From Astropecten irregularis (Eukaryota; Echinodermata; Asteroidea; Paxillosida; Astropectinidae): a stretch of DNA of 64,000 nucleotides. The notes beneath the pieces are model-generated. The model had not been told where the DNA came from, made no database searches, and was given only the letters and a program-made list of their open reading frames with translations. Numbering within the stretch: position 1 is the stretch's first letter; the number at the start of each line of letters is the position of its first letter. Position numbers and translations under genes: made by a program. The stretch lies in contig OZ020244.1 in assembly GCA_963971285.1 (NCBI GenBank), positions 16,678,001-16,742,000 on the forward strand, in the 5' to 3' direction. Below, one piece after another: positions 1 to 64,000 of the stretch.

Positions 1-424
1 CATCTCCCTCTTTTGTGAAGTATGTAGCCTACTTTTTCTTACGGTTTACAGCTTTAATTTATGCAGATTTTTCTTTCTTCCATTCTTTATTCCATTGTCT
101 GTATTGTCTAAATGTCATAGTAGACAAAATATCCCTGTCAAAAACTTGTTTATCTGCCAAGTACTAGAAATACTCTTTTTTTTACTGTACTGAAGTTTTC
201 ATATATTCATATTAGGACCATATAAGAATCTCTAGCTTTTATCTACTTAATCTGTCGCTACGTCCCCACCAATTTCTGACCACGCCCCTTGTCCTGTCTT
301 TCTGTTGTTAATATTATGCAATTACGCTAGTGGTACAGTAAGTATAAAGCCAATAGTATTAATCACGACATGTCCTCAGTACTTAGCAACAGTAGTAGCT
401 AGCTTCACAGTCTCGTGCTCAAGC

Positions 425-870
425 CAATCATCTCTTTCTCTATTATTACCTGAAATTTATAAAATGCTTGGAGTTAGGAGGGCCTGACGCGTTTCGATCC
501 TAGCAGGATCTTTATCGAAGGCCTTCGAGAAATATCCTGCTTAGGGTAACATCTGGATCCTAGTAGGATCTTTATCGAAGGCCTTTGAGAAAGATCCTGT
601 TAGGTTAGAAATGTCAGGCCATCCTAACTCTGAGCAGCCTTTGAGAGAGATCCTGCTAGGATCGAAACATCGGGCCCTCCTACCTCTGAGCAGCCTTTGG
701 CAAAAAGATCCTGCTAGGATCGAAACATCGGGCCCTCCTAACTCTGAGCAGCCTTTGGCAAAAAGATCCTGCTAGGATCGAAACATCGGGCCCTCCTAAC
801 TCTAAGCAGCCTTTGAGAGCGATCCTGCTAGGATTGAAACATCAGGCCCTCCTAACTCCAAGCATTTTCT
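425..870. repeat. Family P hairpin repeat array
   Basis: Five plus-strand units starting near 581, 637, 693, 751 and 809 (period 56-58 bp) carry GATCCTGCTAGGATCGAAAC followed by CGGGCCCTCCTAACTC. Two units at the left end (from about 464) are inverted. Each unit contains a perfect GATCCT/AGGATC hairpin next to GAAAC. Confidence 0.85.
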
Positions 871-1490
871 TCCTTTGCAGTTTTTCTCTGCAAAACCCAA
901 GTTGTCATTCACTCCAGGAGCAGTGTGTCCGAATTCCATGTATTTCTATCAAAACTGCATGATTTTGAAACTGTGAACTTCTCTTGTTGTTTCAGATCAC
1001 ATATTTGTGCAATCATGCAGGAGATTGTTTTGGTTTTTTTCTTCGGAAATAATACTTTCAATTTTTATGGGAAGCCATTACAAGCCACAGCAGGGACTTT
1101 GATGCATCACGCTAATTTACTATTTGTTTGTACACGTACGGCCCGTTGGCAAGTGCATCTTGTGAACTGGAAATGAAATGTACAGTTGCACTGAACCGAA
1201 CTGACACAAGGAAATTCATTTGATTCTGTAACCATGGTAACAGCGCCCGGACCTTTTTTGATCGATTGCATCCAATTTTACGTTTGGTGACTGTGTATAA
1301 ACCAGCGTCTTCACAGACACTGTGCAAATAATAATGATTTACTTTTGTTCTGTATCACTAAGAGGTGACAACTACCAAGGAAAAGAATCTTACGATGACA
1401 TAATAGTAACTCATTTAAAAAAGACTTTTAAGCATTTTTTCATGACCCGGCCACACCAATACATTGGTAATAATATTAAGTTTATTATTG
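871..1490. other. No recognisable feature
   Basis: Between the family P array and the SINE, I see no coding exon, repeat family or structured element. Confidence 0.5.
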
Positions 1491-1735
1491 TGGGTTCGAA
1501 TACAGCTATGGGTTAGTGATGCTTACATCCTTGGGCAAGATGCTTTGTCACATATTGCTCCTCTTCACCCAGGTGTAAATGGGTACCTGCGAGGGTAGAG
1601 ATGGCTTTGTGGTTTGATTAGCCTCTGGTAGCATGGAGCTATATACTCCCCAGGGAGTTGAGATAATAACAAATTTGTAATGCGCAGTAGAGTATATTTC
1701 TGCACAATATAAATATGCTATACATGTATATTATT
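1491..1735 (+). mobile_element. Second SINE family, 5' truncated
   Basis: It begins at the box B (GTGGGTTCGAATACAGC), then CATCCTTGGGCAAGATGCTT and GCTCCTCTTCACCCAGGTGT. This central domain is widespread in invertebrate deuterostome SINEs. The tail is ATATTATTATG. It runs directly into a family B MITE. Confidence 0.75.
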
Positions 1736-2053
1736 ATGATTGGTAAAGGTCACAGAGCAGCACTCACACATTGTATGATTCAGCATCAACATGAAATAAT
1801 AAACCTGTGAAAATCCTGACTCAATTTCTCTCATAGAACATAAAGAATGGTTTTGATCTTACTCCGACTGCCTGAGATCAAAACTGTTTTCGGTCTTTGT
1901 TTTGCTAATTTCTGGATAAATACACCATTTCAATCGAAAATATTTTACTGGTATGCTTCTACCAGCACCATCTTCATACCCTGTATAAAGTTATAGGTAA
2001 CTCGTAGACATTTCTGTTTGGGTATGTTACCAATCCTGTACTGTACCTTTAAA
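1736..2053 (+). mobile_element. Family B MITE, left terminus missing
   Basis: Starts at GATTGGTAAAGGTCACAGAG right against the SINE tail and ends TTACCAATCCTGTACTGTAC plus CTTTAAA. The right half is shared with family A but the end repeat is the family B type. Confidence 0.75.
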
Positions 2054-2502
2054 CTAATATTTAAAATCAAATTGGATATTTTTTTATCTTTCTGCCTATT
2101 AGCTGATAAAAGACCCTCGTAGATAGTCAAAGTGCAAAGAAAAACTTGCACAAGAAGGGACTTTCAGCCAACTTATGGAGCTGATTATGGATCTTCAGCT
2201 ACAAGGCGTACCAGCCTGATGGGAACACATTCAGTGCATTTCATGCCTCCGTTAATGGTTTTACCATGATCTACTGATCACTGAGTACAAGTGCATGATG
2301 CAGTAACCCCAGCTTCACTAGCTATAAACTCTCTCCACCAGTCTTTACCAATTGAAGGTCTTTAGCACCGACCAATCACTGCCTGCTTGTATAACTGGTA
2401 AACCATGCATGCCCACATGTACATTGTACCATCCTAGGGCTCCTAAGACATTGTACATGTATATGGCCCGAGCACAACTACCAAATATGGTACGGTAGCT
2501 CA

Positions 2503-2519
2503 CACACACACACACACAC
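2503..2519. repeat. (CA)n microsatellite
   Basis: A short run of CA dinucleotides, eight units. Confidence 0.85.
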
Positions 2520-2650
2520 GGGGAGCTAGCACTGCAGCATACACTGCCTGTCTGGAGTATGAGTCAAGGAGAGTTTACTCAACAAACCACAAATGTCTAG
2601 ACACCCATTACCAGTGCATTTGCCATTCCCTGTACATTGTCTCATCTCCT

Positions 2651-3000
2651 TAATACTAATATCATACTTTTTGTCACAGAAATGCAGATTCATGAGCAAA
2701 AATATCAAGAAAGATACAGTAACAGTCACTTGTGAAATTCCCGGTACCGTATGGTGCCGACTTTTTGAGAAAACCATGAAAAAACCCACGCAATTTCTTT
2801 CATCTTTTCACCGTTATTTTTTATTTTTTAAAGATCAAAAATATTTTAAGTCATTGCTTTTACTAATTTCTTGAGAAATGCAGCATTTCAGGCGGAAAAA
2901 ATGTTAACGGTATGTTTCTACCAGCACCATCTTTATACCCTGTAAGTTATAAGTAAATCTGTGAACATTTCTGTTTTGGTTTCCTACCAAAGTATGATAC
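2651..3000 (+). mobile_element. Family A MITE (TTAA type), left end decayed
   Basis: The copy matches the family A body (cagattcatgagcaaaaat, cagtcacttgtgaaatt, atttcaggcggaaaaa, ccctgtaagttat) and keeps the right inverted repeat ACCAAAGTATGATA. The left end has diverged and lacks the AAAGG terminus, and the right end stops before CCTTTAA. It is an old copy. Confidence 0.75.
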
Positions 3001-3304
3001 ACAATGTCATACACAAGATGCAGGTAAGTATATATACGGACCCCACAATTGCACTCAAATTTTCTTGGCCATAGCAAGGGTTTTTGGTGAGCCAAGCATC
3101 CCATAGGTGCCACTGATTCCATTTTAACGAGTAGGTCATGAACAAACAAATCTAGGCATGGCCAGCGCCTGCCTTTAAACAGAACATATCAATGCTACAC
3201 ACACAGATCAATCACATGCAATTTGCACATGTCGTTATGCAACACACATTATAAGAGAATACATTTTTCAATTTCCATTGGCACAAGGAAGCAGTCTAAA
3301 AAAA

Positions 3305-3765
3305 ATTAACACAAGCAATAAACTGTTGCAAAATGCTTATCAACCAAAGTATTGACCTGAAATATATAAAATGCTGGGAGTTAGGAGGGTCTGACATTTT
3401 GATCCAAGCAGGATCTTTCTCAAAGGCTAAACGACAAGAGGACAAGAACATGCAAGTGAAGAAACACATTAATAAATGGATAAGACAATCAGAAGAAAGG
3501 GAGGTCTCTCTTTGTGGTTTGCCAGCCTTATTGCCTGCTTTCCCTGTTTCCCTGGTCACTTTGTCCCCCTTTGTCCTGATCTTCTTATCCATTTATGTGT
3601 ACCAGTATGTTCACTTGCATGTTCCTGTCCTCTTGTCCTTTAGCCTTTGTGAAAGACCCTGCTCGGATCCAAACGCCAGGCACTCCTAACTCTGAGCAAC
3701 CTTTGAGAAAGTTCCTGCCACAGGTAGGATCCAAACGTCAGGCCCTCCTAACTCCAAGCTTTAAA
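3305..3765. repeat. Family P fold-back repeat
   Basis: The left arm (3361-3485, inverted unit then GACAAGAGGACAAGAACATG) and the right arm (3590-3700, CATGTTCCTGTCCTCTTGTC then a plus-strand unit) are complementary over about 120 bp. About 100 bp lie between them. A second partial plus unit follows at 3708-3760. Confidence 0.8.
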
Positions 3766-4024
3766 AAAAAAAATTAATTAACATTTATATTGCAAGTGTA
3801 GAAAGGTCAAATGTAAATTATTGTTATTCATCAAAGAAACTGTTGAGAAGCAGAGAAGACTTCTGAATTTCTGAGATGCATGGGTTCGTGGCGTGGCCTT
3901 TGAATCTGATAGGACGGGGGTGGGGGCGTTAATAATGAGATCTCATTGATCAGAGCTTTAAGATTTATCAATGCACAAAGCGGGAAACGGCATGGTTAGC
4001 ACCTGTTTTGGTACATTTTTTGGC

Positions 4025-4393
4025 TTAAAGGTAATTATCATACTTTGGTTTTTATCAAAGAAATACAGATTCATGGGCAAAAATACCAAGACAGATACAG
4101 TAAAAGTCATCTGTGAAAATTTCAGTCCCATACGGTGCCCACTTTTTGAGAAAACAGTGAAAAACGGCCACAGTATTTCTTAAGTCTTTTCTCTTTTATT
4201 TTTAATCTTTTAAAAGATCCAAAAGATTTCCAGTCCTTGTTTTACTCATTTCTGGATAAATACACCATTTCAGGCGGTCAAATTTTAACTGTATGTTTCT
4301 ACCACCACCATCTTCATACCCTGTAAGTTATACGTAAATCTGTGAACATTTCTGTTTTGGTGTCTTTATACCAAAGTATGATACTACCTTTAA
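4025..4393 (+). mobile_element. Family A MITE, full length
   Basis: It begins TTAAAGGTAATTATCATACT and ends with AGTATGATACTACCTTTAA, the inverted repeat of the start. The outer TTAA on each side fits a TTAA target duplication. There is no coding capacity. The centre carries the palindromic CTTTTAAAAGATC motif typical of the family. Confidence 0.85.
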
Positions 4394-5350
4394 AGTCCAT
4401 TTGAGCAAGGGGACGTGGGAGCTCCACAATTGGCTTTAGTGAGCTATACACTGGCACAAGACAGAGAACTTTCCATTTCTCTATTAGTGCAGTAGCTTCA
4501 AGCCCAATTAAATGCCAACACCTTGATTGATTGAGCATGGATGCTATTGCGGAGAGCCCGGAAGTCTGCAGTGGAGGTACATACAGTATATCCAGGTATA
4601 TGAGTAATTATGCACTGTGGCAGATATACGCTAAAAATTTGCCCAGACAAAATCTCATAGGCCAGCAATATATTCCAAAAGTGTTGATAGATATGTTAAT
4701 TTATGTTTGCAATTCAAACTTGACAAGGCTGTTCATATTTCCTACAGCCTATTGAAAAATTACATCATAAATATTCAGCAAACAATTTGCACCAGTTGAC
4801 ATGGTTGAGCTCAACTTATTGCTACGTGTAACATTCACTTGTGCACAGACACACCTTTCTTTTGCAACGTCACAGCCCGAGTTTTTGCCAACCAAAATGG
4901 CGGAAATTATGGAGAGCCGTCAAACCTGGGCATACAAAATAACTACATTTTGTACAGAACATTTCATAAACATTGAAAGATATTGCTGAATGTAATGAAA
5001 ACAATTACAAGCAATATATGGTATGTATTTTATACAGCTATGGCTTCGCATATATGCACACGAGGTCTGAACCGACCTTTATTTTTCGCTTCATGCATCA
5101 GATGTAAATTAGGCAACGTTGAATAGATACTGACTAAGCAATGCATGTAATATACATGTGGTAGCAGGTACTGTGTGATGGTATGGAGGCCAGATGCCCT
5201 CCAGAAGAGATAGGTCTCACAGGTAAAATTGATGTCAAGGAGCTTTCTCAGCTCAGGGGGTTTGGGTGAACTCGTTCCGGGGTCAACCCTTAGGGATCCA
5301 ACCCATCCCCACCCCCCTTCCCTCGACCTTCCCCTCTCCCACGGTTAGGG
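4394..5350. other. No recognisable gene
   Basis: AT-rich sequence with short chance frames. AAAATGGCGGAAAT near 4894 resembles a YY1 site but no exon accompanies it. A C-rich run (about 5300-5340) precedes the SINE. Confidence 0.45.
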
Positions 5351-5625
5351 GAGTCAGGTTGGCGTAGCGGTTCTTTCCTCGCCTTTCACCTCTGTGGACC
5401 GGGATCAAGTCCGGCTCGTTCATAAGTGGATTGGGTTTTCAGTCCCTGCCTGATTCCGTGGGTTTTACCCAGAATATTACTCTGGGGTTTTCCTCCCACC
5501 TCTAAAACTGTATCTTCTTCTCATCTTCTTTCCACAACAGGTTTCATCAGGCTTGCGAGCTACAGTGCCTTGGGCACTTTTGAGGAATCCTTGGTGTCAT
5601 TACCAGAAATAATAAAGCCTTTGAA
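5351..5625 (+). mobile_element. tRNA-derived SINE, plus strand
   Basis: A box A-like TTGGCGTAGCGGTT and a box B-like GGGATCAAGTCCGG lie about 45 bp apart, as in a tRNA-type Pol III promoter. A unique body follows (TTTTACCCAGAATATTACTC) and an AATAATAAA tail. The same element occurs inverted at 6570-6857. Confidence 0.82.
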
Positions 5626-6569
5626 TTTCCCATTCTTCACATGGATTCACACAAGACGTATACTTCGTGCAAAACACGACCAGTTCCGAGAAACCCCCCT
5701 GAGGGCATGTCCTTCCCAAAGGTGGTGACCGTCATTTCAGGCTCCGCGCCGCTTCCAATCTCCTGGGCCAAGTGGACATTTCTTTTTTAATAATACATGG
5801 AAAATGTACACAGCGACGCGCTACTGGTCGTCACTTGAATAAGAAGAAATATATGGTCGTTGGCGATCACTTGACAGCAAATGCAGGAAATTTGTCTCGC
5901 AGGTGCCAAGCGGCAAGCAATAGCCTGATGCTTAAAACAGTGTCATCTTAGCACGTTGGAGTTAAGAATACTCGGTGAATATCTCAATAGCATTACCAGC
6001 CAACGGCTAAAATGTCTCGACCGACAAAATCCGCCACTGAACTCTGCTTTTCTTTGGAGTAGTGATGGTTTGCATGTAATAGCAATCCACCTATTATTGA
6101 AAGAGGCACATGTGCACGATGTGTACATGTCATTTAATATGACACTGCATGACAGTGCAATTTCAGTATTTGACCACTTAATGGCTTTTTTTGTCCCAAG
6201 CCCGGCTCACATGAGACCTAGCAAATGATAACATGCACGTCCGGCTTTTTTGGCTCACAAAGGCCCTCTCTCCCTTGTGTTCGGAGTGCCAAGGCCGTGT
6301 CTTTCGACAAAGATAATGGGAAGAAATGGCCGCGGGAATCTGCACTGGGGCAATAAACCGTGATGGTGAACAAATTACAATTATCTGACAAGAGATATGA
6401 AAATCAGCAATGAGGCATGTACGTCGCTTGGTCACTACTGGTTCTGTAATTTGCAGAAATTAACATAGAATTGTGCAGAAGAAACATGCAGATTTTTTTC
6501 TTGGAAAGGTTGATTTCAACCCTGCAATATTCCTGGTTTTTGAGTAACTGCAAGATTGAGACTACACAA

Positions 6570-6857
6570 TTATTTTTATTATTTATTTCTAATAATGAAA
6601 CCAAGGACCCCTCAAAAGCGCCCTAGCTAGGCACTGTAGCTCAAAAGCTTGACAAAACCTTTAATGGAAAGATGATGAGAAGAAGATACAGTTTTAGAGG
6701 TGGGAGGAAAACCCCAGAGTATTATATTCTGGGTAAAACCCACAGAATCAGGTAGGGACTAAAAACCCAATTCACTTGTGGACCGAGCCAGACTTGAACC
6801 CGGTCCGCAGAGGTGAAAGGTTAGGAAAGAACCACTACTCCAACCTGACTGACTCCC
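6570..6857 (-). mobile_element. tRNA-derived SINE, minus strand
   Basis: The reverse complement matches 5351-5625 along its length: box B region GGGTTCAAGTCTGG, body TCCTCCCACCTCTAAAACTG and tail AGAAATAAATAATAAAAATA. Confidence 0.82.
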
Positions 6858-9800
6858 CAAATACAGTGTACACTCACTCTTCTAGGAAGCCATATGGAAA
6901 AACATACTATAGTAAAGTGAAGCATATGATGTACATAGGGCCTACATGTACCATGGAGGTAGGAAAAGATGTACGTAAACTAAGAAAGTGGGCCAGTTGC
7001 AAGGTCAAACATACACACACCAGCTTAGAAAAACGTCACTTGATGATGAAGTTTATCAAAGCCTCGCAAACTGCCCTCGGCAATTTCAGGACATGGCCTT
7101 CAAACCCGGTCACGCTCCAGTGACGTTAACAAACAATCTGTCTGCATCACTAAACCTCAACTACCAGTAGTCACGAGATAGTTGATGACTGAAGAATGAT
7201 GGATTGTTTGGTTTTTCAAGCAAGACTGTCTTTTTCTTTCTTTCCTACGATCAGCATCTCGGATAAATATTTTGGCGGGGTTCAGTATATGAATCTGTAT
7301 CCAGTGGCTTAGACTCCAAGCCTGGACAATGACCTAAAGGCCAGTGGTTACCCTGAAAAATTCTGTAACCTTCTTAGTCGGACTGATCCTGAGCCTGATG
7401 CTAGGTGAAAGCTCACAACCATACAGTCACCTAAGCTGGTTCCTGTCTGCTCATGGAATGTCTACCTCCATGGCCTGTATTTGAGCCTTGCCCTGCGATA
7501 AAGTGTTGGAGGCCGAGTCCAAGAGGGAAGGTTTGAGACTAATTGAGAGGTAGTCTGCCTCGGTTTAGTCTCAAGTGACCCGGAGCAAATATTCCAGCTC
7601 GAAGAAGCGTATCCATGGCAGGATACCCAAACAGACGGACAGAGGCGGACAATCCTGCCTGTTATCCAGGCACTATTATGTTAATGCACACCCTGTGAGT
7701 GTGTTGGCATCCAGCAAACAGGGGGCCCTGGATCATACACAACCCAAGGAAAACTTGGCAGAGCGTTGCTTGACGACGTCGCAGTAGACCACATGTAAAT
7801 GCCATCAAGTAGGGAGTTTTGTAATTAGGCACTGGGGCGGGCTAAAACACTACCATCCTTGTGAGGTTTTTTATTTCTCTCCAAATGAGTGAACCATGGA
7901 CCTAATGCCAGAAATTTAACCTTCCTTGAGATGTATAGATGTATCTCTCCGAAACAATAAGATAAAGTTAATGCAAGGGTCAAAGTAAACAGTAGACTGC
8001 TGGCCAGGTTTTTCAAGCTCAAAAAAGCAGGAGGACCATTTAAAGGCAACATACAGGATTTGCTAGGCCTCCCAAAAAATATTATTGAGTTTGAGACAGA
8101 AAATGGACTCAAGGGTTCGTAAACAGTGCAAACAGTCACCATGGGAAATCTTGGTTCATCAGATGCTGGTTTTTTTCAAGGAAATCAAGATTTAGTGTAT
8201 TTTAAAAAGATCATTCGTCCGAACGATTTATTAGCATTTCGAAAGCGTGGTGTAATTGCGGCAAGATTATTTCGGCCGTAATTCTGCTATCCAGATGAAC
8301 AAAGCGTAAAAAGGTGCATATGAAACAACATCTGTAAGGAAGTTTAAGACCTTCACTTATGTTTAAGTACCAAATTCAGCAAAAACGCACTCTTTACAAA
8401 TCCTTTATAAAACTTAGCAGTCTAAAACTCTACAAAACTTAGGCTCGGCGTCAACAAGGCTAATATCACAAATCAACACAAAAACCCAGACACATCTTCA
8501 AATATCTGCATTAGCTATCCACCCAGTCAAGAGAGTCCATTTAAAAATCAGCGACAAGCTCCCTTTCAGTATTCGGCCATTCGGTGGGCTGCCAATATTA
8601 CAACTGCAAACTGCTGTACCTACCTACAGTGCCACAGCTGCTCAATTAATTTAGACCCCTGAAAGTAGGGTACTGGCACAACAAATAAAATTTAATTAAA
8701 ACATCCGACTACTGTGCATGCATTGGTATAAATCAAACAAGTTTTGGGCCCTACCCGACGTGCATTAATGAATAGGGCTGCATACCGGTACTCATCAGTG
8801 GCTGTGAGTGTGAGTGCCTGCGAGGAGAATGTTTCGCAGAATCCTTGAGGCTTGAGTAGGGCTCAAAACTACGGCATGCTACTGACTAGCGTTCATAGGT
8901 ATCCTACTGGTTACAATATAGCACCATGGTACATGCTGTATGTAGAGTTAATGGATGGATACAATCTTGTAAAGCAGCAAGTACCGAAGTCATACCAAAG
9001 TCAAACCATTATGTTATGGAAATGTCATTTTGAAGAATATGTAAGAACACAATTTATTAAGGGGGTCACCACTGAGTCCACGAGCTCTACTTCTTGGGGA
9101 CCTCCTCCATTTATTGTAAGAAATTCCCCAATTCAAAAGTCTAATTATTTAATTTTATGCACTGATTTGACTTGCATGAGTGGAAAAACAAAATGAACTG
9201 AACTGAACTGATGCAGACAATTTTTGTCCTAGAGCCAAAGTGTCAGTGGTCTATCTACTCTTGCAAGCTGCCTTCACTAGTTTTCCGACCGAGGTTTATT
9301 GTGGTGGGTTCAGATCCCACCAGCAGGGTTTGAAGTCAATTGAAAATTTCTATCAAACAGTGCTATTGACACATCAGAGACCTTATCTGATCTTTTATCT
9401 TGATGACACAAGTCAGACTATCTACCATTGATAGGACGAAGCAAAACTGCTGGTACATGGCCTTGAGCAATGATATCTCTATACAGTGTACATCAAATCA
9501 ATATGCTTATTGTACATGTTTTGCCAACAAAGTAAGAGTTGTAGAGAAAGTTTGAAGCAAATTAATGTCTCATGTCTCTCTTAATAATGAGCAAACTTTT
9601 TCTGTTAAACTTCATGGCAACACCAAGACACTTTCAAGAAATCTTACGCCAGGGCTCGATTTCATGAAGCCCTGCGATCAATCGTATACATGTAACTCGA
9701 GTTAAGAAAGATAACCCATCGTAGGGGACAGGGTTCTAGCCAGACCAATTTTAGTGGTGGGCTCTAGAAATGAAGTTGAGCCGCGGTGAGAAAAATGCAG

Positions 9801-11163
9801 CGCAACATGATCAAGGTCCAGGGCCAACATTTTCACCGTTCCGACGGCAGCGCCATTTAATGGTATAAAGCTACATTTTAAGGACTGATATTCAATGAAA
9901 TACAGGTGTATAACAGAAAAGAATGAACTTTTATACAGGAAAGTGATCCAAATTCACGATATTGGCAATACTTTTATTCACTTTGCGGAAATTTGTGCTG
10001 GGCGGCAGAGTTTATTTTACACCTAAGTTCCGGGCGCAAATTTCCAGTGCCGGGCTGGCCCGCCCAGCACCGCCCACTGTGGCTAGAACCCTGGTAGGGG
10101 GCCTATCCCACATAGGGGCTTCAATGCATCAAAAGTCCTACGATTGATAGTAAGCATGGTAAGTTATGAAGAGTTTGGTGAAATCGACCCCAGGCCCCAC
10201 TTTCACTGTCTTTCCGGTTCTATAGTGCAATTACTGGAATATGTCATGTACACCTGTAGACACATTTAATCTTCTTCAATTTGAAGATTCACAATCACTA
10301 AAAAAGATTGGTACAGACTGACCTACAAGTTCATGAAACTTTGCTGCCAAACCAAGAGGTTCAGTGACATTATAAACTTGACAATGAAGGTATTTTACCT
10401 TCCACCGACCAGGTCATCAAGCATGTCAAGGTAATAGCGCATGGGTTCTCAAATTGGAATAATCCCTGACACGAAACGTGCAGCTAAGTACATGTATATA
10501 GGATGCCGTGAATTTTGTACATGATATAGATTGGGTGATAGGTAAATTTGTTAAGACAAGGTCCCACATACGACCTAATCGTAGAGCAGGTGTTTATGAA
10601 ATTTGGCTGAGAGTATTGAAATTCTATCAAAGGTCTACCATTACAGAGTAAGAAGAACCCCTTAACCATCACTGACTGACAGTTTTCTTACCCTACTTTG
10701 CGACTGTTCTGCTCTTCACGCTGTCAGCAGATTATCTTCTGCGTGTAGGGTGTTGCAAGCATATTCAATTTCCATTACGACAGCACTGTCGCTATAGACA
10801 AGTACCGGTATACCCGTGGCAGAAATTTAACCAGCACATCCATTACTGCAAGTGTAATTATAACCGCAGTCAGTCAAGATGTTAGCACGACTGGTGTAAT
10901 ACAGTGTGGTCGTTTTTCCCATTCAAATTTCAATGACGACATTAAAATTACGCATAAGAGATGCAACGTGTCTTTAAGCGTGAAATATATTCAACTGGAT
11001 AAATCAATTCAAGACCTAACTTAGAGGATATTAATGGATATTTTGATCAATTTGTGAAAGATTTTCTCCAAACTGTGCAATATATTGCGATATTATGAGT
11101 ACCTTAAAAACATAAACGCATGTCAAATCTTTCAGTAATTTATTTTCAAATGATCCATAAATT
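6858..11163. other. Unassigned sequence, part less AT-rich
   Basis: No exon or repeat family was recognised. The part from about 7300 to 7790 has a higher GC content and less low-complexity sequence than its surroundings and may be an unrecognised old element. A GTAACTCGAGTTAAG near 9691 loosely resembles the GTAACGCGAGTTACC repeat. Confidence 0.4.
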
Positions 11164-11531
11164 GTGAATTTGGGCAATTCCATGGGAAGGTGGACATAGG
11201 ACTAAAATTTCAAGTCCATCCCACCACAAATAAATTAGTTTTTATGTTTTACCCATATGTTGAAGTTCAAGAAACAAAAAGAATTAAATCAATCGGTCAA
11301 ATATTTTCCGAGATACAGATACAAACGTAGAAGAGATTTTTCAATCATCGAAACTGCTGAAATGTATGCATAAATTAATTTTTTACATATTTAATGGAAA
11401 AAAGCTTTTAGGACTTTCATTAATTCAATTTAGGGAAGCAAATCGGATCTACTTCAGTTTCCTAAGAGGAAATTTCTACACCATCTTCCAAAAATGTTCA
11501 TCATTACACAAAAGTTGAGCACTTGCGTCAT

Positions 11532-11546
11532 GTAACGCGAGTTACC
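11532..11546 (+). repeat. GTAACGCGAGTTACC, copy 1
   Basis: The 15-mer is a hairpin: GTAAC, a GCGA loop (GNRA type), GTTAC. Confidence 0.9.
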
Positions 11547-11697
11547 AAAAAAGTGAATATTTTTTCATGCTGAAGAAAGTAGTAGAGGTAATTTGTTGGG
11601 GATCAGAATTTTCTAAATTCATCCCACCCTGATTATATAAGCAAAATGTTTGCCTAAATAAACAGAGCCATCAAAGTAAAACATAGCATCAATAATT

Positions 11698-11749
11698 GTA
11701 ACGCGAGTTACTATGTAACGCGAGTTACCACCATGTAACGCGAGTTACC
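11698..11749 (+). repeat. GTAACGCGAGTTACC, copies 2-4 (cluster)
   Basis: Three copies at 11698-11711 (last base differs), 11715-11729 and 11735-11749 are in the same orientation and separated by 3 to 5 bases. Confidence 0.9.
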
Positions 11750-13419
11750 ATCTATAAACACAAGTTTCTGCAAGTATGAGCAAATCTTGGCCCTCAATCG
11801 GCCTAGAGTGAAGTGAACACAATCAGATGCAGTGTTATGCACTATATGCTGCATTGAAACAAAAGAGGGTTGCCTTTTAATTGAAATCTGCATAATAAGT
11901 AAGGTCATTACAAGGTCATTGAGTATAAGCCACAATCCTGAACCAAGCCAGGCCTCACTTTCACCTCTGAATGTGTATACCAGTGTTTGACAGGTCCTCT
12001 TGAAAACCCAAAATCATCTTGAATTGCCAACATCAAGATTATTGGAGGGTAAGTGTATTCAATAAATTTTTACTGTATCTATTATGAAAATAGAATTTAA
12101 AAACTGTAATATTTATGAAATATTAAATAAAAGTGAATTATACGCTTTCCCTGTTATTGCGCTGAAATGTTCTATTTTCTGTTTCCATCAACAGGAATCA
12201 TCTGCATGCACTTGATAAAGCATACATGTGAATAATGAAGTTGTCTGCTATCTCCTCTGTACTGACATCTAGTCTTCCAATGAAGAGATGCCTACAAATG
12301 GAAATGCAGCCATACAACTGTACAAGTAGGAGATTGGTGTGCGATTGACTATAATGACATTCTAATTCTATACCCTGGTGAAGTTGCCCACTGACTACAA
12401 AGTATCTATAATGGAGCAAGCTGGGCCAAACTGGAAATGGCTAACACCCAGAGATGCAATCTATTAGGAAGAACATGCTGCTCAAGATTCAACACCCAGC
12501 AATTGCTAATTTAATAGGTGTCACTACAAGTTCCACACAAACAAAAGTTTTAGAAAGTAAAATCCAAACTAACATTACTAGCAAATTGACATCTATTGAA
12601 GAACACTTGTTTAATAATGTTCCCTCCTAACTTTAAGCATGTTCCATTATTATAAGCTTTATAGCATTTATTCATAGTGTGTACATTTGTAGTAGTTCTA
12701 AAAACTCTATTCCCATTTCTTTTCTCTGTCAATTTCAAGAACATGTTCAAAAAAGGTAGTTGTTTTCTTTTTCTTCGTCTTTTTTTTTTTACATGATTTG
12801 TATTTGAATAATTCATGTGTGTCATGAAGTTCCTGAAATAGAAATAATGTTAATTTCCAAAGAAGAAAACTTACCATGATTTAATTTTCTTTTATGCAAG
12901 TTAAATATGTATTTGCAAATTTGTTAACAGTGTTACTTCTATGTTAATAAAAACTGAATGGAAAGTATTACATTTACCGACAGTAAGTACATGTATGTCT
13001 GCTGTACTAGTGTTGTTGGCTAAAGTATTGTCATTTATTTCATCTGGTTTTAATGATGACAAAACTACTTGTCAATTCCAAGCTTTCAAGTTCAGTGTAA
13101 TTTGTATATATTTCTTTTGACTTACAACTTTTGTATTTGTTCAAAGTTAAACCTTTTTCTTTTCAGTTTTCACACTGATAGTGCAAATAATCAGGACATA
13201 TCTAAGTTCAATATGACACACTGATTTGAGTGAGCAAAGCTCTTAATTAGCACATTCCTTTTTGAAAATTGAAGTTAATTAGTAAATTAAGTGTTCTAGA
13301 CATTAATTTTATTCAACCTACAAAAGAGGGCATCTGTCAAAATACTTCAATCAAGATAAGGTGTCATCAGAATGTTTGTATGTCCATAATTTGTGCTGAG
13401 CTGTTTGAATGGACATGAT

Positions 13420-13449
13420 GTAACGCGAGTTACCGTAACGCGAGTTACC
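13420..13449 (+). repeat. GTAACGCGAGTTACC, copies 5-6 (perfect tandem)
   Basis: Two exact 15-mers abut with no spacer. Confidence 0.92.
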
Positions 13450-13622
13450 GACATATATGCTCCCTGCATTTTACCAGTTCATTATTTCTCAACTTTTATA
13501 TTAGTAATTTATAAGTCACACCCCACTATCAATTCAAGGTAGGAAAGGTTTTATCAAGATTGTCTAGTATGAGGAGACTTTGCCAAAATAGGCTTTCATG
13601 GAATTGACCATGTCCTTTTTCC

Positions 13623-13637
13623 GTAACGCGAGTTACC
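13623..13637 (+). repeat. GTAACGCGAGTTACC, copy 7
   Basis: An exact copy, 10 bases beyond an internal TGGAATTGACCATG that resembles the element's ends. Confidence 0.9.
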
Positions 13638-13800
13638 AAAATTAAACGAGCCACGATTCACATTATGCATGTCCGATGTTTTTCTTTTATGATTAATTTT
13701 GTTAGTCTATGTCTACTTTATCCATGGTGAAAAAAGTAACCTGTAGATCCTAATGATGACTGAGATATAGGTACATTATCCTAAAATGTACCCATTATTT

Positions 13801-13815
13801 GTAACGCGAGTTACC
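13801..13815 (+). repeat. GTAACGCGAGTTACC, copy 8 at the element end
   Basis: An exact copy joined directly to the right inverted repeat (GTGGAATTGCCC). Confidence 0.9.
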
Positions 13816-13926
13816 GTGGAATTGCCCATTTGTCAACTTGCATAATTTGATCAGTCACCCAAATGCGTATTTAAGAATTATGCCATGATCTGACATGAAT
13901 GCTTGCCTAAATGTAAACTGAAACAT

Positions 13927-14286
13927 TACAGGTAATATCATACTTTGGTTTTTTAAAAGAAATGCAGATTCGTGGGCAAAAACATCAAGACAGATACAGT
14001 AACAGTCATCTGTGAAATTCCCAATCCCATACCGTGCCAACTTTTTGGGAAAACAGGGAAAAACATCGACCATATCTTTTAAAAAATCTTTAAAAGGTCA
14101 AAAATTGTTTTGGTAATTGTTTATACTCTTTTCTGGATAAATACAGCATTTCAGGCAGAAACATTTGAACGGTATATTTCTACCATCACCATCTTTATAC
14201 CCAACCCTGTACATATGTAAGTTATCTAGGTAAATCTGTGAAGATTTCTATTTCGGTTTGCTAGCAAAGTATGATAGTACCTTTAA
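13927..14286 (+). mobile_element. Family A MITE, near full length
   Basis: The left end reads ACAGGTAATATCATACTTTG and the right end AGTATGATAGTACCTTTAA. The body matches the other copies through the CAGATTCGTGGGCAAAAA and TTCAGGCAGAAACATTT blocks. The copy lies just beyond the GTAACGCGAGTTACC element. Confidence 0.8.
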
Positions 14287-16558
14287 AAAGAAAAGAAAAG
14301 AGAATTCTTTCAACAATATCCCTCCCCTAATTACATTCGAAACTTTTATGATATTAAGGAAGATGTAAATTTATTCAAATTACCAGTTGTACGGTTCAAT
14401 GAGTTCTCTTGGGCCTTTGTATTGTGTGTTGGGGACACACAACAAAAGATCTATGTGGTGCATGCTCAATGAACATTGCCTGTCTACAGCTAGTCTACTG
14501 TAGTTGTATGCAGTATTACTGCTGGTGTACTGTACTATATATGTGTGTCTTCTACTGGTAAGTAGCAGTGAGGGTGTGGAATGAAATTCCTGTAAAAAAT
14601 CTGTTCATTACTGGTTTCTGTAGTGGGATAAGACCAGGGATAACCCACACCGCAGAGTCCTGTGTGAACAGAATTTTACTGAGCCAGTCTACATTATTGG
14701 ACAAGCTGTTCCATTCCTATCCCAACTCACTTAGCTATCAAACAAACATTATGAGAAGAACAGACTCACAATGCGACATCAGTAGAAACCATAGGCCTAC
14801 TATTTGCCCAAACATTAGCACAGACGGTACCGATGCGCATAAATCAGCTACTATGGCAACCACTGAATACCGGCCTGCATCAAATAAGTTGCCGGGTCTG
14901 TATATCACATGGGCACAGGCTAAACCAACAAAAATAAAAATCATATAAAAAAAAATCATTATGTTCACTAGCCGGCAACGACTGCCGACATGTAATTCAT
15001 CTCGGGGAAAAATAAAAGATTATTTATTTGACAGCCCTATTAGACGGCTGATAGGAATGCAATACACAAAGGCATATCAGAATACAAGCACCTGACACGT
15101 GCATGCATGCATACAAATGCCACATGTATGCACATGTTTACAAATGCGTATCGGCATATGTACATTATACATACATCTGTACATATGTACGTGTACAATA
15201 TACATACATACATGGGTGTACATGTACTGTGTATGTGTATACATGTAAACATGTCATGTGAACAGACAATGTATATTATTATGTCATTGTAATAACCCCT
15301 GACACCAAAATGCATCCAAAGTGCACAACTGTGGCGCGCAATGCACACATACAGTGCAGATCAATCCGCCATCATTACACATGCAGAGTACATATAATGG
15401 CAACCCTTGCTAATATTCATAATTTATGTGCCATTTTAGTTAACAGCCCACAATTGTCCCAAAAGTAAATTATTTCTGATCCGTGTGTGTACCCAGCAAA
15501 TATGGGCGGCTGCAAGCATTTTCTGTACTTCATTGTGAAATGGAGCAGCAATTCATTCGATATTTTTTCCTCTTTTTTTGGTTCAGGGTAGAGTAAAATG
15601 TAGCAAACACGTTGGGCTCAGAGGGACGAATTTGAAACTGCTGTTAATAATTCCTCTGGGTAACCACTGTGCATATATATCTTCTGTTTGCCAGAAGATA
15701 AAAAAAAAAAAATGCCAATGGGTGCATTATCAGTGAATAGGCAATATTTCATCGAAAAAGAAATTAAAAACAAAATATTAAAACGGAATTGAAATGCTGG
15801 ATACCAGTGCTTATATTAAAATTGGTACAATTAAATGGATTTTCCTAATGTTTATGAGCCTACAAATGAGATAGTGCGTGTGAATCTCTTCCATGGATTG
15901 TAGCGAGTCGAGTGATTAATTAAAACAATTAATCATGGGCCCCCATATATGGTAATCACATTATGAAGTTTGAATGGGGAGGCAAGTTTGTTTTCTAATC
16001 ATTGTAGCGCATGTATCCTTTAAAGGTATAGAGGTTATTCACCGACATCATAAAATCACGTGATTGGCCGTCAAGCTTGTCTATGGTGTCCATGGTTACC
16101 CGTAGGACACTGTGCGTTGCGTGTGCACTGAAGCATATTGTTGAGCGTGTGCAATCATTGTGCTTGACGGCCAAAGGCATCACGTGAATAACCTCTATAA
16201 GGCATAGGTACATAGAGCTACAAAAAGCTCTATCATGGGCATACTGACCGGAGACGGTACAGTATGTCGCATACATGTAATCACTCTAGAACATCATTTC
16301 ATCGTCATGTGTGAATACACACATCATTCATCCAATCATGAATTTTCATAGACACAAAGCTGCTCTTATGTCTAGAGAAGGAACACTGACCACCCCCGAG
16401 GCATTGCATCCCAGCTATGAGTGTCTGACCTTCATGTGATAGATCTGTGCCTAATCCAACAATGTCACAGTGACACGCTCATTGGATTCTGGGCCAGTTG
16501 GGGCTGATGACCGTGACAATCCTCAAGAAGACAAAGCTGCAAGATGCCTGGGTCATTC
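14287..16558. other. No gene; ACATGT-rich segment
   Basis: From about 15090 to 15270 the sequence is dominated by ACATGTAC, ATGCAT and TACATA alternations, giving purine-pyrimidine alternating DNA. CACGTGA-type motifs near 16056 and 16180 are part of an imperfect inverted arrangement (ATAGAGGTTATTCACC, CGTGAATAACCTCTAT at about 16028-16198) that may be a decayed MITE. Confidence 0.45.
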
Positions 16559-16561
16559 TTA

Positions 16562-16586
16562 GGGCGTTTACGAAACAGAGGCTCAA

Positions 16587-16662
<76 letters not shown>

Positions 16663-16863
16663 CAGCTCTGACATCCTTAATGCTGAAAATTTAGTATGTG
16701 TTGTTTAATTGAAACTGAAGTTATGTCTTCCTTTTCAAACTAGAGAATCTACTGCCGAACCGCAGACAAAAGCTTCTATTTTGATATCCGTTATTTCAGA
16801 ATGGAATCACGAAATGGAGCCAGAGCCTGAGACAGAGCCTGAGCCTCTGTTTCGTAAACGCCC
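16562..16863. mobile_element. PIF/Harbinger-like MITE with hexamer expansion
   Basis: The ends are perfect inverted repeats, GGGCGTTTACGAAACAGAGG on the left and its complement on the right. They are flanked by TTA at 16559-16561 and 16864-16866, the TWA target duplication of PIF/Harbinger elements. The left arm continues into 14 hexamer units. There is no transposase. Confidence 0.85.
16579..16662. repeat. (AGGCTC)14 microsatellite
   Basis: Fourteen hexamer units, one with a change (AAGCTC), begin within the left inverted repeat of the Harbinger-like MITE. On the minus strand they read Pro-Glu repeats, an open frame that is not evidence of a gene. Confidence 0.9.
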
Positions 16864-17429
16864 TTAGTCTCCCGAATCCTTCATTAGCATGCAATATTAG
16901 AAAGAGATCTTTCTTGCCGATTTGAGATGCATCCTATAAAGTTAATATGAACAGACCTTCAGGGCTTAATGTGAGTGAAAGTCAGATCCCCCCTTCCCCC
17001 CCCCCCCCCCCCCCCACCAACAAAAAGGGCAATGAAAGTTCCACAGCAGTTTTTGTCAAGTTGGAACATGTTCAAAAAAAGATGCAAACTTCAAAACCAT
17101 TGTTCTGATATAGATACTAGTCTGAACAAGTTGGCATCTACATGTGTGCACCATACATACATGTACACTATAATGTATACTTCTTTTTTTTCATTATTGG
17201 TTCCGCAAACATCAAAGCCCTCAAGCAAAACAAAGTTGCTTGTAGAAGTATTTCTACTCTACACTGAACTGTGCACATGTGCATAGAACTAGTTCTGCAA
17301 ATCACCTTGCTTAGTATACACAGATTAAAATGCACAATCCAAGATAGGAACTATTATGTACAAACCATGAATCCATGAACGCCTTTCATCAGAGAGGGTA
17401 ACCTATTGCGGGCAGAAATCCAGAGTCCC

Positions 17430-17635
17430 ATTTAGTTATAAAATGAGATCAAACTTATGAAACTTGGGCAGCATGGGGTCTGGGGCCGCACTAAAGGGCC
17501 TTCAACATTTAGATTAATCTAAATCACTCATGGGGGAAAAAGGATAAATGAACGAAGTGGGATTAGAACCTGCAACCATTGGGTTGCTGTGCTAGTCCAC
17601 TCCCAACTGAGGTATCCAGCTCTATGTTGGCAGTG
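17430..17635 (-). mobile_element. tRNA-like SINE, minus strand
   Basis: The minus strand reads TACCTCAGTTGGGAGTGGAC (box A-like) and GGTTGCAGGTTCTAATCCCA (box B) at tRNA spacing. It lacks a clean acceptor stem, so a SINE is likelier than a functional tRNA gene. Confidence 0.55.
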
Positions 17636-17700
17636 TTCCATTCAAATTGTCATTCGCCTTGATTTTAGGTTAGTCAGAAGAAAAAAAAAACACACTCTAA

Positions 17701-17833
17701 GGCGGTGTCCCAATTTTCAGGCTGCGACCGGAAAAAACTATGGAAATGGCTGCAGTCACTAGCTATTGGCTGCCATAGGTATGTGGTGTGCGTAATTTGC
17801 AGCCACAGCCAGAGATAGAATTGGGACACGACA
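17701..17833. mobile_element. Small MITE with GTGTCCCAATT ends
   Basis: GTGTCCCAATT (17705-17715) and AATTGGGACAC (17819-17829) are inverted, with weaker complementarity on both sides. The exact limits and target duplication are unclear. It lies in the Cav1 AT-AC intron, about 135 bp past the donor. Confidence 0.6.
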
Positions 17834-17957
17834 TAAGTACTTCCAATGATCGATAACTGAAAATGAAAACTGGCAATCTTATCATTTAGACACAATGCTC
17901 ACAGTTTGTTTAAAAATACAATTAAAAGAAATGACGCATTCCAATGGGAATGTTTTT

Positions 17958-17967
17958 AAAAGGATAT
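17958..17967 (-). other. U12-type (AT-AC) 5' splice site of the Cav1 intron
   Basis: Immediately after the second base of the EWK lysine codon, the minus strand reads ATATCCTTTT. This is an exact match to the minor-spliceosome AT-AC donor consensus. No GT donor lies at the point where homology to the channel family stops. Voltage-gated sodium and calcium channel alpha genes are known to retain minor-class introns, which fits. The matching branch site and AC acceptor should lie at lower coordinates, possibly outside the window. Confidence 0.85.
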
Positions 17968-18271
17968 TTCCATTCGACAATACTGATGCACATCCGTCGC
18001 AAAGGGTTGTCCAACGTAAGGCAAAAGAGCGCCCTCGGAGGGCGCAATGTAGTTCCTGAGTGTTGTTTCTTCTTATTATATGTATTCCTTCTACGATTCA
18101 TGGTGGAGACTGTGGTAGTGGCCGCCAGCGTGGTACGCCAGGCCGAACTAAGCGGGGCACCGCCGGTTGGCTTGTCGGAAGGGGCGGTGGTGGTCGGGGT
18201 TGGGGTGCTGGCACTGCCGCTAACGTAGGTTCCACTACTGGCTGCAGCAGACGCCACATTATTATGGACTC
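17968..18271 (-). CDS. CACNA1: Cav1 (L-type) calcium channel alpha-1 subunit, N-terminal exon (partial gene)
   Basis: This exon encodes part of the cytoplasmic N terminus of the pore-forming subunit of a high-voltage-activated calcium channel, up to the start of transmembrane segment S1 of repeat I. It is 304 nt and reads about 101 codons. A Ser/Thr/Ala-rich stretch is followed by a basic patch ([12 protein letters not shown]) and then the family signature [17 protein letters not shown] and CISIVEWK. From memory, human CACNA1C has QRKRQQYGKPKKQ, RPPRALLCLTLKNPIRR and ACISIVEWK in the same order. The acceptor is a pyrimidine-rich run ending in TTTTGCAG (AG at 18273-18272, minus strand). The first two bases, GA, complete a split codon. 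The exon ends inside the EWK lysine codon, where ATATCCTTTT begins; reading on gives non-homologous residues and a stop. Cav1 is favoured over Cav2 because [11 protein letters not shown] and CISIVEWK fit L-type channels best. The initiator exon and the downstream S1 exon were not found. It lies divergent to DCP1. Confidence 0.93.
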
Positions 18272-18370
18272 CTGCAAAACAAACAAACAAACAAACTGGC
18301 AATGTTAGTAACGTTACATTCGATCACACTACTGTCACAGGTTTAAGATACTGTACTGTACCACTCCTAA

Positions 18371-18630
18371 CAGGGGCCAATAATTTCATAGAGCTGCTTA
18401 AGCACAAAATTTGCTTAAGCATGAAAAGTCTTCCTTGATCAATCAGGATTACCAACCAAATTTTCAAGTAATGTTTACAGCTTTTGACTTGTAATCGACC
18501 ATTGTTTGCTACACACTGTAAGCTTAACATTCACAAGGGGTTTTGGCTGCCACACTGATTTTATTTACTACGGTTTTTGTGCTTAAAAGCAAATTTTGGT
18601 GCTTAAGCAGCTATGGAAAAATGGCCCCAG
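18371..18630. mobile_element. Family C MITE
   Basis: CAGGGGCCAATAATTTCATA at the left and TATGGAAAAATGGCCCCAG at the right are inverted. The subterminal repeats GAGCTGCTTAAGCAC and GTGCTTAAGCAGCTATG form a second inverted pair. It lies about 100 bp upstream of the Cav1 exon. Confidence 0.8.
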
Positions 18631-19069
18631 GTAGGCAGATCTGGCCACATTCTGATTTTGTTCTTGAAACGATGGCACGGCTACAGTTACAGTACCAGCC
18701 AAGGGGCAGATCACAAGACGAAATCGCACACACGAAGATACATGGTTTTTGCTGGTTGGGGGGGGATGCTTACTGCTTACCAGAGAGCATAGGTCTATTT
18801 AGTGGCCCCTCCAGGCCCCCTCTAAAAACAGGCATGTGGTCACACCAAATACAAATAGGCAGGTATACATATATGCACAAATGAGTGTGCTAATGAATTT
18901 GCCTACAGAAACCATTACAAATGTAAAACACAATTTTAGATTGTTTGAAAATGACAATTTTGTTACTTTGGTTATTCGTTCATTACAGGACATGTAGGAT
19001 TGGTATCGGAAGCTGGTGTCTATTTCTATGGTAACTGGTAGTCAATTTTAAATAAAATTTTCTCCACTT

Positions 19070-19195
19070 CTGATGATGACTAGAGCACTAGAGCAGGCTG
19101 GTCGAAACGTTGAGACCTAACCAGAAGTGTGACGAAATAAGAAGTGCCGATGTACCAACGAATATTACATGGTGTTTCCACAAACTGATCCACCT
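19070..19195 (+). repeat. Hammerhead-like repeat (family H), copy 1
   Basis: CTGATGATGACTAGAGC, a hairpin, then CTGGTCGAAACGTTGAGACC. CTGATGA and GAAAC flank a stem of GACTAG against CTGGTC, like the catalytic core of a hammerhead ribozyme. The copy ends near ATTACATGGTGTTTCCACAA. Penelope-like elements are known to carry such motifs in their terminal repeats. A cleavage-site stem was not identified. Confidence 0.55.
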
Positions 19196-20640
19196 ACATT
19201 TCCACTTGAGCATGAATCACATGAATTCAGTTTCAAAAATTTTGATTTAAGTTTTTATAAGTGGGTTCAAAGTAAACCTAGGTGATAGGTATATCCATCT
19301 GTGTTGATGTATATCGCCATATTATTCACCAGAAAAAAAAAGGGGGAAATAAGATTTTAGATGATATTATAATTTACATACAGTGCAGTATTACTGCACG
19401 ATTCCTGTGTTTGTCAAAATCTATTCAATTTCTAATGCCGGATCAACTATGTGACAATCAAAATTGCATGCCGTTTCCATGACAAAGCCCTGAATAAAAT
19501 TATCACAATCAAACTGCCCACAATGACAAGGGGAAATATGCAGGAAGGACAAGGTCATATTATAACTGTTCACCTGGACGCATCGATATTGAATAAATCT
19601 GTTAGGTAAGATCAGAGCAGATTTTCACACTAGTATCCAAATATCCAATCTACTGTAAATTAATCTCAATTTCCTAAATTGTCTCCCCCCAACACAGAAA
19701 TGTATTCAATTATTAAAACAATATTTAATTATTAAAACAATATTTACTATACGGACTTTACAAAATGATTTTTCCCCAAAAATACTACCAGTTTGATGAT
19801 CATTTCACCAATGACACCAATTAATCATTATAAAAATATAAAATTTCAATACATATTTTGCCAGACATGGCCTAAAACTGTTAATATTCCTTTTTCATAT
19901 TAAACATTTACAAAGGCCCTGCTGGGATCAAACAGCAAGATTAATTACCAAATATTACAGTTTTGGACGATGTAAGTTACTTATTATTAAAATCACTGAC
20001 CGTAATTTGTGATAAATTTACATCAGTGATACTGATAACCGATTCAGAAATCTATTGTGTACACGCATACTTAGGTTAATAAATATAAATCTGTATTCAC
20101 TGAGTAAATGTATGCCAAAGTTTTTGATGTTTTTATTTTGCTCAAATGTTACAATTTTATAGTTGAGCACAGGTATTTGTGTGTATAGAATGCCTATAAC
20201 TACTGTAGTGTCAAAATTATATACACGTACTTCAACAAATTTCTTGAAAATAATTTTGTAAGAATAGAATTATTTTTTAGAATCAGAACTTTCAATAATT
20301 TCAAACGAGGCAATCATCAAATCCATGCAAGTATCTTCAAGAAAATTAATTCTGAAGATAAAAAAATCAAATCAATCAATATTGTAACCAGTGCAGACAC
20401 TGCTTTTATTTTGACAGATCTAATATGCAAATGACCTCAATTTGGGTAAGGGGCCCTCCGTAAGCCAATACTGTGCTCCAAGTGTACAATTAGCTGCATA
20501 TTTCAATTGTTATGACATCATTATTTTAGCCCCACTGGCATTATGACGTGAATGCGACTTAGGTCAGTCTCAGAAATGCCAATTAAGCACAGAGAAATCA
20601 AACCTTAGGATGGACTTTGAAAGATTTCAGTGGATTTAGG

Positions 20641-20790
20641 TGGGAAAAAATAATAAAATAAATAAATACTTGCGTTTATTACGCGCCTTTTCTTAAAGTT
20701 ACAAAGCGCGGGCAAAACAACATAATCAGAAATACAGAAACCAACCAAAAGTGAATACTGGTTTCCAGATTATTAGGCCTATACCACAGT
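20641..20790 (-). mobile_element. LINE- or SINE-type 3' tail
   Basis: On the minus strand GCGCTTTGTAACTTTAAGAA and GGCGCGTAATAAACGCAAG run into an ATTT-rich tail. This resembles the 3' ends of CR1-like elements. The body upstream (to about 20960) is too decayed to assign. Confidence 0.45.
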
Positions 20791-21132
20791 CAAGTCCCTT
20801 TTAACATATCACATATAGTTGAGCGAATCGATCTAGTTTGGCCATTACAACAAATATCACCATTTATAAGCCAACATATTAAATTTTTCAGACAATTTAT
20901 TCCACGGCCATCTGATATTATGCGTTTGGTAGCAGAGTGGTGTTAGAATTTATTCAGAAAAAGTGAATACCTATTAAAGGTAGGCCAATGACAACATCAA
21001 CAAAAACACCTTAAAAACAAATTAAGAAAATCTGAGAAAAATTAATTTAATCCTCTAAAACAACACCATGATTCTTCATTATAAATGTGAAGCTTCAAGT
21101 TCAACCCTACAAATACAAAACATAATTACACC

Positions 21133-21180
21133 ATGGAGAAATAAGACACATTATTAACTCCATGTGTCTTATTTCTCCAT
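21133..21180. repeat. Perfect 19-bp hairpin with 10-nt loop
   Basis: ATGGAGAAATAAGACACAT (21133-21151) and its exact complement (21162-21180) flank a 10-base loop. A 9-mer ATTACACCA occurs on both sides (21125-21133, 21182-21190), like a target duplication. It lies in the Cav1-DCP1 interval. Confidence 0.85.
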
Positions 21181-22105
21181 GATTACACCAATTCAAAACA
21201 AATTGGAAACAAATTAAACAACTCAGTGCCATTTTATTTAGAATGAACAGCCTCTACAACAAAGATGAGAATTATCTGTTTAAAAAAACACCCTATGTTA
21301 ACAGTCTACGATGATCAAAAACTGAGGAAAGAACAACTAGGCCTACCATTCTAACTTGCATATCAAATTTCAAACTTCAGATTTTCGCAGACAGAGTCCA
21401 ATCAATTTTGAAGCCATTGAAATATTATGCAAATGAGTCGAAGACTGCACCATTTGGTAGAAATTTATACCATATTTAGTAACAAAAGATCAAAAGAGTA
21501 CGGCTTAAGGCAACGTGGAAACAATCCAACACTAACCAAACGAAAGACACACACAGCACGCGTTTAAAAACCAGTTGCCTCTAAAATGCTCAAAATTCTC
21601 CCCAAAATATCCACCTCCCAAAATACAATGCAGCAATATGCTGACAACAACAACAAAAAACAGACGACCAAAGCCGCACCGTTACTCGTTAAAAAAATAC
21701 AAAGAAATCGTATTGTGTTTTACCCGTTCGATAATTATCCATGGCTCCGGTCTATGGGTGGGAAAAAGGGACGAAAAAAAGGTTGATAATTCCACAAAAA
21801 TTGCTCAGCTAACTGTCCTGATCCTCAACGTTGCTCCATGTTTATATCGTCTTCTTATGAATGACACGTACTATAGTAATAATGTGTTGTGTACGTTTAC
21901 GTCCATCGCGTGGTACTGAATGCACTGCATGATTGTGTGTGTTATGAATGTGATGCAGTTTTGTACTGTAGTGATGCTGCCATGCGTTAAACCTATAGCA
22001 CATCCGGGTACTCTTTTCAATTTTTGCTCTTGCCATTCCAAGAATACCTGAGATTGATGATGTTGCCACTAGCTCAGTGAGATGGTATATAGAGATATAT
22101 ATATA

Positions 22106-22118
22106 AGGTCAAAGGTCA
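22106..22118 (+). promoter_or_regulatory. Perfect DR1 nuclear-receptor element
   Basis: AGGTCAAAGGTCA is two exact AGGTCA half-sites with a one-base spacer, the preferred site for HNF4, COUP-TF and RXR dimers. It lies between the Cav1 and DCP1 genes. Function is not shown. Confidence 0.35.
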
Positions 22119-22469
22119 CAACAATCTTACAAGGAAAGATAATTACAACACTGGGTGCGAGTAAGGCTTGATCAGTAATGGATGGATGTATATAATGATG
22201 ACAAAGGATGATAATTATTATTCTCCACGGCAACGGCGAGATGGGGTGGATGAGCCATGCATGCAGTCGGCCTGAAAATAATAATGATAGTGATGAGGAT
22301 TTATAAGGATTATGACTGGCCACGGATAACATAAATCACGTTGGTGATTTTTAACGGTATAATGTTGTTGATGAGCTAGTCATGATAAATACGCCGGTCG
22401 TGCAAACGGTTTTCATTTTGTAGGGATGGTTCAACGATATTCATCAACGTAGAATGTATTCTAATAATC

Positions 22470-22811
22470 TTAAAGGTAATATCATACTTTGGTTTGTATC
22501 AAAGAAATACAGATTCACGGGCAAAAATATCAAGACATAACAGTAACAGTCATCTGTGAAAATTTCAGTCCCATACGGTGCCCACTTTTTGAGAAAATAG
22601 TGAAAAACAGCCACAGTATTTCTTAAGTCTTTTCTCTTTTATTTTTGATCTTTTAAAAGAATAAAAAAGATTTTCGGTCGTTGTTTTACTAATTTCTGGA
22701 TAAATACACCATTTCAGGCAAAAAAACTTTAACGGTATGTTTCTACCACCACCATCTTCATACCCTGTAAGTTATACGTAAATCTGTGAACATTTCTGTT
22801 TTGATTTCTTT
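22470..22811 (+). mobile_element. Family A MITE, right end missing
   Basis: It starts TTAAAGGTAATATCATACTT and follows the consensus to AACATTTCTGTTTTGATTTC, then loses similarity before the right inverted repeat. It lies in the Cav1-DCP1 interval. Confidence 0.8.
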
Positions 22812-24259
22812 GTCAATTCAGAGATCACAATGAACTCATCGTGCGGGTCAGTCCCCGACCCTGCAAGCCTGGAGATTCGCGATATTCTCAACATCATTTG
22901 AATAAACATTATGAGAAATGTCGCCAAATTCAGATTTTGACATTTTAGGGGTTTATCGGCTATTTTCCAGCAGACATTGCTGAGCCTATAGTCCTATTAT
23001 AATTGAAACAGTGTAACGGTGCATTTATATAAATCCATATTTTTATCAATCGTGTACTACAGAGGTGCCGCCATTGCAGCCTGCATTGTGGGGAGACAAA
23101 TATCATTGATTTTGAATAGAGCGAGAGCAGACGCGCAATGTACTTCTCATCTCAGTAGCCATATCAAATTTCATCTCGTGAAAAATCGCCACATTCAACA
23201 CTTTTGTTTCAATTTCTGAAATCTGTTAGTCGGCACGCCTGCTTATCCCCAGTCGAATTCATTATCTGTCAGTGTTAACAGGTTTGAGGTGTTGAACCCA
23301 CACACACAACTAATTTGAAGCTTCAACGCCTCTGGCGGGTTTTTTTTTCTTCGGACGCCAAAATGCTTAGTGATGCAGGAGTAGTGCGCCACCACGCGTA
23401 AAGAAGAAAATGTTTGCCTTCAACCCTGTTCTGCGTGCCGCGCAACCTTTTCTAAAAGGTAATTTCTTATTGATTGTAATTGTACTGGTGCCAGTTTGTC
23501 GCTTCTTTTCTGGAAACAAGCCAGTATAAGGAGCCATTCGAGGTAGGCAATTTGACAAGCCAAGTCGTAAACGTTCTATGAGCACGATGTCTTCTTTCTT
23601 GCGGCAATACTCTAGGATCAAGTTGGAGTTTAAAGTGAAATTTGAAAAACCTCATTTTATCTTTGCCATTTTCAATCGTCGGTTGGTTCTCTTTGATCTT
23701 TTTTGCATCAAGTGTGCAATCCCTTTAATAAAAATTTATCAGGGCCTGGGATGGATTTTTTTTCCAAGAAAGATGAATCACAGCAACCAAAATGTCCTTC
23801 TTTTTTGAATGTTTTTAATTATATCTTGGGTATTTTTTTTTTTCAATCTATCAATCTATTTGAAATGAAATATTTATATTCAATATCTGATAATATTGAT
23901 AAAAGTCCCATTCCTTCCTAAATGTGTCTTTAACGGGCGATTGTTATGTCGTAATCTTAAAACAAAATAATGGAAAACTAGAATTGAATATAAAGGCAAT
24001 AAAACTGTTTAAAATAATGCTGTACCGAAAATGCTTAACACCCAGTATGTAAATTTATTTAATCTCTACTTTTACAGATTCGAAAGATATGTTCTAGTTA
24101 TCCAGTCATAATTTTTTTGTGGCTGATATGAAATCCAAATGAAAAATCAATACCATGGCTGACAAGACCTGACAACCAAGAACTGGTTGGTGACGCTCTT
24201 ACTATACTAGTCCTAATACGGTTACTGCACTGCCCATGTACTGTACAATAACAAACAAC

Positions 24260-24265
24260 CACGTG
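24260..24265. promoter_or_regulatory. E-box CACGTG upstream of DCP1
   Basis: A palindromic CACGTG lies about 75 bp before the DCP1 start codon, close to an AGCGCCCTCT motif (24281-24290) resembling part of a CTCF site. Their position in the presumed core promoter is suggestive, but a 6-mer is weak evidence. Confidence 0.3.
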
Positions 24266-24337
24266 CGTTTGTTTTGAAACAGCGCCCTCTCTTGAATGCA
24301 ATGAATTCCCCCACCGAGCGAGCCACAAGAAAGAAGC

Positions 24338-24348
24338 AAGATGGCGGC
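24338..24348 (+). promoter_or_regulatory. YY1-type motif overlapping the DCP1 start codon
   Basis: AAGATGGCGGC covers the DCP1 ATG and is an exact match to the extended YY1 motif. That motif commonly sits just downstream of transcription starts in housekeeping genes, and in-frame overlap with the ATG is a known arrangement. The start site would then lie a few tens of bases upstream, giving a short leader. This is sequence match only. Confidence 0.5.
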
Positions 24349-24475
24349 CGACAGTAAAGCCGAAAATCGTATGAATCTCGCAGCGCTGCAACAATGCGAT
24401 CCGTACATAACGAACATCGTCCAGACGGCTAGTCAAGTAGCCCTGTACACGTTCAACGCGGAGGGAAACGAATGG
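24341..24475 (+). CDS. DCP1: mRNA-decapping enzyme 1 (DCP1), coding exon 1
   Basis: DCP1 is the EVH1-domain cofactor that activates the DCP2 catalytic subunit in 5'-3' mRNA decay, in the cytoplasm and P-bodies. This exon gives 45 codons beginning MAADSKAENRMNLAALQ, then CDPYITNIV and SQVALYTFNAEGNEW. Human DCP1B, from memory, has ISLAALQRHDPYINRIV, SQVALYTF and ANEW, so the match is nearly residue for residue. The start is supported by an in-frame TGA at 24302-24304, a purine at -3 and G at +4, and by the length of the family's N terminus. The exon ends in phase 0 at a consensus donor (TGG then GTAAGT). One paralogue type cannot be assigned: the sequence resembles DCP1B slightly more than DCP1A, as expected for a single pre-duplication gene. 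Local base composition is richer in CG than the surrounding introns. Confidence 0.95.
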
Positions 24476-25848
24476 GTAAGTTGGACGTCGGGAAAAGGGT
24501 TGAATTTGTTCTGTTGTTGCGATGCGAATTACAAAGCATGAACTTGAAGCAAGCACCTGTGACCTGATCATTACATGTGCAATAGTACATGCTGTGACTG
24601 TATTGCTATTTGCATTGTGTACCAAGACGTGCATGTGTGTAACAACGTTGTAGTGAAGCTGTATATAAACTGTAGTGTAGTGTACTGCACATACATGCAG
24701 TACTATGCACACACTTTGAGTGCACCCATGCTAGTAGTACTAGTAGTAGGCTTGCTACATTTGTTCACAGTTTAAACTCAGTGGCGCATTGGCAATGAAT
24801 GAACATTTGTTTTTGCAGAATGTCAACTCAATCATGTTTCTAAACTTATTTAACTTTCTACAGTTGATCAGGATCAATACATTTGTGTATTACTCCTACT
24901 TCTAGACTAAGCCTCCTTCTTCAGCCTTCTTTTTACAAATTTTGTGTAGGCCTAGTCCTATTACTTTTCTGGTTGCTATACAATTTGTGAAAACCATGGA
25001 TCTATTAATTAATATGGGTTTTGTGATAAGAAGGGATCCCCAAAGACATTGATTTTTTTAGTCCTTAAATAGCTTCTACTCCTCAAAAATGATACTTTTG
25101 ACATTCAGCAAATATGTTCCTGGGTCCTTAAAAGCCTGGATTGAAGAAATTTGTGCAACATTTCAGTGTAAAAATTCAATTTTTGTACGTGCTTCTTGCA
25201 AAGTTGAAAACAGCCCATCTAATCGCGTGAGACCATTTTGTCTGGTCTGGTTAGTCTAATGCCCGGACTCAACAGATCAAGAGTCTTCAAAATGTCAGAA
25301 GGCCATTTCCCATGCCACTTGACCAATCTCGGGGGTGGAAACCAGACTATTCTTGTCTGCGGCTTAGGCCCATATATTGTCAAGTAGAAAATGTTGAAAA
25401 CAGCATGATTTCCGATCGCGATTGCACGTGTTTCACCATTGCATGATTGCAACGTAATGTTGCAGTCTATGCATAACGCATGGACATGGAGGTTAATTAC
25501 ACTGTCTGTGTAACATTACCTGAAGTGCGCGATATATTTGCATGGCTAGATAGCGACAACTTTATCACCACATTACTGAACTTGACTCCTCTGAATCCCC
25601 TTAAAATTCAAATGCTCTTTGCATCTGCTAGAACTTGGCTGTAAGTACAATTATTTGCGGCAGGTTTGGGTTTTTCCCGCTAATGTAACTCAATGATACA
25701 CCCTGCTCATTTGCAGAGGTTTAAACCTCATAAATCAGCACTTTGTTCAGTCTTTTCACAATCCCAACTGTGCACCTGTCTAATGGATTGGCAAAAGCTA
25801 ATTTGGGATGGGACAGTCTTTTGCCACAGGAAGAAATTCACGTATTTG

Positions 25849-26110
25849 ATTTACGTATAACTTACAGGGTATGAAGATGGTGGTGGTAGAAATATACCAT
25901 TATAATTTTTCCGCCTGAAATGGTGTATTTATCTAGAAATTAGTAAAACAACAACCGAAAATCTTTTTGATCTTTTAAAAGATCAAGAATAAAAGAGAAA
26001 AGACTTAAGAAATACTGTGGCCATTTTTCACTGTTTTCGCAAAAAGTGGGCACCGTATGGGACTGAAATTTTTACAGATGACTATTATTGTATCGTCCTT
26101 GATATTTTCT
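25849..26110 (-). mobile_element. Family A MITE body, both ends lost
   Basis: In reverse orientation the stretch matches the family A interior, from ACGTATAACTTACAGGGTAT to GATGACTATTATTGTATCG. Neither terminal inverted repeat is present. It lies in DCP1 intron 1. Confidence 0.75.
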
Positions 26111-26678
26111 TATTATTCCACCCCTGTTTATACTTTGTATGTTGGACCCGTGATTTGGTACTAATTGACAAAAAAAGTGCAAGAAAATTGACAGATCTGC
26201 ACTGTATTTGATAAACAAATGTACAGTAACTGCTAAAATGCATGAAGGATCACAGAGTAATAGCGCCCTCTGTTGATTTTGATTCTTCAGTTCTTTGACA
26301 AAATGAGGCCATTCTTATCCATTTGTACAGAAGTGCATGGTATCAGGTTGCAAATTGTATTTGAATGGATGTAGGAAACACATTTTAAAGGAATAAAACC
26401 TGAATCCATGAAAATCCATCATCTTCACTTGTGGCTCAATCAAAATAATAATTCATATCCATTACATGCCTCTTCTGAATGTACAATTTTCTTGACAAGA
26501 AACCTTAATGGATTCTCTACTGTGCATTCCTGAATCCATCAAAATCCATCGAAATCCAATGGCTTTTAGCCTTTTAGTCTTTTAGTGTCCCACTCTAGAG
26601 TCTCAAAACGATGGAAATATGGACTGCTTTATTTATATTTTATATACAGCCTAGTTACTGATCCACTCATACCATAGA

Positions 26679-27113
26679 GCTATATTAAAATTACTAGAGT
26701 GCTAGCTCCGTGTACAGAGTGATGCCTGCTGGGCGCATCCATGTTTGTGCACAAACACAAAATTGTGTACGTTTTTTGTACGTTCATATGCAATCTGCGT
26801 TGTGTTCTACATGTATACAGGTGCGTTATCGAAGCCAAATGTACGCACCTCCGACAAATGCACGTTTCATTTTGCACAGTCCGCGTACACGCACTGCACT
26901 TCAGTCACGCAATGATTGCAAGCATCATCAAGATGAGCTACCGGTACCGTTCGCGCAAACTTGCGCGTTGCATATAGAGTACACTCTTCGAAAGGCATTC
27001 CAGTTCTTGTTCCACAGACACGCACACAATTCAAAATGACTGCACCCAGGACGGCTTCAAAGCGTCTACGCATGGAGATAGCAGAGCTAGTGCTCTAGTA
27101 ATTTTAATATAGC
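26679..27113. mobile_element. 435-bp MITE with TAGA duplication
   Basis: The 30-bp ends (GCTATATTAAAATTACTAGA and onwards) are inverted with two mismatches. TAGA flanks both sides (26675-26678, 27114-27117). The interior is unusually rich in CG and GTAC compared with the surrounding intron. The superfamily is not recognised. Confidence 0.82.
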
Positions 27114-27653
27114 TAGAACTGTGACTCGTACTGATAAGTGCTGGGCAAAATTGGGTAATTTCATATCCGGTTACTGATTGCACAAAAAATCAGGTCAACG
27201 GTTAATCTACGTAATCACATGTGCAACGTGTGTGATTTATGGTACATCATCTACAATGTGATCGTCGCTTGCAGATTATACTTTTTACGATGTTATTCTT
27301 TAGATCAAGCATTTAGATCAAGTACACAATGTTTCTGTTCAAGACCCATTATGTGAAAAGCGTGTTTCTACAAGTTGGCAAAATGGACAAAATAACTGAC
27401 TGAAATTCTACAGTTTACACTTTTTGTGTTGTTGAGCATGAGCCAAAGGTTTGTCGTTTTTTTTCCTTTCAGTTTCGGCCATCGGTTAGTAGAAATTTGT
27501 AATCGGATAATTAAATCCGGGTCGGTTAAAATCTCTAACTGGATAAAAATCCCAGCACTAATACTGATTTCATTCATGACCACATGTATACATGTTTGAA
27601 AGTATTTGTAATTTGTGTGTACAATTTGTGGTTCTTTATCTGTTTGTGTTTTT

Positions 27654-27782
27654 TTGTCATTTAGCCTTTGAGAAAGATCCTGCTAGGATCGAAACGCGTC
27701 AGGCCCTCCTAACTTTAAGCATTTGATATATTTCAGGTCATTTTGGCTGATGAGCAGTTTGCAGCAGTTTATTACTTGTATT
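27654..27782 (+). repeat. Family P repeat, single copy
   Basis: TTTGAGAAAGATCCTGCTAG then GATCGAAACGCGTCAGGCCC and a tail ending GCAGCAGTTTATTACTTGTA. It lies 80 bp before the acceptor of DCP1 exon 2. Confidence 0.82.
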
Positions 27783-27819
27783 GTTCTTTATCTGTTTGAA
27801 GTGAAGGTAGACAGATCAT

Positions 27820-27847
27820 TTTATTTATTTATTTATTTATTTATTTT
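27820..27847. repeat. (TTTA)n microsatellite next to the exon 2 acceptor
   Basis: About six TTTA units end 15 bases before DCP1 exon 2, within its pyrimidine-rich region. Confidence 0.85.
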
Positions 27848-27862
27848 TGTTGCTTCTTACAG

Positions 27863-27903
27863 GAGAAGACAGACATAGAGGGGAGCCTGTTTGTGTATGC
27901 AAG
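27863..27903 (+). CDS. DCP1: DCP1, coding exon 2
   Basis: This 41-nt exon follows a TTGCTTCTTACAG acceptor and is followed by a GTAAGC donor. Joined in phase 0 to exon 1 it reads EKTDIEGSLFVYA plus AG of an arginine or serine codon. Human DCP1A and DCP1B have EKTDIEGTLFVYRR and EKTDVEGTLFVYTR here, in the EVH1 domain. The exon is too short to appear as an open frame by itself and was found from the expected continuation of NEW. It ends in phase 2. The expected next segment (a SASPxHGFTIxNRL-like sequence) was not found downstream in this window. Confidence 0.93.
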
Positions 27904-28671
27904 GTAAGCAAGCTTCATTTCTTTTTGTTCACCACATACAAACTCTTGTATCAATATTTCACTTGATGGCATGACTGTGCATGCAGCCATTCACAGTATA
28001 GCTCCCTCTTGTGGCCAAACTTGGCAAGTGTTTGTATGAACTGATCTTTTCAGTGATGTTCACTTTTGATCAGTGTGGGTTTTTTTTTGCACAACAGCAA
28101 TGTAACTAGTGATTTCGTCTCCCAGATTGCAGGGGAGGAAGAATATGGAGTGGACAATGTTTGACCAGTGTGGGCATGATTCATTAGCAGTGGAATTTTG
28201 TAATTGTTTGATGTGTTTTACGGGTTTAATGAATTATTTTTCTAGTATTCTTTTTCATCTCTATATATTTGTGTTCACATTTGAAAAGTAGAAACATTTG
28301 AAACTCTGTAGGCAATAATGATTAAAATATTTTTTAAGTTAAGTAATAAACTGCTACAAACAATTATTTTTGGGAAAATTGGTAACCAGAAAAAATCACG
28401 GTAAGCCATGTTGCTCGAGACATTTGAACCTGATTTTGTCTTCCATGTCTAGTACTTTAATATTTTTCTTCTGAAAGTGTCTTTTTTGGTTAGATTTCCA
28501 ACATATTTAGGGTAAAAAGCAATGATTGAACTCATTTGATAAGGTTGAGCACTGTACATTGGACAAACAAAGTATGTACAGTAGACATACATGGAAGAAT
28601 ATACATATTACAGTATCCACAATTGTTATTACAAGCAATCATAAGGACCTGACATCCCTCATTTCAATCGT

Positions 28672-28808
28672 CTCCTGATGAGGACTAGTCACTAGAGCAG
28701 GCTAGTCTAAACATTGATACCTCAATACGAGAAGTGCAGACGATATAGAAGTGCAAAAGTACAAGTTGATTCTTACATGGTGTTTCCGCAGACCGATCCA
28801 CATATTAC
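28672..28808 (+). repeat. Hammerhead-like repeat (family H), copy 2
   Basis: CCTGATGAGGACTAGTCACT, then GAGCAGGCTAGTCTAAACAT. The GAAA element is changed to TAAA. It ends near TTACATGGTGTTTCCGCAGA. Confidence 0.55.
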
Positions 28809-29334
28809 AGTATTCTTATTAGTGATTTATTTGGGGTCAGGCAACTGGAAGATTTATTTGCGCTTTTTTTGCTTCAGTAGGATCTTTTACACTCATGAAG
28901 TATTAAGATTTGACATTTCACTCAAAATGAGGGTGGGGCGAGGGCAAATTGGGGCCGACGTCTTGTGGATAAGAGGGGAGGATCAGAAACTGGTGACTAG
29001 ATACAGTACATAGAGTATTAATGTATCAAGCATCTAGCTATGACTATATCAGTCTCATTGTACTCCTACATCAATCTTCTGCCTCCATATCAATGGCCTG
29101 CCTATGGCCTGCACAATCTCCCACATTAATCTTCTGAAATGAAGACTTGGATCGTGGTTCATTTCACAAACATGACAAAGAGGTAACAAAAATAGAAGAA
29201 CCACTCAAATATGTATTTGATTGGTAGCTTGCGCGTGGGGTCTGTAACTCTGATTATATTGTTCTTAATAAATGGACGAAGCAATTTTCCCTTCGGTAAA
29301 GGACACGTCATTGAGATGCTGTTACATGTACATA

Positions 29335-29465
29335 GGGTGCGTTCGTTTAGCTTCCACAGGGCAGCCCTGACCTGGGAATAGTTGTGTATTCTGCACAAAA
29401 CAACCGAGAGGTTTGGGTTGCGAGATTGACTGATGTCGACGTGTGCAAACTAAATGAACGCACCC
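29335..29465. mobile_element. 131-bp MITE with GGGTGCGTTC ends
   Basis: GGGTGCGTTCGTTTAG and CTAAATGAACGCACCC are inverted repeats with one mismatch. The GGGTGCGTTC terminus recalls hAT or Harbinger MITEs, but no clear target duplication is seen. Confidence 0.75.
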
Positions 29466-30689
29466 AAAGACTCACTGTAACATTCAAAGGGCAGCAAGGT
29501 TGTGAACAGGGGTACCTTGGCAGTCGCATTTTGATGCCTCTGTGAAGTTAAGATCCATGCTTGTTGATAGCTCGACAGTTCAGCAATTCAATTGAATGCA
29601 AAATAGAATTAGTGTGTCCGGGCGTATCTTTGTAGCGACCCTTTGTGGGATACAACACCTGCCGAGCTACAAATTACAAATTGACTACAAACACGCAAGC
29701 TTCACAAACGGGCCAGGAAACTGCCACATCCACTCAGTTGTTCATCAAGTTCCAACCCTTCCCTTCCCAACCCCTATCTCGTCATTCTGTTTTGTGCAAT
29801 TTGTAGCTTGTTAATACACGGCCGATTAGTTTGGTCATCTAATTGTAGATGCACACTGGCAGCGAGCAAGGTGACTGGCCTGTTAATACCTGTACAAGTT
29901 GAGGTCAGTGCCATCGGTGATGTCAACCCGCACACCTCTTGGTGTCTCAATCAATCACTACGTAATTACTGCCGTGATATCAAAACGTAACATTTAATTA
30001 CGGCCGGGGAAGGGTTTGGGGAGGGAAGGGCTGTTGATGGTGACGACTTGACAAAGAATTTATCAAACTGAACTTTGGACTTGTCTGTTGTTCAGTTGGA
30101 GAATCGATTTTGAAATTAATAATCAAGATTGATGTGATTACTATCCACACCCTGTCTGCGCTGATTAATTTAAGGACAATCTTTCGCAATTTGTTTCATA
30201 AGCTAGGGGTAAATTTCATTTATAAGGCTTGTGTTCACAAAGTCTTTGCTAAGCATGAGAATTTCTTACTTGGCGAAATCAGAATTCCCAGCAAAAAAAA
30301 ACCTCTTGTGGTTTAGAAGCTGGCCCTCTATTGATTGCAAGGAGATAGTTTAAGTAATGCATCAACAATTGGGAACGTTGCTATAGTTTTCTATGATTCT
30401 GATTGTCTGATTCTTATAAACTTGTTATCTTTAGAGACAATAATTCTGAATGAATAATATATACATTGTTTGTTCACTATCCATTACCTGACTTAATTTT
30501 ATGTCTTAAATTGACAAGCTTATTTGCATGATTCACAGAATGTTTAGCTTGAATGAAGTCTGACAAATCTGGCAAATGCAATGCTGTGAGGCTGTAACTT
30601 TGTGTTATTCTCTTCAAGTGTATGATTGGTGGATCTTAGTGCATATTTTGTACAGCGGATTGCTGTTTCATCTACATTGGGTTGCTCTG

Positions 30690-31098
30690 GTCTGGTGTGT
30701 TGTGTTGTATGTACTCATGGTCTTGTGGTCAATCTACAGATTGTGGGTTCGAGTCCAGCCATGGGCTATTGTTGCTTGCATCCTTGGGCAAGATGCTTTG
30801 TCACATATTTGCTCCTCTTCACCCAGGCGTTAATGGATACCTCCCCTGTGAGGGTTGAGTTTGATCAGCCTTTTTGTGCTTTGCAGCAGCAGGAAGGGGG
30901 CGGGGCCTGTATTTATCCCCAGATAGTTGAGATTGTTTCATGAATGTAGATGTAGCCCGATGGTCAGGGATAATAATAATATGCGCATAGAGACATCTGT
31001 TGTAATGCGCTGTATAAATTTGTAATGCGCAGTTTAGTATATTGATATAGTAGCTGTGCAATATAAATATCCATACATGTACAGTATTATTATTCTTA
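30690..31098 (+). mobile_element. Second SINE family, longer copy
   Basis: The box B is GTGGGTTCGAGTCCAGCC (30742-30759). The central domain CATCCTTGGGCAAGATGCTT matches the copy at 1491, and a GTAATGCGC-rich 3' part ends in TATTATTATT. The 3' GCGC motif suggests mobilisation by a CR1-like LINE. Confidence 0.75.
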
Positions 31099-31175
31099 CA
31101 TGCATGCCAAATACACACGTACCATTTTCAAATCATGGCTGAATCTTAAAATTAGACATGTTAATAATATCTCTC

Positions 31176-31305
31176 TATCCTGAGGACGACTAGCGCACAC
31201 TGGTCGAAACGTCGAGAATCCACTCTCATCGGTCCTTTTTAGGACCACACATCTTTCTAAAAGAGATTTATGATACATGGTGTTACCGCAAGTCTTACTC
31301 ATTCT
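31176..31305 (+). repeat. Hammerhead-like repeat (family H), copy 3
   Basis: CCTGAGGACGACTAGCGCAC, then ACTGGTCGAAACGTCGAGAA. A second short hairpin (GTCCTTTTTAGGAC) follows. It ends near ATACATGGTGTTACCGCAAG. Confidence 0.55.
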
Positions 31306-31869
31306 AGTCTCTCCACCATGCAAAATGTCAAACCTTACTTAAATATACATGTGTTAATGCTGAGTATGACATACATCATATTGCTAAGTGAAATGATAAC
31401 CCACACAAGACTTTTCGGATCCCGGAGGTTTAAACAAATCCAGAAGTCATAGCAGTCCAACTACAATGAAAAAATTGGTGCTTCATGGCTTGTTTGATGT
31501 GCTTAGCCCGGATTAGTTACTAGAAACAAGTATCCCCTTCTGACCCTAGATTCTCGAGTGGATCGCTTCTCTTTGCCCTCAGGCTGTGAGACTCTGTGAG
31601 AGGGCAGGTGGGCCAAGCCAGTTAATAAATGTAGCTCTCTGAAACGAGATGCTGACTTGACTCTGTGAAGAATCCACCACGGACGTATGCATGTCAGGTT
31701 AACTCAGGTATCACGTACGTTGTGCGTGTACATGAAGATGATGAACTTACTGTCGCTGAGGCTTCTTTCTGAGTTCACTTCAAAGTTCACTCCGAGCAGC
31801 ATTGAGTTCTGCTCTCTTGTTTTTTTCTTTTTTGGTTTAATCTCCAAATTGTATCGTATGAAGCCAATA

Positions 31870-32087
31870 GGCCTTTTCACACGACGCTAAAAAAAACTCT
31901 CAACCATTGAGAAATTCTCTCATGGGTCTGGTCCTTGGTCTAAATCTCTCAAGGATTCACCAGGGACGTCGGTCACTCTCAAGCATTGGTGTCCTTTCAC
32001 ACGATGACACTTTTGTATTAAGATTTTGCAACCATGAGAGAATTTCTCAATGGTTGAGAGATTTTTTTAGCATTGTGTGAAAAGGCC
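31870..32087. mobile_element. 218-bp MITE with GGCCTTTTCACAC ends
   Basis: The inverted ends extend about 55 bp, from GGCCTTTTCACACGACGCTA through CTCAACCATTGAGAAATTCT. The flanking triplets are ATA and TTA, an imperfect TWA-type duplication. The long arms contain their own small palindrome (CTCAACCATTGAG). Confidence 0.82.
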
Positions 32088-32090
32088 TTA

Positions 32091-34314
32091 AGTGGTTTTC
32101 TTATTCAGTGTGATATTTTTCAAAGTTTGCTCACAGCTGAAAATTCCCCCCCCCTACTCATGCCCCACGAATGATGGATGATAGAGACTCTTGAGAAAAA
32201 AATATAATAGAAAATATTTCCCCAGTTAGGGGGTCCGTTGCCTTTAATGGCCATTGTACTTTCTAAGGCTAAAGACCCCTGGCATACATGATAAATAGAC
32301 TTGAAGCATTCAGTCTGTGCAAGATGATCTGTCCTTTATGTTACCATTGTGAGAGAGGAAATATTTTAAAGGTTTGGAAGTTACGCGAATAGGTTAAGAG
32401 TATTAAAGCGTATTGTTGCAAATCCTGAGCCCTTTCTAATTTTCAAAGGTCATAGTATTGCCGTGGAAGTAAAATGGTGAATTAGAACCCTTTTTATTTG
32501 AGCAAAAGGAGAAAAAATGGAGGAGAAATATAAAAGAAGAGGTGGAATTGGAGAAGGGATGTGACCTTTTAATTCTTGTATCAATTGCATCGGTCTTCGT
32601 GCGGGTATTAAAATGCCTGCTTGGGAAATGCAAGCCGGGACATTTTGATTTTTAGACTTGCTCAGGAGAAGCTTGCCGTCCCCCCTGCTGTGAATCGTGA
32701 TGTCTAGTTGGCCCCTCGTTCCCGTCACGTCAGTCTCTTCACCCTCCAGTGACATGTCTGAGCCGACCAATTTTCTGATTACGCACGTTCCCATTTTGTT
32801 CGGGTAATTAATCTTTAATTACGTCGGCAGCCGGTAATCAAATCTCCCGACTTCAGACAGGCGGAGAATCCCCAGTCCAGGGACTTCACCAACACCAGGA
32901 CAGTTTAAGAGACTCTCTCTACTGTTTTGATTTCAAGGCCTCTTGGCAGCTTAATAATAATACCAGCTTCTCATTTCAGCCCCTTAATTTGAGTTTAAGA
33001 AACGAGGAGAATCTCAAATTTTGCTTTCTTAATTTGTTGGATTCGTGAGTGTGCTTCTTCACGCCCCTAAGCACTATATATCTACATACAGTTTTTCAGA
33101 TTAACCAGACAATCAGTCATGTGCTTCTCCCCCATTGCCTTAGAACCATAATGCAAGAATTTCAATTTGATGTGTATTTATTTTTTTATTGAGCGAGGGG
33201 AGGGGGGGGGGAAAGAGAGGCTATCCTGAAGTGGCTCCTGATAAAATAAATAAAGGTATTTCAAATTTAATTTTGGATTTAATTGCAGGGCTTCTATTCG
33301 GAACCGGATGGAAAATCAGTACTTACACTGTATTTTCTTAATGCACGGCAGAACAGTATTTCCAATTCTTACTGTTTTAATAAGGTAGATGAATTGCCTT
33401 TTCAGTATTCGGGCACTTTTAGAACATATCCTTTATTTTCTGGCCTACAAGCGCTTACCAGTGTTGAAGTACAAAAAAAAATTGATTTTGTGAACAATTT
33501 ATTTGCCAGCTGGTGGCCAACTTGCTGTAAAAAAAAGAGAACAAGGAAAAAAGTGACCATCATTAAGAAGAAGTTTTTTATACAAATTTTAAAAATTCAT
33601 GTCAGGAAAATGGAACTGAATCTTTGAAACAGCGTATGGTTTGTCTCTGATTGTGTTTGTTTACCCTCATATTGCAAATTACAAGAGAAAATGTATGAAT
33701 ATATTCTGGTTGGTCAAGTCGTCACCATATGGCCACACCTGTCCCAGAGTTAGTAGCTGACCGTTATGGCCACCACGGTTGGTGAAATTTCAAGATTGTT
33801 TGCAGAAATCATTCATATGAGCCTCATTCATATTGCTGTTCTTTATTATTGATGAACATGAATATGTTTTTTGATTAGGGTGGGTAATAAGATTGTCACG
33901 ATGAAAGGTATACATTAATATCAAATAATCAGGATACAAGATAACATTAGCTCAGGTCTAATAAGCAGAAAACTCCCCTCTCCCAATCGTAGTAAAATCT
34001 TGCCGTAATTGAACGGCAGTATACACCATATTCTGAGATGAGTTCAGGTACCGACTTTATGAAAGTCTGAACACACTGTGCCGGCCCTGTAATCCTCTAA
34101 GAACAAATCTGCAGCTTAATGCCATGTCACATGTGCCGTTATTCATTGAATATTGACGTTGATTGACAGCAGGTCAGCTAACTTGGCCCCTCCCCACCCC
34201 CTCCCTCTCCCCAAATACGTCCAACTCCAAGAGAACATCTTCTTGACACCAAAAGCATAATATTTGATTTGTAACACCTATTGCTATGAGGATTTTTGCA
34301 TGAATCGTTGAATC
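32091..34314. other. No recognisable feature
   Basis: Unique-looking intronic sequence with a G-rich run near 33195. A minus-strand open frame at 32450-32794 has no recognised homology. Confidence 0.4.
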
Positions 34315-34501
34315 TTAAAGGTACAATACATGATTGGTAAAGGTCACAGAACAGCACTCGCACTTAGCCTGATGAAACATGTATATGAAATAATAAACAA
34401 TAAACCATTACCTGTGAAAATTTGAGCTTGAAAGTTATACGTAAATCATGTGTTAACATTTCTGTTTGGGTATGTTACCAATCCTGTACTCTACCTTTAA
34501 A
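34315..34501 (+). mobile_element. Family B MITE, internally deleted
   Basis: Left end TTAAAGGTACAATACATGAT and right end CCAATCCTGTACTCTACCTT are inverted repeats. About 170 bp of the family B middle is absent. It lies in presumed DCP1 intron 2. Confidence 0.82.
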
Positions 34502-35430
34502 AGGCTTTGATTTCCTACAGAAAGTGAAAAAATAATAGAAATGCCCTTTCCGAAGAAGACTTATTTTTTTTATCATAGGTATGCAAGGTATTAAATTATT
34601 TCAAATTATTTCCAACCCCAAAGATAATTTGCTGGTTTTTTTTTTATAATCATCAAATAACCACAAGGAAAACTGCCTAGATAGTTTTCTAAAAGACAAA
34701 CCCCGCGGCAGAATTCCTGAACCAAATTTGCTGTAGATGGATTTCGTAATTTTCACAAAAATGAATGTGAAAATGGATGGTATTAACAAAAAAAACATAT
34801 GAAATTGGTGGCCCCCATTCTGTTTGAGATTAATAATCTAGTGGAAATGCTTTGTGAAACATGCGTACTGGTGATTCCAGTTGCATTCGTATCTTATTAG
34901 GATCTAAGGTCTTTAAGAAACCAAGCTTGACTTGGGACTTATTTCGATACTTCCATTTGAGGCCCACAAAATGAAACAAAGGGATTGGGACACATGACGA
35001 AGCCGAATAAAGGCTCCAGCTTCACCATGTATCTCACGCCCTTCATATTATAATGAAATACAAAATGGCGATAGCATAGTAAACTCCAAAGACTAGCCTC
35101 AAGACTCATTTCGTAAAGGCCTCAAGTATCAGGTAGCCAACAATCTTTTACAACCTTGTTCCCTGCACTTAACCCCGCCGGTTCGTGGGTTCATTTGTCA
35201 TCATTTGCCATCAGGGAGGGTGGTCTTCCAGCTGAGCTCTACTGTTGTCTTAAAGAGAGGTTCATGAACTGTTGAACGGACAATGTTCATCCTTTGCATT
35301 TTTTTTTCCTTTTGCAATAACATTGCAATGTATTACTAATCAGCAACCGTGCACTGTATGTCGAATCTGTTCAGTATTTGACTCCAATGGGGTCAGTTTG
35401 TTTTCTAATGTCTTGAATGCAGGATGAGTA

Positions 35431-35791
35431 TTAAAGGTAATATCATACTTTGGTTTTTATCAAAGAAATACAGATTCATGGGCAAAAAATATCAAGACAG
35501 ATACAGTAACAGCCATCTGTGAACATTTCAGTCCCACACGTTGCCCACTTTTTTGAGAAAACAGTGAAAAACAGCCACAGTATTTCTTTTCTCTTTTATT
35601 TTTGATATTTTAAAAGATCAAAAAGATTTCCGGTCGTTGTTTTACTCTTTTCTGGATAAATACATATTTTCAGGCAGAAAGATTTTAACGGTTATGTTTC
35701 TACCATCACCATCTTTGTACCCTGTAAGTTAAACGTAAATCTGTGAACATTTCTGTTTTGGTTTCTTACCAAAGTATGATACTACCTTTAA
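35431..35791 (+). mobile_element. Family A MITE, full length
   Basis: Both ends are intact: TTAAAGGTAATATCATACTT on the left and AAAGTATGATACTACCTTTA on the right. The interior matches the copies at 4025 and 40594 closely. Confidence 0.85.
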
Positions 35792-38732
35792 GAAACAATG
35801 TCAATTCTTTCTCAGTCTCTCTCTTTCTTTTTTTTTTTACAAATATTGGAGAATCAAATTTCCAGATTGACATTTTGGACCTGGCAGAGTGCGATAAATA
35901 CGTGCATTAGCTAGTCTATGAGGTGTAAGGTTCCTGATCCTTGAGGGACCCTGCTTCGTACCCCTCCCCCCTAGATAATGACTGCAACTTCGGAGATAAG
36001 GAATGGAAACGCGATCTTATCGTTTTTATTCTGCGATCTAAGATTCAGGGAACTGTTATAATTCATACTTGGTGATTTCGTCTTTTTTTTTTTTTTTAGC
36101 CCTCTCTGAAGCAAAGTGATAGTGACTGAGTGATGCTCACAACCTATAGCACATGAGGGATATTGATCAATTATGCAGTGACAGCTTCAATGTTTGTTTA
36201 ACACATTGAGGACAATGAGACATAAATTGGGGAAATTTAAATTACATTAAAGGGAACCGCACAGAGAAAGTTGTGTGGCCTATTGTTATTAAAGGGGACA
36301 AAACTACGCATGCATTAATCAGAAAAAATGCCATAAAATCGTCAATTTTCAAGAGCCCAGCGAAATTTCAATGGAATCTAGTAGAGAAAGACCTGTTCTA
36401 TCAAGCAAACGTTGTTTCGTGAAATTTTGGAATGATACTTTTTTTTAAATCTAGGTCAAAGGTCAAAGTTCGTGTGTCAAAGGTCATGGGTATCCACTTT
36501 TACTTTTTCTCTATTTTTAGGGTGGCATCACTTAGAGCATCTAATTCTGGTCATTTTGATACCACACTTGCATATTTTTGTTGAAATGTGACCGAGTTAT
36601 AGTTTAATCCTGTGCAAAGGTAGTGTCAGAACATGAAAATGTCCGTATTTTTGGCGCATGCGTACTGGCCACATGGGTGGAGGGATTACACTAAAAATTG
36701 GCATGCATTCATTACTCACTGATACCTACTTGCATACCAATTTTTATAAAAATCGGAAGACCTAAGGTAAAAAAGTGTGTTGGTCTGACATGGAATGACC
36801 CACATGTATGTCGACTAATATCTATTTTGATGGGGTAAATAGCAAAAAATGAAGATCCTCTTGTGTGAAGTCAGAAACCTTTATAGGAATTTGGCAGTGA
36901 AACAGAATGGCCAAATTCTGTACACACATGCGTTCTTGTTATGCCACATTTTGAAGTTAATTGAATTGGGCCAGAAATTTTCGAATTGAGAAATAAGCGC
37001 GTTATCAAAAGAAATCTTATTGCATTAAAAAAAAAGAGAGAAATGAGAACAAATTGAAGAAGAAAAAAAAAGGAACTTTCAGTAAAAAAATGCCGAGCAT
37101 TATTTGATTAAATCTCGCTCATCCGGAAATTCTACCTTGAGTCAATCAAAGAAAAATTGTTCCCCATGTTGTAAGTGAATGCATGAAACACACTAGTTGC
37201 CATGGCGACGTGCCATTGGGAAAAGCGTATAATGCGGACAGGACTATTGATATATACATGAATTTTTGTCGGGGGAGGCTTTTTGTGTGCAGCGTATTAT
37301 GTGTGTGTGTTAAAAGCTAGACGGCACCATCATGCATGACGACGACAACGATTGAAATCTCATGCTGAGAATTTCTATGCATCATCATAGACCGATAAAT
37401 GGGGAATTTGAGAACACTGCTGTGCTCTGTTTGACGGCATCTGGTTTTTGGGTGACATGATGCTGGTATGTTTCACTGTCCGATTGACAGTTACGTCTGT
37501 CAGGATGGCTGTTTAGTCCTTACGCACATGTACGTGTACGTATGAATGTACGCGCTGATCCAAAATTTCATCAAGGGAGAGCAGTGGGTCGGCACATTTG
37601 TTCGTTAGCTTCTATCAATTTTCTTTTCGTTAATTTGAAAGAACAGGGGCCCGACTCCGGATGCGGTGAAAGGTTTCCAATCCTTGACTCCATTCATAAT
37701 TCTTTGCTCCAGTTTTTTTCCTTCTCTATTCAGAGACCATACTTGTGTGGCGTCCGTGCTCCGAGATTAACGCAAGAAAATTATTGGATTATATCCCCAG
37801 TGCAAAAGTGCAACCATTTTAGGTCTAAATCCCAAATTGCACGCAGCTTAGAAAACTTTAATGGAATCAAACGATTCTTTAATTGAATGAAATGGTAGGG
37901 CTCGTGTATTCGAGGTACTCCTAATGCTCGTGTGTAGTGACTCAGCACCTTGGTAAATTGTTCAAGTGCTCTACAATCTCATGATAAAGGGCAAATATGA
38001 ATTTCCTATGTAATGATATTGAAAAAATTATTGATCTTGATGTATATATATATACATATATAGACACACATATATATAGTACACGGAGTGACCCAGGATT
38101 ACGGGGTACCGGGTAAGAGTCAGCGCAGGCAATTAGCATGGGACATTCTACACCGGTACCCTGACGCGTAATCTTGTCCAGCAATATGTTTGCATGGTTC
38201 CGGCTGTATTGACGGGTGATATTTGATCAGGCCGGGGGTATTCAATTGATACATTAAGGTAAAAGGGGACCACCCCCCCTCTACTAAACCCAAAAACCCT
38301 CATCCATCCTTTCCTGGTTTTCAGAAAATCTTCTAAAATCCATCTAAATGCCAGATTCAGGATTGAAGTGGTCTTGATGTACTGACCCAACCTGAAGGAG
38401 AAATGAACCTCGGGTTTAGCACGATTTAAGGATTTCTTTCTTTTCTCCCCCTTATTTATTTTTTTCTTCAAGATCTGCGCCCCAACTCAAATTTCCAATA
38501 TTGATTCCCTTTCCTGACATATCTGAGACTTTTCAGGATTGCAATTACAAAAAAAAAATTGTAATAAAAAAGTAAAGGTTTGTGAGTTTGTATATATTAT
38601 ACGCCTTTTAGTTTGTGAATAATCTGGAGAATATACAAATGTGACAGTCCTAATAAGCCAAATGCGCCACTGTGCAGAGACAAGATAGTAAAGATTAGAC
38701 TGAGGTTGGAAGTGTTATTGAAGCTGGTGGTT
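35792..38732. other. No gene; possible old repeat at 36240-37000
   Basis: The stretch around 36240-37000 has the texture of a decayed element and ends near GACATGGAATGACCC, loosely like the TGGAATTGCCC ends of the 11164 element. TA-rich microsatellite sequence lies at 38040-38080. No exon is seen. Confidence 0.4.
36453..36486 (+). promoter_or_regulatory. Clustered AGGTCA half-sites (DR1 plus one)
   Basis: AGGTCAAAGGTCA at 36453-36465 is a perfect DR1, followed by TCAAAGGTCA ending at 36486. The clustering may come from an old repeat; no function is shown. Confidence 0.3.
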
Positions 38733-39073
38733 TTAAATAATACATGATTGGTAAAGGTCACAGAACGGCACTCACACTTTGTCTGAACATTTTAGGTTTA
38801 GCGCAATCGGACATCTGAGTCACGAGAAAATAGCGAAAAACCAACTGAATTTTTCTTATAAAACAATGAAGAATGGTTTTGATCTTACCCCAAGATCAAA
38901 ACTGTTTTCGGTCGTTGTTTAACTAATTTCTGGATAAATAATAGGTGTTTTCAGGCAGAAAATATTTTAACGGTATATTTCTACCAGCACCATCTTCATA
39001 TCCTGAAAGTTATACGTAAATCTGTGAACATTTCTGTTTGGGTATGTTACCAATCCTGTACTGTTCCTTTAAA
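38733..39073 (+). mobile_element. Family B MITE, near full length
   Basis: The copy reads from TTAAATAATACATGATTGGT to CCAATCCTGTACTGTTCCTT. It carries the family B centre GATCTTACCCCAAGATC, a short hairpin that replaces the CTTTTAAAAGATC palindrome of family A. Confidence 0.8.
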
Positions 39074-40593
39074 ACAGGAGGTTTTAAGAAAGAAGAGAGG
39101 GAGGAAGATACAAGAAGGGCAATTTTTCTCAGGTTTTGTACATTATTTATTCTTATAATGTTTTGTTGTACCTAAACTTAGCACACACTGACGCCCACTG
39201 GACTTGGTTTCTTATTACGGCTTATGTCATGCACTGCTTGTGATAGCACATTATATGAACACCCCCAGGTATGTGTGCACTAGAGAATTTTGTTTTTTCA
39301 AACTCCTACCCTCCAGCAATCTTCCTATTTTACTGAAATATATGAGAGAGCGTAAAGTCTGTGCTAAAAGCGAAAGCAGATTTAATGGGTTATTGTCTGA
39401 AAAATCCTTGTTTGCATTTTACAATTTGTAAACTTAGTATTGGCACTGATTATCCCTAGAAAACATTTTGTTCAAAAATTTGTTGTTAAAAACAAACTGC
39501 AAACTTTAGAAAATAAAGACAATAAAGAAAAAATATTAAAAAAGGGAAAGCATAGCAAATTGTTTAGTTGAGATTAGATGTAAAAGTCTCACTTGGCTTG
39601 AAGATGGACTATTTACATCTGCATGAAAAAAAACACATCAAAATTGGTACAAATAATCATTTAATTTGAAGCCTTGTGGGTCTTCATGAAAGTGGAGTCG
39701 CCCAGTAATTAAAAAAAAAAGGCTGATCACAATTTTTTGAATACAATTTATATTAAAGCAAGTGTTCTATAAATGTTGTCCAAAGAAATTTCCTGTGTAC
39801 ATTTTTTCCTCTGAATCTAGTTATGTGAAAATGTCCCCCTGGAGCTGTATTTTCCGCTGCATTTCAAATTCAAACCCACAGTGTGCATCAAATTCTCATC
39901 GACAGTTGTTTATTCGTTGTTTGCGTTAACTTTACTTCTATTTAAATTTCTATTTCTGAAATGACCGATGGAGATTACTGATATGTCTGCATCTATTTTG
40001 CATGCATGTTATCATCTACATCTATCTCGTATATGAATCTGGGGAACGGGTCTGAAAAGATAATCGGGTTTCCGTGATGTCAGTTCTGCTTTTGTCCGGG
40101 AACGGCAGGAAGTTTAAAATGGTTTTGCCGCAAGAGGATGGCCTTTTTTTATTTCTTTTTTTTTGTTACGGCAATGAATACAGAAATCTCTGTCTCAATA
40201 GAGCGAGGCAGGCTTGAATGAAGTGTGAATGAATACTCGTTGTATTTCAACCATTGAATTTATTGTGTAACGTTCCCTTTTTTTTCACCATTCTTGTTAT
40301 TAAGGTTTTTCTCGTGGACGGGTTTCGATCTCTCATTTGTCTGCAGTGTCTTCGCATTGTGGCATGCTGTAATTTTTATTTGAAATAAAGCATACATACT
40401 CAGTGTTTCATTGTTACAGTTAAACATAAAAGAAAAATTGCAAAGCCTGAAAATGCAGGCCAAGTGTTTCAACTTGATGTGATTTTAGTCTTCATTGTTT
40501 GGGAAAATTTGGCAAGCATGACGCCTTGGTCAATTCAAATCAAGTAGCCAGTTGATATTTTTATAAAATCAAACAATGAGTTAAAATGTTGAG

Positions 40594-40967
40594 TTAAAGG
40601 TAATATACTTTGGTTTTTGTCAAAGAAATACAGATTCATGGGCAAAAATATCAAGACAGATACAGTATTAACAGTCATCTGTGAAAATTTTACTCCCATA
40701 CGGTGCCCACTTTTTGAGAAAACTGTGAAAAACGGCCACAGTATTTCTGAAGTATTTTCTCTTTTATTTATGATCTTTTAAAAGATCAAAAAGATTTTCG
40801 GTCGTCGTTTTACCGGTACTCTTTTCTGGATAAATACAGCATTTCAGGTGGAAACATTTTAACGGCATGTTTCTACCACTACCATCTTCATACCCTAAGT
40901 AAGTTATACGTAAATCTGTGAAACATTTCTGTTTTGGCTTCTCACCAAAATATGATATTACCTTTAA
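40594..40967 (+). mobile_element. Family A MITE, full length
   Basis: It runs from TTAAAGGTAATATACTTTGG to ATATGATATTACCTTTAA, with the full family body. The central CTTTTAAAAGATCAAAAAG palindrome is intact. Confidence 0.85.
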
Positions 40968-41084
40968 TTTTTTTTAAAGGGAACTTTGTCACTGTCTTAA
41001 TACTTCAAAATATCACCCCTCCCCCCCCCCACACACACACAAATAAAAAAATACATAAATTTTTGTTAAACATTTTAAATCCTG

Positions 41085-41468
41085 TTAAAGGCATTGCATA
41101 CGTTTGGTAATGACTCTGAAAATTTATGGCAATAAAAACTTACTTGGTGAGAAGTACAGCTGCTTTGGATAGTATAATGCATATTGAGAAACGTTCAATT
41201 CGAAGTACCGCGGTTATGGAAAAATATGTCACTTTTTATCTCCAAAAATTATGAATCTGAGAAGCGTTATGGCCGTAATGCTTCTCAGCTATTGACTAAC
41301 TGTTATCTGGCGTGAAATAACCGCTCTAGTTTGTCGCCAAAATCTCACAAACGCTACCACCTTTTGAATTGAAACTTTCACAGGTTAGTTTTATGGTATA
41401 TATATACAATTATATTGGTTTGAAACAAACAATAGGCTCAAATTACCAAACGTATGCAATCCCTTTAA
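41085..41468. mobile_element. Family D MITE (TTAA type)
   Basis: The ends TTAAAGGCATTGCATACGTT and AACGTATGCAATCCCTTTAA are near-perfect inverted repeats (one mismatch). The interior is unrelated to families A and B. TTAAAGG termini place it in the same TTAA-target group. An internal inverted pair (gagaagcgttatggccgtaa, gcttctcag) makes a further hairpin. Confidence 0.82.
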
Positions 41469-41469
41469 A

Positions 41470-41520
41470 GATGCAAAAGTCAGGCCCTCCTAACTCCTAA
41501 CAGTTTATTACTTGCATTGA
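41470..41520 (+). repeat. Family P fragment
   Basis: AAGTCAGGCCCTCCTAACTC joined directly to the family tail CAGTTTATTACTTGCATTG. It lacks the hairpin and abuts the family D MITE. Confidence 0.65.
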
Positions 41521-42176
41521 AAATGGAAAAAAATTTAAGGGAAAATAAATAGATTAAAAATTTGAAAAAATTAAAATTGAAAGAAAATTAGAGAACATTA
41601 CTTTAAGAATAGTCATTTAAAGCCACACAATTTTTACTAATTGCCAATTAACAGGAACTCTCAAAATGTTGTGCTATATTGAAATATGTAATATTTGTTA
41701 TAATTCTGCTCTATCCTCTAAAGCTTTGAAATTTTTCAAGGATTCTGGCGCGGCGATGTTGAAAGCTATTTTATGTTATTTAAAAAAAAAATCTCGGAGC
41801 AATTTATTTTTCACAGGTCGGAACTGGCAAATGCAGTACTTGATTTGCGTGTTACTGTTGTGTGCACAAGATAAACTGACCTTCACACCCGGTAATGGTC
41901 TGTGCAGGGAATCCACAGCCAGCGTAGATTTTTATGATTAATACGGAGGCATACTTGCATAAAATTAACAAATGTTGACTCTCTCCAAGGGCCGATCAAT
42001 CGTCCCAACAATTAGGTGGGTTTTTTTTGGTGGGCGGCCACCAGCAGTCATTTCATTTTTTTTGTCAGGTAGCCAGAGGGAGAGTTATGGTGTGTGTTTT
42101 GTAGCTAGTCGGCCATTAATCATGTTGTTGGAGGGATGTATACTATTGATGTCGCTGGGGATTGGGTCGTGGTAGA

Positions 42177-42428
42177 CAGGGGCCAATTTCATTGATCTGC
42201 TTAGCACAAACATTCGCTAAGCATGACATTTCTGTCTTAATAAAACAGGATTAATTAACATAAACATTTCTGTGTGTTGTGTATCACTTGTGATTGTTCT
42301 TTGGCTGTGGTTCACTCATGACCATGAATATCAAATGGAATTTTCAATGGAGGTTTGTTTTATTGAGCAAGCTACTTTTGTGTTAAGCGATTTTTTTGTG
42401 CTAAGCAGCTTTATGAAATTGGCCCCTG
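42177..42428. mobile_element. Family C MITE
   Basis: CAGGGGCCAATTTCATTGAT and TTTATGAAATTGGCCCCTG are inverted repeats of about 19 bp. The interior shares TGTGTTGTGTATCACTTGTG with the other copies. Confidence 0.82.
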
Positions 42429-43208
42429 ATCTTTCCGCAACAGGAACAAAAAAACGGTAGTCATGTTTCTGGTTTGCTAGCTTTTTTCGTCTCCCGTAAA
42501 TGCTGTCATGTCAACCTGATGCTGTACTCTAATACATCACGTTAGTCACGTACCCCTTCCCACCTTTACACCATCCCCCGGCTCTGCCCAGCTACATGTG
42601 CCTACCTACCCACATGCCTCTCTTTCCCTCTACCTTCCCCCTTCCCACCCACCGTTTCTCAGCCTTGCCCCCCATCAAAAGATAACAAGGAAAGAGGGGG
42701 CACACGGTCCTATGAAAACAACAATTTCAAATTCTCTGGTCGATTTGTTTTGTGTATACACAAGGCCCAAAATCTAGTGGAAATGTGGGTTGGCAATATC
42801 AAACATTGGACAAGCCTCAAAGGCGCTTTACCTACGAGTAAAATAGGAAAAACAGAACATGGGCCGTTTGAAATGAAAGAATACAAGAATTACAAGGCTA
42901 CAAGGCAAAATGTGCTAGGAATATTCTGGCAGCTTATTAATTATGTGCTGAGTGTACTGAAAATAATTCCATCGCTGTTACGATTTGGGCTCCATTGACA
43001 TATTGTGTCCTTTGGACACCCATTGGACATTGTTATTAAAGGTCAAGGCATTCTTAATGTCAGTATGCCACTGCCAGAAATTGTGACGATTTTAGAACCT
43101 ACACTCTTGTTATTGTAGTTGGGTTTTAATGGGACATCACATGTGACATTTTACTGTTTGTTGCTGACCTTTGCATGAAAAAAAAAAAAACGGTAAGCAT
43201 CACACGAC

Positions 43209-43405
43209 CAGGGGCCAATTTCACTGCCCTGCTTAGCACGAAATTTTTTAAACAGGATTAACAACCAAAATGTCCATGTGTTGTGTATCACTTGTGATTG
43301 TTCTTTGGCTATAATTGTCCGATGACCATGAATATCAAATGGAATTTGTTTTTGTGCCAAGCAATTTTTTTGTGCTTATTAAAAGCTCCATGAAATTGGC
43401 CTCAG
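43209..43405. mobile_element. Family C MITE
   Basis: The ends are CAGGGGCCAATTTCACTGCC and CTCCATGAAATTGGCCTCAG. The interior is shared with the copy at 42177. It is shortened by small deletions. Confidence 0.8.
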
Positions 43406-44088
43406 TACTCAAAGCACTGGGCTTGGTCTGACATATGAGGGTTTTTTCTGGACTGCCCGGGATTTTTCTATTTCACCTGTTTGCAAGATTGATCGACAGA
43501 ACGGGAGCAGCCGTCCCATTTTATGCCACGCTGTCACCCTTTAGATCTGCATGCACCGTGCATGCACCGTGAAAAACCGTACATACTCAGTCCAGTCCTA
43601 TCATAATCAAAGATGTTCATTTGGGTGGAATTTATAAACGTTAAGAGGACGAACGGTGTTTCTCCTTTCATCAATTTACAAGCTAAAGGCCGGCGCTCCG
43701 AAAAGTCATAAAAGGCCACGGCAGTTCTCTCCGCTCGGAAACACCTGCCGGGCAGGATATGTTGGTTCCCAACCGTTAATTACCGTGGATTGTATTGTGG
43801 GGCTTTATGTGCTATGTGGCTCACACCCCAAAATCAATAGTTTTGTTCAGTGTTATTCACGTATTTATGAATAAGCCTTTGGTGAACTTTCAACTTTGCG
43901 TGTAGGTCTTTGGCTCGGTGACGCAAATGGTTGCACCGAGTGTGATGTCAAAATTTGTGATGTTGTCATCAGTTGATCCAAAGGAAAAGAAATCATCGTA
44001 ACTGATTTCTGAACTGAGGAATCGTATCAAATGTGATGTATTAAAGGGTATTATCAAAATCCTAACAAACAAAGAAACAAAATCCAAT

Positions 44089-44448
44089 TTAAAGGTTCAG
44101 TACAGGATTGATAATATACCCCCGCCCCCCAAAAAAAGTTTTACGTATAACTTTCAGGGTATAAACATGGTGCTGGTAGTAGAAACATACCGTTAAAATA
44201 TTTTTGCCTGAAATGGTGTATTAATCCAGAAAATAGTAAATTACAGACCGCAAACAGTTTGGATCTCGGGGTAAGATCAGGTTGAGATAAATTGAAATTG
44301 AAAGAGAAATTGAGTCAGGTTTCGCTATTTTCTCGTGACACAGATGTCCGATTGGGCTCAGATTTTCACAGGTTTATCATTATATGTACATGTTTGATCA
44401 GAAAGTGTGAGTGCTGTTACTGTTACCAATCATGTATTATACCTTTAA
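44089..44448 (-). mobile_element. Family B MITE, full length, reversed
   Basis: It starts TTTAAAGGTTCAGTACAGGA and ends TTACCAATCATGTATTATAC plus CTTTAA. The inner blocks GTGACACAGATGTCCGATTG and GTGAGTGCTGTTACTG match the copy at 38733. Confidence 0.8.
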
Positions 44449-45259
44449 TCTTCACAAATCAATCCGCGTACAGATTTGTCAATATTCTTTAGGCCAGAAA
44501 TTTAGTAAATCCGGTAATCAGAGTACCAAGTCCAAATCTATGAAAAAATGTGTGCTCTGAAAGCTTATCACCAGCAAAAGAAATCTTGACATTTTGAGAA
44601 TGTACTCTCAAGAAAACTTCGCCGAAGAAAATGAGATTGTGCAACTGCAAACATGAAAAAACAAAACATGCGTAAGACACCCACTAGGTTGTGACTGACC
44701 AGTGGAATAACCTGGCCGTCATCAAACAGTGCATACATACATTGGCATTTAGATGACATTATAAAATCACATAGTGCTTGCGGTTCTGCCAATGACGCAG
44801 GATACTGACTACTGCCAACATACATGTTATACATACGAGGCAGTCGTTGCCAATAAAACTGTCAGCACGAATGACATGGATATGTAGAACATACATGAAC
44901 CTATCCAAAGAGATTTATACTCCTTCCTTTTCCCAATCCTCAGCAGAATCCCTCCTCCCCTTTCTTGACAAGAAAAATAAATGAAGAGATTATGATCCCT
45001 TTCAACATATACCGGTACTCCCTCCGAAGGACATTTTTTTTTTGCCTCGTCTGAAAAACATGAATTTTTCTCGTTGCATAAACTCTGAGGATCTCCAAAT
45101 TGCCTTTGTAGCACAGCGGGGGGAAAATTGGGAACTTTGAATGCAGGACTGTATGAGCCCAGGCAGTGTAGCATTATATGTGAAGCATTGATTGATGCCA
45201 AGTTGCTCGCATGCTCTCGGCAGATTCCTAGGCAAAAATGTACAGAGGGTGCTATTGAA

Positions 45260-45603
45260 TTAAAGGTAGTATCATACTTTGGTAACAGACCAAACCAGAA
45301 ATGTTCACAGATTTACGTATAACTTTCAGGGTATGAATATGATGCGAGTAGAAACCTAACGTTAAAATGTTTCCGCCTGAAATGGCGTATTTATTCAGAA
45401 ATTATTAAAACAAGGACCGAAAATCTTAAAATAAAAGAGAAAAGACTTGAGAAATACTGTAGCTGTATTTCACTGTTTTCTTAAAAAGTGGGCATTGATG
45501 GGACTGAAATTTTCACAGATGACTGTCACTGTATCTGTCTTGATATTTGTGCCCATGAATCTGTATTTCTTTTATAAAAACCAAAGAATGATATTACCTT
45601 TAA
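45260..45603 (-). mobile_element. Family A MITE, full length, reversed
   Basis: The copy is inverted: it starts TTAAAGGTAGTATCATACTT and ends AAGAATGATATTACCTTTAA. The central palindrome has been lost by a small deletion around 45425. Confidence 0.82.
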
Positions 45604-46054
45604 AGAAGTTAAAGAGGTACCTATATACCCAAGTGTCTAAAAATGTATGCCATTTAGTGGAGTCACATTGGGTAACACTTAAGATGTGAAAACTAGCTTC
45701 ATTTTTGGGTAAAGGGGGAAGTACAGTCACATAGCAATCCTTTCAGTTTATTCTCATTGTAGTACCAAGTGTACACTGCCATCATAAATGCCGTAGGTCA
45801 AATATGCATACATTTGAAGAGAGTCTTACCTAAATGTAATATAATGTTGATCGAATTGGTGATAAATGTGAATGTTCAGTGTACTAGGTAGAATGAATTG
45901 CCTATATAGGGGATTTTCTTCCCCTTAAAAAAACAATTTCCAATTGAGAACTAACAGTCATTCAGGAACATTTTGTTTTTGATGTTTTGTAAATTTATCT
46001 TCTAATGAGTTTTTACATCTGAGATGTCTCCTCATTTGAATGTTAAATTGAATT

Positions 46055-46190
46055 ACAAAAGACTTAAGAAATGCTGTGGTTGTTTGTCACTGTTTTCTAA
46101 AAAAATTGGCACCGTATGTAACTGAAATTTTCACAGATGACTGTTACTGTATCTGTGTTGATATTTTTGCCCATGAATCTGTATTTCTTT
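46055..46190 (-). mobile_element. Family A MITE fragment
   Basis: About 135 bp match the left third of family A in reverse, including CACAGATGACTGTTACTGTA and CCCATGAATCTGTATTTCTT. Neither terminus is present. Confidence 0.7.
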
Positions 46191-47849
46191 AAGGCTGTGT
46201 CAACATGACATGGCTGCAGCTTATAATTACACAAGAGTCTATGGGAAGCTTCTGAAGCCGCTACCAAAGACAGCCGTAGCCAAATAGTCTGGGCATGGCC
46301 TTAAAGTATGTCAGCTTACAGCAGGTTTAATACAGTTTACAGATTGACTAGTTTCGTTCCTGATGACGAAACCGAGATCAAGCACTAGTTAGCTAATGGC
46401 CGTCTCCCTGACCGAACTTGGCAGGTCAGAATAGTCATTAGTCCAAATTTCTCAACCAATTTGAATTTGAGGATTCTGAAGTTTCATTTTGTGCGTTTGT
46501 GTCGATGTGTGGGTTTGTATAAAAGGAGGAAAAAAATCACTGGTATTCAGTTGTAGGATGTGATATCACAGTGTCCATTGATCTTCGGTCGCCAACCAGC
46601 CCGGTACTACACAACGTTCCCATTTTCTGATTCTTCAGAAATGATACTTCAGTGACCTCATTTCCCCCAGTGGCTTAGTTGTTTCATCTACCCAATAATA
46701 TGGTGCACTTTGCAGGGTTTTCAATTCTGTGTCAATTTCTGTATTTCTTCACACTGTCAAAGAGAGGAAATAATGAACCCAGTTATAATTTGCGAGAGAG
46801 CTGTTTTAAGTTGAAGAAGAGCCTGCACTATAACAATTGTTCTGTCAAGAAGTCTAATTTCATGCTGTTGGACACTTGTGAATGCACACATATTATCATA
46901 GCCACACATCACGAAATTAACCCTAAAATTAGGGCCTTCTTTTCAAAATTGGCCTGAAACGTCTGCTTTTGCGAACTCATTTTAATATCCGTCCACATCG
47001 TTGATTTATGGTTTTGATTATATTTCTGTCGCCCGGCAGTTTTTTTGTTCAAATGAAAGGACGGTGCATCTTTAAAACCGCTGGTTTATAAAAGCCGAGT
47101 CATTGAGAAGAGTGCATAGACATGTCAAATGCTTTCTACACACTTACCTGGACAGCCTGCTGTTAACCGTGCTATTTGATTAAACGTAATGGCATTCAGC
47201 AGATGGCACCAACCGGTGATGATGCTGGAGCACTGCTCTTGCTGTTGCTACCTGTTTTTTATTATTAAGTGGCGTGTACTCCAACTCCTTGAGTTGATGC
47301 TCAAACACACACTTCACTTAATAATGTCAATGAGATGTAGTTTAATTGTCCTATCATGATGTCTGTCGTGATCAAATGAAAAACCATCAGTTTATTTATT
47401 CCCTATTTTGTATTTTTACCCCTCTCTCTCTTTCTCTACTCGGTATATTTTCCAGGAAGCTTGAGGGTGTGTTTGCATTGGGTGGAATTCACTTGATATG
47501 ACGTTAAAAAGATCCTTGACCAGTTTCAGAGTTCAGTGCACTTCAGCCTGTGCAATGCATACTCAACGTACAATGTTTCTGTGGGTCAGTGTTAAAATGC
47601 AAGCTAGCTTGGTAGTCCAGTTTTAGTAATGCCTGCATGCACCTGTCTGCGCCTATTGAGCAGAGAGGTCTTGGGTTCGAATTCCACTGGAGCCAGTGGA
47701 ATTCCAACCCAGTGCATGATATATATTTCTCATATTCATTATTATTCGAGACATTCAACGTACATCAGCAAAGGGTACTTACATTACATGTTTCCCACAT
47801 TGATGAGCGGCATGCTTCTTAAGCTTTAGTATCTTTGTTGTAACTAATA

Positions 47850-48038
47850 CAGTGGAATGCCGCTATAACGAACATGGCGGGATGCACAGATATTGTCCGC
47901 TATTGTGATCGTTCGTTATAGTGATTTAAAGAATCATGTTGGATATGCATTGTACACAAAAATTGGGAGCCAAGGATGATGTTCCGTATAGCCATATGTT
48001 CAGTATAGCGGTTTTCGCTAGAGTGGTGTTCCACATTG
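47850..48038. mobile_element. pogo/Tigger-like (Tc1/mariner) MITE
   Basis: The left end CAGTGGAATGCCGCTATAAC plus GAAC, preceded by TA, matches the CAGTGGAACCTCGCTATAACG type of end common in pogo/Tigger elements. The right end (GTGGTGTTCCACATTG then TA) is its degenerate complement. Internal CGTTATAGTG and GTATAGCGG motifs repeat the theme. Confidence 0.68.
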
Positions 48039-48137
48039 TACGTCATATCAAGAAAATGATATCAAGAAGAGCAGTTCATCTTTTTTATTTTCAGTAGATG
48101 CAGAGAATTGTACATCTCTGAAAAGCTGCATATCTGA

Positions 48138-48225
48138 ACTGGGCCAATTTCATGGAGCTGTTAAGCACCACAAAATTGCTAAGCACAAATTTTCTTGCTC
48201 AATAAAACAAACCACCATTAAAAAG
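48138..48225. mobile_element. Family C MITE, left part only
   Basis: CTGGGCCAATTTCATGGAGC through TAAAACAAACCACCATTAAA matches the left third of family C. It then stops where the duplicated block at 48226 begins. Confidence 0.72.
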
Positions 48226-48626
48226 TCTTTTATTTTGATGGAGGAAGGGGAAGTATGTCGTCCCTCGCTGCCCCAGTGTGTGCAATGAAATGGAATGATG
48301 GTTGGAGTCTTGGAGAGATAGTGAGTTTTTGGAGGCGTGGCTGGCGGGGATGAGATGGGAGGCTTGATATCATTCATGATGGATATGATGTTGATTGGCG
48401 GGCTCGCTAGCCAGCCTTTTGTAGTCCTGGAGCCAATTTCATAGAGCTGCTAAGCACACAAAAAATGCTTAGCACAAACATAGCTTGGCCAATAAAACAA
48501 ACCACCATTGAAAATTCCATTTGATAGTCATGGTCAGGAAACAACAGCCAAAGAACAATCACAAGCGATGCGCAACACATGGAAATTTGGTTGTTAATCC
48601 TGTTTTTATTGAGACAGAAATTTCAG
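48226..48626 (+). repeat. Duplicated block, copy 1
   Basis: From TCTTTTATTTTGATGGAGGA to the family C interior this block matches 54452-54826 at very high identity by eye. An 8-base extra GAGTCTTG-like duplication near 48313 is the largest difference. The block precedes and includes part of a family C copy. Confidence 0.82.
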
Positions 48627-48640
48627 TACCGGTATTTGTC
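48427..48640. mobile_element. Family C MITE, right end missing
   Basis: It starts CTGGAGCCAATTTCATAGAG and continues through CACATGGAAATTTGGTTG. It is cut at about 48640, where a half copy of family A begins. Confidence 0.76.
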
Positions 48641-48847
48641 AAGAAATTAGTAAAACAACGACCGAAAATCTTTTTGATCTTTTAAAAGATCAAAAATAAA
48701 TGAGAAAAGACTTAAGAAATACTGTCGCTGTTTTTCTCAAAAAGTGGGACTGAAATTTTCACAGATGACTGTTACTGTATCTGTCTTAATAATATTTTTG
48801 CCCATGAATCTGTATTTCTTTGATAAAAAGTATGATACTACCTTTTA
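48641..48847 (-). mobile_element. Family A MITE, half copy fused to a family C copy
   Basis: The reverse copy begins in mid-element (AGAAATTAGTAAAACAACGA) and ends with AAGTATGATACTACCTTTTA. Its missing half abuts directly the truncated family C copy at 48427-48640. Confidence 0.72.
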
Positions 48848-49833
48848 TTAATGGGGGAAAAAAAAAGCTTATTTGTCCCCTGTGAGGCATGAGCAGCTCC
48901 GTGAGAAATGAGCCCCTGGCCAGCGGCCGCAGGTGGCACTGGGCAAACACAGTCATTCCTACGTTGTATTACGATGATTTCTTTGACGTGGCGGTCTTGG
49001 TATCAGCGCCAACATTTCCAGCCGTTGCAAGGACATTTGTGAAATGAGCCCGTAAAAAGTTCGGTCACGTTACAGAGGACATTGAAAGCAAGCAATGACG
49101 TGAGTGAATTGACATCACACGGCAACAATGCTCGGTCGTTATGCAATTTCCCCCTGAAAGGTCAGATTCGAGTCACTTTTAACTTCAAGTGGCGTCACTT
49201 GATTTCATTTCGGCACTAATTTCAAGGGAATTCAAATTGTCAGTGTGCACTCGCAACGAAATCAAGTCAGCAGACCGGGCGTTATTGGCAAAAAAGGCTC
49301 AAATTGAAAGTGACACATCATACTTAGAGTGTGTCTGGCCTCCATTAAGTTTCTCTCCCTCTAACCAACCAACGAACCACCCTCATGACTACCTGGGTTG
49401 TCTCTTAAAAAGGTCCCTGTGGTTGTTTACTTGGTCTAATGGTAATGCCCTTTCCAGAAATTGAAGAAATTGAACTCCTTTCAAATAATGTCCCGGCCGA
49501 TATATGATTCATATACACGTACTTAGATGTTATTAAGAAAAGGTGATCCGTCCAGGGAAGATAGGTGAGAACAAAAAAAAATCAATGACGAGAAATTGGC
49601 CATTTCCATTTAACCCTAAAGCCTTATATAATACCCTTTCCCTTACCTGAAACTCAACCCCTTGCTATAAAATTTACACTTGCAATTGTACATGTAACCC
49701 AATACTTGTACGGAACCTGAGCCGTATGGACTATATTGGAAATATGGATTTGGGCCTTCATTTTAGAACTGGAGTAATTGACAGCAAAACAAGGTGTCAT
49801 GTTCACTTTTGTTTTTAGTTTTTGCTGAGCAAG

Positions 49834-49951
49834 TTGCTGCTGCTGCTGTTATTGCTGAATGCTGCTGTTGTTGGGGCTGCTGCCATTGCTGCTGCTGTTT
49901 CTGCTGCTGCTGCTGTTGTTGTTGTTGTTGCTGTTGTTGCTACTGCTGCTT
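49834..49951 (+). repeat. CTG/TTG trinucleotide microsatellite
   Basis: An imperfect run of GCTGCTGCTG and TTGTTGTTG triplets about 118 bp long, with interruptions. All three plus-strand frames stay open through it, giving poly-Leu, poly-Cys and poly-Ala/Val. This is a composition effect, not a gene. Confidence 0.88.
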
Positions 49952-50095
49952 ATATACCGCTGCTCCTGTTATTATTGGCTGCACTGTCGATTGTACTATT
50001 GCTATCACTGCTCTTCAGTGAGCATGACATTTTACTTGTGTTGCTACTGCTGCAGATGTTCATGTTGTGACATAACGCATTGTATTTGTTAACGT

Positions 50096-50300
50096 GGGGC
50101 CAATTTCACGGCCCTGCTTAATAGCAGAACATTTTTATAAAAACAGGATTAACGACCAAATTTCCATGTGTTGTGTATCACTTGTGATTGTTCTTTGAAT
50201 GTTGTTTGCCACATTTGTAATGGTGGTTTGATTTATTGAGCAAGACATTTTTGTGCTAAGCAAATTGTTGTGCTTAGCAGATCCATGAAATTGGCCCCTG
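50096..50300. mobile_element. Family C MITE
   Basis: GGGGCCAATTTCACGGCCCT and CCATGAAATTGGCCCCTG are the inverted ends. The body includes TGTGTTGTGTATCACTTGTG. It follows a CTG-rich microsatellite. Confidence 0.8.
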
Positions 50301-51556
50301 ATTACATGAATTGGTTCATAAAATTACATGTATTCAAATCTTCTTGTTTGGCATGAATTGACCCACCATTCCTAACTCCCACCATCACTACCTCCCTCCA
50401 ACTCCCCCTGCTAGCCCACACCCTCTTATCCCTCTATCTATGGGAGCGTTCAGACGCAGTACTAAAAGTGGTCTATCTTCAGTTTAAATTGAAAAGAGTC
50501 TACATACTTGTGTCTGAACGATCTACGAAAGACTGATTTGGGTGCTAAAAATGGTCTTCGAAAACTTAGACCGCTGAGGAGGGACAATATTCATTAGACT
50601 ACGTGTACATAGACTGGTCTTCAAATGGGCCTTATGACATCTGAATGGTCTATCTCAACCACATCCGGTTTTATAGCTTGACCGCAAAGGGGTGCATCAG
50701 TGGTGATTTAAGTCAGTACTTGAGAATTAAGGGCAGTTCGGTTTCTGTGTTACGCGACACGAGTGACCTCTAAACACCAGAGATGGACCGTTTTCAGTTT
50801 AACCCTGTGTAGAATGGACGCAAGGGGTTTGGGATGAAGTGTTTACCTCCCGCTGTGACCGCAAAGTGTAGAACTTTTTCGGTCTCCGGAGAACTGTGTT
50901 TGAACATAGCCAATAAGTGCTTGTTTATCCTGTATCCTCTCACCTTCCCTAGACATTGTTATGACTGCAACTCAAGATGCCTCATCCCCAATCGAGGAGA
51001 GTATGGGATGGTAGGAAATGATGCTCATTCCCACTTCAGTTGTAATTTCAAATCCAAACATATCAGATAGCTTACGATAGCAAGTCACGCAGTGTGATAC
51101 CGGGCTAAAAAAAACACATTGATTACAACAGCGGCACTGTCTCGGGTGCACACCTTCTGATAGTGTTCTTGTTTATCCAGTTGTAGGAACATCACTTTGA
51201 TGTGGGAGTTGGTGGTCTGTATGTAGGGACATGTACCTTTGAAAGGTTTGTCCTGGCTGACTAAACTGTTACAAAGTGGCCCCATATGGGGAATCAACTT
51301 TCTGAGGTAATACACGTGATAGAAATTGCCCCTTGGATGTTCGCAGCTTTAGTAAATTCTTCAACTCTTTTACACTTCTAGGACTAAAGTGGTAATTCTC
51401 ATAAATTAGACATTTAAATGAAGTGACGATATTAAAAAATGCAGTTCTGATACAATTTGAGGTAGAAGCCTGATTAAGAGCGAGCTTTCTTTTTCAAAAT
51501 GTCTACATGCACTTCTGTTTCTGCTCTGATGTCAGCTCCATTTGTATCATCTGTTT

Positions 51557-51915
51557 TTAAAATAACAGAAATCAAAATATAGGCTTTTGGCTATAATTTG
51601 GAAGTAGATTCTCTTGTCTTGAACTAAAGAAATAGAGATTCATCTTCAACGAAAACCACATTTCGGTAGCTTCTATAGGTAATGGAGGTAAAACAGGAGT
51701 CAGAACTGAGGCCAAGGTATTCGAAGATAACACTATTTTTGAAATAACAGGCATCCAAAAAGAGGCTTTTGGCTATGATTTTGAAGTAGATTCTTGTTGT
51801 CTTGGACAAAAAAATAGAGATTCATCTTCAACGAAAACCACATTTTGGTAGCTTCTAGGTAATGGAGAAAAACAGAAGTGGGACATAGCTGAGGCCAAGT
51901 TTTTTGAAGAGGCTC
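51557..51915 (+). repeat. Two-unit tandem duplication, 182-bp period
   Basis: AGGCTTTTGGCTATAATTTG at 51581 recurs as AGGCTTTTGGCTATGATTTT at 51763. TTCATCTTCAACGAAAACCA also occurs in both units. The units have diverged by point changes and small gaps. Confidence 0.85.
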
Positions 51916-52169
51916 CGACGTCAGAAACTGATTTTGGTGTGAGCGACGCAATTTGGACTGACCGGGGAAAAGTCTGAACTCCGGAACCTCCCGGAACATT
52001 AATGTTCAAGTCTGGCTTTGCAATTACCGGTTCTGTCATCATTTACTCTAATCAATACTCAGTCGGGCCACTTTTAATTCTAATAGAAAAATCTCGGCCT
52101 TTTATTTTAGGGGATGGTATTTTTAGAGTGATATACATGTACTTGCATGGCTGCGTGCATGCATGCACC

Positions 52170-52514
52170 TTAAAGGGCATGTACATTGTACAACATTGGT
52201 GACAGAATTTGGCATGGAAAAATTTTAACAAACCTGTGTAATTTTCAGCTCAATTGATAATTGGAAACAATAGAAAACAGCGAAAAATCATTGCAATTGT
52301 TAGCCGAAATTGTGAGGGAATAGCTGTCTCATTTTTGATCTTCTGAAGATAAAAAATGTTTTGGTGTTTGGTTTTTACTCTTTTCTGGATAGATACAGCA
52401 TCTTAGTCAGAAACATTTTTTCCACTATGTTTCTATCATTACTGTCTTTATATCCTGTAAGTTTTACGTAAATCTGTGAACATTTCTGTTTTTGGTTTGT
52501 GACCCGATCCTTTA
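52170..52514 (+). mobile_element. Divergent relative of the family A/B MITEs
   Basis: The right half shares CTTTTCTGGATAGATACAGC and TTTACGTAAATCTGTGAAC with families A and B. The ends (TTAAAGGGCATGTACATTGT and CCCGATCCTTTAA) belong to neither. It is likely a third subfamily or an old copy. Confidence 0.6.
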
Positions 52515-53799
52515 ACTTGCTTGAAACCCTGTAGGTTCAAACATGCATTTGATAAGACATCTTTTGAGAGAGGGAAAGTGTCGTACATTGTACATATCAT
52601 GTTATGTCCTCAGAAATGGATGGACATTCATATGTACACGTGCAGACACATGACAAACAGCAAAAGAAAGTGTTCATCAATATTGCAATACTGCTCTTTC
52701 TTCAGACTTGTTTTGCATCTCGGAACATGTATAATGTTTCACCGCAGCCTGGTTTATGTACAGTAACCGTCAACAGAAATAGATTCTTTGTTTTGTACAG
52801 TACACGTAGATCCCGTACAAACATACGTGTATCATTCTCCGCGTTGGCTTATTATACGTTTAATAGAATTACTCGAAACGAAGATGGGCCTAGCAGGCCG
52901 AGGATAGCGTGACAAAGGTCTTTAAAGTCAAAGTGTTATCAGGTGGGCAACCTAAAACGGGCATATTAGCCAAGGTGCCCAAGGGACATCCTCGCAAGCC
53001 ATAAAAAACATAAAAAATATTGTAAGGACTCAGTAGCCCCGGGGGGTGTATCTTAAGCCCACTCACATATCACCTTCCAGGGCTGTTTGCGTCCGAGCTC
53101 GGCTTTTTGTCATTAATATTATTATCATGATTTTTTTTTCTCCTTTTTTTTACTATGACAGTGGCCTGGCCTGTCGGTACGGTCCGTGCAAATCGCAAGG
53201 TTTGAAGCAATTTCCATTTGTGGAGATGGTGTAATCCGTGCAGTGTCCAAGCTTATTGACTCCTTCTGTTTCTTTTTTTTTCAATAATTTTCCATCGAAA
53301 ACAAAAAAATTAATACAATTTTTATTCAACTGTACGTGCTTTTGACAATTTTTGCGGCATGTGAAATAGATTGTGAAACGAATTGATTTTTTTTGGTGAA
53401 TTGTTATTTTTAATATCTTGCTGTGATGAAAATTCAATCTTAAAAAAATAAAAGGAGAAAATTTGCGCCAGTTGTTTTTACCGCATTAATATGCTTCATT
53501 TTTTTTAACTGGTCAGCTTGACCAGTAAAGCCTAACTTTTAGTAACAAGTTTTTCCGCCATTTTTTTACTGATCTGCGTTCTCCTAGTGCCTGTTTGGTA
53601 ATTGTTTTGTATTTAATCTGCACTGACTGGCCATTTGAACAATCTTAAAATAAAATTCAAAAGTTGTTTAAATTAAATTTTTTTAATACAATTTTGCCAA
53701 GCAATACATATTGTAGCCTTATCATGTTTAAACACTTACTGCTCCAAATATTACTTTTATCTTGATCCTCTCATCCATTGTATGTGTATTTGTACTTGC

Positions 53800-53945
53800 A
53801 TCTTCTTGTCATCTTATCAATGAGCCTTCGATAAAGATTCTGCTAGGATCGAAATGCATCAGGCCCTCCTAACTCTAAGCATTTGATGCATTTCAAGTCA
53901 TTATTTTGGCTGATGAACAGTTTGCAGCAGTTTATTACTTGTATC
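53800..53945 (+). repeat. Family P repeat, single copy
   Basis: CGATAAAGATTCTGCTAGGA then TCGAAATGCATCAGGCCC and the same tail (GCAGCAGTTTATTACTTGTA) as at 27654. Confidence 0.82.
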
Positions 53946-54451
53946 AAATATTACTTCAAGTAGACTTTGTAGAGAGGATTTTTATTAAATGCCATTTTGA
54001 TCAGCGTCTGGCATCTGACCGGTAGAATTTAATAACAAATTCAAACCAAACGGTTTGATGTTAAACACGACATATTCATCGGAAATTTCTTGAACTCTGT
54101 ATTTTCATTAATAATTTGAACATAAATAGTGTCATACATTCGACACATGTAATACATGATTATTTTTGAAGGAGCAATGAAAAGATTTTCCCATTTGATT
54201 AAATTAAGCCTGATATCTCATCTGAAATATGTCAAAAAAAATTTCTTTATTTAAGTAATCATTTTTGTATTCCGTACGGTCCATGAAGACATGCAGTGCA
54301 GCGTATCAGTTTTATTTTATTTATTTTTAATCAGGGTTAGTTGGTTTTATATATTGGTAACAATCAAGAATATTGGCCCTCCGTATATATATGCAAGTGA
54401 CGTCTGGAAACCCAATTTCCCAAATTGAATTTGAGGCAGTCATAAAATCAT

Positions 54452-54826
54452 TCTTTTATTTTGATGGAGGAAGGGGAACTATGTCGTCCCTCGCTGCCTC
54501 AGTGTGTGCAATGAAATGGAATGATGGTTGGAGAGATAGTGAGTTTTTGGAGGCGTGGCTGGCGGGGATGAGATGGGAGGCTTGATATCATTCATGATGG
54601 ATATGACGTTGATTGGCGGGCTCGCTGGCCAGCCTTTTGTAGTCCTGGAGCCAATTTCATAGAGCTGCTTAGCACAAACATAGCTTTGCCAATAAAACAA
54701 ACCACCATTCAAAATTCCATTTGATATTCATAGTCAGCGAACAACAGCCAAAGAACAATTGCATGTGATACACAACACACGGAAATGTGGTTGTTGGTAA
54801 TCCTGTTTTTACCAAGACAGAAATGT
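54452..54826 (+). repeat. Duplicated block, copy 2
   Basis: This is the second copy of the block at 48226, with the same junction GTCCTGGAGCCAATTTCATA into a family C element. The two copies lie in the same orientation about 6.2 kb apart. Confidence 0.82.
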
Positions 54827-54872
54827 CATGCTTAGCGAATGTTTGTGCTAAGCTCTATGAAATTGGCCCCTG
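54645..54872. mobile_element. Family C MITE, full length
   Basis: Ends are CTGGAGCCAATTTCATAGAG and CTCTATGAAATTGGCCCCTG. Its left part is a close duplicate of 48427-48626. Confidence 0.8.
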
Positions 54873-54999
54873 CTGCGTTTGTCTTCTGGCTTGAACACGC
54901 TCAATATTTTGACTGTCTGCCGGTCTTGATTTTGTGGTGGGAAAACCATTCTGATTCTGCCCCTGGGCCCCTGCACCCGCCCCACCATTCCTCGTCCCT

Positions 55000-57900
55000 C
55001 CTGCCCCCCCCCCCCCCTCCCTCCACATACCCAAGGACGTACAAATATGGAACCCTTTTCTTATGGTGCCCCCTGTCTTATATCGATCAACTTTAATGAT
55101 CGAATGTCGAGCCAGAATATTGCTTTTTGAACCAATGTTCTTTCCTCAGTCGCCTACAGCCACCAGTCCGTGAAAGGATAGTGTTTATGAAGCGGGCTCA
55201 GTGTGATTTCAGCCCGGGGCTTTTTTGTACAATAAATCAACATAATTACAATCGGAATTGGAAGGAGAGGAATTGAATGTATCCTGACTTATTGCCTTCA
55301 AATTGTCCTCGTCGTTAAAACATCCCGGGAACAGAAGTCTGTGAATTTCCTTTTCTCTTTGTGCAAAAACAAAACAAATTTTACGGTACGCTGCATGTTT
55401 TCCCCCAAAACAAAATCACGAATTGAGTTTGAGATTTCATGCATGTCATTTAAAACATAACGCAGAATTTGACGATAGGGTTGAAAGAGGGATGAATCGG
55501 TAAGCTTGTTATCTCAATTTTTTCTTTCTTTTAGTCTTAGTGTTTTTCAAGGCACATTTTTTTCCCTCTACACTCTGAGGCTTGCCTCATTTAGAGCTGT
55601 AAAAAAAAATGCAATCTGCAATAACTTGGCGTCTCTGCTTCTCTTTTGTCCTTATTTTGTCTTCTCGACCCCCCAGGTTTGTTGGGAAATGGCAACAAAT
55701 AGCATCCAGTGAGTGGTATGCTGTGGGAACATTCAGACTACTGGATAAATAGGACATGCTCCCCCCGGGGCAGGGAATGCTGCTCTTGGATGGGGGCCAA
55801 GCCATTTTCTTGAGGTGCCATTTTGCAGCAAAATCAACATTGCCGTAGGGACTTTTGATGAGTGGGAAGAAGGAATTCGCGGAAGCCTTACCGGAGGAAA
55901 CAGGGGTTTAATAAATCAGAATTCTGTTGGTGTGTGTCTTTGACTGTGACCTTCTTTTCTCGGGGTGGAAAAAAATGTCCTTGCACTCTTGTTTCCTTGT
56001 TTTTCTGTTGCCATGACGGGGCACCCTTTTAGAGTTGGGTGGATCAAGGAGCATCATGTTTCTGGATGTGTGATGAAACCGAACGTTTGCAAATTGAGTT
56101 TTTTTGCGTAAACCTTGGAACTACAAGTAGATTTTGTTTGTGCTGTGCGTACCTCTATGAGGGCGCTGTTTTCAGGTATACGTTGTCTTTGCGTTGCGAG
56201 TGAATTGTGTGCGTGGTTCCGGTGTGCAAGCATACGTGTGCATTATTCTTGCAATGATGGACATCGGCCGTTCAGCCTCTCATGCAGACACAGAGAAAAT
56301 ACCGCAAGAGTCATTCATGCACCACAAGCACTCAGTTGGTCTGCTACAGTGTATTAAGTAGCCCCCGACGAGGTAATGTATGGACAAACGCAGTAATGCA
56401 TACATACATCAAGCTGACTTGAAGTTGATTCACTGTTTCGGCATTAGAAAAGCCACTGCTCAAGGCTGGACATGTTTGAGGAATTGCATTCCAAGGAAAT
56501 GAGAGCCCTACCTTTAACTTTAAGATATAGAAATAGGAGTTAGCCATGAACTGGTACAGCTCTGGGAACTGAGGGAGGTGAGTGATGAGACCTTTGGCCC
56601 AGGGGCTTCATGTTCACCGTCTTGTCTCAACACTGGCGCTCCTGCTACACTCTAGCTTTTCTATTTCTTTGTTACCCTCCTTTGTGGGCCGATGTTGGGC
56701 ATCAGGGGAGCTCGTGGGCATGACCGCCCTGCATGCTAATGTGCGCGGTACTCGTGAAATTGCAGTCAAAGATGTAAGATAATGCTGGCAAAATGTGCTG
56801 CCCCGGATTGCCCTTCCCGTCCCGTTTCCCGTTGATTGTGAGCCGGCAGGAGGCGAGGGTTTGAGTTTCCAATATGTGCGGCTTAGAGGGTGGATTTGAT
56901 GGAATCTTGGACGGGCATCTTGCTTCTTCCCTCATGTGTACATTTATGCATGAGATGCCAGCATAACATGAACCGGGGATGGGTTCGGGGAGGCAGGGAA
57001 GACATTTGTAAGAGGAGGGTGATATTATTGTTTCGGTATTGATCCTCATCAGAGTACTCCCGAACCATGGGTCTTGGGTCTCATACAGGGATGGAAGGTT
57101 ACTATCATCATCCCAGGGTATGAACTTCACTGGAGTTGATGGAGTGAATGGCCTCAGTGCACGTCGCCATTGCTATAACGATCCTTTATAATGTTCCAGG
57201 AGACATTCTAGTTGAAATAGGAACCCTTTAACTAAAGAAGACAGCAAGAAAGAATGCCTTACAATTCCTAGAACGAAGTTATAGCCTCGGTGTACAATAC
57301 ACACACAAAAACTCTTCGATCATTTCCCTCTCCAAGAAATTCTGTTTTGGTTTAATAAACCCTACAATGTGAGCTGCTTTTGAGCACATTGTCCGGACAA
57401 TTCTTGGCTCCTTGGTGTCTGTGTCATTTGCTTCTTGCATTATAGCATCCTTGCACTAGATTAGGGAACCTGTTTGGAGTATTGGACAGGAATAGATTGG
57501 TCTTTGTGAGCTGGCTCTCGGAGGAGTCGCAAGGATTGCTCAAGGATCATCAGTCAAGATGCTGGTTAGTACCAGGGCATCTTCATCCAGTCTTATCCCT
57601 CCACCTGCCGGCCTTGACTTAATACCGAGCCAGATATATAAACTCTACTGCTTGTCATCTGAGCAGGTGGTTCAGAAAGAGATAATTGAAATAGTAGTCA
57701 CAGACAAGGCAGTTGGCAGCGGGCTACTTTATTAGATATCTCATCCAGTGTAGGAAGGACAAGCTCTCCAGATTTCCCAAAGGCCTCTTGCTTGTCATGG
57801 CAACAATGACAAAAAAAATAGATAAAAAACATATCACTGTCACACTCCTGGAATATTATATGCATATTTGACGGCCTTTACGCACAAGTGGGTGGATTTC

Positions 57901-60900
57901 ATGTATTGAAAATCACCAAATTATAGAGAGGAATAATTTCTCTTATTTTGGAGAAAATCTCTGTGAGTGAAGGTGCCAACATTATAATTACATGTACCTT
58001 GAAAATGTTTCCCTTTTTTTGTCACTGTCACATATCTGAAATATTATATGGATATTTGACTTTGAAGTGGGAAGATTTCATGTAGGGAAAATCACCAAAT
58101 TATAGAGAGGAATAGAGAGGAATTATTTCTCTTATTTTGGAGAAAATCTGTGTGAGTGAAGGTGCCAATATTATAATTATCTTGAAAATTTGCTCCTTTT
58201 TTTAATTCAAAAGGAATCACAAGGTAATCTGATCTGTCATCGGAGCCTCGTTGTTGACTTTCTATCGCCTGACATATTTAAAATGCAATGAAAAGAGCGA
58301 TCATTGTTCATGGTCAAAACAAGCGTAACATTTAAGCCAGCAGTGTCTTACAATAGGGAATGATGGGTCTATGCTGGTGAGAATGTTATCGGGAAAACGT
58401 GACATTTGAGTGTGATATTTAAATTGTAAGGCTATTAAAATGCTGCTTTGATTGTAGCCAAAATAGTCAGATTTTGTTTTTGAAACGCATATCAAACACT
58501 TTAAGTTAACGTTTAGTCAGGTTACAGCCTATTTAGTACTACTTATTTCTTGTATTCATGAAGTGTGTTAAAAATAAGACATTGAAATAAGGTTTGTGTT
58601 TTTGGAGTAACCGAATACGAACAAAATAGGTAGCTGCATGAATGTTGTTGATTAAGCATCTTAACATTTAAATATCATTTCAAATGTGTAGGTTTGCATC
58701 AATGTAAAAGCCTGAAGGATATTAAATTGAACAGTGTTATAGCTAGCCCATTTTGAGTGCCGGCTAAATTTCTTGTCCCTCACGGCCGGGGTTCAGAAGA
58801 AGATAGTACATGGTACATGTAGCTAAATGCAAGTCCATACGTACTTGAGCAATATTCTGTTTTGTTATTGGGGATCTGGTCAATTTAAAAAGTCTAAATC
58901 TTACTGTTCTTTCAGTGGAAAAACACTACAATAAAATATTTATGTTGTAACTTGTGTATTTTCTGTGATTTTCAAGATTGTTTGTGCCGGTCAGTAACAT
59001 GATTTTTATCTCAGTGCCGGTCGGAAAGGCTGAGTGCCGGATGTCCCCAACCGGTGCCGACCGCACCGGCATGGCTAGAAGACTGCAAGTGAAGATGTGT
59101 TTTTACTAGACGACATGAGTTACATGTATAAACCTATCTGTAATTAACCAGTTAGCCGCCACTGAAGCAATGCTTTGCATAAGGCTCGATTGTTATATTT
59201 ATGCGGTGTTCTAACGATTCATGTAAAAAATGGTAGCATTGCTTGCTTATTCTAGGGCTGGTGTAGGTGTGTGAGTTGGAAGGGGGGGGCATGTTGTGCG
59301 CCCTACATCTCAAAGTAAAAGCTCCAGTGTGTGTATCAGCTGCAGACATTCCAGTGCACAAGAATAATTACTATCGATCTGTACAAGGTGAGGATAGGAT
59401 CAATGGTGTTGGAGTCATAAGTCATTCTGCCGTCCGGTGCCACGCAGCAAGGTACCCCAGAGAAATCAATCGGCAAACGCGTGCAGTTAATTACGGTAAA
59501 ACCAAAGACTGAGGCAGCATGAAGGGTGGGCACAGGACCAACGAGTGGGAGCGTTTGTCCATTGAAAACCGACGAATAAAGAAACAAATTTCCGTTCTTA
59601 TTTTGTGAATAAAAGAAAGGGGAGTGTGGGAGTAATTCCCTGGATTTCTAGGATTGAGAATCTTGGAAATCTGCCAGGGTGGTGGGTTGATGAAAATTAC
59701 ATTTATAACGTGTGCATGGACTAAGGAATGTATAAAGTATTCGTAAGGAATACGGCATGTGGGTACATTATTATTATTATTATTTATTTGACCTAAAAAA
59801 ACAAACAAATACAATACAGAACAAGAACAAGAACATTGATGTTGAAACAAAACCCAAGCATGAAATGTACTGTACATGTTATGTACTTGTATGTCCAGGC
59901 ATGCAACCTTTTTCTCCGATCAGCTGATTTCCTCTTTTTTTCACTTCACTCTTATGCCATAGAAAAGTGAAAAACACTGTACATGTACAAAGTATGGTAA
60001 AGATTGGAATTTCCTCCTTTTTTTGTTAAGTCCAATTTGCATGCCTGATAATGTCATGCATGTTGTTTTGGGCTAGGAGCTAGACCTGTCTATGTAAGAT
60101 ATGCACAAGTTATTTATAATATTTGTGACCCTGTCCAAAAACGTCATTTCCCAACTAAATTTTCATCCATATTGATCATGATGAATGGCTTATTCATGAT
60201 GATTTGTCATTCTGGAACATGTGTAATAAGAAAAATACCGGCTGGTCGTAATATGCAAACTATCCCATTTTAAATTTCTTTTTCTACGACAAATGAACGT
60301 ATGGTGTATGATCCATTCCACTTGCAGTCAGTATTGTTGCAATGGTCGACATATAGAGGCTCTTCATGACTGCAGCTTCTGGCTAGTGATTGAGTTAACT
60401 TCGTTATGGAAAGTGCCGCATTTTCAGTCCGGTCATGAATGTGCCGTGGAATTCTTTTCCTGGGCAAATAAGCCACCTTGGATGATGCTTCATGCATGCA
60501 AATTTTGCCACGGTTTGTCGGAAATTCCGAATGAGTCTGTGCACATGCATGCATAGCCACAGATTCGTCCACGATGAAAATATTGAAGGGATTTATGTAT
60601 ACCGTACACACTAGTGCAGGAGGCCTTGTCCATTATTGCCCGGTATGACTACCGTAGGTGTCTTACCAATAAAGGTATTCGCGTGTATGTGATTTGTCCC
60701 AATTTCCCGTCGCTAATGTAGGAAAGTATAGCCCGGAGAAATGTCTGATAAAGGCATGCATTTTAGTACTCAGGTTAAATTTGACTGTGCTTCATTCTGT
60801 ATTCGTGTATTCGCGGGTTGTATTTGAGTTTTTATGAAACTGACGTTCAACATTATAGCAAATCTGATTTTTTTTTTAATGGGTCAATTTTTTGTTCCCA

Positions 60901-61026
60901 GTCTTGGTCAAGGTGACCCAGAAAAAGACACGGAAACAGAAATCGGTTGTGTGATTGTTTTGAAGGCAGAATTTCGACCAACTGAATGGAAATTCGATAA
61001 TGAGTATGCCTACTGTAGATACGATA
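55000..61026. other. No recognisable gene outside listed repeats
   Basis: Apart from the 57834 duplication, a C-rich run near 55005 and an ATT microsatellite near 59770, this region shows only chance open frames. Confidence 0.4.
57834..58203 (+). repeat. Two-unit tandem duplication, 188-bp period
   Basis: TCACTGTCACACTCCTGGAA at 57834 recurs as TCACTGTCACATATCTGAAA at 58022. ATCACCAAATTATAGAGAGG and TCTCTTATTTTGGAGAAAAT occur in both. The second unit has an internal GAATAGAGAG repeat. Confidence 0.87.
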
Positions 61027-61497
61027 TGATAATAATAATAAAAGCCATTCTTATATAGCGCATATCACCGTTAGGTCCCTATGCACTGCCAATGAATCAA
61101 GAATAATACAAGGTGAACAGATGAGTTTTGACCAGGTTTTTTAATTGATCGGATGTCTCGGCCTGTTTGACAACATCTGGTTAGTTATTCCACAACTGAG
61201 CTGCTGCGTACTGGAAAGAGCGGGAACCATATGACTTTAAAAGTTTTAATAACTGGAGGTATCAACAGAGATTTATGGGCGGAACACAGATTTCTTGATG
61301 GCTTGTACTCCTGAATTAAACATTGAAGATAAACAGGGGCTAAACCATGGGTACACTGATATGTTAGAACCAAAATTTTAAAATCTATCCTTGCCGGAAT
61401 TGGCAGCCACTGCAAATCATAAAGAATTGGTGTTATAAAGTCACGTGTACGAGTCCGGGTAATAAGTCTAGCAGCAGAGTTCTGTATACGTTGCAAC
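61027..61497 (-). mobile_element. 5'-truncated LINE, 3' end of reverse transcriptase ORF
   Basis: The minus strand encodes MQRIQNSAARLITRTRTRD, ITPILYDLQWLPIPARIDFK and LVLTYQCTHGLAPVYL. This is the conserved region after the reverse transcriptase domain in CR1/L2/Rex1-type non-LTR retrotransposons. A frameshift near 61240 moves the following AAAQLWNNQP part to another frame. The 3' end is GCGCTATATAAGAATGGC plus an ATT-rich tail, the usual LINE end. The 5' side is cut just before LQRIQN. It is a dead copy. Confidence 0.88.
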
Positions 61498-61552
61498 GTA
61501 TGTACTGTACCATGTGGTTGTATCTCTAAAAGGCCTACGGAGTTGCTTTTCA

Positions 61553-61595
61553 GTGTCGTTCATACGTACAGAATAATATTAATATTGAACGACAC
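61553..61595. repeat. GTGTCGTTCA inverted repeat
   Basis: GTGTCGTTCA (61553-61562) and TGAACGACAC (61586-61595) could form a 10-bp stem. It lies just upstream of the truncated LINE. Confidence 0.7.
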
Positions 61596-62953
61596 CATTT
61601 TTGAAGGCAGTGTCAGAAGCATTCAAAGGCACCGGCCTGGATGGTTCTAAGAAGAAATTCTTAATCGGATTAAAAAAAAAAAAACGCTTGTCAGCGGAGA
61701 GGTTTTAGAGTTTCTGCTCAAAGAGAGATAGAGAGAGATGTCAGTTTTTTAAGGTAAGCTGCTCTTGAAGCCGAGGGGGGTGATGCTGGAGAAGTCCCCG
61801 GTTCCAACATCCGATAAACTAAGGCTAAGTGGGTTTCAGGAGGGACAGATTGTGCCGAACGAACCAACGAACGAGATCCACCAAGACTTGAAATGACAGT
61901 GTCCCCCCCCCCAGTTGTATTGCTGCATGTTCTGGAGATCGCCTAGCAAAAAAAGCCGAATTCCAGCCAAAGATCTAAATTGTTTCTGACGGCACATGTA
62001 GAGGGCAAGACCACTGTCCTAACCGTCAGAGTGCCAGCGGGACCCGGTAGTCTTAATTGATATCAGTTCGAGTCGTAGTTCAATCAGATTTCTTTTGCCT
62101 GAACCTAAACTCGTGCGCTCTCTCTCTTTAGGCATTTGTGGTACTTGAATGTTCGCCAAATCATATTTGACATTGTGGTTTGTTGCTTGGGGGAAAAATC
62201 TTTCATCGGAATTTAAAGAAAATACCAACATCCAAGTTTATGTTGGAAACCATTTTGAGTGTTTTCTGCTCTTTTTCCCCTTTTCTTTTCCTGTGTTTGT
62301 GGACATGTTCAGCATCTCATTCAGTCCCCAAGAATTTTTTTTTACTTTGTGAAATATATTGAGTGTACTTTATTGATGTGACGGGCAAAATGAAGGAAGG
62401 ATCTCGACTCGAATGCACGTAATTGCAACGGGCAATTTGTCTGCAACGTTTCGCAGCTCCCAACACATGCTCCAGCGTCGGAGGGGCCGCATATGGAAAT
62501 GGGCTTGTGTTGGATGCCAAGGCTGATCAAAATCAAATATTTGTGCAGTATTGAAGATTAATAGACTCACTGTTTGCCGATTTGTTCTAGTTCTCGAAAT
62601 AGATTGATTCCGACCGGCTCGTCAGAAAGGAGGGGTGTCTGCAGGAAGAGAAAGGCATGGCGCGACTGCGAACGACGTCCATTACATGCGGCGCCAAACA
62701 TTTGTTTCATCATCTTTACATTGCTGTGTCATGAATAAAGCATCATACAAAATTCTCGAAACCATACACTCTCAAATTTAAATGAAATGTTATAATTGAT
62801 GTCAACTACTGGGTAAATAAGTTTTATTTGGATGTATCGTCATATTTTCAAATAATGTTAAAGAGAAAAACTAAATTCTTGGAAGTTGTAATGAGACAAA
62901 TTTCAGCAGGTCATTGTGTGGAGGAAGTAGTCATTGTAGGCAGATGAGGAAGG

Positions 62954-63572
62954 TAAAGGTAATATCATACTTCGGTTTTTGTCAAAGAAATGCAGATTCA
63001 TGTGCAAAAATATCAAGGAAGATACAGTAACAGTCATTTGTGAAAGTCCCAGTCCCATACGCAGGCGCGGTTCTATGGGGGGGGGGGGGGGCTAGTTGCT
63101 TTAAAAAAAAAAAATCTTGAAAATACTGGATTTTTTTCAGTTATTGGGCTAAGCGCCAATTACATAAAAAAAATGTGTTGTTTAGGCTATATGTGCATGT
63201 TTGTCAACCCCTAATAAGACATAGCAGAAGCGAGTGTTAGAAGAACCCAAAATAATGGCTCTTCTACCCCAAAAAAATGTTGGCTCTAGAACCGCGCCTG
63301 CCCATACGGTGCCTACTTTTTTTGGAAAACAGTAAAAACCATCCACGGTTTTTTTTTCAATCTTTTTGCCATTATTTTTTATCTTCCAAAGATCCAAGTT
63401 TTTTTTGCTCATTGATTTTACTATTTTCTGGATATATACAGAATTTCAGGCAAAAAAATTTCAAAATTATGTTGCTACCATCATCATCTTGATACCCTAT
63501 AAGTTATAGTCAAATCTGTGAAGGTTTCTGTTTCAGTATGCTACCAAAGAATGATACCGGTAGTACCTTTAT
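62954..63572 (+). mobile_element. Family A MITE interrupted by a hAT-like element
   Basis: The left part (TAAAGGTAATATCATACTTC onwards) and the right part (GGTGCCTACTTTTTTTGG to AATGATACCGGTAGTACCTTT) are one family A copy. It is split at its CCCATACGG block by an inserted 239-bp element at 63062-63300. Confidence 0.82.
63062..63300 (+). mobile_element. hAT-like MITE nested in a family A copy
   Basis: The ends are inverted repeats CAGGCGCGGTTCTA and TAGAACCGCGCCTG. They are flanked by an exact 8-bp duplication, CCCATACG, at 63054-63061 and 63301-63308. An 8-bp duplication and CAG termini are diagnostic of the hAT superfamily. There is no transposase. The interior holds a poly-G and a poly-A run. 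Confidence 0.88.
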
Positions 63573-64000
63573 AAAATCATAAACAGTATTGTACATGTAA
63601 CACCCACAAGGCATGATAATTGGGACACCATATATCATATCATTGTGCGTACAACATGTATATATTTTGTTCCTTTCAACATGGTTTTTTCTCTCTCAAA
63701 ATAGAATTGAAAAGGTTGCTTATAACCGGCTGAATTTGCACAAGGATGGATTCAGGAAGAAGCTACATCATATTTCTTTTAAACTGCTAATTTGCCCGGT
63801 GATCTTATCCTAATATTCATCTCCACTTGTGACTACATAATCGTCAAGGATAAGGAACTGAAATTCTTGGACGGTCTGCGTCTGCATGTGAAGAGTCGTC
63901 TAATGGACAAGGCAGAAGAATTTTGCAGATGGGGAGGGGGGGGGGGGCAGCTGCTGATCTCCCTCCCTGGTGACCATGGCAACTGAGTCAGAAGCAGAAC

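Follow-up and report, generated by a model that had tools for sequence, protein, structure and literature searches.

Within the 64-kb window (the whole stretch of DNA analysed), a Cav1 (L-type calcium channel alpha1) gene and a DCP1 gene lie in divergent orientation. Cav1 coding exon 2 occupies 18271..17968 on the minus strand and DCP1 coding exon 1 starts at 24341 on the plus strand, with 6.07 kb between them. The first-pass annotation had placed a Cav1 N-terminal exon on the minus strand and the DCP1 start exon on the plus strand, pointing away from each other; the positions, open frames and splice sites agree with this placement, and the exon strands bear out the orientation. Its spacing of about 6 kb holds for the distance from 18271 to 24341, but omits a probable Cav1 start exon at 21742..21724.

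Cav1 exon 2 was identified by tblastn, PDB matches, its acceptor (ttttgcag) and its phase; it ends with a further AA. With a human CACNA1C sequence as the tblastn query, the exon was matched with E=1e-16, in an alignment that continues to 17949, beyond the exon end. In PDB, the Cav1 peptide matched Cav1.2 (E=1.7e-14), Cav1.3 (E=1.3e-11) and Cav1.1 (E=1.3e-8). Nine of the 12 matches up to E=1 were L-type channels (Cav1.1, Cav1.2 or Cav1.3), each with E≤0.0022, while the remaining three (E≥0.25) were TRP-gamma and single-strand-binding proteins; a Cav2 or Nav identity was ruled out, since neither occurred among these 12 matches. A Pfam scan of the peptide from exons 1 and 2 retrieved no calcium-channel family and a single match far under the cut-off (E=0.93), in our reading because the channel domain begins in exon 3, beyond the window.

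The same exon displays an NSCaTE motif and a U12 donor together. The motif (18114..18143, minus strand) fits the published definition x-W-xxx-(I/L)-xxxx, with L at the variable position, and the Met2 codon (18099-18101, minus strand) follows downstream after four more residues. Abutting the exon end is the U12-type (AT-AC class) 5' splice site ATATCCTTT (17959..17967, minus strand); this minor intron donor precedes the first transmembrane segment of Cav1, and the corresponding acceptor and branch site lie outside the window. Minor intron 2 of Cacna1c has the same position (PMC8767276), and an AT-AC junction at the matching position has been described for L-type channels together with NSCaTE and Met2 and a separate start exon (PMC3634016). 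The Cav1 anatomy seen here (NSCaTE and Met2 in exon 2, an AT-AC junction and a probable separate start exon) agrees with that of the L-type channels.

DCP1 coding exon 1, MAADSKAENRMNLAALQQCDPYITNIVQTASQVALYTFNAEGNEW (24341..24475, plus strand), was identified by tblastn, PDB and Pfam and is followed by the donor GTAAGT; coding exon 2, EKTDIEGSLFVYA plus AG (27863..27903, plus strand), has AG and GT at its borders. The DCP1 peptide matched the Pfam family DCP1 (PF06058) with E=8.8e-19 and 68 bits against a cut-off of 22.5. This match to the EVH1-like DCP1 domain covers profile positions 2-52 of 117, the second half of the domain lying beyond the window. In PDB, the peptide matched DCP1A (4b6h), which we take to be the human protein, with E=1e-17, and it is about equally near to DCP1A (66.2 bits) and to 'Decapping protein 1' 2LYD (63.9 bits), presumably the fly protein; as a sequence match, such a near-tie does not establish an invertebrate-deuterostome origin of the pair. 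Whole human DCP1A, including the C-terminal trimerisation domain, gave no credible further exon in the window. The DCP1 start codon is overlapped by the YY1-like motif AGATGGCGGC (24339..24348, plus strand), which is the sole match to its pattern in the window. Judged by these matches, the identities of the Cav1 and DCP1 exons are far above chance.

Second introns and integrity of the genes

Exon 3 of neither gene was found in the window, and intron 2 is therefore at least 17.9 kb long in Cav1 and at least 36 kb in DCP1. Within the window, Cav1 intron 2 extends over 1..17967 (minus strand; at least 17.97 kb) and DCP1 intron 2, in which neither exon 3 nor exon 4 was found, over 27904..64000 (plus strand; at least 36.1 kb). 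As a control, mutated human exons of about 50% identity were planted and searched for by tblastn at E≤0.01. DCP1 exon 3 was recovered in 20/20 cases, DCP1 exon 4 in 16/20 and Cav1 exon 3 in 20/20, a control that presumes that exons 3 and 4 are not further split here. The best real matches were E=0.19 (16 aa) for DCP1 exon 3, E=0.39 (20 aa) for DCP1 exon 4 and E=0.086 (12 aa) for Cav1 exon 3, the last on the wrong strand for Cav1, and all three were rejected as hidden exons.

The first-pass annotation had allowed that the exons might prove to be retropseudogenes. We rejected this reading for both genes because introns are present and the frames and splice sites are intact, one exon carrying a U12 donor. 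It is also very unlikely that one or both exon sets belong to a duplicated 5' fragment rather than to the working gene. Such a fragment would be consistent with the presence of just two exons per gene, as an undivided exon 3 would have shown up and was not found; however, no damage is seen in the start codons, frames, phases, splice sites or U12 donor, and both genes read outward to the edges of the window, which contains no N bases.

Linkage in other animals

We take human CACNA1C and DCP1B to lie head to head on 12p13, and CACNA1D to lie near DCP1A on 3p21. The human genome would then hold two duplicated Cav1-DCP1 copies (at 12p13.33 and at 3p21), compared with the pair here. A published gene list for human 12p13.33 has DCP1B and CACNA1C as consecutive entries, neighbours as Cav1 and DCP1 are here, and gives adjacency without strand (PMC8303811). 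A putative promoter region has been named for CACNA1D and DCP1A (PMC6679227).

In a survey of 49 genomes, cacna1d and dcp1a/dcp1b share the Wnt5-7 block, block 953, whose other members are wnt5, wnt7, fbxl14, atxn10, erc1/2, cacna2d and ninj1/ninj2 (Robert et al. 2022, PMC8851819). Like this locus, the block holds Cav1 (cacna1d) and DCP1 (dcp1a/dcp1b). Blocks in that survey, however, must contain three genes or more, may have as many as five others in between and need not be collinear, whereas the locus described here is an adjacent head-to-head pair, and the partly scanned 64-kb window yielded no further member of the block (none of the 8 of 284 listed ORFs subjected to a Pfam scan reached the cut-off). 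Block 953 has low gene density in most of the bilaterians surveyed, a density that its authors infer back to the bilaterian ancestor (PMC8851819).

The Cav1-DCP1 linkage is very probably ancient. The first-pass annotation had proposed one ancestral linkage, copied with the vertebrate genome duplications; the linkage in animals is upheld by the survey (PMC8851819), and the copying is upheld for the channel, since the four L-type Cav genes have been traced to two vertebrate genome duplications in a source whose relevant sections leave DCP1 unmentioned (PMC3826523). Thus, the pair looks real and old, but its linkage was already in print and belongs to a known kind. The block listing and the human adjacency are what the relevant sections of the literature provide, and these carry no statement of a conserved head-to-head orientation. 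The present locus documents at base level, down to exon borders and spacing, a linkage that is in print as two entries in a larger block.

The spacer and its candidate promoters

The start codon of Cav1 probably lies in the predicted coding exon 1 at 21742..21724 (minus strand), which would encode MDNYRT and the G of a split Gly codon. On sequence scores this exon ranked first of 98 phase-1 candidates with 6.0 bits, although its own donor is weak (1.6 bits). A rival first coding exon, MPVFRGGLEGPLNRPMLS (18835..18781, minus strand), has a stronger donor and a weaker Kozak context, and with 5.9 bits is practically level. The ranking used Kozak and donor weights and no donor cut-off; a 3-bit donor cut-off loses the 21742 candidate. 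With the predicted exon, the Cav1 and DCP1 ATGs are 2,598 bp apart, and the two start codons are probably separated by about 2.6 kb.

A candidate TATA box, TATAAAC (21846..21840, minus strand), precedes the candidate Cav1 ATG by 104 nt, and an initiator-like TCAG sits 25-28 nt downstream of it. Of 2000 simulated first-order Markov sequences, 1.65% had a pair of this kind within the final 150 nt; the pair was picked after looking. On the Cav1 strand, the spacer contains three TATA-initiator-like pairs (the others at 22194 and 23031) against 0.43 expected, and only one of the three is near the candidate Cav1 exon.

The spacer between the two predicted start codons (21743..24340) is CpG-retaining, with a CpG o/e of 0.87 against 0.59 window-wide, the top value of 24 non-overlapping windows of the same size. 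It also contains a copy of a dispersed MITE-like repeat (22488..22811, plus strand). Two scans of viral_contigs for related DNA gave 34 and 327 pattern matches, and no relative was confirmed among them. The window has 10 CTCF-like sites against 4.8 expected, a signal too weak to use, and a hammerhead-like core at 31180 was dropped, having no Rfam support.

The head-to-head layout and the high CpG retention of the spacer would suit a shared bidirectional promoter that co-expresses Cav1 and DCP1, a reading we consider unlikely. The transcription start sites of bidirectional promoters are usually within roughly 1 kb of each other, whereas the predicted ATGs here are farther apart, a repeat copy lies between them, and the candidate core promoters look unlike in type. 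A preprint on the human locus on chromosome 12 reports that chromatin contacts are enriched there and suggests coexpression (PMC12486068); the authors of the block survey, in contrast, see no sign of coexpression constraint for block 953 (PMC8851819).

Retention of the pair

We tentatively prefer a different reading, in which the 5' ends of one Cav1 and one DCP1 gene, placed head to head, are linked by Cav1 regulatory DNA as a genomic regulatory block. Each gene would have its own promoter, predicted to be of the TATA type for Cav1 and, for DCP1, TATA-less and CpG-retaining with the YY1-like motif. Regulatory DNA for the tissue-restricted Cav1 would be spread over the spacer between the two genes and the introns of DCP1, a broadly expressed gene, and the pair would be kept mainly because of it: DCP1 would be a bystander, and splitting the pair would sever Cav1 from its own elements. 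Control elements of Cav1 within or next to DCP1 would be the likeliest cause of retention, with passive retention close behind and a shared promoter less likely.

Several observations would favour this arrangement. According to its authors, block 953 is consistent with the wnt7-atxn10 regulatory block, in which elements lie in the introns of the bystander (PMC8851819). Pairs of that type set a long-intron gene of broad function beside a tissue-restricted gene, likewise here, whereas the regulatory role of the DCP1 introns is one that we infer. In human Micro-C data, a CACNA1C SNP locus contacts DCP1B, with enhancer marks on both (PMC10172764), and the length of DCP1 intron 2 points in the same direction. 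Other observations argue against it. Long introns are usual in large genomes and are no proof; the argument in PMC8851819 concerns wnt7-atxn10 rather than Cav1-DCP1, and the block requires neither adjacency nor orientation; and in the human sQTL evidence the effect goes the other way from the model, CACNA1C DNA acting on the splicing of DCP1B (PMC10172764). Moreover, the start exon of Cav1 is a prediction, as are the two promoters, and the putative TATA-initiator pair of Cav1 is one of three in the spacer.

There is also a real possibility that the pair is genuine and old and was retained passively, breaks in a short spacer being rare and the linkage under no selection. Nothing in the window demands a regulatory tie, and the long introns and the repeat copies on both sides resemble ordinary large-genome DNA. 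Conserved blocks as a class do exceed chance: the survey counted 256 that were new in the bilaterian ancestor, where shuffled genomes gave 45, 48 or 56, a comparison that is silent on this pair alone (PMC8851819).

If the linkage is regulatory, as in the preferred reading, the introns of human DCP1B and DCP1A are places to seek control elements of CACNA1C and CACNA1D. A wider claim, which we regard as doubtful, is that head-to-head Cav1-DCP1 forms a regulatory unit of bilaterian age, with the decapping gene housing channel elements in invertebrates as well as in both human copies; elements inside DCP1B/DCP1A would then account for some of the risk signal, psychiatric and cardiac, at CACNA1C/CACNA1D.

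The Cav1 and DCP1 exons

The Cav1 exon 2 at 18271..17968 (minus strand; tblastn and PDB matches) encodes the last part of the N-terminus of an L-type α1 subunit. A human CACNA1C segment matched it by tblastn with E=1e-16 and 63% identity over 60 columns, in an alignment that overshoots the exon end by 19 nt. The joined peptide of exons 1 and 2 matched Cav1.2 (1.7e-14), Cav1.3 (1.3e-11) and Cav1.1 (1.3e-8) in PDB; 9 of the 12 PDB sequences matched (E up to 1) are L-type, none is Cav2, Cav3 or Nav, and the other three (TRP-gamma and single-strand-binding proteins) all have E>=0.25. A Pfam scan of this peptide returned no channel family, and we take it that the channel domain begins in exon 3, hence this silence. 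The exon is preceded by a good AG acceptor and followed by ATATCCTTT, a nonamer occurring twice in the window versus 1.0 expected by chance and therefore meaningful only because it is placed exactly at the exon end. The junction located at that position in L-type channels is often AT-AC, according to the relevant passages of PMC3634016, and minor intron 2 of Cacna1c lies there too (PMC8767276, in part); two U12 introns are described for the majority of sodium- and calcium-channel alpha genes in mammals (PMC2831892, in part). The exon 2 peptide also has a 10-residue stretch, then 4 more residues and a Met, in agreement with the NSCaTE motif and downstream Met2 that the same passages of PMC3634016 describe for L-type channels.

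On the plus strand, DCP1 exon 1 (24341..24475, donor GTAAGT) and exon 2 (27863..27903, pyrimidine-rich AG before, GTAAGC after) were identified by Pfam and PDB matches. Their joined peptide matched Pfam DCP1 at 8.8e-19, DCP1A (4b6h) at 1e-17 and 'Decapping protein 1' (2LYD, which we take to be the fly protein) at 5.6e-17. The sequence of this peptide is no guide to whether the animal is a deuterostome or a protostome. By tblastn, PDB, Pfam and splice sites, both genes are present back to back, as the first-pass annotation had described. A retrocopy was rejected for either gene: the exon borders have splice sites, and the DCP1 frame is open across the joined exons.

By tblastn, with planted, mutated copies of human exons as controls, no exon 3 turned up for Cav1 or DCP1 in the 64-kb window. 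Intron 2 is therefore at least 17.97 kb in Cav1 and at least 36.1 kb in DCP1, unless exon 3 has been lost or split into very small pieces.

The Cav1 start and the intervening spacer

The probable Cav1 start exon, 21742..21724 (minus strand), encodes MDNYRT, with a glycine codon split after its first base. It ranked first among 98 phase-compatible ATG-to-GT candidates between Cav1 and DCP1, using Kozak and donor weights and no donor cut-off; an earlier cut-off had left it out. Its Kozak context is strong and its donor weak, and its score sum is 6.0 versus 5.9 for the runner-up (18835..18781, minus strand). A TATAAAC with an initiator-like TCAG lies 104 nt 5′ of it; chance placed such a pair inside the final 150 nt in 1.65% of 2000 simulations, a figure for a pair picked after inspection, and the spacer holds three such pairs in all versus 0.43 expected, two of them elsewhere. 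The proposed spacing of about 6 kb applies to the gap between DCP1 exon 1 and Cav1 exon 2; if this start exon is right, the predicted start codons have 2,598 bp between them. A Cav1 first exon overlapping DCP1 may exist as an alternative. At the other end, AnATGGCGGC, a YY1-like motif, overlaps the DCP1 start codon and is the sole match in the window.

CpG observed/expected is 0.59 for the entire window and 0.87 for the spacer between the predicted start codons (21743..24340), the top value among 24 non-overlapping stretches of equal size and a level reached by 27 of 1229 overlapping windows; inside the spacer it runs from 0.52 to 1.32 (300-bp windows). A CpG-retaining stretch with a middling genome average is the look of an unmethylated promoter in a partly methylated invertebrate genome, and the CpG content of the window suggests a genome of that type. 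Directly 3′ of DCP1 exon 1 (24600-25199) the ratio is 0.11-0.29, versus 0.65 over the full length of DCP1 intron 1; gene-body methylation possibly begins there.

Age and retention of the linkage

Linkage of Cav1 and DCP1 has been published previously. The Wnt5-7 microsynteny block 953 of Robert et al. 2022 comprises wnt5, wnt7, fbxl14, atxn10, erc1/2, cacna1d, cacna2d, ninj1/ninj2 and dcp1a/dcp1b, and its gene density was inferred to be low already in the bilaterian ancestor (PMC8851819, passages on this block). The authors see no coexpression constraint in the block, and in their view the block would agree with a wnt7-atxn10 regulatory block. Such blocks do not require collinearity and may include up to five intervening genes (PMC8851819, in part). 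The list is thus one of linkage, not of head-to-head adjacency. Conservation of the head-to-head orientation beyond this window is unproven; in human the DCP1 and CACNA1 neighbours presumably lie head to head as well.

Elsewhere, a WNT5/7 block is dated to the nephrozoan ancestor in PMC9750109, whose accessible sections name neither cacna nor dcp1; the Wnt5a and Wnt5b neighbourhoods are duplicates, DCP1 not being included in the part of PMC2922100 that describes them; and the accessible text of PMC7205035 names DCP1 genes in an interaction list only. LRTM2, DCP1B and CACNA1C are consecutive on human 12p13.33 (PMC8303811, in part), and CACNA1C, D, F and S derive from one ancestral gene through the two vertebrate duplications (PMC3826523, in part). 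On these papers, rather than a comparison of our own, the linkage is probably ancient and duplicated in vertebrates; the ancestral linkage put forward in the first-pass annotation is probable but not new. At the human loci, Micro-C in stem cells places DCP1B in contact with a SNP locus in CACNA1C (PMC10172764, in part), PMC6679227 (in part) locates a risk SNP in a putative CACNA1D/DCP1A promoter region, and a preprint describes chromosome 12 locus contacts enriched in cortex and ovary (PMC12486068, in part).

Three reasons for retention were weighed, and nothing in the window decides among them. Cav1 control elements in or adjoining DCP1 would quite possibly keep the pair together. Passive retention is a serious if somewhat weaker candidate. 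Retention through a shared promoter seems improbable.

Repeats and other elements

A dispersed repeat of ~350 nt was aligned in ten stretches (2600-3060, 3950-4450, 13860-14300, 22380-22900, 25750-26250, 35380-35850, 40520-41000, 45200-45700, 45900-46280 and 62900-63600), including one spacer copy and one inside DCP1 intron 1. Some copies start at or near TTAAAGGTAATATCATACTTTGGT and finish ACCAAAGTATGATACTACCTTTAA, with terminal inverted repeats and TTAA at the ends, so that they resemble a MITE whose target site is of piggyBac type. Divergence affects both ends of the DCP1 intron 1 copy (25750-26250) and a single end of the spacer copy.

In DCP1 intron 2, a histone 3′ UTR stem-loop lies at 31226-31271 (plus strand; Rfam RF00032, 36.4 bits, gathering 34); tblastn with histone sequences gave two weak matches only, both elsewhere. 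Stretches at 19100 and 31202 share GGTCGAAACGT, with GA(T/C)GACTAG before it; the second of them has, at 31180, a hammerhead-like core for which Rfam gave no support. Also in this intron, adjacent segments of 82, 149 and 130 nt are repeated ~6.2 kb apart (48226-48595 and 54452-54795; 98, 98 and 89% identity); either this DNA was duplicated recently or a single element left two young copies. The minus-strand ORF 61185-61559 looks by eye like the C-terminus of a LINE reverse transcriptase and matched no Pfam family (E up to 1).

GCGCCCTC occurs five times on both strands window-wide, versus 0.7 expected; by eye, two sites lie in Cav1 exon 2 (about 18029-18045, one per strand), one just 5′ of DCP1 exon 1 (24281-24288) and one in DCP1 intron 1 (about 26263). 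Finally, a tandem array with a unit of ~57 nt occupies 581-884 and 3643-3718, most copies containing GATCCTGCTAGGATCGAAAC, and similarity to this unit is seen inside repeats at 27647 and 53807.
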